The notes under the pieces are model-generated. The model saw only the letters and a list, made by a program, of their open reading frames with translations, had not been told where the DNA came from and did no database searches. Position numbers and translations under genes: made by a program. From assembly GCA_948567375.1 (NCBI GenBank), contig OX419761.1, positions 46,910,243-46,974,242 on the forward strand: 64,000 nt of DNA, written 5' to 3'. This document shows, in pieces, positions 1 to 64,000 of the stretch. Each line of letters starts with the position of its first letter. Positions within the stretch are counted from its first letter, which is position 1. The stretch comes from Lunularia cruciata (lineage: Eukaryota > Streptophyta > Marchantiopsida > Lunulariales > Lunulariaceae).

Positions 1-1635
1 TTATCAAAGATCACCTAACTTGGTGAAGACGATGGGAGTTAGACATCTCTTATCCACCAAGTCAATTTGGACATGAAAAATCCAAGAGGTCCCATTCTAA
101 TAAACTAAAATGTGAATTCCCTAAAAGGTCCTCCTCTGATATAAAATTCTTTAAAGAGGTCACAATCCAATACAATATAACTTAAATTCAGTAGGGATCC
201 CATTGTGTATTAAGGATCTCACTCCTTACCTAACCATATTGACTAACTTAGAAATATCTCAAACTTAGTATTACTAAACTTAGTTAGTTGTGGCTATCTC
301 AAAACTACTAAACTATCTTTAGTGACTAATATACACTCTAGGATGTTACAACGCAAAGTTGATCAAGAGAATAACATCTATAGTACATAGAGAGAGGAGA
401 TCTATAGATAGGGACTAGTATCTATAATATATAGAAGATTAATATGTTGTGGTATTGATTCTTTTGCTATTCTTTGCTTTTTTTCAAGTTTGGTTACCAT
501 TTTGGGTTGAAAAACCACCAAAGAATGCCTATTTAGTTATCTTCTATGATTTTGTGGGTTTTTGCACCCCAAATGGTGAACTTCAAAGATCCCAAAGGTG
601 GTTGAGCCAAAAACAACATACCAAGAAGAAAAGGAGAATGCCAAGGCTAAAGAACCCATCTTGCCTACAAAGATATTACAATTGGTAGCAAGGACATAAT
701 GTCAAGTATAGGAAATTCAATTTCAGCACCAATATTTGAGCTTTGATCAAATGCTGTTCCAAGAACCACCAACCAACTCACATATGCAAAATTTTACTAA
801 AGAATGACTAAAGATTTGATGGAACCATATAAGTGCAAGCTTTGGATCTCTACACTTATCATAGCATCAATTGCACATCAAAGAATACCATAGCACAAAG
901 GTTTCAATTGGAAGTGGGGAAGAAAGATAGGGAAACCAATGTGAGGTTATTGTGCAAGTTGAAGGGTGATATAAGTTGATCAAATTTCAATGAGGGGAGG
1001 ACTAAATCTAAGGCAACCAGCCATCAAGAAGTGGGAAATGGCATCACATAATAAGTTATTGCAAAAACGAAAGCTTACATTCTTGTTGTGGAATTGGGAT
1101 TATAGCTCAACTACTTTGGCCCAAGAACTCAGGTGGGAATTGTACCAAGGCAATAACATTCTATAAGGGAATCCACAACTATGGATACATGAATATTGGA
1201 GGAGAGAAGATGCATGTGATGTTGAAGGACACATGCTCAATACTGCATGTTGAGAAACTAGGTACACTACAAAGAAGTTGCAAGCTTCTTTGCACAAGAG
1301 TGAGATCCAAGCAGTGGTGATCGAGTTTTTATGTACAAAGATCCAATGAGGAGAGCAATAGCCATCTCTATCATGAGGTTGTTTTATCTTGACAAACCAC
1401 CTACATTACTGCAAATCAAGCTATCCTTTTTGAAGATGTCTTCAAAGGACATAACATCAATTGGGCATGCATGTTCTACAGCCATACCCGATGGAATATG
1501 CGGGTCCTTTGTAGAAAGGGGACCACACTACTTAATGTAATCTTTCATTCACTTTTATACCAAAATGGCACTACTCAAAGAAGAAAAGAAGATGTTTGGA
1601 GATCATTTTATTTTTGTAACATATTTGGAGTACTT
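1..1635. other. Unassigned sequence left of the C1 retroelement
   Basis: No frame longer than about 100 codons and no recognisable protein domain lies here. The short open frames have no family motif, and none recurs elsewhere in the window. The stretch ends abruptly at the TGTCATGCC start of the C1 LTR at 1636, so it is the outer flank of that insertion. It is probably older, decayed repeat, but nothing in it shows which kind. Confidence 0.5.
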
Positions 1636-2061
1636 TGTCATGCCATTTGTAGTGTCAAATCTAGATTGCTTGGACACTAGAGTTGCAGTGATAGTAGTTA
1701 GAGGTATTTTAGCAGTTACCCATAAAATACTTTTTGATGGTCAAATTTTGTGTTTGGGGTGGTGCCCACCGTCACTTTGCACCATTTACATTGTTGGGTG
1801 TGCCGTCAATAGGATCATTAGGATTTTAGACCCAGCTCAAGTCCAAGGGTATACTTTTGAAGTGCAGCTCTAGAGAGCTCACTTCTTTGATGTTGAGCCT
1901 TCAAGTTCCTGGCTATGGTGGACAGAGGCCGGTGAGCGTCACCTAGATTCTCTTAGCTAGAGTGGGTGTGGCTTGACTATAATCAGTGCTAAATTGTTGG
2001 CAATTTATAGAGTGACATATCAAGTATTGATCTGAGCTGAGTTGATTCGAGTGGTGTAACA
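1636..2061 (+). repeat. 5' LTR of family C copy C1
   Basis: The sequence starts TGTCATGCC and ends GTGTAACA. It matches two other blocks in the window: 16819-17258 on the same strand and 46855-47297 on the opposite strand. Upstream sequence differs completely between the three copies right up to the TG, which fixes the left end. The right end is less sure, because the following CTGATTA is also shared. C1 and C2 are both followed by leader and gag, so this block is a 5' LTR. Length is 426 bp, against 440-443 bp for the others. Confidence 0.8.
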
Positions 2062-3283
2062 AGCTGATTACATCAAAGAAGTGAGGTCAGGGGGAAATCG
2101 GGTGCAAGAACTACGAGTGTTGGTGGTATCTCCAAGCTCAGTGGATCATTGGTAGCTGGATCAAAGTTCAAATTTCCTTAGTATGCAAAAGCTTGTTGAT
2201 TGATGCAGATTTGGCAGTAAGGTAGATGATGTGCGGAAGCGTTGGCCAAAATTTTGAGCAAAGAGAAGCAATTTCAAGTGGTAGTTATAATTTTGAGCTC
2301 AAGAGGTGAAAGCAAGACCAATTTGTTGCAAGTTGGGCTCAAAAAGTGAAATTGAAGGTGGAGTTGGGAACCCACTTTTGTGAATCTGTGATTTGGAGAT
2401 ACCTATTTTTTCAATTTGGCTCGATTGAAGAATTAGCGGAGGATTTGGCGGTCAACCAACTTTAGGGTTTACTTCAGATTTGGCTGAATTTTGGCATTTT
2501 GAGGCTTTGAGGCATATAGCTATGGGCTATGAGAGGCTACAAAGGCCAACAAGCCATCTTGTTGGCATGAGACTAGCTAGTTTAGAGTAGATCTTGGTCA
2601 TTATTTGGCAAAATCTGCCCATCTTGCTAGATTGTGCCCAATAGGGTTTGACTCCTAGATCTTTGGTGCCTAGACTAGTGCCTAGCCAATTGGTCCACCC
2701 TCACTTGTTGTCCTAGTGATTGTTCCAATGTTATCTATACACCTGTAGCTTTGGCTAGGAGAGGCAATTTTATCCCATTCTTGGTGATCCTAGTAGCTTA
2801 GGACATAGATAAGAACTCCTATTATGTCAAATGCCAAATGGTGGTAGAGCCAGTCTAGTGAGGCTTTATGAGATAGAGGGTTTTTGCTTAGATTTCTTGT
2901 GATTGGACCTCCTCCATTCTCTATTTCCTATTTGTGCAGCACGTTTGTGTGAGGTGCCTTGAATTGGAGCGTTGGTTCTTTGGTGTGCTCTTGGTAGTGA
3001 GGCTGGAGTGATGACTATTCAGACTACCTTTGTTTCTCTCCGGTGAAGCAAGAAGTGATGATTTGCAGATCGTGAGAGTGCTTGTTGGAATGACAAGTTA
3101 CAAGTTGCCCTTTCTCCTAGTGTAGTTGTCTCAATTAGAGTTATATTAGTGGGTAGTGTTCCATTGGTATTGGCACTTGGTGGTGCTTAGTTGGTGTTGG
3201 TACTTGTTAGTGTTGGTTCTTGGTGGGGTACTTGAGATTGCGGTTGGTGGTTGCAATTAGTAGTTAGTGGTTACCTTATCACG
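2062..3283 (+). other. Untranslated leader of C1 between LTR and gag
   Basis: This 1.2-kb stretch has no long frame. It matches the C2 leader (45542-46854, minus) and parts of C3 (55135-55418 and 63247-63906, minus). A standard initiator-Met primer site is not present next to the LTR, so the primer tRNA of this family cannot be named. The leader also holds simple TTGGT-rich repeats at about 3170-3270, just before gag. Confidence 0.65.
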
Positions 3284-5440
3284 ATGGAGTTCTTTGGGGA
3301 TTCTAGAGGGGATAACCTTGTAGTACACATTGGGTTTACTTAGAGTGGTGCTTGGTATCAGCCTATATTTCAAGTCCCAATGAAAGAGGAGATTGACTCT
3401 GAGTTGGAGTTTGACACAAGAGTTGATTTAGTTGAGAGTGCCCTTGATGTGTCCGCATCATTGTTGTGGGCTATGGATGAGATTTATGGGGCCTCCAAAG
3501 GCCCTAGGTGTTACTATAATATAGTAGGTACCATTGAGTTGGATGACTTCATCCAAGAGTTTGATAGTTGGTGTGATTTGCAGTAAATGCAGAACCCAAC
3601 TTTGTTCACACCCTTTATGGCATGGAAGGGTTGTATCAAAATTTGGAGGGTCCACCAATGGATGACTACCATGAGTTCAGAGAGCTTACTTAGAGGAGAT
3701 TTGAGTTATGGAGATAGTATTGGGCTTCGAGTTATGTCTCCATTGCTTTAGGCTCAATTTCTAGGGGTGGATCGGTTGTACCCATGAGTTCTAGCTCAAG
3801 TAGCATAAGTGGAGCTAGTGGAGGTGCACAAGCTAGAGATAGTGCTATTACGGGTGGAGGTACCGCTACAAGAGGTGGTGTAGTACAGGGGTTTAACCCC
3901 ATGGTGGAGTTCTTCTAGTATTTGAGGCAAAACTACCAAGAAGTGTGGATTGGCAAGTTGAGGAGCTTGTAGGAGTTGCAACAAAAGGTTGGAGAGAGCC
4001 TACGCAAGGCATACACTCACATGAGGCGGCTGATTAGTTTCACTCAAGGAGTTACTGAGGCCCAAATAGTCTAGTTGTGGTATGGGATATTGGACATAGA
4101 GTTGCGACATAGAGTTCGTGATGCTACGTTGTTACAAGCTACTTCGCCCACTTTGGCAATGGTCTTTGGTTTGGCTGAGTGTCTTGAGCTCATCATGGTG
4201 GGGGAGAGAGTGGTGACATCTGGATTTGGTAGGGAGACCTCATCCACAACTATGACTTCTTCTAGAGTACAGTAGAGTGCACCATGCCCAGTTGGCTTTT
4301 GAGGACAGAATGAACAACCTAGATCCTATGGAGTGAGTGGAGGGTCTAGTGGAGCTAGACCCTTACCTTCATTTTTGGATCAACAACAACCAATGAGTGG
4401 TGGTGTTGCTTGTTGGACTTACGGTGGCTCTCACCATAGGAGAGAGTGTACTTAGGGCAGTGGACCTAATACTTTTGGTGCATCACAGCCAGCACAGAGA
4501 CAATGTGAGCATTGTCATAAATTTGGTCACACTAGTGATTGGTGCTTTGACCTACACCTAAAGTTACGGAGTGGTGGGGCTGCTATGGCAGGTGGTAGAG
4601 GAGCTCGAGTTCATGGAGGACAAGATGGTAGAGGTGGTGGTAGAGGATCTACACCTAGTAGAGGTGAAGTACCTACCCTTACTTTTGATACAGCCATGGC
4701 TATGTGCATTGAACAATTGGAGCAAAGATTTGCTAGCATGGCCATAGCTTAGAGGATATCAGATTTGGGTGCTGAGGCTTCCACCTCATATGCTAGTGAT
4801 AGAGATGCTTTGGACTTCATGTACAAAGTAGCAAAAGTGGATGCATCTACAACAATGACTAGGAGTGCAATATGTGCTCTAGAGCCTAGAGGAGCATAAG
4901 TGGAGTTGGACCCACAAAGAGGAGAGGTTGGGAGACAGGTAAGACTTTCCTAGTCTTTCACACTCTCTGAGGCCATACATATGTCATCCATGGCTCCTAG
5001 ACATCCTAGTGCATGTGTGGTAGGTGGTGATGGGGTGCATGATGGACTACCTAATAGTCATCCACCTACTACAACACAGCTTGAGTCTAGCATGATGTTA
5101 GGGGCAACTCAACTGATTATGCGCTATCCTTTATTTTCAGCCAGTGACATGTGCGTATTGAGAGTTGACCCAACCCCAGTGTTCAGATTGGCTGCCATGC
5201 TTTGTGAGAGTAGGGATGATGTGGTTCCTACTATTAGAGTAGAGGTGATTGATAGTAGAGCTAACTTGGTTGAGGAGCATGGGATCCGCTCAGCAACCAA
5301 TGGTTTATGGCAGGCAGCAATGGCTAGATTTGGAGGAGTTGCCAACTAGATCGGCCTTTGAGAGAGTGAAGTTCACACCTGTTGTTGTCTTATTGGATAA
5401 CAGAGTGGGATTTTCCATTTGGTAGGACCTTCAAGGAAGG
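3284..5440 (+). pseudogene. gag: gag of C1, zinc-knuckle capsid gene, decayed
   Basis: Gag would form the retrotransposon particle and bind its RNA. I chose the ATG at 3284 because C2 has the same start (MEFFGDSRG) in the same context. The capsid part lies at about 3380-4250 and is matched by C2 at 44789-45541. A CCHC zinc knuckle of form CX2CX4HX4C (CEHCHKFGHTSDWC) lies at 4504-4548. It is followed by a Gly/Arg-rich RNA-binding stretch near 4580-4660 and a conserved tail at 5100-5345. In-frame stops occur near 3340, 3585, 3692, 3917, 3970, 4072, 4274 and later, several where C2 still has a Gln or Arg codon. The copy cannot make Gag. The family assignment is firm; the exact 3' boundary is not. 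Confidence 0.85.
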
Positions 5441-5640
5441 TCTATATACTACAATTAGTCTTATTAGACTCTAGTGTGCAACCCTTTATGTGGGTGAAGG
5501 CTGTAGTTGTCGGTCTAGGGTTTTGAAAGACCAATGTGGAGAGGTGTCCATTTCAGTTCTAGACATCTCTAGGTGGTGGCTTGACACAATACATCACACG
5601 TGGGGACCTTGTTGTCTAGGTTTAGCCAGGTCACCTGATT
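5441..5640 (+). pseudogene. Retropepsin-like protease remnant of C1
   Basis: An aspartic-protease active-site-like run, LLDSSVQPFMWVKAVV, lies at about 5461-5508. It occupies the place of the D-S/T-G motif in retroviral-type proteases. C2 has the matching LDSSAHPLMLGKVAVV near 43205-43260 on the minus strand. Its position directly after gag is the usual one. Stops before and after it show the frame is dead. The identification rests on the short motif and on order, so it is less certain than gag. Confidence 0.6.
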
Positions 5641-5649
5641 GATAGCTTA

Positions 5650-6992
5650 GTGGTAAGAGCTCAGACTATTGCAACAATAGCTAAGTCATATGATGTGCTA
5701 GTTGGGGGAGCAGTGTTATACCCCATGGGTTTCAATATCAACTATTGGGAGGAGATAACCTCTTATAGACCAAGTTGGCAGTGTGGTGAGGGACAAGTAT
5801 GTTGCCTACTAGTATGCTTCAATAGTGGTAGTCTTGGCTCACTATAGTCCGAGACCATGGCGGCTTCAGTTTCAACTTTCAATGGTTTTGTTACTTGGCT
5901 TGGTGAGTTAGTGGAAGGGAACACCCGTGCAGAGGATACTCCAATACCAAAGGAGATTGCTTGGATTTGGAGTACAAGTAGGATTGTTCCATCCACCTTG
6001 GATGTTCCTTTGTGGAGTTTAGAGGAGGCATTGTAGCAGCATGCAGATCAATTGGTGCAGCAGGCTTGGAGTGGGGCCTTTGTACCACTAGGAGACCAGT
6101 GTGAGGATGAGCCTCCAGAGTTGATTACCTTGACACCTTTGGATACCACACTCATTGCTTGGCAATATCCTGTAGAGAGAGTATGTCTATTGGAGTTGTT
6201 TGGTGAGATTAGCATCGGACTAGTTGCAATACTAGGGGGTATACGAGTACATAAGTACTTGTATATGGAGAGAGATAAGACTGCTAGGCAAGTCTCGCTC
6301 CATCATGTGGCACACTTGGCCTATTGGTATCCTGAGTTATTAATGATGTCAACAGTCAAGAGTTACCAAAAGGTCCTACCAATAGACATTTCCTAACTGG
6401 GGCGCATGATCTAGAGCGACATGGGCTTATTCATTTGGTGATTTTTGGATGGCCATGTCAAGGACATACACATATTGGCTAAGGTTTGGGTCTTAAGGAT
6501 CCTCATTTAGAGTATTTTGGAAGATGTTACGCATACTTCAACATCTCTAGGTCCATCAATCCATTTCTCCAACTTACCTTTTGGAGAACATTCCTATGAT
6601 GGGTGATTCTTGCACTAGGTGGTGGTACGTACACAATAGGTCCATTTTTTGATGGGACTTGCTATTTTGTTAGATGTAGCCAAAGTGGGATCACAAGCTC
6701 ATCATCTTTGTCTTTGGAAGACAAATCTCTTACCCATAGAGGTTCTACAACATGCATAAGATAAGATTCAATGACTAGACCACATCCTTGTTGATGACAT
6801 CTTGGATGTTGGGCGTCAATCTTAGACAATGGTACTAGCTGATAGGTCACTTATGGTAGTGGTGAACCTAGTTGGACAGCTAGAGCCGCTTTTCCCACAC
6901 TTATGGGTTTCCCAAGGTTCTCATGCTTTTCAAGAGGGAGATCCTAGACTGGTTTGGGACTCTTAGTTGGAGCAGTTGGTGATGCCCAATGT
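5650..6992 (+). pseudogene. C5 cytosine DNA methyltransferase-like domain of C1, truncated
   Basis: Enzymes of this fold transfer methyl from S-adenosylmethionine to cytosine C5. An N-terminal conserved block (VLVGGAVLYPMGFNINYW, from 5689) precedes the catalytic domain. Motif I, the SAM-binding loop, is LLELFGEISIG at 6187-6219, followed by an acidic motif II (YMERDKTA). Motif IV with the catalytic Cys is IFGWPCQGHTHIG at about 6441-6479, with Cys at 6456-6458. Motif VI is ENIP at 6584-6595. A motif VIII-like VGSQAHHLCLW starts at 6685. LVWD at about 6950-6961 leads into motif IX/X, but the copy is cut near 6992 before motif X. Frameshifts separate motifs I, IV and VI, so the copy is dead. 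Assignment is supported by the motif order and by C2, where one frame holds I to X. Confidence 0.82.
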
Positions 6993-8807
6993 TATCATGT
7001 TGTGGTTTGCGTAGCCGTAAAAAAGTAACTTATCATAGTTTATCCCCACATTAGTGGAGTAGGTATAATGATAGATCTGATGGATGAGACATTGCCATGT
7101 GAGCAATCTATGTACATTATATGTGATTGGCCATGTGAGTTACAATCTTATCATGTTTGAGGGCTCTAATATATATAGGTGAGGGAGAGTGGAGAGACGG
7201 GGTGTGGAGTCGAGGAGTCTTGAGGTGGAGGAGGACATTAGGAGTGAGAGTTGTAGTAGAGCGTGATTGTTAGAACATTAGAGGAGGCATTTGAGTATGT
7301 AATGTCCCATGCACCCAATTTGCCACTCCCAAAGCCTTTTCTCATCAGACTTCAGATTTTACACTGTGACGGCTTATGGGATTGGATGGTGGCACATTTC
7401 GGGGTGGTATTCATGGAGTTGGTGATGGGAAACCCGGATCCTATCGTCCTTTCGGTGCTTATTGATGAACATGTCTAGGACTTGATAATCTTTGTGCTTC
7501 AATAGTTGGAGAATGCCTAAAATTTTGCTCATAAGCTTCAAGGTGGAGTCGTGCGGTCCATTTGTCAAAAATTGAAGAGACTAAAGGACAAATTTCCAAG
7601 AGATTGGGTCCCAAGAGAAGGAATCTAGAGCTTTTGACCATTGGGGGAGTTTGCAAAGGGGATTCAAGGAGAAAAGAGCATAGTTGGAGACAGGAGCAAA
7701 TAGGCTACAATCTAGAGACTAAAATCAGACAATTTGTGCAGATTTTGAGGTGGATATTATAAATTGAGTCAAAGGGGGTAGAATTCATACCCAAGAGGAC
7801 AAAGTAGCCAATTGGGAGAGCTTCTTGATACATTTTCATGATCTGTTGATGGAATTGGAGAGTATAAAACGTTCTTATAGATCTGACTACAAGAAAGTCC
7901 AGTTTTGGATCAATATCAAATCAGATCTGATGGATTGATTTTGAAGCTTTTGAGATGTAACGTGTTGGAGAAGAGTTGGTTTAGAGTTTTGGCCACTCCC
8001 CAAGTTGTGGTTTGAGATACCTTATGAAAATTTCCAATCTTGTTTTTGGTTAGAGTTTGCACCTCTATGCAAAGGTTTCATATGAATTCTTGATGTAAAG
8101 AATTCAGGGTCTTGGATCAAGTATACTTGGGTCTGTAGAGCTCACAAGTTAGCTCAGCTTAGGAATTGATCTAGCTCTAGGGATTGGGATTGGATTAGGC
8201 TACAAAAATTTGCTGGAGTTTAGACAAGGACAAAAAAAGCTATTGTGAAAAATTTAGTTGGTTCTAGATCTATGGAGAGTGAGATCTAATGCAAAACATT
8301 CTACTGCAAATACTGTCATAAGCTTGGTAGAGCAATTTATCTTCCATCGTGATTGGATGTCAATTCTCCTATCTTGTGATTGTGATTGAGGGTTTGCAAT
8401 TTTTAGAGTGTTGGTAATGATAAATATACTTCTGAATCAAAAATCTAGGGAGAAATTGCCAAGAACCAAGAGCAAACCCTAAAATAGGGGCAAAATTTGC
8501 AAAAACTTGGCCAAATTTGAGAGGTTATCAGGGGAGTTTTAGTGAGCCAATTGAGGTCTATTTTTTATCATCAGAAAGCTTATCTCACAGGCTTTCCATT
8601 TAATTTTAGAACACTTGAATCAAAGCTATGAAGAAAATTTATGTTCATATAAGTTGCATAGAGTTTTCCAAATCAAGAAGACATAGGAATACTCCACTTG
8701 GAGTAGAAATTTCTTGAAATCTGAAGTCCATATTAGAGGAGACTTGGATTACAAGTTGAAATGAGATTGATGATAGAGCAAGAAGGCTCTAAAGCTCTGA
8801 AGTCCAC
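6993..8807. other. Unassigned sequence with a possible promoter stretch
   Basis: C1 homology stops near 6992. The next 1.8 kb contains no frame that I can assign. A TATA-like run (taatatatatagg) at about 7168-7182 is followed by a purine-rich stretch (7183-7250) and a 71-codon frame at 7263-7478. That arrangement resembles the promoter end of an LTR followed by a leader, but no second copy exists here to define ends. From 7500 to 8807 I see only short broken frames. The block ends where the A1 LTR remnant begins. Confidence 0.45.
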
Positions 8808-10084
8808 ACTATCTTAGCTATGACTAACTTTAGCTAATCATGACTAATGAAGAACCATCCTTTATCTCTATATAAATAATATCTCTAAAGTATTTATAAT
8901 ACCAAGCTAAATATTACAATACCACACACATGCACAAATGGGTGCAACTATTACCCCCGGACTAAGTCTTCACTTTGTCTTGAAAGTGAAGGCCTCTCTA
9001 CCTTTGATGATACATCTTCAACTTATCATGGTTAATCCTATCAAAGTGTATTCCTCCCAACTCCTTGAGATCATAGGTGTAATTGCCCCACACCTTCTCC
9101 ATTATAAAAGGTCCAAGTACTTAGGCAAAAAATTCTTTTGCACTCTCTTGAATCAAATTGAATCAAACAACATTACCCAATCACCTTTGAATGGTGGAGC
9201 CTTCTTTGAAAGAAGGCTCCACCTTCTTCTTGCCTTGCCTCTTTTCATAGCTCTCCTTTTGTTTCCTTTGGGCTTGCTCCACTTGAACCATAACAACTGC
9301 TCTTGGCTCTTCCAATTCCATGAGTTGATCCTTCCTTGACTTCTCTGGTCACCTCATTGTGCTTTCTTCAATCTCCTATGAATGCTTTGGAAGGTAGGAA
9401 GATCAAAGTGAATAGGTAAGGTAGACTCAATACCATATACCAATTGAAATGGAGATTATCCATTGGAAGTCTTCATGGTTGTCCTATATTCCAACAAAAC
9501 TGCATGAATCATCTTATCCCAATGATGTTCAGCCCCTTCCATTTTTGCATCTTTGGCCAACATCATGCACAAGGTCTGATTGGTTCTCTATGCCAAGCCA
9601 TTAGAATTTGGCTTATAGGATGTAATTACTCTATGTGTGATTGAGAAATATTGTAGCATGGTGGTAGTGATGCTTCTTCTAAACTCTCCTCCTCTATCAA
9701 AAACCAACTCCAAAGGGCATCTAAACCTAATGATAATGCGTTCATAAAGAAATCTACCAACTTCATCTTCATTCTTATCCCTCAATGGTCTAGCCTCAAC
9801 CCACCTAGTAAGGTAATCAATAACCACCACAATGTACCAATTGTTCCTTGGGGTTCTATTGAGAGGACCTACAAAATCAATTCTCTACTTCTCAAAAGGT
9901 CCTAGCAATAGAATTGATCTAAGTGGTGGAGTGGAAGTAGATTTTCTAGCAAAAGCTTGACAAACATGACAAGTTTTGCAATAATCAAGACAATCCTTGA
10001 AAATCCCTCTCCAATGGTAACATGCATCTAGAATCTTGAAAGCAATCACCTTTCCTGCAAAGTGTCTTCCACACACTAAACCTA
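8808..10084 (-). mobile_element. A1, truncated 3' end of a family A retrotransposon
   Basis: On the minus strand this holds the integrase end of pol, the polypurine tract region near 8950-8963, and only the first ~140 bp of the 3' LTR (8808-8948). The terminal GGTGTTACA of other copies reads GGTGCAACT here. Homology to intact copy A6 runs from the LTR to about 10084 and then switches directly to family E. Both outer ends of A1 are missing, so it is a remnant trimmed by deletion or by recombination with its neighbours. Confidence 0.85.
8998..10084 (-). pseudogene. Integrase C-terminal half of family A pol (A1)
   Basis: Minus-strand frames at 9885-10076 and 9588-9830 match the integrase of A6. 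The first spans the zinc-binding end (CKTCHVCQAF) and the linker to the core. The second holds a catalytic core segment with VFDRGGEF, the second catalytic Asp, ending at NSNGLA. A stop follows NSNGLA where A6 reads the catalytic Glu, so the triad is broken. Downstream frames are also interrupted. The gene is a fossil. Confidence 0.85.
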
Positions 10085-11250
10085 CAGGATAGTGTGGCTT
10101 GTTGAAACATCAATTGTTGTCGATATTGTCTACTATAGATATACATAATCACTTGGATCAAATCAATGGATCGAGGGTCTATAACCTCCTCCTTAATAGT
10201 AGCATAATATAAGGTAACCTTATGTTGAGCAATTGCCAATTTCTCAAAGGCCATCGGCATCACTCTTTGAAAGGTCTTTGCCCATTGAGAACATGTGCTC
10301 ACCCATACATCTGGATCATCCAAGTCCAAGACTACAATAGCATCTTGACAAATGGTTGCAAGTAAATTTGGATCTTGTCCATAGAGTAGAAAGTAAGGAG
10401 AGAAGGGTGCTCATGAGGCTTCCCAACTGAACCAATAGCCCATGGCCAACCAAGGTAACTAGAGATCCCAATCTCCCAAGTGGTCTCTTTGCAAACCATA
10501 CTTTTGCAATCCTCTCTTAACTATCTTTGCAAAGCGATCTGCCTTAGGGTGATCTTGGGAGGTAGTATGATGATCAATCAAAGCCTTGTCACACAAGACC
10601 TGAAACTCTCCCAAGAAAGTTGTACCCTGATCAGTCAAAACCTCAGCTGGTGCACCAAAATGACTAAGAATCCAATCTAGGAACAACTAAGCCGTCCTTT
10701 CATGGGACTCATTAGGAAGTGCTACCAACTCCATCCACTCGGAGATGTGCTCCACCATCACCAAAACATACCAATGATGTCTCACAGTAATCCAGCAAAG
10801 TCCAAACTCCAACAATAAGCCAAATCCCATGATATGTAATGGGTGCAATTGTGGCATAGGAACATTAAATGATGCTCAACTTGGTCATAAACCACACATC
10901 TTGCAACAAATTGTTGTACATTAGTCTGTATACCGTGCCGCCAATAATGACTCTGGAGTAAGCTATATGTATGCTTTACTCCAAAATGTCCTAGCTCCTC
11001 AGGTGCATGACAGACCAACTGTAGTCTTTGCGATGTAAGTGGTACTACTCTCACTCTACCATCCTCCCATACATGCAAAAGATGTCTACCCTCCAATCTG
11101 AGCCATCTGGCTTGCTAAAGAACATGATCTCTCTCCTTGGCCCCAACTATGCCACCCACCACACTAATGCAAAGATAATCCATCACTAAGACATCATCAT
11201 GAATGTCTCGTTGAGATGTACCAATATCTTCACTCTTTGGATTTGTGACC
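10085..11250 (-). pseudogene. Integrase of retroelement family E
   Basis: Minus strand. The zinc-binding N-terminal region is in the frame at 10782-11096 (HAPEELGHFGVKHTYS then VARCVVYDQV, an H2C2 finger). The core follows, with SLDFAGLL near 10785-10810 (first catalytic Asp) and VLTDQGTTFLGEF near 10590-10630 (second Asp). The region with the catalytic Glu reads DHPKADRFAKIVKR at about 10520-10560, with Ala-Lys where A-Glu-R is usual. A C-terminal block (AIAQHKVTLYYATI) lies near 10190-10235. Stops and frameshifts interrupt it throughout. In the plant and algal elements I know with this integrase type, a PHD finger follows this block; a matching PHD piece lies at 12459-12895 on the other strand. 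Confidence 0.82.
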
Positions 11251-11942
11251 TGTGAGCCGGCCTGTCTCTCACTCAGGATGAACCTCTGATGGCTATTATG
11301 GTAGCGCACCATGGACTAAGAAGGCAAGGAACCCCAACTCCATCATACTCCTCCAAGGCTAACACTCCAAGACTCAAGACATTGCTCACTAGAGAACTCA
11401 ATGAGAGAGGGATAATTGCAAATGAAAGGATGATGAGTACCTCCTCACCCCTTGTTTATATACTTGTGAAATAGTTACGTACCAAAGTTACTAATTACCG
11501 TAGTAACTCAAGTTACTAGACTAAAAGTCAAGTAAAGTCAAAAAGTAGAAAGGAATATCCATTTACATGGGCATATTCCCCTAAGCATGTGGTCTTATCT
11601 TGACCCAACCACTAAGTCAAGGATTCCTTCACATGTGCTATCCTTGGACTAAAGAAGAATCCAAAACAAAAAGGCTTGCTGGCCCAAGAGTTCTTAACTC
11701 TTTCCTCAAAGCCAAACACCTAGGAATAATACCAAGTCAACACACTAAAATCCAAAATAGTGATGTTCATCTTTTCTACTTCCTCTAAAGTAAGGTCTCC
11801 TCTATCTTAGATATGACTAACTTTAACTAACCATGACTAATATAGAACCATCATTTATCTCTATATAAATAATATCTCTTAAGTTCTTGTAATACCAAGC
11901 TAAATATCACAATATCACACACATGCACAAATGGGTGTTACA
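11251..11942 (-). repeat. Solo LTR of family A with 4-bp target duplication
   Basis: A full-length 692-bp family A LTR with intact ends, read on the minus strand as TGTAACACCC to GGCTCACA. There is no element body on either side. The flanks are GACC at 11247-11250 and GACC at 11943-11946, a perfect 4-bp direct repeat. Family E integrase lies on the left and E RNase H on the right. This is a solo LTR left after recombination between the two LTRs of a full element that had inserted into E. Confidence 0.93.
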
Positions 11943-12425
11943 GACCTAAATAACTCCTCCTATATGTGATGAGAGAGATACCACCAAAGTCTCAAAAAAT
12001 ATATAGAGAAAGGTAGATGCATGCCAAATTGGCACTATCTCCTCATCTATCTCACCATGCTAATTTCCTTTGGTCTGATCCTGTTGGTTGGGACATGGGT
12101 TTGTGCTGAACCCATTTGCATCATGGTTCATCATTGTCCATGTCTAAGAATAATCATGAAATCATACTCCTATAAAATAAGAGCCCATTTTGCAAACTTC
12201 CCTAAAGCTTGTCGAACTCCATCAACCACTTCAGTAGTTGATGATCAGTGATGAGAGTAAAGGGGTTACAAAATAGATAATATCAGAAATGTGCTATTAC
12301 CCAAACTGCTGCCAAGCACTCCCCCTCATATGAGCTATAATTCACCTCCATTGAATTGTTGGAGCGACTAGCATAGGCCACCACAAACTCCTTCCCCTCA
12401 TCATCATGTTGGGTGAGCACTACTT
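11943..12425 (-). pseudogene. RNase H end of reverse transcriptase, family E
   Basis: Minus strand. The frame reads VVLTQHDDEGKEFVVAYASRS near 12425-12360, then an NYSSYEGECLAAVW block and a TDHQLLKWL block. These are the three hallmark stretches of Ty3/gypsy RNase H, with catalytic acidic residues in the second and third. RNase H degrades the RNA template during reverse transcription. Stops begin near 12275. It lies upstream (minus sense) of the E integrase and is separated from it only by the solo A LTR, so the two are halves of one element. The RT part is missing: the piece is cut at 12425 by a stub of A LTR. Confidence 0.82.
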
Positions 12426-12458
12426 TGTAACACCCATTTATGCATGTGTGTGGTATTG
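12426..12458 (+). repeat. 33-bp stub of a family A LTR start
   Basis: The run starts TGTAACACCCATTTATGCAT and follows the A LTR 5' end for 33 bp, with one mismatch, then changes abruptly to the PHD fragment. It joins two pieces of family E type that face opposite ways. It is best read as the scar of an A insertion that was later deleted or rearranged. Confidence 0.8.
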
Positions 12459-12895
12459 CACAAGGTTTGCCATTTGGAGTCCTTGTGTTGGAAGGATATG
12501 ATAGTGTTGTTTGGAAGGATCATGTTTGCAATTGTGCGCCATGCCACCTCCCAAACATTGATGGTACTTTGGACCCAAGCTTGGTACTTGTACGGGCAGT
12601 CTTGAGGTGTATGTTATGTGGTTCTTTTGGTGGAGCTACTACTATGTTAGTGTGTGATAGCTGTTTGAGAGTATGGCATATGGCATGTATGACTCCTCCC
12701 TCATGGTGGTTCCTCAAGGATAGTGGTTATGTCCTAGATGTACTTGATCTATAAGTAGTTCATCCATTATATGGTATAGATTGCAGACAGGTGACTAACA
12801 ATGGGGCTCGTTAGCACCCGGCCTCCTGATCTTTGCCCATCATAGGGTAGACCATATACTTGGAGTATAGATGGCTATTTAGAGTTAGAAGGACT
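12459..12895 (+). pseudogene. PHD-finger fragment, likely C-terminal end of an E-type pol
   Basis: PHD fingers bind histone H3 tails, often reading lysine methylation. The frame carries a pre-PHD block (LPFGVLVLEG, NCAPCHLPNIDGTLDPS) and then the finger from 12608 to 12741. Ligands are CMLC (12608-12619), CDSC (12653-12664), H at 12677-12679 and C at 12686-12688. The last pair, CPRC, is at 12730-12741, but one base out of frame. All eight C4HC3 ligands are thus present, with a frameshift between six and two. The pre-PHD block matches what follows integrase in known PHD-bearing gypsy elements, and the E integrase (minus strand) breaks off exactly there. The remaining 150 bp have only broken frames. 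Confidence 0.78.
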
Positions 12896-13451
12896 TGTGG
12901 TACCAACAATTTGTTTTCTTATTTTTGAAGGAGAAGTGTACATAAGAAGTGCTTGTATGACATCAAAAAGCAAAGAATGGTGTCTTCAGGTTGTAACCCG
13001 AGGAAAAGTGACTTTGTGTCAGAAGAAAAAGTACTCAAATTTGCTCTGTCAGCCTAAAATCCAAAGTAAGGAGACTCCGTCTTCGGGGTGCTCAACCCAA
13101 GGCGAGGATAGTGTAACAACTTTCCTTTGGGGTTGGACATTCAAGAAGGTACCGTGCACAAAAAACAGTTGGCCTATGAGCGGGAGGTGATTTGACAATG
13201 GCAAGAGCATGAAGGAGGTGTGATTTCTTGGTAGAAATTCAAAGTGAAGAAAGACAAAGGAAGCACACCACAATAAGATTTGGGCTAGAGATAAAGCAAT
13301 GACAAGTAATTTTCCATTGCTGTTAAGAAGTCATCTTACGAGAGATCATGGGAAAGGAAATGTAGTCAAAGACGCATTGGTGTGTCAAGAGGAAGTTAGT
13401 TTGGGAATCAATATGAAGAATAGCCATCAACCTAGAGTAGAAGAGAGTAAG

Positions 13452-15886
13452 ATGGGAAGTGGGAAGAAGAACTCTAAATTAGCAGTGAGAAATCATGCAA
13501 TTTAGAGATTAGATGTGATAGCCAGAATCAAAGTCTTGAGCATGCTTTGGATCACATTCCTGGCATGGAATTGGAACATTAGCTTTCCAAGTTTCATGAC
13601 TGAGATCATCAAGAGTAAATGTCTCGATGGCCCCAAGGAAGAAGGGAAGAGAGGAAATTTGGCTTGCTGGACAGAGTTGGATTGGATGTTAGTACTCGGG
13701 AGAGAGGTGGGTGATGAGCAGGGATCCACGTTCTTGAGGAAGGGAGAAGTAGTTGAAGAAACCCAAGAAGTGAGAGACGCCTTCTCTTCAAAGCGCACAA
13801 AGAATGGCTAGAAAGTTGGGAGCTATGAAGACCTTGTGAGGAGAGGCATCATAAGTGCAATGATGGCTATTTGAAGCCAAAGCAAACCACTTATGTGATG
13901 AAACATCAAGTGGTGTTCTTCCACAAGATGGCTGCAGGAGAACCAATCAATTGGGTGAAGTGTTTTTATCAACATGCAAGACAAAATGGTGTAGAACTTG
14001 TAAGACAAGTCACCTTTACATTACATTGTGCCATTTTCAGCCCATTTCTACTTGGGACTAAACTTGCTGAATGCAGTGGAGAGACACAAGATGGTGTTGC
14101 ACTTCCACTCTAATTTGAGAAGAGATGCTGACATAAAGGAGCAAAAATACATCTTGCAAATGAGGAGCAACAACAAGTACTACGCACAAATAGGGCAGAG
14201 TGTGCAGATGAAGGTGAATACTCCAAAGTCAAAGAAGAGGAGTCAATGAGGAGCAGAAGAAGAAGTAACGGCGACAAGACCTCAGAAGATCAGGAAGGTA
14301 AACCCAAGGAAAGAATTGGTGGTAATTGCGTCGTCAAGCAAAGAATCAGAAGGGGAGGCTAAGGACAAGTTAGAAGACTCAGATAAGGAGGAAGAGCCCA
14401 AATTCACATTGTAGAGTGGTGACACAAGCAGTAAGAGTGCAGATGGAGTGGAGATGTAGTGTGTACTCAAAGAGGAAGAAGGAAAGATGGAAGTGGAAGA
14501 AGAAGGTAACCTGAGACCCAAAGATGAAGTTCCAGAGCAAGAGGAGAAGAGGGTGACCATTCAAAGAGGAGTTTGTTCTAGAAGGAGTGCAAAGTATGAA
14601 GTGAGACCAAGTAATGTAAGAGAAGTGGAGAGTGGAAGTTTGGGTGGCAAAGAATCCATACCAATAAGGAGATTGTGGCTGAGAAGGTGAGCGTCGAGTG
14701 AAGAAGAGGTGAAGAAGGAGAAAAGTCCACAAGTCAAGGTAAAACCAAGTGAAGGAGTAGAGAATTTGTAGGAGGTTGTGTGCTTGTTGTTAGCAAAGTT
14801 GGAGCAGAAGAAGCAAGAGATGTAGTCAAAGTATCCGGGGGTGAAGATTGTATTACAGGTGTTAGCAAGATTAGAGAAAGAGAACTCGGAGTTGAAGAAG
14901 AGTATAACCTGAGGTGAGGAGGAGAGAGAAGTACTACAAGTTGATGTAATAGTACAAAATCAGGTAATTGAAAACTTAAAGAAGGAAGTGGGAAGTAGAG
15001 AGAGAATGATAGGGCAGAATGTCATAGCAAGGGAGAGACAAATAGCAGAGTATGAGATCTTGAAATAGTGGTTTGCTGATTCATGGTTAGAAATTATTCA
15101 TGCTATGGTAAGAGTAGCAGAGAAGGAGCAAGAGCTTGATAGAGTGATAGAGAGTGTAGAAGAGAAGAAGCAGCTCTAGCAAAGAAAGTTGATAGAGAGA
15201 TATAGAGAAAAGAAAGATTGAAGGAGTTACTCTGTAGTCTGGAGGAGAAGATTGAGCAGAAAGAGAAGGAGAAGGAGAAGGAGAAGGAGATAATGAAAGC
15301 CAAATTCAAGGCTGAATTGGCAATGTGCAAAGAAGATTGGCTTGCAAATCAAGAATAGGAGAGAAGAATGAGACTTGAGCCAATGAAGGAGATTATAACA
15401 AAGATGAACGTGATGTTAAGTATAGAAGCCGGTGTCAGGATTGAAGAAATGAGATTGCACAAATTGAAGTTGTTGGTGTAGGAGATGAGGAGGAGAAATG
15501 CAAAGGATAAGGATTTGAATGCCTTGCTCATTAGTCTCAGAACTCATGTAGATAAGAAGATATTAGAAGTGGAAGATAATATCAAGTTTAGACTAGATTT
15601 AGTAAAGTTGGAGATAGATAAACTTTGGAAGGATGTAAGAGCAAAGCCCAAAGTAGATGACATAGGAGTACAAATATCTTTGGAGTAACCATTGGAGATA
15701 TTAGTGAAGAGTGGGTTAGGAGATAGGGAATTAGAAAGGTAACCGGTGATGGGAATTGTAGATCAGAAAGAACAAGTGTTAGAATTGGTAGATGATTTAG
15801 TAGTTGGGAAACCTGAGGATAGAGTAGTATGTGAAATTACTTTGGGATTGGAAGTTGAGGAAGAAGTAGACATTGGATTGGAGTAG
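13452..15886 (+). pseudogene. LTR-encoded ORF of family B, copy B1, decayed
   Basis: Begins MGSGKKNSK and ends with a TAG at 15884-15886. Span and order match the B2 frame (19769-22207, minus). The N-terminal ~250 residues look globular (LAWNWNISFPSF, FFHKMAAGEPINW). Next come acidic Ser/Glu-rich linkers, then a long Glu/Lys/Leu-rich coiled coil that includes a GAGAAG-type microsatellite at about 15262-15290. There are stops near 13503 and 13809, a frameshift near 13873, and many later breaks. I do not recognise the protein family. Keeping the same length and ends in two independent copies argues that it was once a real gene. Confidence 0.7.
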
Positions 15887-15990
15887 TAACAGTTTTTGAG
15901 ATTTGAAGAGGTACATTGTCATTTCGGATGTGTAGGTAGGAAAAGTTGTTGTAGAACGGTATAGTTGTTAGTAGTTGTTGATTGCTTCAC

Positions 15991-16000
15991 TATTTAAAGG
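15991..16000 (+). promoter_or_regulatory. TATA-like box in the B1 LTR
   Basis: The run TATTTAAAGG lies about 100 bp after the end of the LTR frame. B2 (near 19640, minus) and B3 (near 32990, minus) have related runs at the same place. If this is the promoter, the ORF lies in U3, upstream of transcription start, and can only be transcribed from the 3' LTR copy or from another promoter. Confidence 0.5.
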
Positions 16001-16683
16001 TGGTATTCATAGTCGTATGTTGTTCAGTGCTCATAATTTTGAGAATAGATAAAGCAAAGTGTTGTGAAGCAGTGCTTGTTGTTTGAGCTTAATTTTGAGT
16101 TTAATTTTGAGTATCAATTCTGTGTTTGTGTTTGTGAGTGTGTGGAGAATTTTGAAGTGCAAGTCAGTGTGCTTGTTGGATGTTGGATTCCATAGCCTTG
16201 ATCTTGATTTTGTGTGTTTGATCTTAAGTGAAATGCAATCGGAGCAATGCGTTGATAGATCTAAGAGGAATTGTAGTGTTGGTAGTATTTTTCATTTGTG
16301 AGTGTAGCATAGAGTTGATGTGAGGCAATTTCAATCGAGGAAGTTGTGCCTTTAGTGGAGGGGTGGAACACAATTCTAAGGTGAAGTTGTTTTGCAATGA
16401 AGTGCCATTTTTGGGAGAGACTAAATCATCACAATCAAGATTGTTTGGAAAGATTTAATGGAGTTGTGATTACATGTGACAAATTGTTGTGATAAGATTG
16501 CGAGTCAATGCTGGTTACTCTCTTTTGGGTGTAGTTGCTACCTGAGAGATTAAAGATACAACCAAGAAGAACTGAGATTGTTATTGTTTGACTTTGTTTT
16601 TGACCAATTCTGACCAATATCTCTGTAGGAACGAACTTTACTTACCTGATTACCGCAGTAGTGATATTTGCAAGGGTGTCACA

Positions 16684-16818
16684 GGGCCTAACCGCTAACC
16701 AGGGAGGCAATTGTTGCACTTTAGAATCTATGTATGACTTAGGTGTGAGTTATATGTCTATAGCATATGATGTTGACAACAATGTATGTTTTGTAGCGAT
16801 GTATATACGTATGACAAC
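16684..16818 (+). repeat. Repeat X, left copy
   Basis: From about 16709 it reads TTGCACTTTAGAATCTATGT and so on to ATGACAAC at 16818. It recurs at about 17271-17395 with roughly 80-85% identity by eye. The two copies flank the C-family solo LTR. X is far too long to be a target duplication, so it is a separate small repeat or a terminal part of some other element. Confidence 0.6.
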
Positions 16819-17258
16819 TGTCACGCCATTTGTAGTGTCATATCTAGATTGCTCAAACACTAGAGTTGGAGTGATAGTAGTTAGAGGTATTTTAGCAATT
16901 ACATGTAGACTACTTTCCAATAATCAGATTTTGTGTTCAAGGTACTAACTTCATGGTAGAGCCCACCGTCACTTTGCATCATTTGCACCGTTGGGTGTGC
17001 CGTCAATAGGACTATTAAGGTTTTAGACCTAGCTCAAGTCTAGGGGTATACTTTTGAAGTGCAGCTCCAAAGAGCTGACTTCTCTAATATTGAGCCTTCA
17101 AGTGTTTGGCTATGGTGGATAGAAGCCAATGAGCATCACCTAAATTCTCTTAGCTAGAGTGGGTGTGGCTTGATTGTAATCAATGCCCAATTGTTGGTAG
17201 TTTATAGAGTGACAAATCAAGTATTGATATGAGTTGAGTTGATTTGAGTGGTGTAACA
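16819..17258 (+). repeat. Solo LTR of family C
   Basis: Starts TGTCACGCCATTTG and ends GTGTAACA, matching the 5' LTRs of C1 and C2 along its length. No leader or gag follows. The right flank, ACCTGATTA, resembles the base run just inside the LTR in C1 and C2, so the true LTR end may lie a few bases further on. No clean target duplication is visible (ACAAC left, ACCTG right). Confidence 0.75.
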
Positions 17259-17390
17259 ACCTGATTATTGTGGCACTTTAGAGTCTATGTATGACTTATG
17301 TGTGAGTCATGTGTCTATAGTGTATGATGTTGAAAACAATGTATGTTGGTTGTGTAGCAATGTATATAAGCATGACAACTTGTAGACCAC
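17259..17390 (+). repeat. Repeat X, right copy
   Basis: The second copy of the roughly 110-bp X sequence (TGTGGCACTTTAGAGTC from 17274 to about 17390). It includes a TGTATATAAGC run at 17365-17376 that could be a TATA box. Direct orientation and similar length on both sides of the solo LTR suggest a tandem arrangement interrupted by, or including, the LTR. Confidence 0.55.
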
Positions 17391-18933
17391 AAAACTTGCA
17401 TAGCTCAGATATCTTAGGTGCTATAGGGAAAATTCCTCTTACCAATACTATTGGGGCTTAGCTCTATTTTGCCCCTATGTCCTTTCCTTGTATGGTTGGA
17501 TGGGGTCTTCCCATCCTTCTTGTTATCACATGTGGATTCCTTCTCCATTTGGATAGTAAGCCAATAAGTCATTTGGTGATGGCTTGAATAAGGGATGCAG
17601 ATAAAAATTTTGCAAAGATAGGAAAGTATGTGAAGGTTTTTGAACCTACTTTGGAATGCAAACTCATTGCAAAAAGAAGAACCTCAATAGTGAATAAGAC
17701 AAACAATGCACCTCCAAAGATAAGTCCTTTGTCCCAACTTAGCAAGAGACCAATGAAATTTGTAATTGAAAAGATGACAAATCAGTACTCATGGTGTTTT
17801 TCATCAATAAAGAATGGAAGTTTGAGCAATAAGAGAAATGGAGAAATGAATTCTGTCAATAATTTGCCTATCTTAGATGATGTACTTGCTTGAATACCTC
17901 ATATAGTTCATCAATATGCAACTTTTTTGACATCAAGTAGAATGTCAAGAGGTCAAGAATTGCTAGCTCTTGTTGAGAAACAAGAGCTAGCACTTGAAAA
18001 AACTACCCATATGGAGAACCCATGAGATGTGTTAGAAGATAGCATTGCCCATACAATTCAATATTTAAAGATATAAATATTTAAATATTCAATATTTAAA
18101 TATTTTGACACTATTCTAAGGAATGATTAAATATAAACTCTATATTGGGATAAGTGAAGAAGATGAATTTGACACTTTGTTGACATCAAGATGAGACAAA
18201 TGCACTATATGAGCAATAGAGCAAAGTTTAGGAGTAATCAAAGAATTTGATTACTCCCAAAGAAAGCATGAGATATTGATTCCATGGCATATTGAAGGAG
18301 AAGAGAGGAACTTGAAGATGTGAAGACTAGATAGCAACTGTGACAATTAGCAATTATGTGCAACCAAAGCAAAATTGGTTAGAGAATATCAAGAATCAAA
18401 CTACACCTATGTGACAACACTCATTGAACTTGAGAGACAAGAAAACATGAGTAAATCATTGATTAATTAGTTTTAGAAGAAGGTCAAATCTATGAAGAAG
18501 GGATGGGAAGTAGTAATGAGCAAAAGGTAGCAATAGAGTCATAATTAAGGACAATTTAATGGCAAATATAAGAAGAAGTATCTTGCCTAACTACCAAATT
18601 ATAAGTGTCCAATACTAGTGTTAGGAAATTAGAGGAAAGTTTGAAGACAAGAGAGTATTTTACACTCCCAATATGGCCCACATTGGGTTCAATAATTGTA
18701 ACCATAGAGCCTGGTTTTGCAAGGGACTAATCCAACAAGACTTGCAATAGTAAATGAAAAAATATTTAGATTGCTTTGTGAGAAGCTTAGTTTAGAGATA
18801 GAAGAATACACAAACTATAATCTTTCTAAATATGGCATGAAAGAGTTGAAGAAGCTTAAACGTAAACTCCTTTTGGGTACAAAGTAAATGGGAAGAAGCC
18901 ACTTTAGAGTTAGTGGATAGGATTCAACAAAGT
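17391..18933. other. Unassigned sequence left of B2
   Basis: The only notable frame is 17630-17893 (87 codons, plus), rich in Lys, Asn and Ser. It continues past its stop with an open run (IPHIVHQYATFLTSSRMSRG) to about 18050. I recognise no domain. A short AT-rich palindromic run of ATATTTAAATATT type lies at 18058-18106. Plus-strand frames further right (KYGMKELKKLKRKLL near 18830-18880) are short and broken. It may be decayed retroelement gag, but nothing proves that. Confidence 0.4.
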
Positions 18934-19013
18934 TGTGACAACCCGGCAAATATCACTTTTGATGTAATTAGGTTGTGACAATCCGGCAAATATCACTTTT
19001 GCGGTAATCAGGT
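18934..19013 (-). repeat. Two tandem 40-bp units at the B2 LTR terminus
   Basis: Units 18934-18973 and 18974-19013 are each exactly 40 bp and differ at about five positions. Each begins TGTGACA on the plus strand, which is the LTR end TGTCACA in element sense. B1 has only one such unit at its end (16644-16683). So B2 has either duplicated its LTR terminus or kept a partial second terminus outside it. Confidence 0.8.
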
Positions 19014-22000
19014 AAGTGAAGTTCGTTCCCACAGAGATACAAGTCAGAAATGTCCAAATACAAAGTCAAACAATAACATGTAGTTCTTCTTGGTTGCGTC
19101 TTTAATCTCTCAGGTAGAAACCACACCCAGAAGAGAGTAACAAGCATTGATTTGCAGTCTTGTCACAAATTAGCACTCCATAATCACAACTCCATCAAAT
19201 CTTTCCAAACAATCTTGATTGTGATGATTCAAGCTCTCCCAAAAATGGCACTTCACTGCAAAACAACTTTGCCTCAGAATTGTGTTCCACCCCTCCACTG
19301 AAGGCACAACTTCCTCAATCAAAATTGCTTCACATCAACCTCGCACTGCACTCACAAATGCAAAATACTACCAACACTACAATTCCTCTCAGATTTGTCA
19401 AGGCATTGCTTTGATTGCACTTCACTCAGGATCCAACACACAAAATGAAGATCAAGGCTGTGGAATCCAACATCCAACAAGCACACTGACTTGCACTTCA
19501 AATTTCTCCAAACACTCACAAACACAAGTACAACGTTGATACTTGGAATCAAGCTCAAGCGACGAGCACTGCTTCACAGCACTTCGCTTTATCTATTCTC
19601 AGAAATAATGAGCACTAAACAACAATTTCCTGCAAATGCCACTCTTAAGTAGTGAAGCAATTGATAGTTCTAACAACTATACCGTTCTACAACAACTCTT
19701 CTAACCTGTAGATCCAAAATGACAAGGGCACCTCTTCATATCTGCCTCTTCAAATCTCAAATTTGTTACTACTCCGATCCGATGTCTACTTCTTCCTCGG
19801 CTTTCAAACCCAAACCCAAAGTAATTTTACTTCCTACTACTCTAACCTTGGGTTTTGTATCTCCTACTTCTTCTACTAGATCCAACAATTCTCTTTCCTG
19901 ATCTGAAATTCCACTAGAGGGTAATCTATCTAACTTCTTATCTCTCGACCCACTCTTCTCTAATGTCTCCATCGGTAACTCTGAAGACATTTGGACTCCT
20001 ATGTTATCTACTTCGGGTTTTGCTTCAACATCTTTCCAAAGCTTTTCTATCTCTATTTTCACTAAGTCTAGTCTAATCGCAATATTATCTTCTACCTCTA
20101 ATATCTTCCTATCAACACAAGTTCTCAATTTAATCAACAAGGCGTTCATCTTGGTGTCTTTTGCCTGTCTTTGCCTCGTCTCCTGCACCAACAATTTCAA
20201 CTCATGCAGTCTCGTCTCTTCAATTCAAACGTTGGCCTCTGTACTCAACATTGCATTCATTTGGAGGACAATCTCCTTTATCAACTCCAATCTTGTCTTC
20301 CTTTCTCGTTCCTGATCTGCAAGCCAGTCCTCTCTGTACATTGCCAACTCCTCCTCAAATTTGGCTTTCACAGTCTCCTTCTCCTTCTCCTTCTGTACTA
20401 CCTTCTCCTCCTGATTACGAAGTAACTCTCGTAATCGGTCTTCTTCTCTGTATCATGCTGCCAACTCTTGTTGCTAGAGTTGTTTCTTCTCCTCCATACT
20501 CTCCATCACTCTATCGAGCTCTTGATCCTTTGCTGCTACTCTTGCCATAGCATGGATAACTTCTACTCTTGAATCAGCAAATTGTTGCTTCAAGATCTCG
20601 TATTCAGCTACTTGTCTCTCCCTTGCTATGTCACTCTTCTTCACAAGCTCCTCTTGATAGCTCACTTCTCTCTTCAGGTCTTCAATTACCTGACTTCTCT
20701 ATACTGCCTCTGCTCGCAATACTTCCCTTTCCTCCTCACCTCGGGTTACACTCTTCTTCAACTCCGAGTTCTCTTTGTCTAGTCGCGCTAACACCTGCAA
20801 CACAGTCTTCACCTCTGGACACATCGACTGCATCTCCCTCTTCTTGTGCTCCAACCTCACCAACAATGGACACACAATTTCCTGTAGGTACTCCACTCCA
20901 TTTCTCGCAACTACTTCTTCATGCATAGAAATCTCCTTCCTTACCTCTTCTTTACCCGATACTTGCCTTCTCCTTTGCAGTCTTTGTATCGGAATTGACG
21001 CCTCACTGTCCAAGCTTTCTCTGACCTCTTCCTTCACTTTACTCGGTCCCGCTTCACACTTTGCCTTACGTCTTGAGCAAACTCCTTGCTGTACTGCAAT
21101 CTTCCTTTCCTCAGCCACAGTTACTTTGTCCTCCAACTGTGTGTTGTCTTTGGCCTCCATCTCAGCATGCACTTCTTCCTCCTCGTATTTGTCAGCTGCT
21201 GGCACTGAGGTCATCTCTCCCACTTCATCACTATCGCTGCTCGTATCTCCACTCTATAATGTTAGCTCAGGCTCCTCCTTGTGTTCCGAGTCTTCCGTTT
21301 TGAGCTCAGCATCTCCTTCTGAGTCCTCATCCTCCGACTCAATCACCATCATACTTCGCCTCGGGTTACTTCTTTGCATCTTCCGAGGTTTCTTGCTATC
21401 TTTGGCTTCTCCTCGCCGACTCCTCTTCTTTGTCGGGGTACTCACTACGACCTCCACGTTCTTCCCTATCTTTGCGTAGTAGTCGTCGGTGCTCCTGATT
21501 TGGAGAATGTACTTCTGTTCCTCGATATTGACCTCCTTTCGCACATCCAGATGGAAGTGCAACACCCTCCTAGTCTGCTCCGCCAAATTCAGCAAGTTGA
21601 GCCTGAGGTACAAGTGTGCTGCAAATGGCACAATGTAGTGTGGAGGCGACTTATCCCGCAAATTCCACACCATCTGCCTTGTTCTCCTATGAAAACACCT
21701 CGCCCAATTGATTGGTTCTCCTGCAAACAACTTATGGAAGAACACCGCTTGGTGTTTCATCACATAAGTGGTTCTCTCTGGCTTTAGGATAGCCATCAGA
21801 GCACTCACGATCCCTCTCTTCACAAGGTCTTTGTAGCTCTCAACCTTGTACCCATTCTTCGTCCGTTTTGACGAGAAGGCATCTCTCACCTCTTGAGTTT
21901 CCTGGGCTATCTCTCCCTTTCCCAAGAACGTGGCTCCCTGCTCCAAGCCTGCTTCCTTCCTGAGTACAAGTCTCCAATCCGACTCTGTCCAGCAAGCCGG

Positions 22001-22331
22001 ATTTCCTCTCTTCCCTTCTTTCTTGGGTCCATCAAGACACTTACTCTTGATGATTTCTATCATGAGTCCTGGAAAACTGACGTTCCAATTCCATGCCAGA
22101 AAGGTGATCCGAAGTCGGCTCAAGACTTTGATCCTTGCTATCACATCTAACCTCCGAATTGCATGATTTCTCACTGCAAATTTGGAGTTCTTCTTCCCTC
22201 CTCCCATCTCTTCTACTTTCTCACTTTCTCTCAATTTCACTCTCTTTGCCTTCTTTGGCCATACAGGCACAATTTGACTTCTCTGTACACTTCTTCTCCT
22301 TTATTTTGAGAAAAAAAATGTAGGCACCACA
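18974..22331 (-). repeat. B2 3' LTR, ORF-bearing long LTR
   Basis: On the minus strand it starts TGTGGTGCC at 22331, directly after a purine tract and the end of integrase, and ends TGTCACA at 18974. It is 3358 bp, shorter than B1 because about 450 bp near its start, present in both B1 and B3, is missing. The coding frame at 19769-22207 and the ~800-bp non-coding end match B1. This copy provides the direct evidence that the ORF lies inside the LTR: pol, purine tract, LTR start and ORF follow in that order. Confidence 0.82.
19769..22207 (-). pseudogene. LTR-encoded ORF of family B, copy B2, one frame with a few stops
   Basis: The open pieces 21254-22270, 20699-21223, 20474-20665 and 19769-20200 are all in the same frame, so about 812 codons run without an indel. 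They are broken only by stops at about 21254, 20699, 20474, 20450 and 20225. I prefer the ATG at 22205-22207 (MGGGKKNSK) over upstream GTG codons, because B1 and B3 have the same Met. Residues 1-250 look globular. About 250-330 are Lys/Ser then acidic (ESEDEDSEGD). About 400-680 are strongly heptad-like coiled coil (LDKENSELKK, EEKVVQKEKEKE). The tail is mixed. There are no zinc ligands, protease, polymerase motifs or signal peptide. Function unknown; the coiled coil suggests a self-assembling structural protein. Confidence 0.72.
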
Positions 22332-22344
22332 TACCCCCTCCCTC
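22332..22344 (-). other. Polypurine tract of B2
   Basis: In element sense it reads GAGGGAGGGGGTA and ends directly at the LTR start TGTGG. Such tracts prime plus-strand DNA synthesis and sit exactly at the 5' edge of the 3' LTR. The integrase frame stops just upstream (CEDAHI, then TGA). This is the strongest evidence for where the family B LTR begins. Confidence 0.85.
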
Positions 22345-24801
22345 AAATGTGAGCATCCTCGCAAACATAGACCTCGGGTGTTTTAGGAACTTCTACGTCT
22401 ATGGTCCAATATCTCCGAACTCTCCACCCGTTTATGCGAGCGGCAAAAGGATTACCTTCCAAGTCTACAAGCTGCAAGGACCCATTTTTGTAAAGATGAA
22501 GAACTTGATAGGGACCCATCTATCTTAAATGCAACTTGCCTGGATAAAATATTTGGCAATTGTCATATAACAAAACCAAATCCTCTTCTCATATAGTCAT
22601 AGGCTTGATTCTCTTATCGTGCCTGACTTTCCTCTGTGCTTGTACTTCTTTTGTGGTTTGCATTGCATTGTCTCTTTTCTCTTCTAACCACATCAGTTGA
22701 TGAATCTGAAGATCCTGACTTTCTTCTTCCGACATTTGTTCTTCGCAAAGAACCCGATATGTCGGAACTTCAAATTCAACTGGCAGTATGGGATGCAAGC
22801 CATATGTCAAGAAGTATGGAGTTTGTTTGGTTGTAATCTTCTCTATCCTTTGATATGCCCACAATGCGGCTGGTAATTTCATATCCCAGTCATAGGCATA
22901 ATTGACAGTCACCTTATTCAAAATTTTACAAAGTAACCCATTCGCTTTTTCCTTTAAGCCATTTGCTTTTGGGTTATAAGGAGTCGTCTTCCGATGTTTA
23001 ATCTGAAAGTACTTGGTTTACGCCTCCATTACAAAGTTCAAAAAATGTGTTTCTTGGTCACTGACCAAGTCTAGAGGACACCCATATCGGGAGATGATGT
23101 TTCAAAAGAAAAATTTTGCCACAGTTTCAGCATCATCTCTGTGAGTTGCTTCCGCTTCGACCATCTTGGTAGCATAGTCAGTGCAAACCAAAATGTATTG
23201 CTTTCTTGTGACTCGGGTCACTGGTTGAATGGGACCCACAAAATCAATCCCCCATTTCTCAAATGGGGCCAAAGGCAAAATTGGTCTCAAAGGCCATTGA
23301 GAAGTAGCCGTCGGCTTCCCCGTTCTCTGACAAGCATCACAGCTTCGGATATGAGCATGTACATCTTTGTACATTGTAGGCCACCAATACCCTACCGAAA
23401 GGATTTTCTTTACAGTATTCTTCAAAGCATAGTGTCCTCCCGATGCTTTGGAGTGTAAAGATTCAATTACTCCTCCTACTTCGTATGACTCCAAGCATCG
23501 CCAAAGTACTTTGTCTTTGCCCATCTTAAATAAAATGTTGTGTTTAAGCTGGTACGGCACCATTTTCCTGAGAAAGACTACCCGCTGTTCCGGGTCCATC
23601 CCCTCAGGACAATGGAGAGTATTCAGATAATTATATTCAGCTGCATACCTCGTACTTTGCATTGCTGATAAGTGATACAACTCTTCGTCAGGGAACCGAT
23701 CGTCAATTTCCCACTCCTGGTCTTGAGTCTCTAACCTGGACAGGAAGTCCGCATTCAAATGCAAAGCTCCCTTCCTTACTTGTACAGTATACGTGAACTC
23801 TTGTAACAACAAGATCCATCTTGCAATTCGTACCGATAAATCTACCTTCTTGACCAAATGTTGCAAGGCATAATGGTCAACATAGAAGACAAACTCATAC
23901 CCCAACAAATAATGATAAAATTTATTGCAGGCATACACCATTCCAAGTGCTTCTCTTTCAGTCGTTGAGTAATTCTTTTCAAAGACTGAAAGTTGTTGGC
24001 TGGCATAATACACCGGGTAGTCCTTCTTCTTCTCGTCCTTCTGACTTAAGACGACTCCGATGGCCATGGACAAAGTGTCCACATACACATGAAAAGGGAC
24101 GTCCCAATTTGGGGCCCTCATGACTAGTGCTTCAACCAGTTTCTTCTTCAACACCTAGAAAGCTTCTTCTTGATTTGCTTCCCACAAATAGTCTTTGGAT
24201 TTCTTCAGAAGCTTTGTAAGTGGCGCAGCAAGTATTGCATAGTTTGACACAAAGCGTCTGTAATATCCGACATGTCCTAAGAAGGCTCTCAGCTCCCGGA
24301 TGTTCTTCGGGGATTCCAAAGCTGCGATTATCTTAACCTTCTCAACATCGACTTCTATACCTCAGCTTGACACCCGATGCCCCAGAAGAATTCCCTCCTT
24401 CATTGCGAAGAAGCATTTCTCCGGGTGTAATGACAAGCTGGCAAAACAACACCTTTCAAACGTTTGGCGAAGGTAATCTAAATGTACAGCTCTTCGTCCA
24501 AACACACAAAAGTCATCAATAAAAACTTCCACAAATTTTGCACAGGAAATCTTTGAAGATTGAATTCATCATCCGCTGGAAAGTAGCGGGAGCATTACAC
24601 AACCCAAAGGGCATTTGATTGTAAGCGAAAGTGCCTCAATTGGTCGTGAATGTAGTTTTATCCTTGTCTTCTTCTTGAATGGATACTTGATTGTACCCTG
24701 AAAATCCATCGAGAAAACTATAACACGGACGCCCAACTACTTGATCTAAAATTGTATCGGTAAAAGGCAAGGGATGATGATCTTTCCTTGTGACTGTGTT
24801 C
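22345..24801 (-). pseudogene. pol: B2 pol: RT, RNase H and integrase, 5'-truncated
   Basis: Minus strand. An RT part at 24801-24160 holds [42 protein letters not shown] and a [13 protein letters not shown] catalytic loop (broken). RNase H follows in the open 350-codon frame 23102-24154 (VYVDTLSMAIGVVLSQ, TEREALGMVYA). Then come the integrase zinc finger (CDACQRTG) and core: Asp in WGIDFVGP, Asp in LVSDQETHF, Glu in NGLKEKAN. A C-terminal block (NGWRVRRYW) ends near 22350. There are stops at about 23102, 23015, 22589, 22532 and 22345. No chromodomain. The 5' part (gag, protease, RT start) is absent because copy A2 has inserted at 24802 and the rest is rearranged. Confidence 0.88.
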
Positions 24802-25350
24802 TGTAACACCCATTTGTGCATGTGTGTGGTATTGTGATATTTAGCTTGGTATTACAAGTACTTAAGAGATATTATTTATATAGAGATAAAGGATGGTTCT
24901 ATATTAGTCATGGTTAGCTAAATTTAGTTATAGCTAAGATAGAGGGGACCTTACTTTAGAGGAAGTAGAAAAGATGAGCACCACTATTTTGGACTTTAGT
25001 GTGTTGACTTGGTATTATTCCTAGGTGTTTGGCTTTGAGAAAAGAGTTGAGAACTCTTGGGCCAGCAAGCCTTTTTGTTTTGGATTCTTCTTTAGTCCAA
25101 GGATAGCCCATGTGAAGGAATCCTTGACTTAGTGGTTGGGTCAAGATAAGACCACATGCTTAGGGGAATATGCCTATGTGAATGGATATTCCTTTCTACT
25201 TTTTGACTTTACTTGACTTTTAGTCTAGTAACTTGAGTTACTACGGTAATTAGTAACTTTGGTACGTAACTATTTCACAAGTATATAAACAAGGGGTGAG
25301 GAGGTACTCATCATCCTTTCATTTGCAACTATCTCTCTCTCATTGAGTTC
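24802..25350 (+). repeat. A2 5' LTR, truncated at its 3' side
   Basis: Starts TGTAACACCC at 24802, right after GTTC in the B2 RT gene, and follows the family A LTR to about 25350. It then jumps into leader sequence. The last ~140 bp of the LTR, the primer site and some 300 bp of leader are missing. The internal TATA-type stretch (AAGTATATAAACAAGG at about 25278-25293) is kept. Confidence 0.88.
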
Positions 25351-25854
25351 TATTGTGAGAGCTACTATGCGCATTGGGCTAGAATTTTTGAAAGTTGATA
25401 GGATAAAGTGCTCCCGCAACTGCATGCTCTCTGGAAAATTGTATAGAGTCTGCCATTTCTTCAATTTTTAGTGAATTATCCTGAAAATTTCCAAGAAAAT
25501 TCAGTGCAATGTATCCTACCTGTTGCCACAAAAATTAGAGAGAGATCATTTTTGCGCAGGGAGTTAAGAGTTTTTGAAGTGAGGGGGTGGTTTTGAGACC
25601 AAATCTGAAATATGTGTGCTGAATAGAAAGGTGTCTAGGCCAAATGGCTTCATGAAAAGATCTGAAATTTTGCAGGAAGGGACGCCCTGGAGTTGTGATC
25701 AAGTGTGAAAAATTTCAGAGGACTATGACATACTGGTTGAGAGATTTGAGTGACATTGTGAGGAAGGGTCAATTCTGCAGAGTGGAGATCTCATGCATGA
25801 GGAGTTTGAGATCAACAAAAAACATGTTTGAGTGTTTAGATTCATCTTGGGAAC

Positions 25855-26328
25855 ATGGAGGGTCATCAAGAGTGGAAATTGAGATTATGCAAGGTTCCCC
25901 AAGGGTTTGAGGTGATTGTAGGGGTGGATTTGAGGAAAAGAGAGTTTACAATAGAATTTGAAGAGAGTGTTGAGAGGATCCAAAAACCTACACCACTTGG
26001 AGGAAAGAATGAGTCTAAGTGCTTTCTATGTGGAGAGAAGGGACATAAGGCAAGTTCATGTCCATTGACCTTTGAGAGCAAGAGATTGAGGGAAAGGAGA
26101 GGCTTACTTGACTTGGGTTTGCATGTTGGACCTTCTTCACCAAGATTGGGAGGGAGAAGATCTAAGACCAAGGAGTTGTGTGAGGTTTGTGGAGTTGAAG
26201 GACTTCCAAAAGGACATGAGTGTAGTGGAGTAAAAGCACTTTTGGAAACTTTGGTGAAAGATCTTGGAGAGGGTCTCAATACAGCTATAGAAATACTTCC
26301 ACCTTCATCAACTAGTTCTCAAGATTAG
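25855..26328 (+). CDS. Upstream zinc-knuckle ORF of family A, copy A2
   Basis: 157 codons, open, from ATG at 25855 (MEGHQEWKLRLCK). The same 157-codon frame is open in A3 (29716-30189, minus) and A6 (61221-61694, minus). Residues about 57-70 form a CCHC zinc knuckle (CFLCGEKGHKASSC). A second Cys/His cluster (CEVCGVEGLPKGHEC) lies at about 111-125. Basic residues surround both, consistent with nucleic-acid binding. It sits between LTR and gag, 235 bp before gag. It is not part of gag-pol, which has its own knuckle. A 71-codon frame at 25695-25910 overlaps its start. Extra ORFs before gag are known from Ogre/Tat-type elements; homology to those is not shown. Confidence 0.7.
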   Translation: MEGHQEWKLRLCKVPQGFEVIVGVDLRKREFTIEFEESVERIQKPTPLGGKNESKCFLCGEKGHKASSCPLTFESKRLRERRGLLDLGLHVGPSSPRLGGRRSKTKELCEVCGVEGLPKGHECSGVKALLETLVKDLGEGLNTAIEILPPSSTSSQD

Positions 26329-26563
26329 TGATGGAGATAATCTTTCAACTTATGGATAAACTATCCATGAGGGTTCGATTAATGTGCACTCTAGGATTTG
26401 ATGTTGCTATAGAAATCTTGGAGCAACCTGAACCTTTTCTGTTCCCTAGGGTGGATTATTCTCAATGGTGTTAGTCATGTATATACTTTATTAGTTATAG
26501 AGTGAGAGAAAAGAAAAGAGAAAAAGAAAAATTGAGAAAAAAGAAAGATAGTGAGAGGTTAAG

Positions 26564-29424
26564 ATGGGGAAACTTCCGGTTTTCTTTGGCAAGGATGGAG
26601 AAGATGTGGAGGTCTTTGTGAGAGACTTCAAGAGAGCTTGCATAGGAAACAATGAGAGGAGGAAGAATGAGTGGGCCTCATTATTACCAGATTTCTTTGA
26701 GGATGCAGCACTTACATGGTATGAGTCAGAATACCAAAAGAGAGAGAGGAGAGATGAGGAAGAGGAGTCTTGGGAGACTTTGACTTCAGCAATCATTGAG
26801 AACTTTCTTCCTGATGAGAGTTATGAGAGATTGATGAGTGAGGTTACATTTCTCAAGCAAGGAGATGGAGAGAAAGTGAGAGTCTATGTGGAAAGAGTGG
26901 AAAAGTTAGAGTCCAGATTTCGCATAGTGTTGAGGAAGGGTGGGGATGATGTGGAGACTACAATGATTGGCATAGGAGCCATGCTCACCAAGAATTTTGT
27001 GGGAGGGTTGAGACCACAAATTAGAAGCAAGGTGAGGTATGAGAAACCTTCTTCCAAGGTTGAAGCTATCAAGATCGCAATTCGTATGGAGGAGAGTTTG
27101 GAAGGGGATGAGAGTGATTTGGTGGTGAAGGAGGTTGTGCATCCTCCTCAAGGCTACAAGTATGGTGGAACTTCTGATACTTTGGTGGCAAGGGTTGTAC
27201 CACAAGTAGTGGTTGCTCCAGTTCTTGCATCTCCACCAAAAGATCCACTTCAAACCATCACAGAACAACTTGTGGATCTCAAGATCAATGTGGTGCAACT
27301 ATGGGAGAAGAGAGAGGTGGATCAGAATGTAGAGAGAGGGCCTAGGAGTTATGGAAACTATCGATATAGAGGAGGCCAACCAGCCAACAATTTCAATGAT
27401 AGAAATTGTTTTGGTTGTGGAGGAAGAGGCCATATCCAAAGGAATTGCCCAAATTCCACTTACCATGAAGGAAGGGGTTATGAGGGAGCCAATAGAGGGA
27501 AAGAGGGAGGTAGTGAAACCCAAGTGGCTCCTAATCCTAACAAAGGTAAGGGGATACCATCCATAGATGTGGTTGAGAGCAAGTATGAGAAGGGAGAGTG
27601 CTCAAACTCCAAGGGTCTTAATTTGGAGCTTTTGGCACAAGAGAAGAAGAGAGCTCGTTTTGCAGAGGATGTTCATTCTTCTCAAGGATTTACTTCAAGC
27701 AAGGATACTCCTATGTCTACTAGGAGCACTCGCATCTCAACACCATCAACAACAAAGACTCCAAGGAAGAAGTTGGGGATGGAGGACTTCTTGATCTCAA
27801 AGCAACAATGGAACTACAATGTGTTGGAGGATGTTGGTAGTCACAAGGCTTACATCACAGTGGGCCAATTAATTGCTTTGAACCCTACCTTGAGAAAGGA
27901 GCTTAGAGGTGGTTTGAGTTCTACAAGGAGCAAGAAGAAGAAGAAGGCAAAAGTTCCAGTATCAATGGGGGTGGTGGATGACAAGCCAGCACCATGGGAG
28001 GCTTGTGAATATGCCTCCAAGATTGATGTGAGAGTGAATGGTCACAACATCAAGGATGCATTGGTTGATGGAGGATCAGCAGTGAATGCCATGTCAGAAA
28101 GGTTGATGAAGAAGTTGGGTATGATACCCTCAAGACCTTCAACATTTGTGGTGAGCATGGCAAACAAGCAACAAGTTTGACCAGTAGGGGTGATGGATAA
28201 AGTGGTAGTTTCAGTTATGGGAGTTCAAAATCTCATGACTTTCCAAGTCTTGAAGGATTCAAGCTATGACTTACTTCTTGGGAGGCCATGGTTGAGAGCA
28301 GCACGCACAACTGATTGATGGCACAAAGGGTACTTGAGGATTGGCCATCAAACCATAGAGTCACAGTTCCTGTGACTAACACCACCAACACTTCACATTT
28401 AGATACACCATCTTCTGATTATTGGGAATCAAATTCTGAAGAAGGAGCTTTAGGTGTGGACACAAGCATGGAGGAGGAGACTTCCACAGAGGAGGATGAA
28501 TCTGAATCTGATTCAGATGTGTATCCCTTGTGTGCTATGGATTTTGCACCTAAGCCAGAGGTTTTGAAGGACCCAGACAAATCACCATTGACACTTGAGG
28601 AGGTAGAGAGAAGGTTAGCTACCCTCAAGTATGGCCCAAATGTTACCAAGGAGGAGAAAGTGAGATTTGAGGAGATTTTCCGCAAGTTCATCCATGTGTT
28701 TGCTTTTAGTTACAAGGATTTGAAGGAAGTCACCTTGGAGGAGCACAAGATAGAGGTGGAGTCACATGCAAGACCAATCCGCCAAAAGCAACATCGCATT
28801 AGCCCACAAATATCTTTGGTTGTGAAGGAGGAGATTGATAAGCTCAAGGAGGCTGGATTTATCTTTGAGGTGGAGAATTCAGAATTTTTCTTCCAATTGT
28901 CATTGTGAAGAAAACGAATGGCAAGCTTCGGGTATGTGTGGATTACAAGAAGCTCAATGTTGTTACCAAGAAGGACTACTACCCATTGCCATTAATTGAT
29001 GAGATTTTGGAGGAGGTTGCAGGTCATGAGAGGTACAATTTTGGAGATGGTTATAGTGGATATAACCAAATCAAGATTGCACCAAAGCATCAACAACTCA
29101 CCACATTCACCACACCTTGGGGAACTTACGCTTTCAAGGTCATGCCTTTTGGGCTTTGCAATGCTCCAGCTACATTCCAACGGTTCATGAACAAGGTATT
29201 TGAACCTTTCATTGGGAAACTTGTGAGAGACTTCATTGATGACTTTTGTGTCTATGGGAGCAAGGAGGAGCACTTTAAGCACCTAATCAAAGTCTTGCAA
29301 CGCTTGGATGAGGCAAATGCATCACTCAACCCAGAGAAGTGCATTTTTGGATGTGAAGAAGGTCTACTTTTGGGTCACATCATCTCCAAGGATGGAATAG
29401 CAGTTGATCCTGAGAAGGTGAGGA
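26564..29424 (+). pseudogene. gag-pol of A2, broken and 3'-truncated
   Basis: The 538-codon frame 26564-28180 carries gag, the CCHC knuckle (CFGCGGRGHIQRNC) and the protease DGG motif. It ends at a TGA where A6 has an Arg codon after NKQQV. Further breaks lie near 28317 and at about 28890-28905. The next frame (28905 on) contains [38 protein letters not shown] and the catalytic FIDDF at about 29233-29247. RT stops near 29424, where the sequence jumps to an LTR end. RNase H and integrase are missing. It is very close to A6, so this was a recent copy before rearrangement. Confidence 0.9.
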
Positions 29425-29523
29425 AGTATGATGGAGTTCGGGTTCCTTGCCTTCTTAGTCCATGGTGTGCTACCATAATAGCCACCAGAGGTTCATCCTT
29501 AGTGAGAGAAAGGCCGGCTCACA
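29425..29523 (+). repeat. Terminal 99 bp of a family A LTR
   Basis: Follows the A LTR from AGTATGATGGAG to the terminal GGCTCACA at 29523. The next bases, AATC then AAAGTCTTGAG, are family B sequence at precisely the place where copy A3 interrupts B3 (GATC at 31740). This is therefore the far LTR end of the A3 insertion, not of A2, although it is now joined to A2 pol. Confidence 0.85.
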
Positions 29524-29607
29524 AATCAAAGTCTTGAGCCGATTTTGGATCACCTTTTTGGCATGGAACTGGAATGTTAGTTTTCCAGGACTCATGACAG
29601 AAATCAT
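29524..29607 (+). pseudogene. Fragment of the family B LTR ORF
   Basis: Eighty-four bases encode an IKVLSRFWITFLAWNWNVSF-type run that matches residues near 24-45 of the family B ORF in B1 and B2. It continues the B3 head that stops at 31740, but in the opposite orientation. Confidence 0.85.
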
Positions 29608-29682
29608 TGAAGGGAATGGAAGCTCTCAGATTTTCCTCACCTTCTCAGGATCAACTGCTATTCCATCCTTGGAGATGATGTG
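29608..29682 (-). pseudogene. Short RT fragment of A3
   Basis: Seventy-five bases of family A RT on the minus strand, joined directly to the leader at about 29683-29688. Between leader and RT, all of ORF-to-gag spacer, gag, protease and the first part of RT are missing. A3 therefore lost almost all of its coding part. Confidence 0.85.
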
Positions 29683-29715
29683 TCACATCCATAAGTTGAA
29701 AGATTATCTCCATCA

Positions 29716-30189
29716 CTAATCTTGAGAATTAGTTGATGAAGGTGGAAGTATTTCTATAGCTGTATTGAGACCCTCTCCAAGATCCTTCACCAAAGTTTCC
29801 AAAAGTGCTTTTACTCCACTACACTCATGTCCTTTTGGAAGTCCTTCAACTCCACAAACCTCACACAACTCCTTGGTCTTAGATCTTCTCCCTCCCAATC
29901 TTGGTGAAGAAGGTCCAACATGCAAACCCAAGTCAAGTAAGCCTCTCCTTTCCCTCAATCTCTTGCTCTCAAAGGTCAATGGACATGAAATTGCCTTATG
30001 TCCCTTCTCTCCACATAGAAAGCACTTAGACTCACTCTTTCCTCCAAGTGGTGTAGGTTTTTGGATCCTCTCAACACTCTCTTCAAATTCTATTGTAAAC
30101 TCTCTTTTCCTCAAATCCACCCCTAAAATCACCTCAAACCCTTGGGGAACCTTGCATAATCTCAATTTCCACTCTTGATGACCCTCCAT
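29716..30189 (-). CDS. Upstream zinc-knuckle ORF of family A, copy A3
   Basis: 157 codons, uninterrupted, nearly identical to the frames in A2 and A6. One residue next to the first knuckle differs (CFLCGEKGHKAISC), and all Cys and His ligands are kept. It is open even though the rest of A3 is deleted. The copy is young, so openness alone is weak evidence of selection. Same start context as A2; an in-frame TAG lies just upstream of the ATG in both. Confidence 0.65.
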   Translation of the reverse strand: MEGHQEWKLRLCKVPQGFEVILGVDLRKREFTIEFEESVERIQKPTPLGGKSESKCFLCGEKGHKAISCPLTFESKRLRERRGLLDLGLHVGPSSPRLGGRRSKTKELCEVCGVEGLPKGHECSGVKALLETLVKDLGEGLNTAIEILPPSSTNSQD

Positions 30190-31025
30190 GTTCCCAAGAT
30201 GAATCTAAACACTCAAACATGTTTTTTGTTGATCTCAAACTCCTCATGCATGAGATCTCCACTCTGCAGAATTGACCCTTCCTCACAATGTCACTCAAAT
30301 CTCTCAACCAGTATGTCATAGTCCTTTGAAATTTTTCACACTTGATCACAACTCCAGGTCGTCCCTTCTTGCAAAATTTCAGATCTTTTCATGAAGCCAT
30401 TTGGCCTAGACACCTTTCTATTCAGCACATATATTTCAGATTTGGTCTCAAAACCACCCCCTCACTTCAAAAACTCTTAACTCCCTGCGCAAAAATGATC
30501 TCTCTCTAATTTTTGTGGCAGCAGGTAGGATACAATGCACTGAATTTTCTTGGAAATTTTCAGGACAATTCACTAAAAATTGAAGAAATGGCAGACTCTG
30601 TACAATTTTCCAGAGAGCATGCAGTTGCGGGAGCACTTTATCCTATCAACTTTCAAAAATTCTATCCCAGTGCGCATAGTAGCTCTCACAATAGTTTCAA
30701 GTGTTCTAACTGAAAGATAACCCAAGCTATCATGTGTAGAAATTTCAAGTCCAGATCTCAAACTTGAGATTTTGCCCAAAATCACCTAGATCCCCAAAAT
30801 CTGCAATCCACCTCACACAATCTCTCCAATTCTTCTCATGTGTACAAGATGTACAAAATCATCTCAAAGACATCATAATGAACCACAAGGTATACAAATG
30901 GATCTTGGTTCTCTAACATAAGTTCAGCCCTCTCCTCTCCTAATGTTCTCTCCAAGTGAGCTCTCATAGCCTCCTTCTGAATAATGTCGAATTGAACGCG
31001 GAACATTATCTTGCCTTCTAGAGAG
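30190..31025 (-). other. Untranslated leader of A3
   Basis: Colinear with the A6 leader (61695-62532). The only frames are short, and they overlap one another. It contains a 71-codon frame (30134-30349) overlapping the start of the zinc-knuckle ORF, as in A2. Confidence 0.8.
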
Positions 31026-31043
31026 GTCCCGGCAACGGAACCA
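31026..31043 (-). other. Primer binding site of A3
   Basis: In element sense TGGTTCCGTTGCCGGGAC, four bases inside the LTR and identical to A6. It resembles the plant tRNA-Asp complement used by Athila-type elements (TGGCGCCGTTGCCGGGG) but differs at two bases near the 3' terminal CCA, so the primer is not certain. Confidence 0.7.
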
Positions 31044-31047
31044 AAAA

Positions 31048-31739
31048 TGTTAGCCGGCCTGTCTCTCACTCAGGATAAACCTCTGGTGGCTATTTTGGTA
31101 GCGCACCATGGACTAAGAAGGCAAGGAACCCCAACTCCATCATACTCCTCCAAGGCTAACACTCCAAGACTCAAGACATTGCTCACTAGAGAACTCAATG
31201 AGAGAGAGATAGTTGCAAATGAAAGGATGATGAGTACCTCCTCATCCTTTGTTTGTATACTTGTGAAATAGTTACGTACCAAAGTTACTAATTACCATAG
31301 TAACTCAAGTTACTAAACTAAAAGTCAAGTAAAGTCAAAAAGTAGAAAGGAATATCCATTCACATGGGCATATTCCCCTAAGCATGTGGTCTTATCTTGA
31401 CCCAACCACTAAGTCAAGGATTCCTTCACATGGGCTATCCTTGGACTAAAGAAGAATCCAAAACAAAAAGGTTTGTGGGCCCAAGAGTTCTCAACTCTTT
31501 CCTCAAAGCCAAACACCTAGGAATAATACCAAGTCAACACACTAAAGTCCAAAAAAGTGGTGCTCATCTTTTTTACTTCCTCTAAAGTAAGGTCCCCTCT
31601 ATCTTAGCTATGACTAACGTTAGCTAACCATGACTAATATAGAACCATCCTTTATCTCTATATAAATAATATCTCTTAAGTACTTGTAATACCAAGCTAA
31701 ATATCACAATACCACACACATGCACAAATGGGTGTTACA
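31048..31739 (-). repeat. A3 5' LTR, complete
   Basis: 692 bp, the same length as other full A LTRs. The inner end reads TGTTAGCC on the plus strand instead of TGTGAGCC. The outer end TGTAACACC abuts GATC of family B at 31740-31743. The partner site is AATC at 29524, giving a 4-bp target duplication with one change. Confidence 0.92.
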
Positions 31740-32364
31740 GATCCTTGCTATTACATCTAACCTCCGAATCGCATGATTTCTCACTGCAAATTCGGAATTC
31801 TTCTTCCCTCTTCCCATCTCTTCTACTTTCTCACTTTCTCTCAATTTCACTCTTGCAACTTTGCCCTTGCACACTAACATGATCCCAACTCTATTTCACT
31901 TTCCCCGATCACCTGCAAGATGACTTCTCAACGGCAAAGGAAAATTACTTGACATTTCGTCATTGCAGTTTTGATTTTCATAGAGTTGTGCTTCTTTGTC
32001 TTTCGTTGCTTTGAGTTTCTACCAAGAAATCACACCTCCGGCATGCACCTGTCACTATCAATAAACCTTCACGCGTATGGGCCACCAGTTTTTAAATGGC
32101 CCCTTCTTGAATTTCTTACCCCAACAAAAGGTTGTTAGACTGTCTTCACCTTGGGTTGAGCTCCCCCCGATACGAAGACAATTTACTTTGGGTTGTATGC
32201 TGACAAGGCATTTCAGAGTACTTCGCCTTATGACCCGAAGTCATTTTACTTCGGGTTTCATCCCGAAGACTCTTTCCTTTGCCTTCTTCGGCCATACAGG
32301 CGCAGATCGACTTCTTTGTACACTTCTTCTTCTTTATTTTGAAAAAAAAATTGTAGGCACCACA
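31740..32364 (-). repeat. B3 LTR head, with the start of the LTR ORF
   Basis: On the minus strand it begins TGTGGTGCC at 32364. It runs through ~450 bp that B2 lacks but B1 keeps, then into the ORF start (MGRGKKNSEFAVRNHAIRR, near 31815-31760). It stops at GATC where A3 has inserted. No polypurine tract precedes it; instead an LTR tail does. Confidence 0.82.
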
Positions 32365-33739
32365 TAGGTAAGTAAAGTTTATTCTTGTAGAGATACTAAT
32401 CAGAAATGTCCAAATACAAAGTCAAATGTCACAATGTAGTTCTTCTTGATTTTTTCTTTTATCTCTTAGGTAGCAACTACACCCAAAAGAGAGAAACAAG
32501 CATTGATGCACAATCTCATCATGAAAATTTGTCACTCATAGTCACAACTTCATCAAATCTTTCCAAACAATCTTGATTGTGATGATTCAAATTCTCCTGA
32601 AAATGGCACTTCACTGCAAAACGACTCCACCTCAAAAAAATTTTCCACCCCTCTACTGAAGGCACAACTTCCTCAATCAAAATTGCTTCACTTTAACACT
32701 GCATTGCATTCACAAATGTAGAATACCACCAACACTACAATTCCTCTCAGATCTGTTAAGGCATTGCTTTGATTGCACTTCACTCAGGATCAAACACACA
32801 AAATGAAAATCAAGGTTGCGGAATTCAACATCCAACAAGCACACTGACTTGCACTTTGAAATTCTTCACACACTCACAAACACACACAGAGTATTGATAC
32901 TTGGAATCGAGCTCAAGTGATGAGCACTAAAATCAGCACTTTGCTTTATCTATTCTCAGAAATTATGAATAATGAACAACATATGCTCCTCTTAAATAAT
33001 ATAACAATAGATATGTACTAACAACTATACCGTTCTACAACAACTTTCCCTACCTACAGACCTGGAATGACAATGCACCTCTTCATATTTGCATCTTCAA
33101 ATCTCAAAACTGTGATTACTCCAATTCAATGTTTACTTCTTTCTCGGCTTCCAATCCCCAAGTAACCTCACATACTACTCTATCATCGGGTCTATCTGAG
33201 TCTACTAAACCCTTCACTATTTCTACTACTTCTTCACTCAGATTTGAAATTATACTAGTAGGCACCTTATCTAACTCTTTATCTTTCGATCCATCCTTCT
33301 CTAATACCTCCAATGGTAACTCTGAAGATATCTATACTCCTACTTCATTGACTTTGAGCTTTGCTCTTACATCTTTCCAAAGTTTATCTATCTCTACTTA
33401 ACTAAATCTAATATGATCATGATATTGTCTTCCACTTCCAATATCTTCGTATCTATGCAAGTTTTGAGACTAATCAGCAAAGCATTCAAATCTTTATCCT
33501 TTGCATTTCTCCTCTTCGTCTCTTGCACCAATACCTTCATGCAATCTTGTTTCCTCAATCCTCACATTGGCTTCTTAACTCAACATTGGATTCATCTTTG
33601 TTATGATCTCTCTCAATGGCTTGAGTCTCACCCTTCTCTCTTGTTCTCAATCCACCAGCCAATCTTCCCTGTACGTTGCTAGTTCTACCTTGAATTCGGC
33701 TTTCATTGTCTTCTTCTCCTTCTCCTTCTCCTTTTGAAC
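32365..33739 (-). repeat. B3 LTR tail, with the end of the LTR ORF
   Basis: Minus strand. 33739-33120 carries the coiled-coil end of the ORF; open pieces include 33116-33313. The ~750-bp non-coding LTR end follows down to CTTACCT at 32366. The last ~36 bp of the LTR (to GTCACA) are missing, and the next base begins another LTR head. The upper end is cut by the A4 LTR, inside the GAGAAG microsatellite of the ORF. Confidence 0.8.
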
Positions 33740-34376
33740 TGGAACACTCATTTTTGCATGTGTGTGGTATTGTGATATTTAGCTTGGTATTACAAGTACT
33801 TGAGAAATATTATTTATATAGAGATAAAGGATGGTTCTACATTAGTCATGATTAGCTAAATTTAGTCATAGCTAAGATAGAGGGGACCTTACTTTAGAGG
33901 TAGTAGAAAAGATGAGCACCACTATTTTGGATTCTAGTATGTTGACTTGGTTTTATTCCTATGAGTTTGGCTTTGAGGAAAGAGTTGAGAACTCTTTGGC
34001 CCGCAAGCCCTTTTGTTTTGGATTCTTCTATAGTCCAAGGATAGCCCATGTGAAGGAATCCTTGACTTAGTGGTTGGGTCAAGATAAGATCACATGCTAT
34101 TGGAATATGCCCATGGGAATGGATATTCTTTTATACTTTTTGGCTTTACTTGACTTTTAGTCTAGTAACTTGAGTTACTACGGTAATTAGTAACTTTGGT
34201 GCGTAACTATTTCACAAGTATATAAACAAGGAGTCAGGAGGTACTCATCATCCTCTCATTGAGTTCTCTAGTGAGCAATGTCTTGAGTCTTGGAGTGTTA
34301 GCCTTGGAGAAGTATGATGGAGTTGGGGTTCCTTGCCTTCTTAGTCCATGGTGCACTACCATAATAGCCATTAGAG
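33740..34376 (+). repeat. A4 5' LTR, last ~55 bp missing
   Basis: Starts TGGAACACTC, a decayed TGTAACACCC, after GAAC in family B. It follows the A LTR to the ATAATAGCCAT run, then jumps into pol at about 34377. The primer site, leader, upstream ORF, gag, protease and RT are all gone. Confidence 0.87.
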
Positions 34377-35819
34377 AAGAGACTAGCAAGGTGGATGATA
34401 CTCTTGTCTGAGTATGACTACACCATTGAGGATAGGCCAGGAAAGAAGCATGCAAATGCTGATTTGTTATTTAGAGCCTATGATCATGATGGAGATGAGC
34501 CAGTGGATGATTCCTTCCCGGGTGAGGAGCGCATGACAATCTCACTCTCTCAAGAGGTTCCAATGGAGTACAAGGAGATTGTGGATTTTGTGACAAGAGG
34601 TAACTATCCAGAAGGGATGCATGCTAGGGAGAGGAAGGCCCTTGCAGCAAGATCTAGACCTTACACAATGGTGGAGGATATTCTTTTTCACCAAGGAGTA
34701 GATGGTCTACTTCAAAGAGCAATGGGTAAGGAAGAGTCTATCCTACATATTAAGGAGTTTCATGAAGGTTTAGTGTGTGGAAGACACTTTGCATGAAAGG
34801 TGAACGTTTTCAAGATTCTAGATGCATGTTACCATTGGAGAGGGATTTTCAAGGATTATCTTGATTATTGCAGAACTTGTCATGTTTGTCAAGCTTTTGT
34901 TAGAAAGTCTACTTCCACTCCACCACTTAGATCAATTCCATTGCTAGGACCTTTTGAGAAGTGGGGAATTGATTTTGTAGGTCCTCTCAATAGAACCCCA
35001 AGGAAGAATGGGTATATCGTGGTAGTTACAAATTATCTTACCAAGTGGGCTGAGGCTAGACCATTGAGGGACAAGAATGAAGATGAAGTTGGTAGATTTC
35101 TTTATGAACGCATTATCATTAGGTTTGGATGCCCTTTGGAGTTAGTTTCTGATAGAGGAGGAGAGTTTACAAGAAGCATCACTACAACCATGCTACAACA
35201 TTTCTCTATCACACATAGAGAAACTACATCCTATAAGCCAAATTCCAATGGCTTGGCAAAGAGAACCAATCTGACCTTGTGCATGATGTTGGCCAAAGAT
35301 GCAGAAATGGAGGGGGCTAAATATCATTGGGACAAGAGGATTCATGCAGTTTTGTGGGAGTATATGACAACCATGAAGACTTCCACCAGATATTCTCCAT
35401 TTCAATTGGTATATGGTATTGAGTCTACCTTACTTATTCACTTTGATCTTCCTACCTTCCAAAGCACTCATAGGAGATTGAAGAAAGCACAAAGAAGTGA
35501 TGTAGAGAAGTCAAGGAAGGATCAATTCATGGAGTTGGAAGAGGCAAGAGTAGTTGTTATGGTTTGAGTGAAGCAAGCCCAAAGGAAACAAAAGGAGAGC
35601 TATGACAAGAGGCAAGGCAAGAAGAAGGTGGAACCTTTCAAAGAAGGTGATTGTTTAATGTTGTTTGATTCTATTCTATTCAAGAGAGTGAAAAATAAGT
35701 TTTTGCCTAAGTACTTTGGACCTTTCATAGTGGAGAAGGTGTGGGGCAATTACACTTATGATCTCTCAAGGAGTTGGGAGGAAGACACTTTGATAGGATT
35801 AACCATGATAAGTTGAAGA
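34377..35819 (+). pseudogene. pol: A4 pol remnant: end of RNase H plus integrase
   Basis: Starts at RLARWMILLSEYDYTIEDRPG, the end of RNase H, and continues to the end of pol. Frames 34395-34796, 34800-35567 and 35568-35816 follow each other closely and are separated mainly by stops. Integrase shows HHCC (CRTCHVCQAF), WGIDFVGP, LVSDRGGEF, and NGLAKRTN, where the catalytic Glu of A6 (NGLAERTN) is Lys. So one active-site residue is lost in addition to the stops. An ATGA stop at about 34795 breaks the zinc finger region. Confidence 0.88.
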
Positions 35820-35873
35820 TGTATCATAGAAGGTAGAGAGACCTTCACTTTAAGGGCAAAGTGAAAACTTAGT

Positions 35874-35884
35874 CCGAAGGTAAA
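35874..35884 (+). other. Decayed polypurine tract of A4
   Basis: Reads CCGAAGGTAAA directly before the LTR start, where A6 has CCGGGGGTAAA. Two G-to-A changes break the G run. Confidence 0.75.
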
Positions 35885-35978
35885 TGTAATACCTATTTGT
35901 GCATGTGTATGGTATTGTGATATTTAGCTTGGTATTACAAGCACTTGAGAGATATTTTTTACATAGAGATAAAGGATG
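35885..35978 (+). repeat. A4 3' LTR, first 94 bp only
   Basis: Starts TGTAATACCTATTTG and follows the A LTR to ATAAAGGATG at 35978, then switches to family C (minus). The rest of the LTR is deleted, so the target site on this side is lost. Confidence 0.85.
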
Positions 35979-36981
35979 TCACAAGTGTCTAAGTAGTGAT
36001 GCCTATCAAGTGCATCTTATGCTGCTCTGCCAAGCCAAGGCTCACAATCCAAGTCAAACAGTTCAAGTCCATAGCCTGACCAAACACTTGAAGCCTAGAT
36101 GCCTCTAATACTACTAGAACAACGGTAATACCGGTGCAAAAATCCATCACCCGCTCTCTCTCATTGGCGTTGGGCTCCACAAACTCTAAGTCCCAAACAA
36201 GTCCAGGTCCTCCCTCTTGAAAAGCATGAGAGCTTGGGAAACTCATGAGTGTGAGAAATGTGGCTCTAGGCTATCCAACTAGGTTCACCTCTACCATAGA
36301 TGACCTATCAGCCACTACCACCGTTTGAGACTGACGACCAACATCCAAGATATTATCAACAAGGATGTAGTCAAGTCGTTGAATCCCATCATAAGCACAT
36401 TGTAAAACCTCTTTGGGTAAGAGGTTCATCCACCAAAGACAAAGATAATGAGCCTTTGATCCTACTTTGGTTGCATCTAACAATATAGTAGGTCCTATCC
36501 AAGAATGGACCTGATGTGTACTTGCCACCACCTTGGTGCAAGAATGACCTATCAAAGGAACATTCTCCAAAAGATAAGTTGGAGAAACGGACTGATGAAC
36601 CTAGAGATATCATAATATCCATAACATCTCCCAAAACACCCCAGAACAAGGATCTTGAAGACCTAAACCTTGGCCAACACGTGTATATCTCTAACATAGC
36701 CATCCAAAAATCACCAAGTGAATAGGCCTATGTCTCTCCATATCATGCATCCCAAGTAAGGTAATGTCTATTGATAGGGCCTTATGGTAACCTTTGACTG
36801 CTTACATCAGTAATAACTAAGGATACCAATAGGCCAAGTGTACCACATGATGTAGAGAGACTTGCCTAGCAATCTCATCTCTCTCTACATACAAGTACCT
36901 CTATACTTGTATACCTACATGTAATACCGCAGCTAGTCCGGTGTTAATCCCACCAAACAACTCTAGTAGACATATCGCCTC
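35979..36981 (-). pseudogene. C5 cytosine methyltransferase-like catalytic domain of C2, motifs I to X in one frame
   Basis: The whole catalytic domain (about 331 codons) is in a single frame on the minus strand, broken only by stops. Motif I is LLELFGGINTG at 36937-36969, with motif II YVERDEIA after it. Motif IV, at 36691-36715, reads IFGWLC then TAG where C1 has GWPCQ: catalytic Cys kept, Pro changed, Gln codon now stop. Motif VI is LLENVP at 36556-36570. A motif VIII-like VGSKAHYLCLWW lies near 36465-36430. The motif IX area (EPNANERERVMDF) and motif X (GQAMDLNCLTW, from 36081) end at 35989. Stops lie at 36901, about 36840, 36828, 36691, 36640 and others, several at former Gln or Arg codons. 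No indel is needed. This supports descent from a functional enzyme; substrate and specificity are unknown. Confidence 0.85.
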
Positions 36982-37380
36982 TGTAAAAGACCGAATCCAA
37001 GGAGAGAAATAGGAGAATGGAAACTCACATTGGGACACTTGAATGAGTGAAAACTCCGAATGCCTGGCATGAGCTTCGGCTTTGGTATTTATAGGTAGCA
37101 TATAAGGCCCTTGAGAAGCTTCCTTGAGCCACTTTCTTAGAGTGCAAGCCAAGTTAACTAGGAAGCTTCTCAAGAAGCTTCCTTCTAGAAGTTGCCTACT
37201 TGGCATGCAAGCTAAGCTAGTTAGAAGCTTCTAGAAGCTACCTGATTGGGGCGCAAGTTAACTAGTTGGGAAGTTTCCCAAGAAGTTTCCTAGATGCTTT
37301 TGGAATATTCTAGGCTAATTTGGCGTATTCCCTACTTCATTAGCCTTACTAGCTACATTGCTAAACTCCATACTATTACA
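36982..37380 (-). repeat. D 3' LTR
   Basis: 399 bp with TG/CA ends; in element sense it starts TGTAATAGTATGG and ends CTTTTACA. A TATAAATA box lies at 37086-37093 (minus). It contains direct copies of an AGAAGCTT-type motif (HindIII-like AAGCTT runs at about 37110-37240). Confidence 0.9.
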
Positions 37381-38470
37381 TATTCCTCCACCACTAGTTG
37401 GTGACGTCCTTGTTGCCATTGAAGCTTCAAACTCTTGGATGGCCGTCTTTGCATTTTGGAGGTGAGAAAGAGGTTCCCATGTGGCATCATGAAGTAGATA
37501 CCCTTTCCAAAGGACCTTGTACTCCGTATGTTGGCGGCGTCCTTGTTGGATGTGGCAACATGCAAGGATATGATCAACTTTGTACTCCTCATGATCATTG
37601 ATAGGGATTGGGGAAGGAGGAGGTTGGACACGAGAGGAGAAAGAAGATGGATTATGAAGAAAGGGTTTCAACTTGGAAACATGAAAGATAGGATGGATGC
37701 ACATATGAGAAGGCAAAGCAAGTCGATAAGTAACAAGAGAGACAATTTGGGTGACATCAAAAGGTCCTATCCAATTAGGGGCAATTTTATGAACTTGGGT
37801 ATCAAGTGGGAGGGGTAGATTACTAGAGGATAACATAACTTGATCACCAACTTCAAAGGTGAGCTCACAACAATGATGGTCCGCATATTGTTTTTGACAA
37901 TTGTGAGCAACAAGGAGGTGAGATTTGGCTTGTTGGAGAGATTCGGAGATGGTGGTCAAGAAGGTTGAAGTATGGGAGACTTGAGACGAAGGAGGAGCAA
38001 GAAGAGAATCTGGGACAAGAGGATCTTGGCCAAAATTGAGAAGGAAAGGAGAGAATCCGGTGCTTGCTTGTTTAGAATTATTGTATGCAAACTTTGCAAC
38101 TACAAGACATTGATCCCAATTGGTATGGTGAATGTTGATGAAGGCACAAAGCATATCTTCCAAGGTGCAATTTACACGTTCAGTTTGTCCATCAGTTTGA
38201 GGATGATAGGCTATGGATAAAGCAAGTTTGGTGCCAAGTAGCTGGAAGAGTGCTTGCCAAAACTGTCCGGTGAAGCGAGGATCACGTTTGGAGATGAGTA
38301 CACTTGGCATCCTATGATGTTTGAAGATATTATGAAGTGGAGTTGCGCCATGGTTGGAGCATCCATAGTATCAACCATTGGTGCCAAATGGATTTGCTTA
38401 TTAAGCTTATCCACAAACACCACAATTGTTGTGTGACCTTGTTGTGTCTTGGGTTAGGAGGTGATGAGAT
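37315..38470 (-). pseudogene. D integrase with C-terminal chromodomain
   Basis: The frame 37315-38310 is open for 331 codons. It begins inside the integrase core (VLISKRDPRFTGQFW, second catalytic Asp; TDGQTERVN, catalytic Glu) and continues through the SH3-like part (IGPFDVTQIV). It ends with a chromodomain (EYKVDHILACC, TEYKVLWKGYLLHDATWEP), the histone-binding module that targets chromoviruses to heterochromatin. The last ~20 codons lie in the 3' LTR. The upstream core part with the first Asp (HVSLDLITS) is near 38450-38490. Stops separate the parts. Confidence 0.88.
37381..37392 (-). other. Polypurine tract of D
   Basis: In element sense GGTGGAGGAATA, directly before the 3' LTR. The pol frame reads straight through it into the LTR. 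Confidence 0.75.
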
Positions 38471-40284
38471 CTAAGCTCACATGTTCCCAACAAGTAGCTA
38501 GAATGGGAAGTGGCTGAAGGAGTCCACTTGACTTCTGGTTACTGGCCTTGTTATGTTGACAACTCTCACATGATTGGACAAATTTTGAACATCTTGTGTC
38601 ATGTTGGGCTACCACCATTGGCGTTGGAGGGTGCCCAAGGTCTTGTCCACTCCCATGTGACCAACTATTGGTAAATCATGGGCTTCTTGAAGGCACAAAA
38701 GTCAAAGATCACCTTTGGTTGGAACATAGATTTGGTCCGTATGGAATAGAAGGCCTTCCTTGAAGGAGAAGGTGTTGTACTCCTTGTTGCATGTTGTCAA
38801 ACAACCATGCACCATTTGGAAGAAGGGATCACCATTGTAGAGCTGATCAAAACTTGTTATGGACCTTAAGGTCAATTGATACCGTTGTAATTGCCGTTGT
38901 GATGAGAGGAAGAGCTTTCAAATCAGGTCGTCATGATAGAGCATTAGGGATGACATGGAACCGACCTGGTTTGTACCTAAGTTTGATGTCAAACAATTGG
39001 AGTTGCTCTTCCCATCAATGATGTCTACTCTTCATGTGCTCCAAGTGTAGGGTTTGCAATAATGGCTTGTGATCAGTTTGCATGATCACTTGTTTCTCCA
39101 AGAGATAATGCATCCATACCTTGGTGGCATATACCATTGCAAGTTGTTCCCAATCTCAAGCAGAGTAATTTCTTTCAGTTGTATTTAGACGGCAAGACAC
39201 AAAGGCAATGGGATGTAGTCCAATTCGGAATTCTTGTTGCAACACAACTCCAATTGCAAAGTTAGAAGCATCAAAATCAACCACACAAGGCAGTTGAGGA
39301 TCATATGGTTGAAGAATGGGTCTTGAAGACACCATATGCTTTAACTTTTGGAATGCTTCTTCATGCTTGGTGGTCCACTAGAAGCTCAAGTTCTTTCCTA
39401 AAAGGTCAGCCAATGGTGCTGCCACATGAGCATAATAGTGGATGAACCATTGGTAAAAATTGGCCAATCCATTGAATGCTCATACTTTTGTAGCATCCTT
39501 TGGAGTAGGCCAATCAATAATAGCCTTGATCTTCTCTTCTTCCATCTTGATCCCTTTTGATGAGATCTTATGACCCAAGAAGGTAACCTCCTTCTGCAAA
39601 AGGCACACTTTGACTTCTTGTAGTAAAATTTCCATTGTTGTAGTCGTCTTAGGACTTCTTGCACATGATTCATGTGTTCTCCCTCTATCTTGCTATAGAT
39701 TAAGATATCATCCAAGAACACCACCACAGACCGATCCAATAGTCCATCCAACACACCCGATGCATCTAATCCATGAAGATTGTTGGAGCATTAGTGAGTC
39801 CGAAAGGTAGACTTTCCACTCAAAATGCCCATACCTTGTGCAAAAGGCAGTCTTTTGTACATCCTCTCTATCAATAGGAATTTTCCAATAGCCGCTATGA
39901 AGATCCAACTTGGAAAAGTAGTGTGCTCCACTTAGTTGATCAAGCATGTCATCAATCCAAGGCAAGGGATATGCATTCTTCACGGTTTGCTTATTGAGCC
40001 CACGATAATCAATACAAAAACAAAGTCCTTCATCTTTCTTTGGAACAAATAGTATTGGTGCTCCCCAAGAAGAGGTACTATGTCATATGAAGTCCTTCTC
40101 CAACAACTCTGTAAGTGTTGTTTTCAACTCCTCTAACTCCTTTGGTGAGAGCTGATAGATCGGTCTACTAACTAAACCCTAAACCCTAAACTCCTTGGCA
40201 ATAACTCAATCTTGAAGGGCATACCTTGATTGGAGGGTAATCCCTTTGGTAGATCATCTAGAAACACATCCACAAACTCCTTAA
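38471..40284 (-). pseudogene. D reverse transcriptase, RNase H and integrase zinc finger
   Basis: Minus strand. RT blocks are [15 protein letters not shown] and [15 protein letters not shown] at about 39860-39980, and [19 protein letters not shown] at about 39670-39730, with the catalytic DD. RNase H shows VVDFDASNFAIGVVLQQ near 39230-39290 and TDHKPLLQTLHLEHM near 39030-39080. An integrase zinc part (CESCQHNKAS) is near 38540-38580. Stops and frameshifts are frequent. Confidence 0.85.
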
Positions 40285-40929
40285 CTATCCGATCAACCAT
40301 TGCTTGATGAGGCTCTCGGCCCTCGTAGTTTGTTCTTGTGCAATCGGCTTGATCCACACCATGAATACAAACTTATCTTCCTCCAAACCTTGCTCTATGG
40401 CTGCTTTATTAACAAAATTCCCTTCTAGGGACTCATCTCTCTTCCAAGCTTGCTCACTGGTTGCCTTCTTGGTAAACTTCCCATCTTGGGACTGACTATT
40501 CTTGGGTGTCTTACTCAAAGGTGCCAGACAACCTAATCGGAAATTTCTACCTTGGTGTTTTACTTGAATTTGGCATTGGGTCCAATCAAATTGAACCTTA
40601 TGATGTTCAAGCCAAGGTAGACCCAAAATGATATCATAGTGTAGAGGTGCCACTACAAACCTCATACACTCCAATTACGTCTTCCCAACCTTGAAGGTAA
40701 CAAGATGCGAGGTGCAAAATGCAAAACCCTTTCTACCATCCACCATCATCAAACTACTTCCAATCATTGGCTTGATATGAATACCCAATTCCTTTGCTAC
40801 TTGCATAGACATGCAATTCTTTGAACTTCCAAAATCAACCAAAATCCTACAACCCCAATTAGATATCATACCTTCCAAGTGAAGCAAACCTGCATAGGTC
40901 AAGCCTTCAATCCCATTGGAACTAATCAA
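40285..40929 (-). pseudogene. D protease region
   Basis: The open frame at 40675-40929 holds CRILVDFGSSKNCMS, where the retropepsin D-S/T-G reads D-F-G. It continues after a stop with DIILGLPWLEHH, the second conserved protease block, in the frame at 40285-40674. It follows gag and precedes RT as usual. Confidence 0.8.
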
Positions 40930-41860
40930 GCTCCCAATAGATGGCTCAAAATCTCCTACTAGGATTCCTTGTTTCCCTGATCATTCCGCTCCACAACCTC
41001 CACCTAGGCAACTTGTCGAGGTCATCCATTCTTGATTGGACATCTAGCAATGCAATGCCCTAATTGGTGACAATAAAAACAACCACCATTTTATCATAGT
41101 TTCTCTCTATCTACCTTGCCAAGTAGTCTTTGTTGAATGGCATCAATCTCCATTGGTGTTGGCTCCTCCATTTGTGTGTAGTGTATTGGTAGGCTCTGTG
41201 GAGGTTGAGGTCGAGACCAAGTTATTGCCACCAAGTAATCAAAACATTTGGCCAACCGCATGACTTCCTCCAAGTGTTGTGGCTCTTGTATGGTTACCTC
41301 TAATTTAGTTCTTGCCTTCAAGCCCCTCACAAATTGATCCAAAGCTTCACCTTCCAATATATCCGGAATTTGCATGATGTTGTTCTGGTATTGGATGATG
41401 TAACTTCTTACACAGCCAATCTATTTCAACTTTGCCAACTTATCCCGTGCAGCTTGTGTGGCATTTATGGCTTGGAACTGACTAATTATTGCACTCTTGA
41501 ATTCTGCCCATGTCAAGATTGGTGCAACAATTTGTTGTTTAGCTCACTCCACTTGGAATCTCCACCGTAGCTTTGGTACTCCATCCAATAAGCTAGAAGC
41601 CAAGAGAATATATTTTTGCTCGTCTTGTGATTGGTAGCTTCAAAATAACATTCACAATCAAAAAAAAATTTCTTCACTGCACTTGGAAGATTCTTGCCTT
41701 CAAATAGCTTGGGTTTATGGCATCTAATCCAATCTTCTCCTTCTTGAATCGGTACTCTTTCCACCTGCTCTTGTTGTCAAAGATCTCGTTCATCCAAAAA
41801 TCGAGTAAGGTACTCAATTTGTTGCTACATAGCAAGGATAACATTGGGTATTGCCGCCAT
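40930..41860 (-). pseudogene. gag: D gag
   Basis: Starts at the ATG at 41858-41860 (MAAIPNVILAM, then stop). The capsid part lies at 41094-41764, and a zinc knuckle CFYCHQLGHCIARC near 41045-41090. At least four in-frame stops. Order, knuckle and position next to the primer site fit gag. Confidence 0.82.
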
Positions 41861-42118
41861 GGTTGCTACTCTATCACACCACTCCCAATCTATCTAATTT
41901 ATTAACACATAGAAACAACACGTCCACCATTTTCCATAAGTTACAACCGGAAGCACCAAGGATTCCTCAAATATGGTGATCATATGCAGAAAATCTTGTC
42001 CAAAGTGCGAGGTGATGAATTGTGTGAAACAAGGCTTGGGTGGTACTTGGACATGAAAATCCCAATGGTTTGGTTGAAGTGGATTTGGTGATCCATAGAT
42101 TCCATCCATCCCATTCTT

Positions 42119-42130
42119 GCTCTGATACCA
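42119..42130 (-). other. Primer binding site of D (initiator tRNA-Met)
   Basis: In element sense TGGTATCAGAGC, one base inside the 5' LTR. This is the standard plant site complementary to the 3' end of initiator methionine tRNA. Confidence 0.93.
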
Positions 42131-42131
42131 A

Positions 42132-42542
42132 TGTTAAAGAGTGAATCCGAGGAGAGAAATAGGAGAATAGAAACTCACATTGGGACACTTGAATGAGGGA
42201 AAACTCTGAATGCCTAGCATGAGCTTTGGCTTTGGTATTTATAGATAGCATACAAGGCCCTTGAGAAGCTTCTCAAGAAGCTTCCTTAAGCTACTTTCTT
42301 AGAGTGCAAGCCAAGTTAACTAGGAAGCTTCTCAAGAAGCTTCCTTCTAGAAGTCGCCTTCTTGGCATGCAAGCTAAGCTAGTTAGAAAATTCTAGAAGC
42401 TACCTGCTTGGGGTGCAAGTTAACTAGTCGGAAAGCTTCCCAAGAAGCTTCCTAGATGCTTTTGGAATATTCTAGGCTAATTTGGCTTATTCCCTACTTC
42501 ATTACCTTTACTAGCTATGTCGCTAAACTCCATACTGTTACA
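42132..42542 (-). repeat. D 5' LTR
   Basis: 411 bp, matching the 3' LTR at 36982-37380 with scattered substitutions. It keeps an extra AGAAGCTTCTCA-type repeat unit. TATAAATA box at 42236-42243 (minus). Confidence 0.9.
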
Positions 42543-43600
42543 CCCTCTATTGGATACTGCCAAGCAATGAGTGTGGTATCCAGAGGTGTCAAAGTAATCA
42601 ACTCTGGAGGCTCATCCTCATTCTCATCTTCTAATCGTACGGAGGCTCCACTCCAAGCCTAATGCACCAACTAATCTACATGTTGTTGCAATGCCTCATC
42701 TGAACTCCACAATAGAACATCCAAGGTGGATGGAACAATCCCACTCATACTCCAAATCTAAGTGATCTCCTCTGATATTGGAGTATCTTCTACATGGGCA
42801 TTCCCCGCCAACAAGTCACTAGGACAAGTAATTGCATCACTAAAAGTTGAAACTAATGTTGCCATGGTCTTGGACTATAGTGAGCCAAGACTACCACTAT
42901 TGAAGCGTACTGGTAGGCAACATACCTGTCCCTCCCCAGAGACTACCAACTTGGTCTATAGGAGGTTGTCTCCTCCCAATAGTCAATGCTAAAACCCATG
43001 GGGTATACCACTGCTCCCCCAACTAGCACATCATATGACTCAGCTATTGTCACAATAGCCTAAGCTCTCACCACCGGGCTATCAGTCGGATGACCAAGCT
43101 GAACTTGGACAACAAGCTCCCCACATGTGATGTATTGTGTTGAACCACTATCTAGAAATGTTTGGATCTAAAATGGACATCTCTCCACATTGGTCTTCCG
43201 TAACTTTAGACCGACAACTGCAACCTTCCCTAACATAAGGGGATGCGCACTAGAGTCTAACAAGACTCTCTATGGTGTATAGACCTTCCCTAAAGATCCC
43301 ACCAAATGGAAATCCTCCTCTAAATATCCAATAAGACAACACCAAAGGTGAACTGTGATCTCTCAAAGGCCGGTCTAGCTGGCAACTCCTCCAGACTAGC
43401 CGCTACTAGCTGCCATAAACCATTGGTTGTTGAACGGATCCCATGCTCCTCAACCAAGTCAGCTCCACTATCAACCACCTTTACTCTATTAGTAGGAGCT
43501 GCATCATCCCTACTCTCACAAAGCATGGTAGCCAACCAAAACACTACAGTTGGGCCAACTTTCAATGTAAACATGTCACTAATTGAAAACAAAGAGCATA
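42543..43600 (-). pseudogene. C2 protease and N-terminal part of the methyltransferase region
   Basis: Minus strand. The region around 43320-43600 matches the gag tail and protease approach of C1; a protease-like LDSSAHPLMLGKVAVV lies near 43205-43260. The conserved VGGAVVYPMGFSIDYW-type block lies near 42970-43060, and the linker EPPELITLTPLDT near 42580-42620. It ends at YPIEG, where D has inserted; the frame resumes at EAICLLELF on the far side. Several stops. Confidence 0.75.
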
Positions 43601-45541
43601 GCATAATCAACTAAGCCGCCTCCAACATCATGCTAGACTCAATCTGTGTAATAGCAGGTGGCTGACCAGCAGGTAGTCTATCATGCACTCCATCACCACC
43701 TACCACGCCTGCATTGGGTCATTTAGGACCCATGGATGTCATCTGCAATGCCTCAGATAGTGTGAAAGATTGGGGAAGTTTGACCATTCTCCCAACCTCT
43801 CCTCTCTGTAGGTCCAACTCCGTTGATGCTCCTCTAGGCTCTAAAGCACATATGGCACTCCTAGTCATTACTGCAAATACATCCACCTATGTTGCTCCGC
43901 ACATGAAATTCAAAGCATCTCTATCACTAGCATATGAGGTGGAAGCCTTAGCACCCAAATCTGATCTCCTCTGAGCAATAGCCATACTAACCAATCTTTG
44001 CTCCAACTGCCCAATCCGAGTAGCCATAGCTATATCGGAAGTAAGGACAAGTACCACACCTCTACTAGGTGTAGATCCTCTACCACCACCTCTACCACCT
44101 TGTCCTCCATGAATTGGAGCTCCTCTACTACTTGCCATAGCAGCCCTACCACTCCATAACTCCGGTTGTAGGTCAAAGCATTGATCACTAGAGTGACCAT
44201 ATCTGTGACAATGCTCACAATCCGGCCTTCGGCCCTTGGGACCAAGAGAGTACTAGGCTTTTCCTTCTCGGCGCCCCGCTCTGCGTTCTCCACCCTTGGC
44301 CTTCGCTTTGAGAGAACGTCTTTGTGTTGGTTGTGATGCACTAGAGGTATTAGGTCCACTACCCTGAGTACACTCTCTCCTATGGTGAGGTCCACCACAA
44401 GTCCAACAAGCAACACCACCACTCATTGGCTGATGTTGACTTGAAAATGAATGTAAGCTCTAGCTCCACTAAGCCGTCCATTGCTCAATAGGATCTTGGT
44501 AGTCCACCGTATCCTCAAAAACCAATTAGGCGTGGTGCACTTTGCTGCACTCTAGAAGAAGTAGTAGTTGTGGATGAGCTCTACCTATCAAATCCAGATG
44601 TCACTACCCTCTCCTCTACCATGTTGAGCTCAATATGCTCAACCAAACCAAAGACCATTGCCAAAGTAGACGAAGTAGCCTGTAACAACATAGCATCACG
44701 AACTCTACATTGCAACTCCTTGTCCAATATCCCATACCAAAAATGGACTACTTGGGCCTCAATAACTCCCTGAGTGAAACTAAGGGAGTTATTGAGACCA
44801 TCTCATGCAAGTGTATGTATTGCATAGGCTCTCTTTAACCTTCCATTGGAACTCTTGCAAGCTCCTCAGCTTGTCAATCCTCACTCCTTGATAGTTTTGC
44901 CTCAAACATTGGAAGAACTCCACCATGGGGTTAAACTCAGGTACCACACCACCTCCTACAACGGTACCTCCACTTGTGATAGCACTATCTCTAGCTAGTG
45001 CACCTCCACTAGTTCCACCAACACTACTCAAGCTAGAACTTGTAGGTACATCCGATCTACTCTTGGCAACCAAGCCTGAAGTGATGGAGGCATAGTTCAG
45101 AGACCAATATTGTCTCCATAACTCAGTCTCCTCCAAATGAGCTCTCCTAAACTCATGGTAGTCGTCCATCGGCAGACCCTCCAAATGTTGAAACCCCTTC
45201 CATGCCATGAAGGATGTAAAAAAAGTTGGGTTCCGCATCTACAGCAAATCACACCAACTATCAAACTCCTTGATGAAGTCATCCAACTCAATGGTACCCA
45301 CTATACCAAAGTAGCACCTAGGGCCTTTGGAGGCCCCATAAATCTCATCCATGTCACACAAAAACAATGCAGACATGCTAGGTGCACTCTCAACTAAATC
45401 AGCTCTTGTGTCAAACTCCAACTCAAAGCCAATCTCCTCCCTAACTAGGACCTGAGATATAGGTTGATACCAAGCGCCACTTCAAGTTAACCCACTATAT
45501 ACTACAGGGCTAACTCCTCTAGAATCCCCAAAGAACTCCAT
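43601..45541 (-). pseudogene. gag: C2 gag
   Basis: Minus strand, from ATG at 45539-45541 (MEFFGDSRG), identical in start to C1. Open pieces include 45239-45421, 44789-45238 (149 codons of capsid, FHEFRRAHLEE-like) and 43887-44138 (Gly/Arg-rich, then coiled). A zinc-knuckle region CEHCHRYGHSSDQCFD lies near 44170-44220. It is less decayed than C1: one stop at 45239 and another near 45480 interrupt a mostly open first half. Confidence 0.83.
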
Positions 45542-46854
45542 TGTGACAAAGTAACCACAATTGGGACCGCAAACTGGAACCACAAATTGCGACCGCAAAC
45601 TACAACCGCAAGTACCCCACTAAGTGCCAACACCACCAAGTGCCCATACCTATGGAATACCACCCACTAATGTAACTCTAAGTGAGATAACTACGCTAAG
45701 GGAAAGGGCAACCTATAACCTTCCATCACAACACGCACTCTCATGATCTGCAAGTCATCACTTCTTGCCTCATCGGAGATAAACAAAGATAGTCTGACTA
45801 GTCATCACTCTAGCCTCACAAACGTAGTGCACAAATAGGAAGTAGAGAATGGAGGGGGCCTAATCATAAGCAATCTAAACAAAAAATCTCCATCTCATAA
45901 AGCAACACAGGACTGACTCTGCCACCATTTGGCATTTGACATAAGAGAAGTTTGAACTACGTCCTAAGCTACCAGGATCACCAAGAATGAGATCAAACTA
46001 CCTCTCATAGCCAAAGCTACAAGTGTATAGATAATAATGGCACACTCATTAGGACAACAAGTGAGGGTGGACCAGTTGGGTAGGGCACCAATCTAAGAAC
46101 AAGAGATCTAGGAGTCACACCCTATTATGCACAATCTAGCACGATGGGAAGATTTTGCCAAACAATGACCAAGATCTACTATAAACTAGCTAGCCTCACA
46201 CCAGCAACTGGATCTTTGTAGCCTCTCATAGCCCACATCCCTATGCCTCTAAATACCAAAATTTAGCCAAATAAGGCCTTTCTTCTTGCCACTTTGAACC
46301 TCCTCCAAATCTTGCAAAAACTCCACCAACTCTGGCCAAAATCTGCAAAATCTGTCAAAACTCTTCCAAATCTAAGAAAACTCCTCTAAATCTGGCCAAA
46401 ATCTGATGTAAACTCCAGCAATAATCTGACATAAAAGCTGACATAAACCCTAAACTTGGTTCACCACTTTATCCTCCGCTAACTTTCCACTTGAGCCAAA
46501 TTGAATTAACAAGTATTTCCAAATCACAAATTCACAAGAATAGCTTCCCAACTCTACCTTCAATTTACTTTCTGAGCCCAACTCGCAACAAATTGGTCTT
46601 GCCTTCACCTCTTGAGCTCAAAATCACAACCATTGCTCAAAAATTGCTTCTTCTTTGCTCAAAAATTGGCCAACGCTTCCACACACCGTCTGCCTTACTA
46701 CCAAATCTACATCAAGCAACAAGCTTCTGCACACTAGCAAAAAATTGAACTTCAATTGAGCTACCAATGATCCACCAAGCTTGGAGATACCACCAACACT
46801 CAAAGTTCTTGTACCTAATTTCCCCTTGACTTCACTTCTCCAAAGTAATCAGAT
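45542..46854 (-). other. C2 untranslated leader
   Basis: 1.3 kb without long sense frames, colinear with the C1 leader and with C3. It carries several CCAAAATCTG-type short repeats at 46260-46440 and runs up to the C2 LTR. Confidence 0.75.
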
Positions 46855-47297
46855 TGTTTACAACTCTTGAATTAACTCAACTCAACTCAACTCAATTGAT
46901 GTATCACTCTATAAATTGCCAACAATTGGGCACTTATTACAGTCAAGCCACACCCACTCTAGCTAAGAGAATCTAGATGACACTCCCCAACCTCTGTCCA
47001 CCATAGTTAGGAAATCAAAGGCTCAACATCAAAGAAGTGAGCTCTCTAGAGCTGCACTTCAAAAGTATACCCTTGGACTTGAGCTAGGTCTGAAACCCTA
47101 ATGGTCCCATTGATGGCACACTTGACAATGCAAACGGTGCAAAGTGACGGTGGGCCTCACCGTGAAGTCTGTAACCCAAACACAAAATCTGACCGTTGGA
47201 AAGGAGTTTGTGAGTGATTGCTAAAATACCTCTAACTACTATCACTACAACTCTAGTGTCTGAGCAATCTAGATGTGACACTACAAATGGCATGACA
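46855..47297 (-). repeat. C2 5' LTR
   Basis: 443 bp on the minus strand, starting TGTCATGCC at 47297. A GAGTT/CAACT pentamer repeat lies at 46877-46900. Immediately outside (47298) is family F pol, so C2 inserted into F. The 3' LTR of C2 is not in the window; its body is cut at 35979. Confidence 0.83.
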
Positions 47298-49985
47298 CCA
47301 CATCTATTGGTAAGATAGATAGATGTTGCATGGGTTTAATAAGAGAAGTCTAGAGAGCCCAACACAATGGATAAATTCTTGAGAAATAGAAAGATGTGGT
47401 CAATGAGTTCCAAGATGTCTTTTTGGATAAATTACTCACATGTTTACCACCAAAAAGGAGAGTATATCTAAAATTGAGATAGTTCCCGAGGAGACACCTC
47501 CTTGTAAGGTCTCATATCAACTATCACCTCATGAGTTGGAGAAGTATAAGGCTCAAATCAAGGATATGTTGCAAAAGAGTTTTTCCAACTCAACATATCA
47601 CCATATGGGGCTCTTGTATTGTTTATGAAGAAGAAGGACCAAACAATGCACATGTGCATTGACTATCAAGGACTGAATCAACAAATAGCAAAGAACAAAT
47701 ATCCATTTCCTCACATGGATGACTTTTTGATCAACTAAATGGGGCAAGGCACTTCACCAAACTTGATTTGTAGAGCGGTTACATCCAAGCTAGAATTGTT
47801 GAAGAAGATATGCACAAAATGGCCTTTCAAACAAGGTATGGTCACTTTGAGTACTTGGTGATGTCGTTTTGCCTCACCAGTGCTCTAGTCACTTTCATGA
47901 GTTTGATGAATGATATATTTTGTCTTTACTTGGATAAATCTGTTAATCATTTTTCTTGATGATATCTTAGTTTATAGTAGGATGCTAATAGAGCACAAGC
48001 AACATCTGCAAGAAGTCCTTGAGGTTCTATGACAAAATGAATTGTATGCCAAAATCTTAAAGTGCATGTTTGGCAAATATAAAGTAGACTACTTAGGGCA
48101 TAGAGTAAGTGTAGAAGGTATCCAAGTGTTAGTAGATAAAATAGAAGTCATTTAAAAATAGAGTGCTCTAGAATAGCAGACTCAACTCAAGAGTTTCTTG
48201 GGATTGATGAGGTTTTATCACTGATTTGTCAAGGACTTCTCCAAGATTACATAGCCTCTAATAGCACTATTGAGCAAGGAGAAGAAGTGGATATGGGGAA
48301 CCGCATAAGAATTGGAGTTTAGGAGTTGAAAGATACATTACTACATGCCCAATCTTGAAATGGCATGACCTAAAACATCCAATCAAAATGGCTATAGATA
48401 CATCAGGTGTAGCAATAGGAGTAGTTCTACAACAAGAATTGTTGGGTGGATGGCATCCAATCTCATATGTCTCTCATAAGTTGTTACCGGTAGAATGCAA
48501 CTATCACACCACCAAACAAGAAGAGTTGGCCATTGTTCTTGCAACCAAGCATTGGAAGCACTATTTGGGTGAGAAGGAATTTGTGGTAGAGACTAATCAC
48601 AAACCTCTAGTCTCCCACAAGACACATAAAAATCTTTCTCATCAGCAGATTTGGTAGATAAAGTGGAGACAACAATTCAACATGACAATCAGATATGTGG
48701 AAGGCAAGAAGCAACCCAAACACCAATGGCAAACAATTTAGTGGTGGAAGGCAAGATGAACCCTAAATTCTAGCGTATGATTTTTGCTGCTACAAAAACT
48801 GATCCACAAATTGTAGGTGCTCAATCATCCAAAGGCATCACTAACACCTAAGGATTCACCTTCCATGATGGCAGGTTATAGATCTTGGATGACACGGATC
48901 TAAGAACCACCATCCTAGCTAAATGTCATAATTTTGCCATTGCAGTTCACGGTGGAGTGGACAAGACCTTGGATGAGGTTAAATGCCATTATTTTTTGGC
49001 CCAAGATGAGCAACAATGTGATGGAATATGTTTAGAGCTACCTACTTTGTCAAGAAAATAAGGCTTCTAATCAAGCTCACACATGAATCCTCCAACCTCT
49101 TCCCACTCCTACACAACATTTGGAACAAGTAAGCATAGATCTGGTTTGTAAATTGCCCAAGACTACCTAGGTTTGACTCCATTGTAGTCTTTTTTGACTT
49201 GCATAGAAAAATGATTCATTTGCGTCCTACCACCAAGGATGTGACTACCTTGCAACTAGCACAATTGTACTTAGATGCTTTCTTATCCCATCATGGCTTG
49301 TCTTGAGTGCTAATCTTAAATAGATGCACTCAATTCACTAGTTTATTTGGAGAACACACTTTAGGTTCTTCAAAACCAAATTGGCCATGTCCATAGCTTA
49401 CCATCCACCAGCCGATGGACAACAAAAGATGGAAAATTACACTATTGAGGACATGTTTTGGGGTTTTACTTTGGATGAGCAAGAGAGTTGGGACACCTTA
49501 CTCCCATTGGTGGAATTTTCTTACAAAAAATCCGTGAATGCTTCTACACAAGTCACACTGTTCTTCCTTGTGTATGGAGAGTATCCTTTCACACCTTCAA
49601 GCTTGATGAAGTTCCATCTAGTGGCTACCAAGGTTGACGCTATCAACACTTTTCTTTCTAAAATCCAATAGGGTGTGGAGAATGCCAAGCACAAGTTGTA
49701 GATCGCTCAACACTGGAAGAAGCAGTATGCACAACACATTGCCTACACATAGAGTTCAATGTGGGAGATCAAGTTTGGTTGTCAACCACCAACCTCAAGC
49801 TATTTGGTCCTCATAAGCTCAGACCCCATTTCAATGGACCTTTCTCCATCCTTTCCCACATTGGTGCGGTGGCTTATCACCTTGAGCTACCGCCACATAT
49901 GAAGATCCATCCGGTGTTTCATGTTTCCTTATTATGCTCCATGACCATCCTACTTCTCTTCCATCCAAGAAAGTCTACCTTGTCC
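47298..49985 (+). pseudogene. pol: F pol: RT, RNase H and integrase, 5'-truncated
   Basis: Plus strand. RT N-terminal [19 protein letters not shown] (about 47500) leads to [20 protein letters not shown] (about 47650-47710). RNase H is in the open frame 48355-48657 (MAIDTSGVAIGVVLQQ, HKLLPVECNYHTTKQEELA, TNHKPLVSH). The integrase core has VSIDLVCKLPK near 49130-49160 and YHPPADGQQKMENYT near 49400-49440, where the catalytic Glu position reads Lys. The SH3-like part is LRPHFNGPFSIL near 49818-49853. Stops are very frequent. It is interrupted at 49985 by A5 and resumes at 54354. Confidence 0.87.
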
Positions 49986-50676
49986 TATGAGCCAACCTGT
50001 CTCTCACTCAGGATGAACCTCTGATGGCTATTATGGTAGCGCACCATGGACTAAGAAGGCAAGGAACCCCAACTCCATCATACTCCTCCAAGGCTAACAT
50101 TCCAAGACTCAAGACATTGCTCACTAGAGAACTCAATGAGAGAGAGATAGTTGCAAATGAAAGGATGATGAGTACCTCCTCATCCCTTGTTTATATACTT
50201 GTGAAATAGTTATGCACCAAAGTTACTAATTACCGTAGTAACTCAAGTTACTAGACTAAAAGTCAAGTAAAATCAAAAAGTAGAAAGGAATATCCATTCA
50301 CATAGGCATATTCCACTAGCATGTGATCTTATCTTGACCCAACCACTAAGTCAAGGATTTCTTCACATGGGTTATCCTTGGACTATAGAAGAATCCAACA
50401 CAAAAAGGCTTGCGGGCCCAAGAGTTCTCAACTCTTTCCTCAAAGCCAAACACTTAGGAATAATACCAAGTCAACACACTAGAATCCAAAATAGTGGTGC
50501 TCATTTTTTGCACTTCCTCTAAAGTAAGGTCTCCTCTATCTTAGCTATGACTAACTTTAGCTAATCATGACTAATGTAGAACCATTATTTATCTCTATTT
50601 AAATAATAGCTCTCAAGTACTTGTAATACAAAGCTAAATATCACAATATCACACACATGCACAAATGGGTGTTACA
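49986..50676 (-). repeat. A5 3' LTR
   Basis: 691 bp. The inner end abuts the purine tract (TTTACCCCCGG on the plus strand, 50677 on). The outer end reads TATGAGCC instead of TGTGAGCC. It differs from the A5 5' LTR at many positions. Confidence 0.92.
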
Positions 50677-50725
50677 TTTACCCCCGGACTAAGTTTTCAC
50701 TTTGTCCTCAAAGTGAAGGTCTCTC

Positions 50726-53661
50726 TACCTTCTATGATATATCCTCAACTTATCATGGTTAATCCTATCAAAGTGTCTTCCTCCCAACTCCTTGAGATCA
50801 TAGGTGTAATTGCCCCACACCTTCTCCACTATGAAAGGTCCAAAGTACTTAGGCAAAAAATTCTTGTGCACTCTCTTGAATCAAATAGAATCAAATAACC
50901 TTACCTAATCACCTTCCTTGAAAGGCTCCACCTTCTTCTTGCCTTGCCTCTTGTCATAGCTCTCCTTTTGTTTCCTTTGCGCTTGCTCCACTCAAACCAT
51001 AGCAACTGCTCTTGCCTCTTCCAACTCCATGAGTTGTTCCTTCCTTGACTTCTCTGCATCACCTCCTTGTGCTTTCTTCAATCTCCTATGAATGCTTTGG
51101 AAGGTAGGAAGATCAAAGTGAATATGTAAGGTAGACTCAATACCATATACCAATTGAAATGGCAAATACTCGGTGGAAGTCTTCATGGTTGTCCTACACT
51201 CTCACAAAACTGCATGAATCCTCTTGTCCCAATGATGTTTAGCTCCCTCCATTTTTGCATCTTTGGCCAACATCATGCACAAGGTCTGATTGGTTCTCTT
51301 TGCCAAGCCATTGGAATTTGGCTTATAAGATGTAGTTACTCTATGTGTGATAGAGAAATGTCATAGCATGGCTATAGTAATGCTTCTTGTAAACTCTCCT
51401 CCTCTATCAGAAACCAACTCCAAAGGGCATCCAAATCTAGTGATAATGTGTTCATAAAGAAATCTACCAACTTCATCTTCATTCTTGTCCTTCAATGGTC
51501 TAGCCTCAACCCACTTGGTAAGGTAATCAGTAACCACCATAATGTACCCATTGTTCCTTGGGGTTCTATTGAGAAGACCTACAAAATTGATTCCCCACTT
51601 CTCAAAAGGTCCTAGCTATGGAGTTGATCTAAGTGGTGGAGTGGATGTAGACTTTCTAGCAAAAGCTTGACAAACATCAGAAGTTTTGCAATAATCAAGA
51701 CAATCCTTGAAAATCTCTCTCCAAAGGTAACTTGCATCTAGAATCTTGAAAGCAGTCACCCTTCCCGCAAAGTGTCCTCCACACACTAAACCTTCTTGAA
51801 ACTCCTTTACAAGTAGGATAGACTCTTCCTAACCCACTGCTCTTCAAAGTAGACCATCTGCTCCTTGGTGAAAAAGAATATCCTCCACCATTGTATAAGG
51901 TCTAGATCTTGCTGCAAGGGCCTTCCTCTCCCTAGCATGCATCCCCTCTAGATAGTTACCTCTTGTCACAAAATCCAAAATCTCCTTGTACTCCATTGGA
52001 ACCTCTTGAGTGACTGAGATTGTCATGAGCTCTTCATCCGGGAAGGAATCATCCACTGGCTCATCTCCATCATGATCATAGGCTCCAGATAACAAACCAT
52101 CATTTGCATGTTTCTTTCTTGGCCTATCCTCAATGGTGTAGTCATACTCAGACAAGAGTATCATCCACCTTGCTAGTCTCCCTTCAACATTAGGCTTGTT
52201 GAAGATGTACTTCAAAGCCTTGTGATCAGTGAAAATGGTGGCTTTCCCTCCAATCAAGTACTGTCTAAACTTCTTGAGACCAAAGATCACTGCCAACCCT
52301 TCTCTCTTTGTGATAGAGTAGTTCTTCTCTACTAAAACCATCTGCCTACTAGCATAAGCTATTGGATGATCATGCCCATCTTGGTCTAATTGACTAAGAG
52401 TGCATCCTATAGCTACATTAGAAGCATCAATGTAGAGGATGAAAGGTTTACTCCAATCAGGTTGAGTAAGAATTGGAGCTACAACAAGGGATTGCTTGAG
52501 CTCCTCAAAAGCTTTGAGAGCCTCCTTGTCCTCCAAAATCATCATGTAATCTACACCCTTCTTCATGTAGATGGTCAATGCATAAGCCTTGTTGGAAAAT
52601 AAGAAGATGAATCTCCTATAGTATCCAACCATCCCCAAGAATTGGCGTAACTTGGTCAAGCTTGAAGTGAATGGAAGGTCTGAGATTTTCCTCACCTTCT
52701 CAAGATCAATTGCTATTCCATCCTTGGAGATGATGTGCCCTAAAAGTAGACCTTCTTCACATCCAAAAATGCACTTCTCTCGGTTGAGTGATGCATTTGC
52801 CTCATCCAAGTGTTGCAAGACCTTGATTAGGTGCTCAAAGTGCTCCTCCTTGCTCCCATAGACACAAAAGTCTTCAATGAAGTCTCTCACAAATTTCCCA
52901 ATGAAAGGTTCAGATACCTTGAACCTTGTTCATGGACAAAAAATGTGGTTGGAGCATTGCAAAGTCCAAAAGGCATGACCTTGAAAGTGTAAGTTCCCCA
53001 CGGTGTGGTAAATGTGGTGAGTTGTTGATGCTCTGGTGCAATCTTGATTTGGTTATATCCACTATAACCATCTCCAAAATTGTCTCTCTCATGACCTACA
53101 ACCTCCTCCAACATCTCATCAATGAATAACAATGGGTAGTAGTCTTTCTTGGTAACAACATTGAGCTTCTTGTAATCCACACATACCCGAAGCTTGCCAT
53201 TCTTTTTCTTCACAATGATAATTGGAGACACTCATTCTGAATTCTCCACCTCAAAGATAAATCCAGCTTCCTTGAGCTTATCAATCTCCTCCTTCACAAC
53301 CAAAGATATTGGTGGGCTAATGCAATGTTGCTTTTGGCGGATTGGTCTTGCATGTGACTCCACCTCTATCTTGTGCTCCTCCAAGGTGACTTCCTTCAAA
53401 TCCTTGTAACTGAAAGCAAAAACATGGATGAACTTGCGGAAAATCTCCTCAAATCTCACCTTCTCCTCCTTGGTAACATTGGGGCCATACTTGAGGGTAG
53501 CTAACCTTCTCTCTACCTCCTCAAGTGTCAATGGTGATTTATCCGGGTCCTTCAAAACCTCTGGCTTAGGTGCAAAATCCATAGCACACAAGGGATACAC
53601 ATCTGAATCAAATTTAGATTCATACTCCTCCGTGGAAGTCTCCTCTTCCATGCTTGTGTCC
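50726..53661 (-). pseudogene. pol: A5 pol: RT, RNase H and integrase, 5'-truncated
   Basis: Minus strand. Open pieces are 53232-53651 (acidic linker before RT), 52887-53231 (RT fingers and palm), 51844-52890 (348 codons, FIEDFCVYG at the RT active site, RNase H, start of integrase) and 50992-51186 (end of integrase). The RT catalytic FIDD of A6 is FIED here, so one catalytic Asp is gone. A frameshift near 52890 and stops at about 53222, 51844 and within integrase break the frame. Confidence 0.9.
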
Positions 53662-54353
53662 TGTGAGCCGGCCTATCTCTCACTCAGGATGAACCTCTGA
53701 TGGCTATTATGGTAGCGCACCATGGACTAAGAAGGCAAGGAACCCCAACTCCATCATACTCCTCCAAGGCTAGCACTCTAAGACTCAAGACATTGCTCAC
53801 TAGAGAACTCAATGAGAGAGAGATAGTTGGAAATTATAAGGATGATGAGTAATTCCTCACCCCTTGTTTATATACTTGTGAAATAGTTATGCACCAAAGT
53901 TACTAATTACTGGAGTAACTCAAGTTACTAGGCTAAAAGTCAAGTAAAGTCAAAAAGTAGAAAGGAATATCCATTCACATGGGCATATTCCACTAGCATG
54001 TGATCTTATCTTGACCCAACCACTAAGTCAAGGATTCCTTCACATGGGCTATCCTTGGACTAAAGAAGAATCCAAAACAAAAAGGTTTGCGGGCCAAAGA
54101 GTTCTCAACTCTTTCCTCAAAGCCAAACACCTAGGAATAATACCAAGTCAACACACTAGAATCCAAAATAGTGGTGCTCATCTTTTCTACTTCCTCTAAA
54201 GTAAGGTCTCCTCTATCTTAGCTATGACTAACTTTAGCTAATCATGACTAATGTAGAACCATCCTTTATTTCTATATAAATAATATCTCTCAAGTACTTG
54301 TAATACCAAGCTAAATATCACAATACCACACACATGCACAAATAGGTGTTACA
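53662..54353 (-). repeat. A5 5' LTR, probably chimaeric
   Basis: 692 bp, with intact ends. Its inner terminus is joined to pol at GTGTCC, not to a primer site, so on this side it looks like the edge of a separate insertion. On the other side it carries the target site (ATCC) of the A5 insertion into F. A recombinant LTR explains both edges. Confidence 0.88.
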
Positions 54354-54571
54354 ATCCAACAGTACTTGATGAGGCAGAGGAATATGAAGTCAAATGCATT
54401 CTCCAAAAATGCATCCGTGGTACTTGCCATCTATGTATAGAATCTTTGGTCCATTGGAAAGGATACTTACTATATGAGGCAACATGGGAGCAAACAGCCA
54501 ACTTGACCAATGCACCAATGTTAGTTCAATCTTTTGAGCAACAACTTTGCAACAAGGATGTTGCATCTTAA
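54354..54571 (+). pseudogene. F chromodomain and pol end
   Basis: From about 54357 the plus frame reads a chromodomain (EYEVKCILQKC, LVHWKGYLLYEATWEQ), with the aromatic residues of the histone-tail pocket in place. It ends in TAA at 54569-54571. It continues the F integrase broken at 49985. This short piece is open, but the gene as a whole is dead. Confidence 0.87.
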
Positions 54572-54580
54572 AAGGGAGAG

Positions 54581-54593
54581 GTATGTAATACAA
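54581..54593 (+). other. Polypurine tract of F
   Basis: AAGGGAGAGGTA directly before the LTR start TGTAATAC. It lies ten bases after the pol stop codon. Confidence 0.85.
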
Positions 54594-55134
54594 GTAGCTA
54601 GACATCTTATCTACAGGTGAAAATTGGCTTGGTAACATCTAGAAGGATTTTTTGTACAATGGGCTAGGAAGATCAGATAGAGGTGTTACCAAAGAGTACT
54701 TCTACTTATAGAGCAAAAGCCAAAAATAGCCTAAAAACTTTAGAGCCAATTTTGGACTCCACTCCTCAAGAAGAAAAGGTTTTCCTTCTCCTCCCTATGA
54801 TTTTTCTCATTGAGAGCTTTCTAATGGTACCTCACCCATGTGATTCTAAGCTCTCTACAAGAAGATTCCCTAAAGATTCCCTTTGGTCAAACCAACTAGA
54901 TAGGATAAGGATTGACATGTCACCCATCCAAACAACTAATCCAAGGATAGAGCTTGCTGATAGGTCATAAATCCATGTATCTCATGCAAGGGTGGAGCTT
55001 CCTTTGAGGGGATCCTCTTTGCTATATAATAAAGAGAAGGTGCTCCTCTAAGAGCATTGGAGTATTGAGTATGAAACTTGCATTTTCTCTCTTGTATCTC
55101 TCTTGGAGAGCTTTCTTGTCCTTGGAGTATTACA
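54594..55134 (+). repeat. F 3' LTR
   Basis: 541 bp with terminal TGTAAT/ATTACA. A TATATAAT box lies at 55023-55030, followed by AAAGAGAAGG. The flank ACAAA at 55135-55139 starts family C leader sequence, so F inserted into C3. No other copy of this LTR is in the window; the right end is set by the inverted terminal bases and by the resumption of C homology. Confidence 0.8.
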
Positions 55135-55418
55135 ACAAACAAGAAGTAGAGAATGAACCGGATCCAATCATAAGAAATCTAAACAAAAACCCTCTATCTC
55201 ATAAATCAACACTGGAGTGACTTTGCCACAATTTGGCATTTGACATAACAAGAGTTATCTACTTCCTAAGCTACCATGATCACCAAGAATGGGATTAAAT
55301 TGTGTCTCCTAGCCAAAGCTACAAGTATATAGACAATAGTGGAATAGTCACTAGGACAACAAGTGAGAGTGGAACAATTGGCTAGGGGACCAGTTTAGGA
55401 ACCAAAGATCTAAGGGTC
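55135..55418 (-). other. C3 leader, left part
   Basis: Matches the C2 leader at about 45830-46130 on the same strand. It is cut by F on the left and by A6 on the right; it resumes at 63247. Confidence 0.8.
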
Positions 55419-56110
55419 TGTGAGCCGGCCTGTCTCTCACTCAGGATGAACCTCTGATGGCTATTATGGTAGCGCACCATGGACTAAGAAGGCAAGGAAC
55501 CCCAACTCCATCATACTCCTCCAAGGCTAACACTCCAAGACTCAAGACATTGCTCACTAGAGAACTCAATGAGAGAGAGATAGTTGCAAATGAAAGGATG
55601 ATGAGTACCTCCTCACTCCTTGTTTATATACTTGTGAAATAGTTACGTACCAAAGTTACTAATTACCGTAGTAACTCAAGTTACTAGACTAAAAGTCAAG
55701 TAAAGTCAAAAAGTAGAAAGGACTATCCATTCACATGGGCATATTCCCCTAAGCATGTGGTCTTATCTTGACCCAACCACTAAAGCAAGGATTCCTTCAC
55801 ATGGGCTATCCTTGGACTAAAGAAGAATCCAAAACAAAAAGGCTTGCGGGCCCAAGAGTTCTCAACTCTTTCCCCAAAGCCAAACACCTAGGAATAATAC
55901 CAAGTCAACACACTAAAATCCAAAATAGTGGTGCTCATCTTTTCTACTTCCTCTAAAGTAAGGTCCCATCTATCTTAGCTATGACTAACTTAAGCTAACC
56001 ATGACTAATATAGAACCATCCTTTATCTCTATATAAATAATATCTCTTAAGTACTTGTAATACCAAGCTAAATATCACAATACCACACACATGCACAAAT
56101 GGGTGTTACA
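55419..56110 (-). repeat. A6 3' LTR
   Basis: 692 bp, ends TGTAACACCC and GGCTCACA in element sense. I find no difference from the 5' LTR by reading. Confidence 0.96.
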
Positions 56111-56127
56111 TTTACCCCCGGACTAAG
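56111..56127 (-). other. Polypurine tract of A6
   Basis: In element sense CTTAGTCCGGGGGTAAA, directly before the 3' LTR; the GGGGGTAAA part is the likely RNase H-resistant primer. The same run is kept in A5 and decayed in A4. Confidence 0.85.
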
Positions 56128-56158
56128 TTTTCACTTTGTCCTCAAAGTGAAGGTCTCT

Positions 56159-59100
56159 CTACCTTCTATGGTACATCTTCAACTTATCATGGTTAATCCT
56201 ATCAAAGTGTCTTCCTCCCAACTCCTTGAGATCATAAGTGTAATTTCCCCACACCTTCTCTACTATGAAAGGTCCAAAGTACTTAGGCAAAAACTTCTTT
56301 TGTACTCTCTTGAATCGAATGGAATCAAACAACATTACCCAATCACCTTCTTTGAAAGGCTCCACCTTCTTCTTGCCTTGCCTCTTGTCATAGCTCTCCT
56401 TTTGTTTCCTTTGGGCTTGCTCCACTCGAACCATAGCAACTGCTCTTGCCTCTTCCAACTCCATGAGTTGATCCTTCCTTGACTTCTCTGCATCACTTCC
56501 TTGTGCTTTCTTCAATCTCCTATGAATGCTTTGGAAGGTAGGAAGATCAAAGTGAATAGGTAAGGTAGACTCAATACCATACACCAATTGGAATGGAGAA
56601 TATCCAGTGGAAGTCTTCATGGTTGTCCTATACTCCCACAAAACTGCATGAATCCTCTTGTCCCAATGATGTTTAGCCCCCTCCATTTCTGCATCTTTGG
56701 CCAACATCATGCACAAGGTCTGATTGGTTCTCTCTGCCAAGCCATTGGAATTTGGCTTATAGGATGTAGTTACTCGATGTGTGATAGAGAAATGTCGTAG
56801 CATGGCTGTAGTAATGCTTCCTGTAAACTCTCCTCCTCTATCAGAAACCAACTCCAAAGGGCATCCAAACCTAGTGATAATGCGTTCATAAAGAAATCTA
56901 CCCACTTCATCTTCATTCTTGTCCCTCAATGGTCTAGCCTCAACCCACTTGGTAAGGTAATCAGTAACTACCACAATGTACCGATTGTTCCTTGGGGTTC
57001 TATTGAGAGGTCCTACAAAATCAATTCCCCACTTCTCAAAGGGTCCTAGCAATGGAATTGATCTAAGTGGTGGAGTGGATGTAGACTTTCTAGCAAAAGC
57101 TTGACAAACATGACAAGTTTTGCAATAATCAAGACAATCCTTGAAAATCCCTCTCCAATGGTAACCTGCATCTAGAATCTTGAAAGCAGTCACCTTTCCT
57201 GCAAAGTGTCCTCCACATACTAAACCTTCATGAAACTCCTTTATGAGTAGGATAGACTCTTCCTTACCCACTGCTCTTCGAAGTAGACCATCTGCTCCTT
57301 GGTGAAAAAGAATATCATCCACCATTGTGTAAGGTCTAGATCTTGCTGCAAGGGCCTTCCTCTCCCTAGCATGCATCCCTTCGGGATAGTTACCTCTTGT
57401 CACAAAATCCAAAATCTCCTTGTACTCCATTGGAACCTCTTGAGTGACTGAGATTGTCATGAGCTCCTCATCCGGGAAGGAATCATCTACTGGCTCATCT
57501 CCATCATGATCATAGGCTCTAGATAACAAATCAGCATTTGCATGTTTCTTTCCTGGCCTATCCTCAATTGTGTAGTCATACTCAGACAAGAGAATCATCC
57601 ACCTTGCTAGTCTCCCTTCAACATTAGGCTTGTTGAAGATGTACTTCAAAGCCTTGTGATCCGTGACAATTGTGGCTTTCCCTCCAATCAAGTACTGTCT
57701 AAACTTCTTGAGACCAAAGATCACTGCCAACCCTTCTCTCTCTGTGACAGAGTAGTTCTTCTCTGCTGAAACCATCTGCCTACTAGCATAAGCTATTGGA
57801 TGATCATGCCCATCTTGGTCTAATTGACTAAGAGTGCATCCTATAGCTACATTAGAAGCATCAGTGTAGAGGATGAAAGGCTTACTCCAATCAGGTTTAG
57901 CAAGAATTGGAGCTACAACAAGGGATTGCTTGAGCTCCTCAAAAGCTTTGAGAGCCTCCTTGTCTTCCAAAATCACCATGTAATCTACACCCTTCTTCAT
58001 GTAGATGGTCAATGCATAAGCCTTGTTGGAAAATGAGAAGATGAACCTCCTATAGTACCCAACCATTCCCAAGAATTGGCGTAACTTTGTCAAGCTTGAA
58101 GGGAATGGAAGGTTTGAGATTTTCCTCACCTTCTCAGGATCAACTGCTATTCCATCCTTGGAGATGATGTGCCCCAAAAGTAGACCTTCTTCACATCCAA
58201 AAATGCACTTCTCTGGGTTGAGTGATGCATTTGCCTCATCCAAGCGTTGCAAGACTTTGATTAGGTGCTCAAAGTGCTCCTCCTTGCTCCCATAGACACA
58301 AAAGTCATCAATGAAATCTCTCACAAATTTCCCAATGAAAGGTTCAAATACCTTGTTCATGAACCGTTGGAATGTGGCTGGAGCATTGCAAAGCCCAAAA
58401 GGCATGACCTTGAAAGCGTAAGTTCCCCAAGGTGTGGTGAATGTGGTGAGTTGTTGATGCTCTGGTGCAATCTTGATTTGGTTATATCCACTATAACCAT
58501 CTCCAAAACTGTACCTCTCATGACCTGCAACCTCCTCCAAGATCTCATCAATGAATGGCAATGGGTAGTAGTCCTTCTTGGTAACAGCATTGAGCTTCTT
58601 GTAATCCACACATACCCGAAGCTTGCCATTCTTTTTCTTCACAATGACAATTGGAGACACCCATTCTGAATTCTCCACCTCAAAGATAAATCCAGCCTCC
58701 TTGAGCTTATCAATCTCCTCCTTCACAACCAAAGATATTGGTGGGCTAATGCGACGTTGCTTTTGGCGGATTGGTCTTGCATGTGACTCCACCTCTATCT
58801 TGTGCTCCTCCAAGGTGACTTCCTTCAAATCCTTGTAACTAAAAGCAAACACATGGATGAACTTGCGGAAAATCTCCTCAAATCTCACCTTCTCCTCCTT
58901 GGTAACATTTGGGCCATACTTGAGGGTAGATAACCTTCTCTCTACCTCCTCAAGTGTCAATGGTGATTTATCTGGGTCCTTCAAAACCTCTGGCTTAGGT
59001 GCAAAATCCATAGCACACAAGGGATACACATCTGAATCAGATTCAGATTCATCTTCCTCCGTGGAAGTCTCCTCTTCCATGCTTGTGTCCACACCTGAAG

Positions 59101-60985
59101 CTCCTTCTTCAGAATCTGATTCCCAATAATTAGAAGATGGGGTATCTGAATGTGAAGTGTTGGTGGTGTTAGTCACAGGAACAATGACTCTATGGTTTGA
59201 TGGCCCAATCCTCAAGTACCCTTTGTGCCATCGATCAGTTGTGCGTGCTGCTCTCAACCATGGCCTCCCAAGAAGTAAGTCATAGCTTGAATCCTTCAAG
59301 ACTTGGAAAGTCATGAGATTTTGAACTCCCATAACTGAAACTACCACCTTATCCATCACCCCTACTGGTCGAACTTGTTGCTTGTTTGCCATGCTCACCA
59401 CAAATGTTGAAGGTCTTGAGGGTATCATACCCAACTTCTTCATCAACCTTTCTGACATGGCATTCACTGCTGATCCTCCATCAACCAATGCATCCTTGAT
59501 GTTGTGACCATTCACTCTCACATCAATCTTGGAGGCATATTCACAAGCCTCCCATGGTGCTGGCTTGGCATCCACCACCCCCATTGATACTGGAACTTTT
59601 GCCTTCTTCTTCTTTTTGCTCCTTGTAGAACTCAAACCACCTCTAAGCTCCTTTCTCAAGGTAGGGTTCAAAGCAATTAATTGGCCCACTGTGATGTTAG
59701 CCTTGTGACTACCAACATCCTCCAACACATTGTAGTTCCATTGTTGCTTTGAGATCAAGAAGTCCTCCATCCCCAACTTCTTCCTTGGAGTCTTTGTTGT
59801 TGATGGTGTTGAGGTGCGAGTGCTCCTAGTAGACATAGGAGTATCCTTGCTTGAAGTAAATCCTTGAGAAGAGTGAACATCCTTTGCAAAACGAGCTCTC
59901 TTCTTCTCTTGTGCCAAAAGCTCCAAATTAAGACCCTTGGAGTTTGAGCACTCTCCCTTCTCATACTTGCTCTCAACCACATCTATGGATGCTATCCCCT
60001 TACCTTTGTTGGGATTAGGAGCCACTTGGGTTTCACTACCTCCCTCTTTCCCTCTATTGGCTCCCTCATAACCCCTTCCTCCATGGTAAGTGGAATTTGG
60101 GCAATTCCTTTGGATATGGCCTCTTCCTCCACAACCAAAACAATTTCTATCATTGAAATTGTTGGCTGGTTGGCCTCCTCTATATGGATAGTTTCCATAA
60201 CTCCTAGGTCCTCTCCCTACATTCTGATCCACCTCTCTCTTCTCCCATAGTTGCACCACATTGATCTTGAGATCCGCAAGTTGTTCTGTGATGGTTTGGA
60301 GTGGATCTTTTGGTGGAGGTGCAAGAATTGGAGCAACTACTACTTGTGGTGCAACCCTTGTCACCAAAGTATCAGAAGTTCCACCATACTTGTAGCCTTG
60401 AGGAGGATGCACAACCTCCTTCACCACCAAATCACTCTCATCCCCTTCCAAACTCTCCTCCATACGAATTGCGATCTTGATAGCTTCAACCTTGGAAGAA
60501 GGTTTCTCATATCTCACCTTGCTTCTAATTTGTGGTCTCAATCCTCCCACAAAATTCTTGGTGAGCATGGCCCCTATGCCAATCATTGTAGTCTCCACAT
60601 CATCCCCACCCTTCCTCAACACTATGCGAAATCTGGACTCCAACTTTTCCACTCTTTCCACATAGACCCTCACTTTCTCTCCATCTCCTTGCTTGAGAAA
60701 TGTAACCTCACTCATCAATCTCTCATAACTCTCATCAGGAAGAAAGTTCTCAATGAGTGCTGAAGTCAAAGTCTCCCAAGACTCCTCTTCCCCCTCTCTC
60801 CTCTCTCTCTTTTGGTATTCTGACTCATACCATGTAAGTGCTGCATCCTCAAAGAAATCTGGTAATAATGAGGCCCACTCATTCTTCCTCCTCTCATTGT
60901 TTCCTATGCAAGCTCTCTTGAAGTCTCTCACAAAGGCCTCCACATCTTCTCCATCCTTGCCAAAGAAAACCGGAAGTTTCCCCAT
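56159..60985 (-). CDS. gag-pol: A6 gag-pol polyprotein, 1608 aa, intact
   Basis: One open frame encodes all core proteins. Gag capsid spans residues ~10-180; the CCHC knuckle CFGCGGRGHIQRNC is 282-295. Protease has the active-site run LVDGGSA (Asp502; DGG instead of DSG or DTG) and LLLGRPWL near 570. A Ser/Glu/Asp-rich linker is ~620-655. RT runs ~750-960, with VCVDYKKLN, GDGYSGYNQIKI and the catalytic FIDDF (Asp893, Asp894). RNase H runs ~1035-1155 (Asp1042, Glu1082/1084, Asp1109, Asp1152). Integrase has an HHCC finger (His1252, His1260, Cys1291, Cys1294) and a D-59-D-35-E triad (Asp1322, Asp1382, Glu1418). The C-terminus (GDWVMLFDS, FGPFIVEKV) lacks a chromodomain. Start MGKLPVFFG is shared with A2. 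How Gag is made in excess over Pol from one frame is not evident. Confidence 0.96.
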   Translation of the reverse strand: MGKLPVFFGKDGEDVEAFVRDFKRACIGNNERRKNEWASLLPDFFEDAALTWYESEYQKRERREGEEESWETLTSALIENFLPDESYERLMSEVTFLKQGDGEKVRVYVERVEKLESRFRIVLRKGGDDVETTMIGIGAMLTKNFVGGLRPQIRSKVRYEKPSSKVEAIKIAIRMEESLEGDESDLVVKEVVHPPQGYKYGGTSDTLVTRVAPQVVVAPILAPPPKDPLQTITEQLADLKINVVQLWEKREVDQNVGRGPRSYGNYPYRGGQPANNFNDRNCFGCGGRGHIQRNCPNSTYHGGRGYEGANRGKEGGSETQVAPNPNKGKGIASIDVVESKYEKGECSNSKGLNLELLAQEKKRARFAKDVHSSQGFTSSKDTPMSTRSTRTSTPSTTKTPRKKLGMEDFLISKQQWNYNVLEDVGSHKANITVGQLIALNPTLRKELRGGLSSTRSKKKKKAKVPVSMGVVDAKPAPWEACEYASKIDVRVNGHNIKDALVDGGSAVNAMSERLMKKLGMIPSRPSTFVVSMANKQQVRPVGVMDKVVVSVMGVQNLMTFQVLKDSSYDLLLGRPWLRAARTTDRWHKGYLRIGPSNHRVIVPVTNTTNTSHSDTPSSNYWESDSEEGASGVDTSMEEETSTEEDESESDSDVYPLCAMDFAPKPEVLKDPDKSPLTLEEVERRLSTLKYGPNVTKEEKVRFEEIFRKFIHVFAFSYKDLKEVTLEEHKIEVESHARPIRQKQRRISPPISLVVKEEIDKLKEAGFIFEVENSEWVSPIVIVKKKNGKLRVCVDYKKLNAVTKKDYYPLPFIDEILEEVAGHERYSFGDGYSGYNQIKIAPEHQQLTTFTTPWGTYAFKVMPFGLCNAPATFQRFMNKVFEPFIGKFVRDFIDDFCVYGSKEEHFEHLIKVLQRLDEANASLNPEKCIFGCEEGLLLGHIISKDGIAVDPEKVRKISNLPFPSSLTKLRQFLGMVGYYRRFIFSFSNKAYALTIYMKKGVDYMVILEDKEALKAFEELKQSLVVAPILAKPDWSKPFILYTDASNVAIGCTLSQLDQDGHDHPIAYASRQMVSAEKNYSVTEREGLAVIFGLKKFRQYLIGGKATIVTDHKALKYIFNKPNVEGRLARWMILLSEYDYTIEDRPGKKHANADLLSRAYDHDGDEPVDDSFPDEELMTISVTQEVPMEYKEILDFVTRGNYPEGMHARERKALAARSRPYTMVDDILFHQGADGLLRRAVGKEESILLIKEFHEGLVCGGHFAGKVTAFKILDAGYHWRGIFKDCLDYCKTCHVCQAFARKSTSTPPLRSIPLLGPFEKWGIDFVGPLNRTPRNNRYIVVVTDYLTKWVEARPLRDKNEDEVGRFLYERIITRFGCPLELVSDRGGEFTGSITTAMLRHFSITHRVTTSYKPNSNGLAERTNQTLCMMLAKDAEMEGAKHHWDKRIHAVLWEYRTTMKTSTGYSPFQLVYGIESTLPIHFDLPTFQSIHRRLKKAQGSDAEKSRKDQLMELEEARAVAMVRVEQAQRKQKESYDKRQGKKKVEPFKEGDWVMLFDSIRFKRVQKKFLPKYFGPFIVEKVWGNYTYDLKELGGRHFDRINHDKLKMYHRR

Positions 60986-61220
60986 CTTAACCCCTCACTA
61001 TCTTTCTTTTCTCTTAATTTTTTTTTTCTCTTTTCTTTTCTCTCACTCTATTACTAATAGAGTATATACATGACTAACACCATCTGAGAATAATCCACTC
61101 TAGGGAACACAAAAGGTTCAGGTTGCTCCAAGATTTCTATAGCAACATCAAATCCTAGAGTGCATATTAATCTAACTCTCATGGATAATTTATCCATAAG
61201 TTGAAAGATTATCTCCATCA
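60986..61220 (-). other. Spacer between the upstream ORF and gag-pol in A6
   Basis: 235 bp. Just before the gag ATG (61005-61040) lies an A/G-rich run in element sense, GAAAAAAAAAATTAAGAGAA-like. A2 has the same spacer with a shorter A run. No frame. Confidence 0.8.
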
Positions 61221-61694
61221 CTAATCTTGAGAACTAGCTGATGAAGGTGGTAGTATTTCTGTAGCTGTACTAAGACTCTCTCCAAGATCCTTCACCAAAG
61301 TTTCCAAAAGTGCTTTTACTCCACTACACTCATGTCCTTTTGGAAGTCCTTCAACTCCACAAACCTCACACAACTCCTTGGTCTTAGATCTTCTCCCTCC
61401 CAATCTTGGTGAAGAAGGTCCAACATGCAAACCCAAGTCAAGTAAGCCTCTCCTTTCCCTCAATCTCTTGCTCTCAAAGGTTAATGGACATGAACTTGCC
61501 TTATGTCCCTTCTCTCCACATAGAAAGCACTTAGACTCACTCTTTCCTCCAAGTGGTGTAGGTTTTTGGATCCTCTCAACACTCTCTTCAAATTCTATTG
61601 TAAACTCTCTTTTCCTCAAATCCACCCCTACAATCACCTCAAACCCTTGGGGAACCTTGCATAATCTCAATTTCCACTCTTGATGACCCTCCAT
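61221..61694 (-). CDS. Upstream zinc-knuckle ORF of A6
   Basis: 157 codons from the ATG at 61692-61694 (MEGHQEWK) to TAG/TGA-type stop at 61221. First knuckle CFLCGEKGHKASSC at residues ~57-70, second Cys/His cluster CEVCGVEGLPKGHEC at ~111-125. The N-terminal 50 residues are mixed hydrophobic and acidic (GFEVIVGVDLRKREFTIEFEE), the middle basic (RLRERRGLL, LGGRRSKTK), the C-terminus leucine-rich then Ser/Pro. In A6 one extra T upstream opens the frame eight codons further, to a GTG, but A2 and A3 have a stop there, so the ATG is preferred. Likely nucleic-acid binding. It resembles the zinc knuckles of plant LINE ORF1 proteins as much as LTR gag; origin unproven. Confidence 0.72.
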   Translation of the reverse strand: MEGHQEWKLRLCKVPQGFEVIVGVDLRKREFTIEFEESVERIQKPTPLGGKSESKCFLCGEKGHKASSCPLTFESKRLRERRGLLDLGLHVGPSSPRLGGRRSKTKELCEVCGVEGLPKGHECSGVKALLETLVKDLGESLSTATEILPPSSASSQD

Positions 61695-62532
61695 GTTCCC
61701 AAAGATGAATCTAAACACTCAAACATGCTTTTTGTTGATCTCAAACTTCTCATGCATGAGATCTCCACTCTGCAGAATTGACCCTTCCTCACAATGTCAC
61801 TCAAATCTCCCAACGAATATGTTACAGTCCTCTGAAATTTTCCACACTTGATCAGAACTCCAGGGCGTCCCTCCCTGCAAAATTTTAGATCTTTTCATCG
61901 AGCCATTTGGCCTAGACACCTTTCTATTCAGCACCCATATTTCAGATTTGGTCTGAAAACCACCCCCCTCACTTCAAAAACTCATAACGCACTGCGAAAA
62001 ACTAATCTCTCTCTAATTTTTGTGGCACCAGGTAGGATACAATGCACTAAATTTTCTTGGAAATTTTCAGGACAATTCACTAAAAATTGAAGAAATGGCG
62101 GACTCTGTACAATTTTCCAGAGAGCATGCAGTTGCGGGAGCACTTTACCCTATCAACTTTCAAAAATTCTAGCCCAGTGCGCATAGAAGCTCTCTCAATA
62201 ATTTGAAGTGTGCTAACTGAAAGATAACCCAAGCTATCATGTGTAGAAATCTCAAGACCAGATCTCAAACTTGAGATTTTGCCCAAAATCACCTTAATCC
62301 CCAAAATCTGCAATCCACCTCACACAATCTCTCCAATTCCTCTCATGTGTACAAGATGTACAAAATCACCTCAAAGACATCATAATGAACTACAGGGTAT
62401 ACAAATGGATCTTGGTTCTCTAACATAAGTTCAGCCCTCTCCTCTCCTAATGTTCTCTCCAAGTGAGCTCTCATAGCCTCCTTCTGCCTAATGTAGAATT
62501 GGACGCGGAACATTATCTTGCCTTCTAGAGAG
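61695..62532 (-). other. Untranslated leader of A6
   Basis: 838 bp between primer site and the zinc-knuckle ORF. Short frames only. Conserved in A3 along its length and in A2 from about 25351. Confidence 0.85.
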
Positions 62533-62550
62533 GTCCCGGCAACGGAACCA
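62533..62550 (-). other. Primer binding site of A6
   Basis: In element sense TGGTTCCGTTGCCGGGAC, starting four bases inside the 5' LTR (after TTTT). It matches the Athila/Tat-type tRNA-Asp complement except at bases 4, 5 and 17. Either a variant tRNA is used or pairing is imperfect. It is not the initiator-Met site seen in D. Confidence 0.78.
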
Positions 62551-62554
62551 AAAA

Positions 62555-63246
62555 TGTGAGCCGGCCTGTCTCTCACTCAGGATGAACCTCTGATGGCTAT
62601 TATGGTAGCGCACCATGGACTAAGAAGGCAAGGAACCCCAACTCCATCATACTCCTCCAAGGCTAACACTCCAAGACTCAAGACATTGCTCACTAGAGAA
62701 CTCAATGAGAGAGAGATAGTTGCAAATGAAAGGATGATGAGTACCTCCTCACTCCTTGTTTATATACTTGTGAAATAGTTACGTACCAAAGTTACTAATT
62801 ACCGTAGTAACTCAAGTTACTAGACTAAAAGTCAAGTAAAGTCAAAAAGTAGAAAGGACTATCCATTCACATGGGCATATTCCCCTAAGCATGTGGTCTT
62901 ATCTTGACCCAACCACTAAAGCAAGGATTCCTTCACATGGGCTATCCTTGGACTAAAGAAGAATCCAAAACAAAAAGGCTTGCGGGCCCAAGAGTTCTCA
63001 ACTCTTTCCCCAAAGCCAAACACCTAGGAATAATACCAAGTCAACACACTAAAATCCAAAATAGTGGTGCTCATCTTTTCTACTTCCTCTAAAGTAAGGT
63101 CCCATCTATCTTAGCTATGACTAACTTAAGCTAACCATGACTAATATAGAACCATCCTTTATCTCTATATAAATAATATCTCTTAAGTACTTGTAATACC
63201 AAGCTAAATATCACAATACCACACACATGCACAAATGGGTGTTACA
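62555..63246 (-). repeat. A6 5' LTR
   Basis: 692 bp, reading identical to the 3' LTR. The element-sense start is at 63246. It drives transcription of the genomic RNA. Confidence 0.96.
62758..62767 (-). promoter_or_regulatory. TATA box in the A6 5' LTR
   Basis: In element sense GTATATAAAC within CAAGTATATAAACAAGG, about 480 bases from the LTR start. It is retained in every full-length A LTR in the window. Transcription would be expected to start some 30 bases on, near GTACTCATCATCC, leaving about 170 bases of R-U5. A second AT-rich run, TTATATAGAGATAAAGG near 63160-63180, is too close to the LTR start to be the main promoter. Confidence 0.7.
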
Positions 63247-63906
63247 GGTCAAACCTTGTTACTCACAATCTAGTAATGTGGGCAAATTTTGCCAAAACAA
63301 TGACCAAAATCTATTATAAACTAGCAAGCCTCACGCCAACAAGTTGGCTTGCTGGCTCTTTTAGGTATTCATAGCCTCTCATAGCCCACACCTCTATGCC
63401 TCAAAGCCTTGAAATGCCAAATGAGGCCTTTGTTCTTACCACTTTGAACCTATTCCAAATCTGGTGAAACTCCTCCAACTTGAGCCAAAATCTGCCACTT
63501 CAAACCCTATCCAAATCTGGCCAAAATCTGACATAAACTCTAGCAAAAATCTGACATAAAATCTGATGTAAATCCCTAAAGTTAGCGGACCACCAAATCC
63601 TCTGCTGAATCTTCATTCAAGCCAAATTGGACAGATAGGATTCTCCAAATTTGTACTTCACAGGGATAGGTTCCTAACTCCACCTTCAATTTCACTTTTT
63701 GAGTTCAACTTGTACCAAATTGGTCATGCTTTCACCTCTTGAATCACAACTATCGCTTGAAAATTGCTTCTCTTTGCTCAAAATTTAGCCACCACTTCTG
63801 CATATGTTTGCCTCATTGCCAACTCTACATGAATTTGAAGACCTTTTGCACACAATCACTCTAAAGAAAACTCTAGACCAAGACCACGATCGAGCTGCCA
63901 ACGATT
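63247..63906 (-). other. C3 leader, right part
   Basis: Continues the C leader interrupted at 55418 and matches C2 at about 46130-46790. It ends where another A LTR starts. The C3 LTR is outside the window or beyond A7. Confidence 0.82.
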
Positions 63907-64000
63907 TGTAACACCCATTTGTGCATGTATGTGCTATTGAGACATTTAGTTTGGTATTATAAGTACTTGAGAGATATTACTTATATAGAGATAAAGGATG
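63907..64000 (+). repeat. A7, start of another family A LTR at the window edge
   Basis: Starts TGTAACACCC at 63907 after GATT and follows the A LTR for 94 bp to the window end. It differs from A6 at several bases (TGCATGTATGTGCTATTGAG), so it is an older copy. Solo or full length cannot be told. Confidence 0.88.

What the first reader, a model, noticed from the sequence alone, without database searches (positions are those of the whole stretch)
35979..36981. A retrotransposon carrying a cytosine-C5 DNA methyltransferase domain (copy C2)
Seen: motifs I (LLELFGGINTG), IV (GWLC then stop, where C1 has GWPCQG), VI (ENVP), VIII-like and X (GQAMDLN) in the right order and one frame, without an indel over about 331 codons. 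Gag and protease of the same element lie upstream at 42543-45541 once nested element D is removed. Known: capture of DNMT genes by retrotransposons has been described in charophyte algae and dinoflagellates. Inference: this plant lineage has, or had, gypsy elements that methylate DNA, perhaps their own. That would be unusual in a land plant.
Basis: partly seen in the sequence, partly recalled or inferred. Interest (0 to 1): 0.88.

Follow-up and report, generated by a model that had tools for sequence, protein, structure and literature searches.

The report
Plant jumping gene carrying DNA methyltransferase
The stretch is a dead copy of a very common plant jumping gene that carries its own Dnmt3-like DNA-methylating enzyme, a combination known from a charophyte alga and dinoflagellates but not, in what I could search, from a land plant.

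Summary
Window minus strand 36981-35977 encodes a C5-cytosine methyltransferase domain (MT), decayed (8 stops, one in-frame 9-bp loss). The same genome has 4,102 matches to a catalytic-motif 30-mer (reversed control 0). In 20 of 20 fetched copies MT lies between protease region and reverse transcriptase of a Ty3/gypsy element; 11 of 26 full-length MT domains are open, and the catalytic Cys and Glu are present in 26 of 26 (sample found through motif IV). MT best matches human DNMT3A (E=1e-11). Copies are young (median repeat divergence 2.3% in 18); variants shared by several copies show purifying selection on MT. Closest known: KnitGypsy-Dnmt3 of Klebsormidium nitens (Gypsy domains, Dnmt3 in Pol, DIRS-type repeats). 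This element has such split repeats, plus features I did not see reported for that one: a PHD finger behind integrase, a Tf1-like self-priming site with a compensatory change, 4-bp target duplications, thousands of copies. The host is a non-flowering plant, probably a liverwort (inference). MT is not a recent capture of the host's DNMT3. Enzymatic activity is untested. A new variant of a known kind.

The parts
35977..36981 (-). C2 methyltransferase domain, motifs I to X, 8 in-frame stops, one 9-bp in-frame deletion; cut at 35977 by a breakpoint against a truncated repeat of another gypsy family
36982..42542 (-). nested gypsy-like element D inserted in C2's MT just before motif I; LTRs 36982-37380 and 42132-42542 (K2P 0.080)
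42543..42598 (-). C2: first codons of the MT region, upstream of D
   Evidence: hit 42598-42413, cut here at the D boundary
42638..43733 (-). C2 protease region, frameshifted
   Evidence: 71-83% aa identity to a young copy in three frames
43734..45649 (-). C2 gag, frameshifted
   Evidence: 68-77% aa identity
46846..47297 (-). C2 5' terminal repeat A1
46833..46845 (-). C2 primer-site region, degenerate (CTTTGGAGAAGTG)
1636..2070 (+). C1 5' terminal repeat A1; TSD ACTT at 1632-1635
1880..1892 (+). C1 segment inside A complementary to the primer site (CACTTCTTTGATG)
2071..2083 (+). C1 primer site (CATCAAAGAAGTG)
3164..4989 (+). C1 gag
4990..6093 (+). C1 protease region
6094..6993 (+). C1 methyltransferase domain, frameshifted; GWPCQG at 6447
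12455..12700 (+). C1 end of integrase and PHD-finger region
   Evidence: 82% identity
16710..16816 (+). C1 repeat B1
16818..17267 (+). C1 repeat A2 (A1-A2 K2P 0.160)
17267..17377 (+). C1 repeat B2; TSD ACTT at 17378-17381

Best explanation
C2 is a dead 5' fragment of a young, abundant Ty3/gypsy-type retrotransposon family whose Gag-Pol carries an in-frame Dnmt3-type cytosine-C5 methyltransferase between protease region and reverse transcriptase and a PHD finger behind the integrase. Shown by sequence: the domain order, intact catalytic motifs, purifying selection, split repeats A-body-B-A-B, 4-bp target duplications, and a primer site complementary to a segment of the A repeat. Inferred: the MT is packaged with RT and integrase and methylates the element's own new cDNA (or the DNA around its insertion) de novo, so that the copy enters the genome already marked as ordinary methylated heterochromatin, while the PHD finger helps integrase choose or hold chromatin. 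Also inferred: reverse transcription is self-primed by the folded 5' end of the RNA, yields a cDNA with B-A ends (purine tract before B1, primer site after A1), and the integrated A...B form arises by circularisation and opening at the palindromic B-A joint GACAGCTGTC by the DDE integrase.
For: MT in 20 of 20 fetched copies, between protease region and RT. Genome counts (30-mers, up to 3 mismatches, reversed control 0 each): MT 4,102, RT 5,206, 5' joint 2,719, 3' A-B joint 2,922. Of 62 frames on C1 bounded by exact joints, 48 are 9.0-9.7 kb, 28 with and 20 without an exact MT 30-mer; 3 of 3 sampled frames without the exact word hold MT. Pfam: DNA_methylase, RVT_1, RNase H, Integrase_H2C2, rve, PHD. 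PDB: DNMT3A 1.4e-11, motif X aligned; Ty3 RT/RNase H 7.2e-72. Catalytic Cys and Glu 26 of 26. Variants carried by 3+ copies: MT N:S 24:30 against 100:57 for singletons (Fisher p 0.011) and 2.65:1 expected neutral (p 1e-5). A1-A2 K2P 0 to 0.077 in 18 copies (167-450 bp compared each). Split repeats. TSD in 4 of 4 fetched copies with both outer ends plus C1. Primer complement in 17 of 17 copies with a 5' end (13 exact, 4 with one mismatch), with a compensatory change in C1.
Against: No activity, transcript or methylome was examined. The K. nitens domain gave no methylation in yeast (authors call it inconclusive, PMC5890265). MT is very diverged (29% to human DNMT3A, 24% to a host DNMT3) and has odd motifs I (LFGGI) and X (GQAMDLN). 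The C-to-T decay of copies (CG 6.1%, CHG 4.4%, CHH 0.8% per site and copy) is what host CG/CHG silencing alone would give and does not show self-methylation; no MT-less family was compared. Mean dN/dS in MT is 0.34, higher than RT's 0.27 (lower than the protease region's 0.46 and integrase's 0.50); two stop variants in MT are carried by three or more copies. The fetched copies were chosen from Pfam hits, mostly with long frames, which favours intact motif IV. 15 of 26 MT copies are broken.
Confidence: 0.62

Rival explanations
1. The MT is a passenger that has lost DNA methylation activity but is kept as a structural or nucleic-acid-binding part of Pol (or methylates RNA).
For: Strong divergence from known DNMT3s and unusual motifs I and X; the K. 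nitens domain was inactive in yeast, inconclusively (PMC5890265, section 10 read).
Against: Pro and Cys of motif IV and Glu of motif VI kept in 26 of 26 copies, the motif-VIII Arg in 25 of 26. Ascertainment through the motif IV-VI stretch weakens this for those motifs.
Confidence: 0.22
2. The MT restrains the element: methylating its own cDNA or promoter limits copy number and cost to the host.
For: Purifying selection; copies carry a CG and CHG deamination signature. Proposed as one option by de Mendoza 2018 (discussion read).
Against: 4,102 MT places and repeat divergence down to zero speak of poor restraint; the same signature is expected from host MET1/CMT activity.
Confidence: 0.12
3. The MT is a bystander host gene or fragment into which gypsy elements were inserted.
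For: In C2 alone the domain is separated from gag by nested element D.
Against: 20 of 20 fetched copies, TSD-bounded copies, and a reading frame shared with gag and protease region in one 1,404-aa open frame.
Confidence: 0.01
4. The host is not a land plant but a streptophyte alga, so this is simply another charophyte case.
Against: A zf-FLZ gene (its land-plant restriction is recalled); a host gene matching DRM2 chains of the PDB at 1.6e-103 and a second DRM-like one, two DNMT3-like genes and a CMT-type gene; eight contigs of 60-85 Mb and a 112.5-kb plastid contig, liverwort-like by recall. Plastid chlL excludes flowering plants, not algae.
Confidence: 0.06

Closest known systems
KnitGypsy-Dnmt3 of Klebsormidium nitens (de Mendoza et al. 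2018, PMC5890265; abstract and sections 6, 7, 9, 10, 11 read; figures and supplement not seen)
   Same: Gypsy-type domains, Dnmt3-type unpermuted MT inside Pol, DIRS-type repeat arrangement, purifying selection on MT
   Different: Here: probably a land-plant host; 4,102 MT places (the paper says K. nitens has fewer copies than Symbiodinium); PHD finger behind integrase, self-priming site and 4-bp TSD, none of which the sections read mention for K. nitens. Common descent could not be tested: no K. nitens sequence was at hand.
SymbioDIRS-Dnmt3 and SymbioLINE-Dnmt of Symbiodinium (same paper)
   Same: Retrotransposons with a DNMT, very many copies; split repeats in SymbioDIRS
   Different: Those are DIRS (tyrosine recombinase) and LINE; here a DDE (rve) integrase and Ty3-type RT
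Tf1/sushi and plant Tcn1 elements (PMC6317226, passages read)
   Same: Ty3/gypsy with predicted self-priming
   Different: Those are chromoviruses; here a PHD finger in place of a chromodomain, an MT, and split repeats. RT clade not tested.
Animal DNMT3A/B
   Same: Same MT family by best match; animal DNMT3 also joins MT with a PHD-like (ADD) reader (recalled)
   Different: 29% identity over the aligned part; a separate PHD at the other end of Pol, not an ADD domain next to MT
Host DNMT3-like genes (L001, L004) and DRM-like genes (L002, L036)
   Same: Same enzyme superfamily, same genome
   Different: Coding parts split over separate frames, as by introns (DNMT3), or permuted (DRM); 24% identity of the element MT to L001's

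Membership tests
Ty3/gypsy retrotransposon | RT-RNase H of Ty3 type followed by DDE (rve) integrase | tested here: met
Ty3/gypsy retrotransposon | Plain LTR at both ends | tested here: not met
   split repeats A-body-B-A-B; A1-primer-site joint 2,719 and A2-B2 joint 2,922 places
KnitGypsy-Dnmt3-like elements | Dnmt3-type MT inside the Pol frame | tested here: met
KnitGypsy-Dnmt3-like elements | DIRS-type repeats with Gypsy domains | tested here: met
KnitGypsy-Dnmt3-like elements | MT under purifying selection | tested here: met
   (mean pairwise dN/dS 0.34; the published value is Ka/Ks below 0.2)
KnitGypsy-Dnmt3-like elements | RT and MT descend from the same capture | not testable with these tools
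   no K. nitens sequence available
DIRS | Tyrosine recombinase, no target duplication | tested here: not met
   rve integrase and no phage-integrase hit in six pieces (the MT-RT linker was not scanned); 4-bp TSD
Dnmt3 | C5-MTase motifs I to X unpermuted, best match to DNMT3 | tested here: met
   DNMT3A 47.6 bits, best non-DNMT3 (HaeIII) 22.1 bits
Dnmt3 | Groups with DNMT3 in a tree | tested here: inconclusive
   branch length 1.52, forks unresolved; the best tree puts MT next to HhaI (support 55/56); AU p 0.41 with animal DNMT3, 0.10 with host DNMT3, 0.40 with DRM, 0.23 with all DNMT3
Chromovirus / Tf1-sushi / Tcn1 | Chromodomain behind integrase | tested here: not met
   PHD finger found there, no chromodomain hit (one copy)
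Chromovirus / Tf1-sushi / Tcn1 | Self-priming by 5' RNA complementary to the primer site | tested here: met
   sequence complementarity with compensatory change; no RNA evidence
Active DNA methyltransferase | Catalysis | not testable with these tools
   needs an assay

The most novel reading that the evidence does not exclude
A land-plant genome of about 566 Mb has been colonised by thousands of copies of a self-priming, split-repeat gypsy element that packages its own de novo DNA methyltransferase and a histone-reading PHD finger, methylates its circular cDNA before a DDE integrase opens it at the palindromic B-A joint, and so enters chromatin pre-silenced: a retroelement that writes and reads its own epigenetic mark and has shaped the host's genome size and methylome.
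Probability: 0.2. Interest if true: 0.9.

Novelty: new variant of a known kind. Interest (0 to 1): 0.74.

Why it matters
[quoted passage not shown] If the host is a land plant, this family contradicts that, at thousands of copies and with near-identical repeats, and gives a host in which the role of element-borne methylation can be tested directly. The architecture shared with K. nitens raises the question whether one Dnmt3 capture is older than land plants or was passed horizontally. The split repeats together with a DDE integrase and 4-bp duplications pose a concrete mechanistic puzzle.

Tried and rejected
Considered and rejected: host gene beside the element (MT is inside 20 of 20 copies); recent capture of the host's own DNMT3 (24% identity against 39% between host and human DNMT3); DRM origin by recent capture (MT is unpermuted); extra cargo in the four frames near 17.2 kb on C1: in the one sampled (L042, L043) the MT stands at the usual place and the extra part matches another gypsy family, 99.3% identical to window 55941-56391. 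An early count of 249 differences for C2 was a misregistration over the 9-bp gap; the aligned count is 134 of 1,005. A search of viral contigs with the MT found nothing. A tree gave no resolved place for MT. Structure prediction was not run: its stated rule admits window proteins and loci of certain tools, not those of the fetch from genomes, and the window's own MT copies are broken. Paper searches: for methyltransferase-bearing elements in plants, 35 for a PHD finger with a methyltransferase domain, 56 for split repeats, 88 for self-priming (CC-licensed PMC text only, no preprint server; one search listed 20 of 164 papers, 10 of 19, the others all they found). None of the listed titles and abstract starts showed a land-plant case.

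Full report
What is there. The minus strand at 36981-35977 encodes a C5-cytosine methyltransferase (MT) domain with motifs I, IV, VI, VIII-like and X in order. Against a young copy from the same genome it aligns over 338 positions at 76% amino-acid identity; 134 of 1,005 aligned bases differ, 89 of them C-to-T or G-to-A, with one 9-bp in-frame deletion and 8 stops. The stop after the catalytic Cys arises at a CHG site (CAG to TAG), and the same stop occurs in two of three other sampled copies (L040, L041), which were however chosen for lacking an exact motif-IV word. It looks like ordinary decay of methylated cytosine. C2 also keeps gag (45649-43734), the protease region (43733-42638) and a 5' repeat (47297-46846), with element D (36982-42542) inserted in MT. 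Downstream it ends at 35977 against a truncated repeat of another gypsy family; its RT, integrase and 3' end were not found in the window. C1, on the plus strand, has both ends, and its target duplication ACTT is intact.

The family. The window lies in a 566-Mb assembly. PF00145 gave 2,161 first-look candidates; 123 were scored and all passed the cut-off; most of these hits cover profile positions 48-120, a few are host genes. Thirty-letter words, up to 3 mismatches, gave 4,102 places for MT motif IV, 5,206 for RT, 2,719 for the 5' repeat-primer joint and 2,922 for the 3' A-B joint, each with 0 for the reversed control. Words differ in conservation (0.988 for MT, 1.0 for RT in the copies aligned), so the ratio is only a guide. 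Of 80 exact MT places on contig C1 below 57.4 Mb, 45 have an exact 5' joint, 37 an exact 3' joint and 28 both at the expected distance (exact matches only). Of 62 frames on C1 bounded by exact joints, 48 are 9.0-9.7 kb long, 28 with and 20 without an exact MT word; 5 are shorter and 9 longer. Three frames without the exact word were sampled and all three hold MT, two with stops in motif IV.

Anatomy. I fetched 20 copies from the Pfam list, mostly with long frames, plus three earlier. In 20 of 20 the order is gag, protease region, MT, RT-RNase H, integrase; 19 of 20 have the PHD finger, the other being cut off within integrase. Pfam on pieces of one copy: DNA_methylase 34 bits, RVT_1, RT_RNaseH, Integrase_H2C2, rve, PHD 45.7 bits; nothing for gag and protease pieces, where CCHC knuckles and LDSGA are visible by eye (recalled motifs). 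RT is closest in the PDB to Ty3. The PHD finger is closest to fingers of CHD4, PHF12 and KMT2D. It resembles H3K4me0 readers (recalled), which is a lead, not a test.

Ends. The repeats are split: A (450 bp) at the 5' end and B (107 bp)-A-B at the 3' end, also in C1. The element begins TGTC and ends GACA; the internal B-A joint of young copies reads GACAGCTGTC. Four-letter duplications flank 4 of 4 fetched copies with both outer ends (CATA, ACTC, ATGG, TAGC) and C1. A purine tract precedes B1 and the primer site follows A1, so plain reverse transcription would give B-A ends; the integrated form is that molecule circularised and opened at the B-A joint. This is inference from sequence. The primer site CATCAGAGAAGTG was found in 17 of 20 copies, the three others having no 5' repeat in the fetched stretch; its complement lies about 190 bp upstream inside A in all 17, exact in 13 and with one mismatch in 4. 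C1 has CATCAAAGAAGTG and CACTTCTTTGATG, a compensatory change; C2 has the C1-type complement but a degenerate primer site. That is the self-priming layout known for Tf1/sushi and predicted for plant Tcn1 (PMC6317226, passages).

Is the MT kept? Of 26 full-length MT copies (partial or split ones left out: L009/L010, L037, L040-L042), 11 have no stop or indel, 11 have stops only, 4 have indels; Pro and Cys of IV and Glu of VI are present in 26 of 26, Arg of VIII and Gly of X in 25 of 26. The sample was found through the motif IV-VI stretch, which biases those motifs. Nonsynonymous to synonymous variants in MT: singletons 100:57, shared by three or more copies 24:30, neutral expectation 2.65:1; RT gives 85:60 and 12:19, the protease region 113:47 and 22:26, integrase 95:46 and 18:12. 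Shared against neutral: p 1e-5 for MT, 6e-5 protease region, 3e-4 RT, 0.12 integrase; shared against singletons: 0.011, 0.002, 0.034, 0.28. Mean dN/dS: MT 0.34, RT 0.27, protease region 0.46, integrase 0.50. MT is therefore constrained about as much as the rest of Pol. Two stop variants in MT are carried by three or more copies, which tells against perfect purging or shows recurrent hits. Repeat divergence A1-A2 in 18 copies runs from 0 to 0.077, median 0.023, over 167-450 bp each; C1 is 0.160.

Origin. MT matches DNMT3A best (1.4e-11), the best enzyme outside DNMT3 being HaeIII (8e-4). The host has two DNMT3-like genes, two DRM-like genes and a gene of DNMT1/CMT type, whose best PDB matches (127 bits) are labelled DNMT1 and include 4fsx, maize ZMET2 by recall. 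The element MT is 29% identical to human DNMT3A and 24% to host DNMT3, while host and human DNMT3 share 39%. The tree does not resolve MT; its best version even puts MT beside bacterial HhaI, with support 55/56, and no tested grouping is rejected at 0.05. A recent capture from the host's genes is unlikely; an old capture or transfer from elsewhere remains open.

Host. The assembly has eight contigs of 60 to 85 Mb holding 558 of 566 Mb, a 112.5-kb contig with rbcL and chlL, hence plastid, and one zf-FLZ gene. chlL excludes flowering plants and FLZ argues for a land plant (both recalled). Eight large chromosomes (recalled), this size and gypsy bursts fit the liverwort Lunularia cruciata (581 Mb estimated, bursts of Ty3/Gypsy; PMC9985172, passages read; 'methyltransferase' does not occur in its text), but the name is not established.

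Methylation signature. In the aligned copies C-to-T changes hit 6.1% of CG, 4.4% of CHG and 0.8% of CHH sites per copy; in C2 39%, 28% and 9%. Copies have been methylated at CG and CHG (inference). Host enzymes suffice to explain this.

Known and new. de Mendoza et al. 2018 (abstract and sections 6, 7, 9, 10, 11 read) describe KnitGypsy-Dnmt3 with Gypsy domains, DIRS-type repeats, Dnmt3 in Pol and purifying selection; its domain did not methylate in yeast, inconclusively. A 2025 paper (PMC12344493, passages read) repeats that some DNMT3s are embedded in retrotransposons of streptophytes and dinoflagellates, naming LTR Copia and DIRS families. PMC6338049 (passages read) says such transposons are not present in land plants, 'such as tracheophytes'; if only vascular plants were meant, a liverwort case would not contradict it. 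My ten searches showed no land-plant case in their listings. The kind is known; the probable land-plant host, the abundance, the PHD finger, the self-priming site and the duplications make it a new variant. That it works by methylating its own cDNA is the most likely reading, not a shown one.

Noticed in passing
window 1880-1892 and 2071-2083; young copies likewise: Primer site complementary to a segment of the A repeat, with a compensatory base-pair change between C1 and young copies: Tf1-like self-priming in a plant gypsy element.
   Followed up: yes
L012 3403-4066; window 16710-17377: Split direct repeats (B-A-B) in an element with a DDE integrase and 4-bp duplications; the B-A joint of young copies is a palindrome.
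   Followed up: partly
L013 6817-7137; window 12455-12700: A PHD finger behind the integrase where chromoviruses have a chromodomain.
   Followed up: partly
window 10085-12501 minus strand: RT-integrase pieces of the same family (61-71% identity) in reverse orientation within C1's span: an inversion or a nested inverted fragment.
   Followed up: no
window 34368-35978, 50512-50957, 55941-56391 and others: A second abundant gypsy family, 91-99% identical to the insert of one 17.2-kb frame on C1; four frames on C1 are close to 17.2 kb, which suggests repeated nesting into the MT element (one of four sampled).
   Followed up: partly
G000 C7:31.99 Mb and C1:51.67 Mb (L001, L004): The host keeps two DNMT3-like genes, in several exons, beside two DRM-like genes.
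   Followed up: partly
MT motif IV codon after the catalytic Cys (L040, L041, window C2): The same CAG-to-TAG stop at a CHG site recurs in three copies (two of them chosen for an inexact motif-IV word): perhaps a deamination hot spot at the catalytic motif.
   Followed up: no
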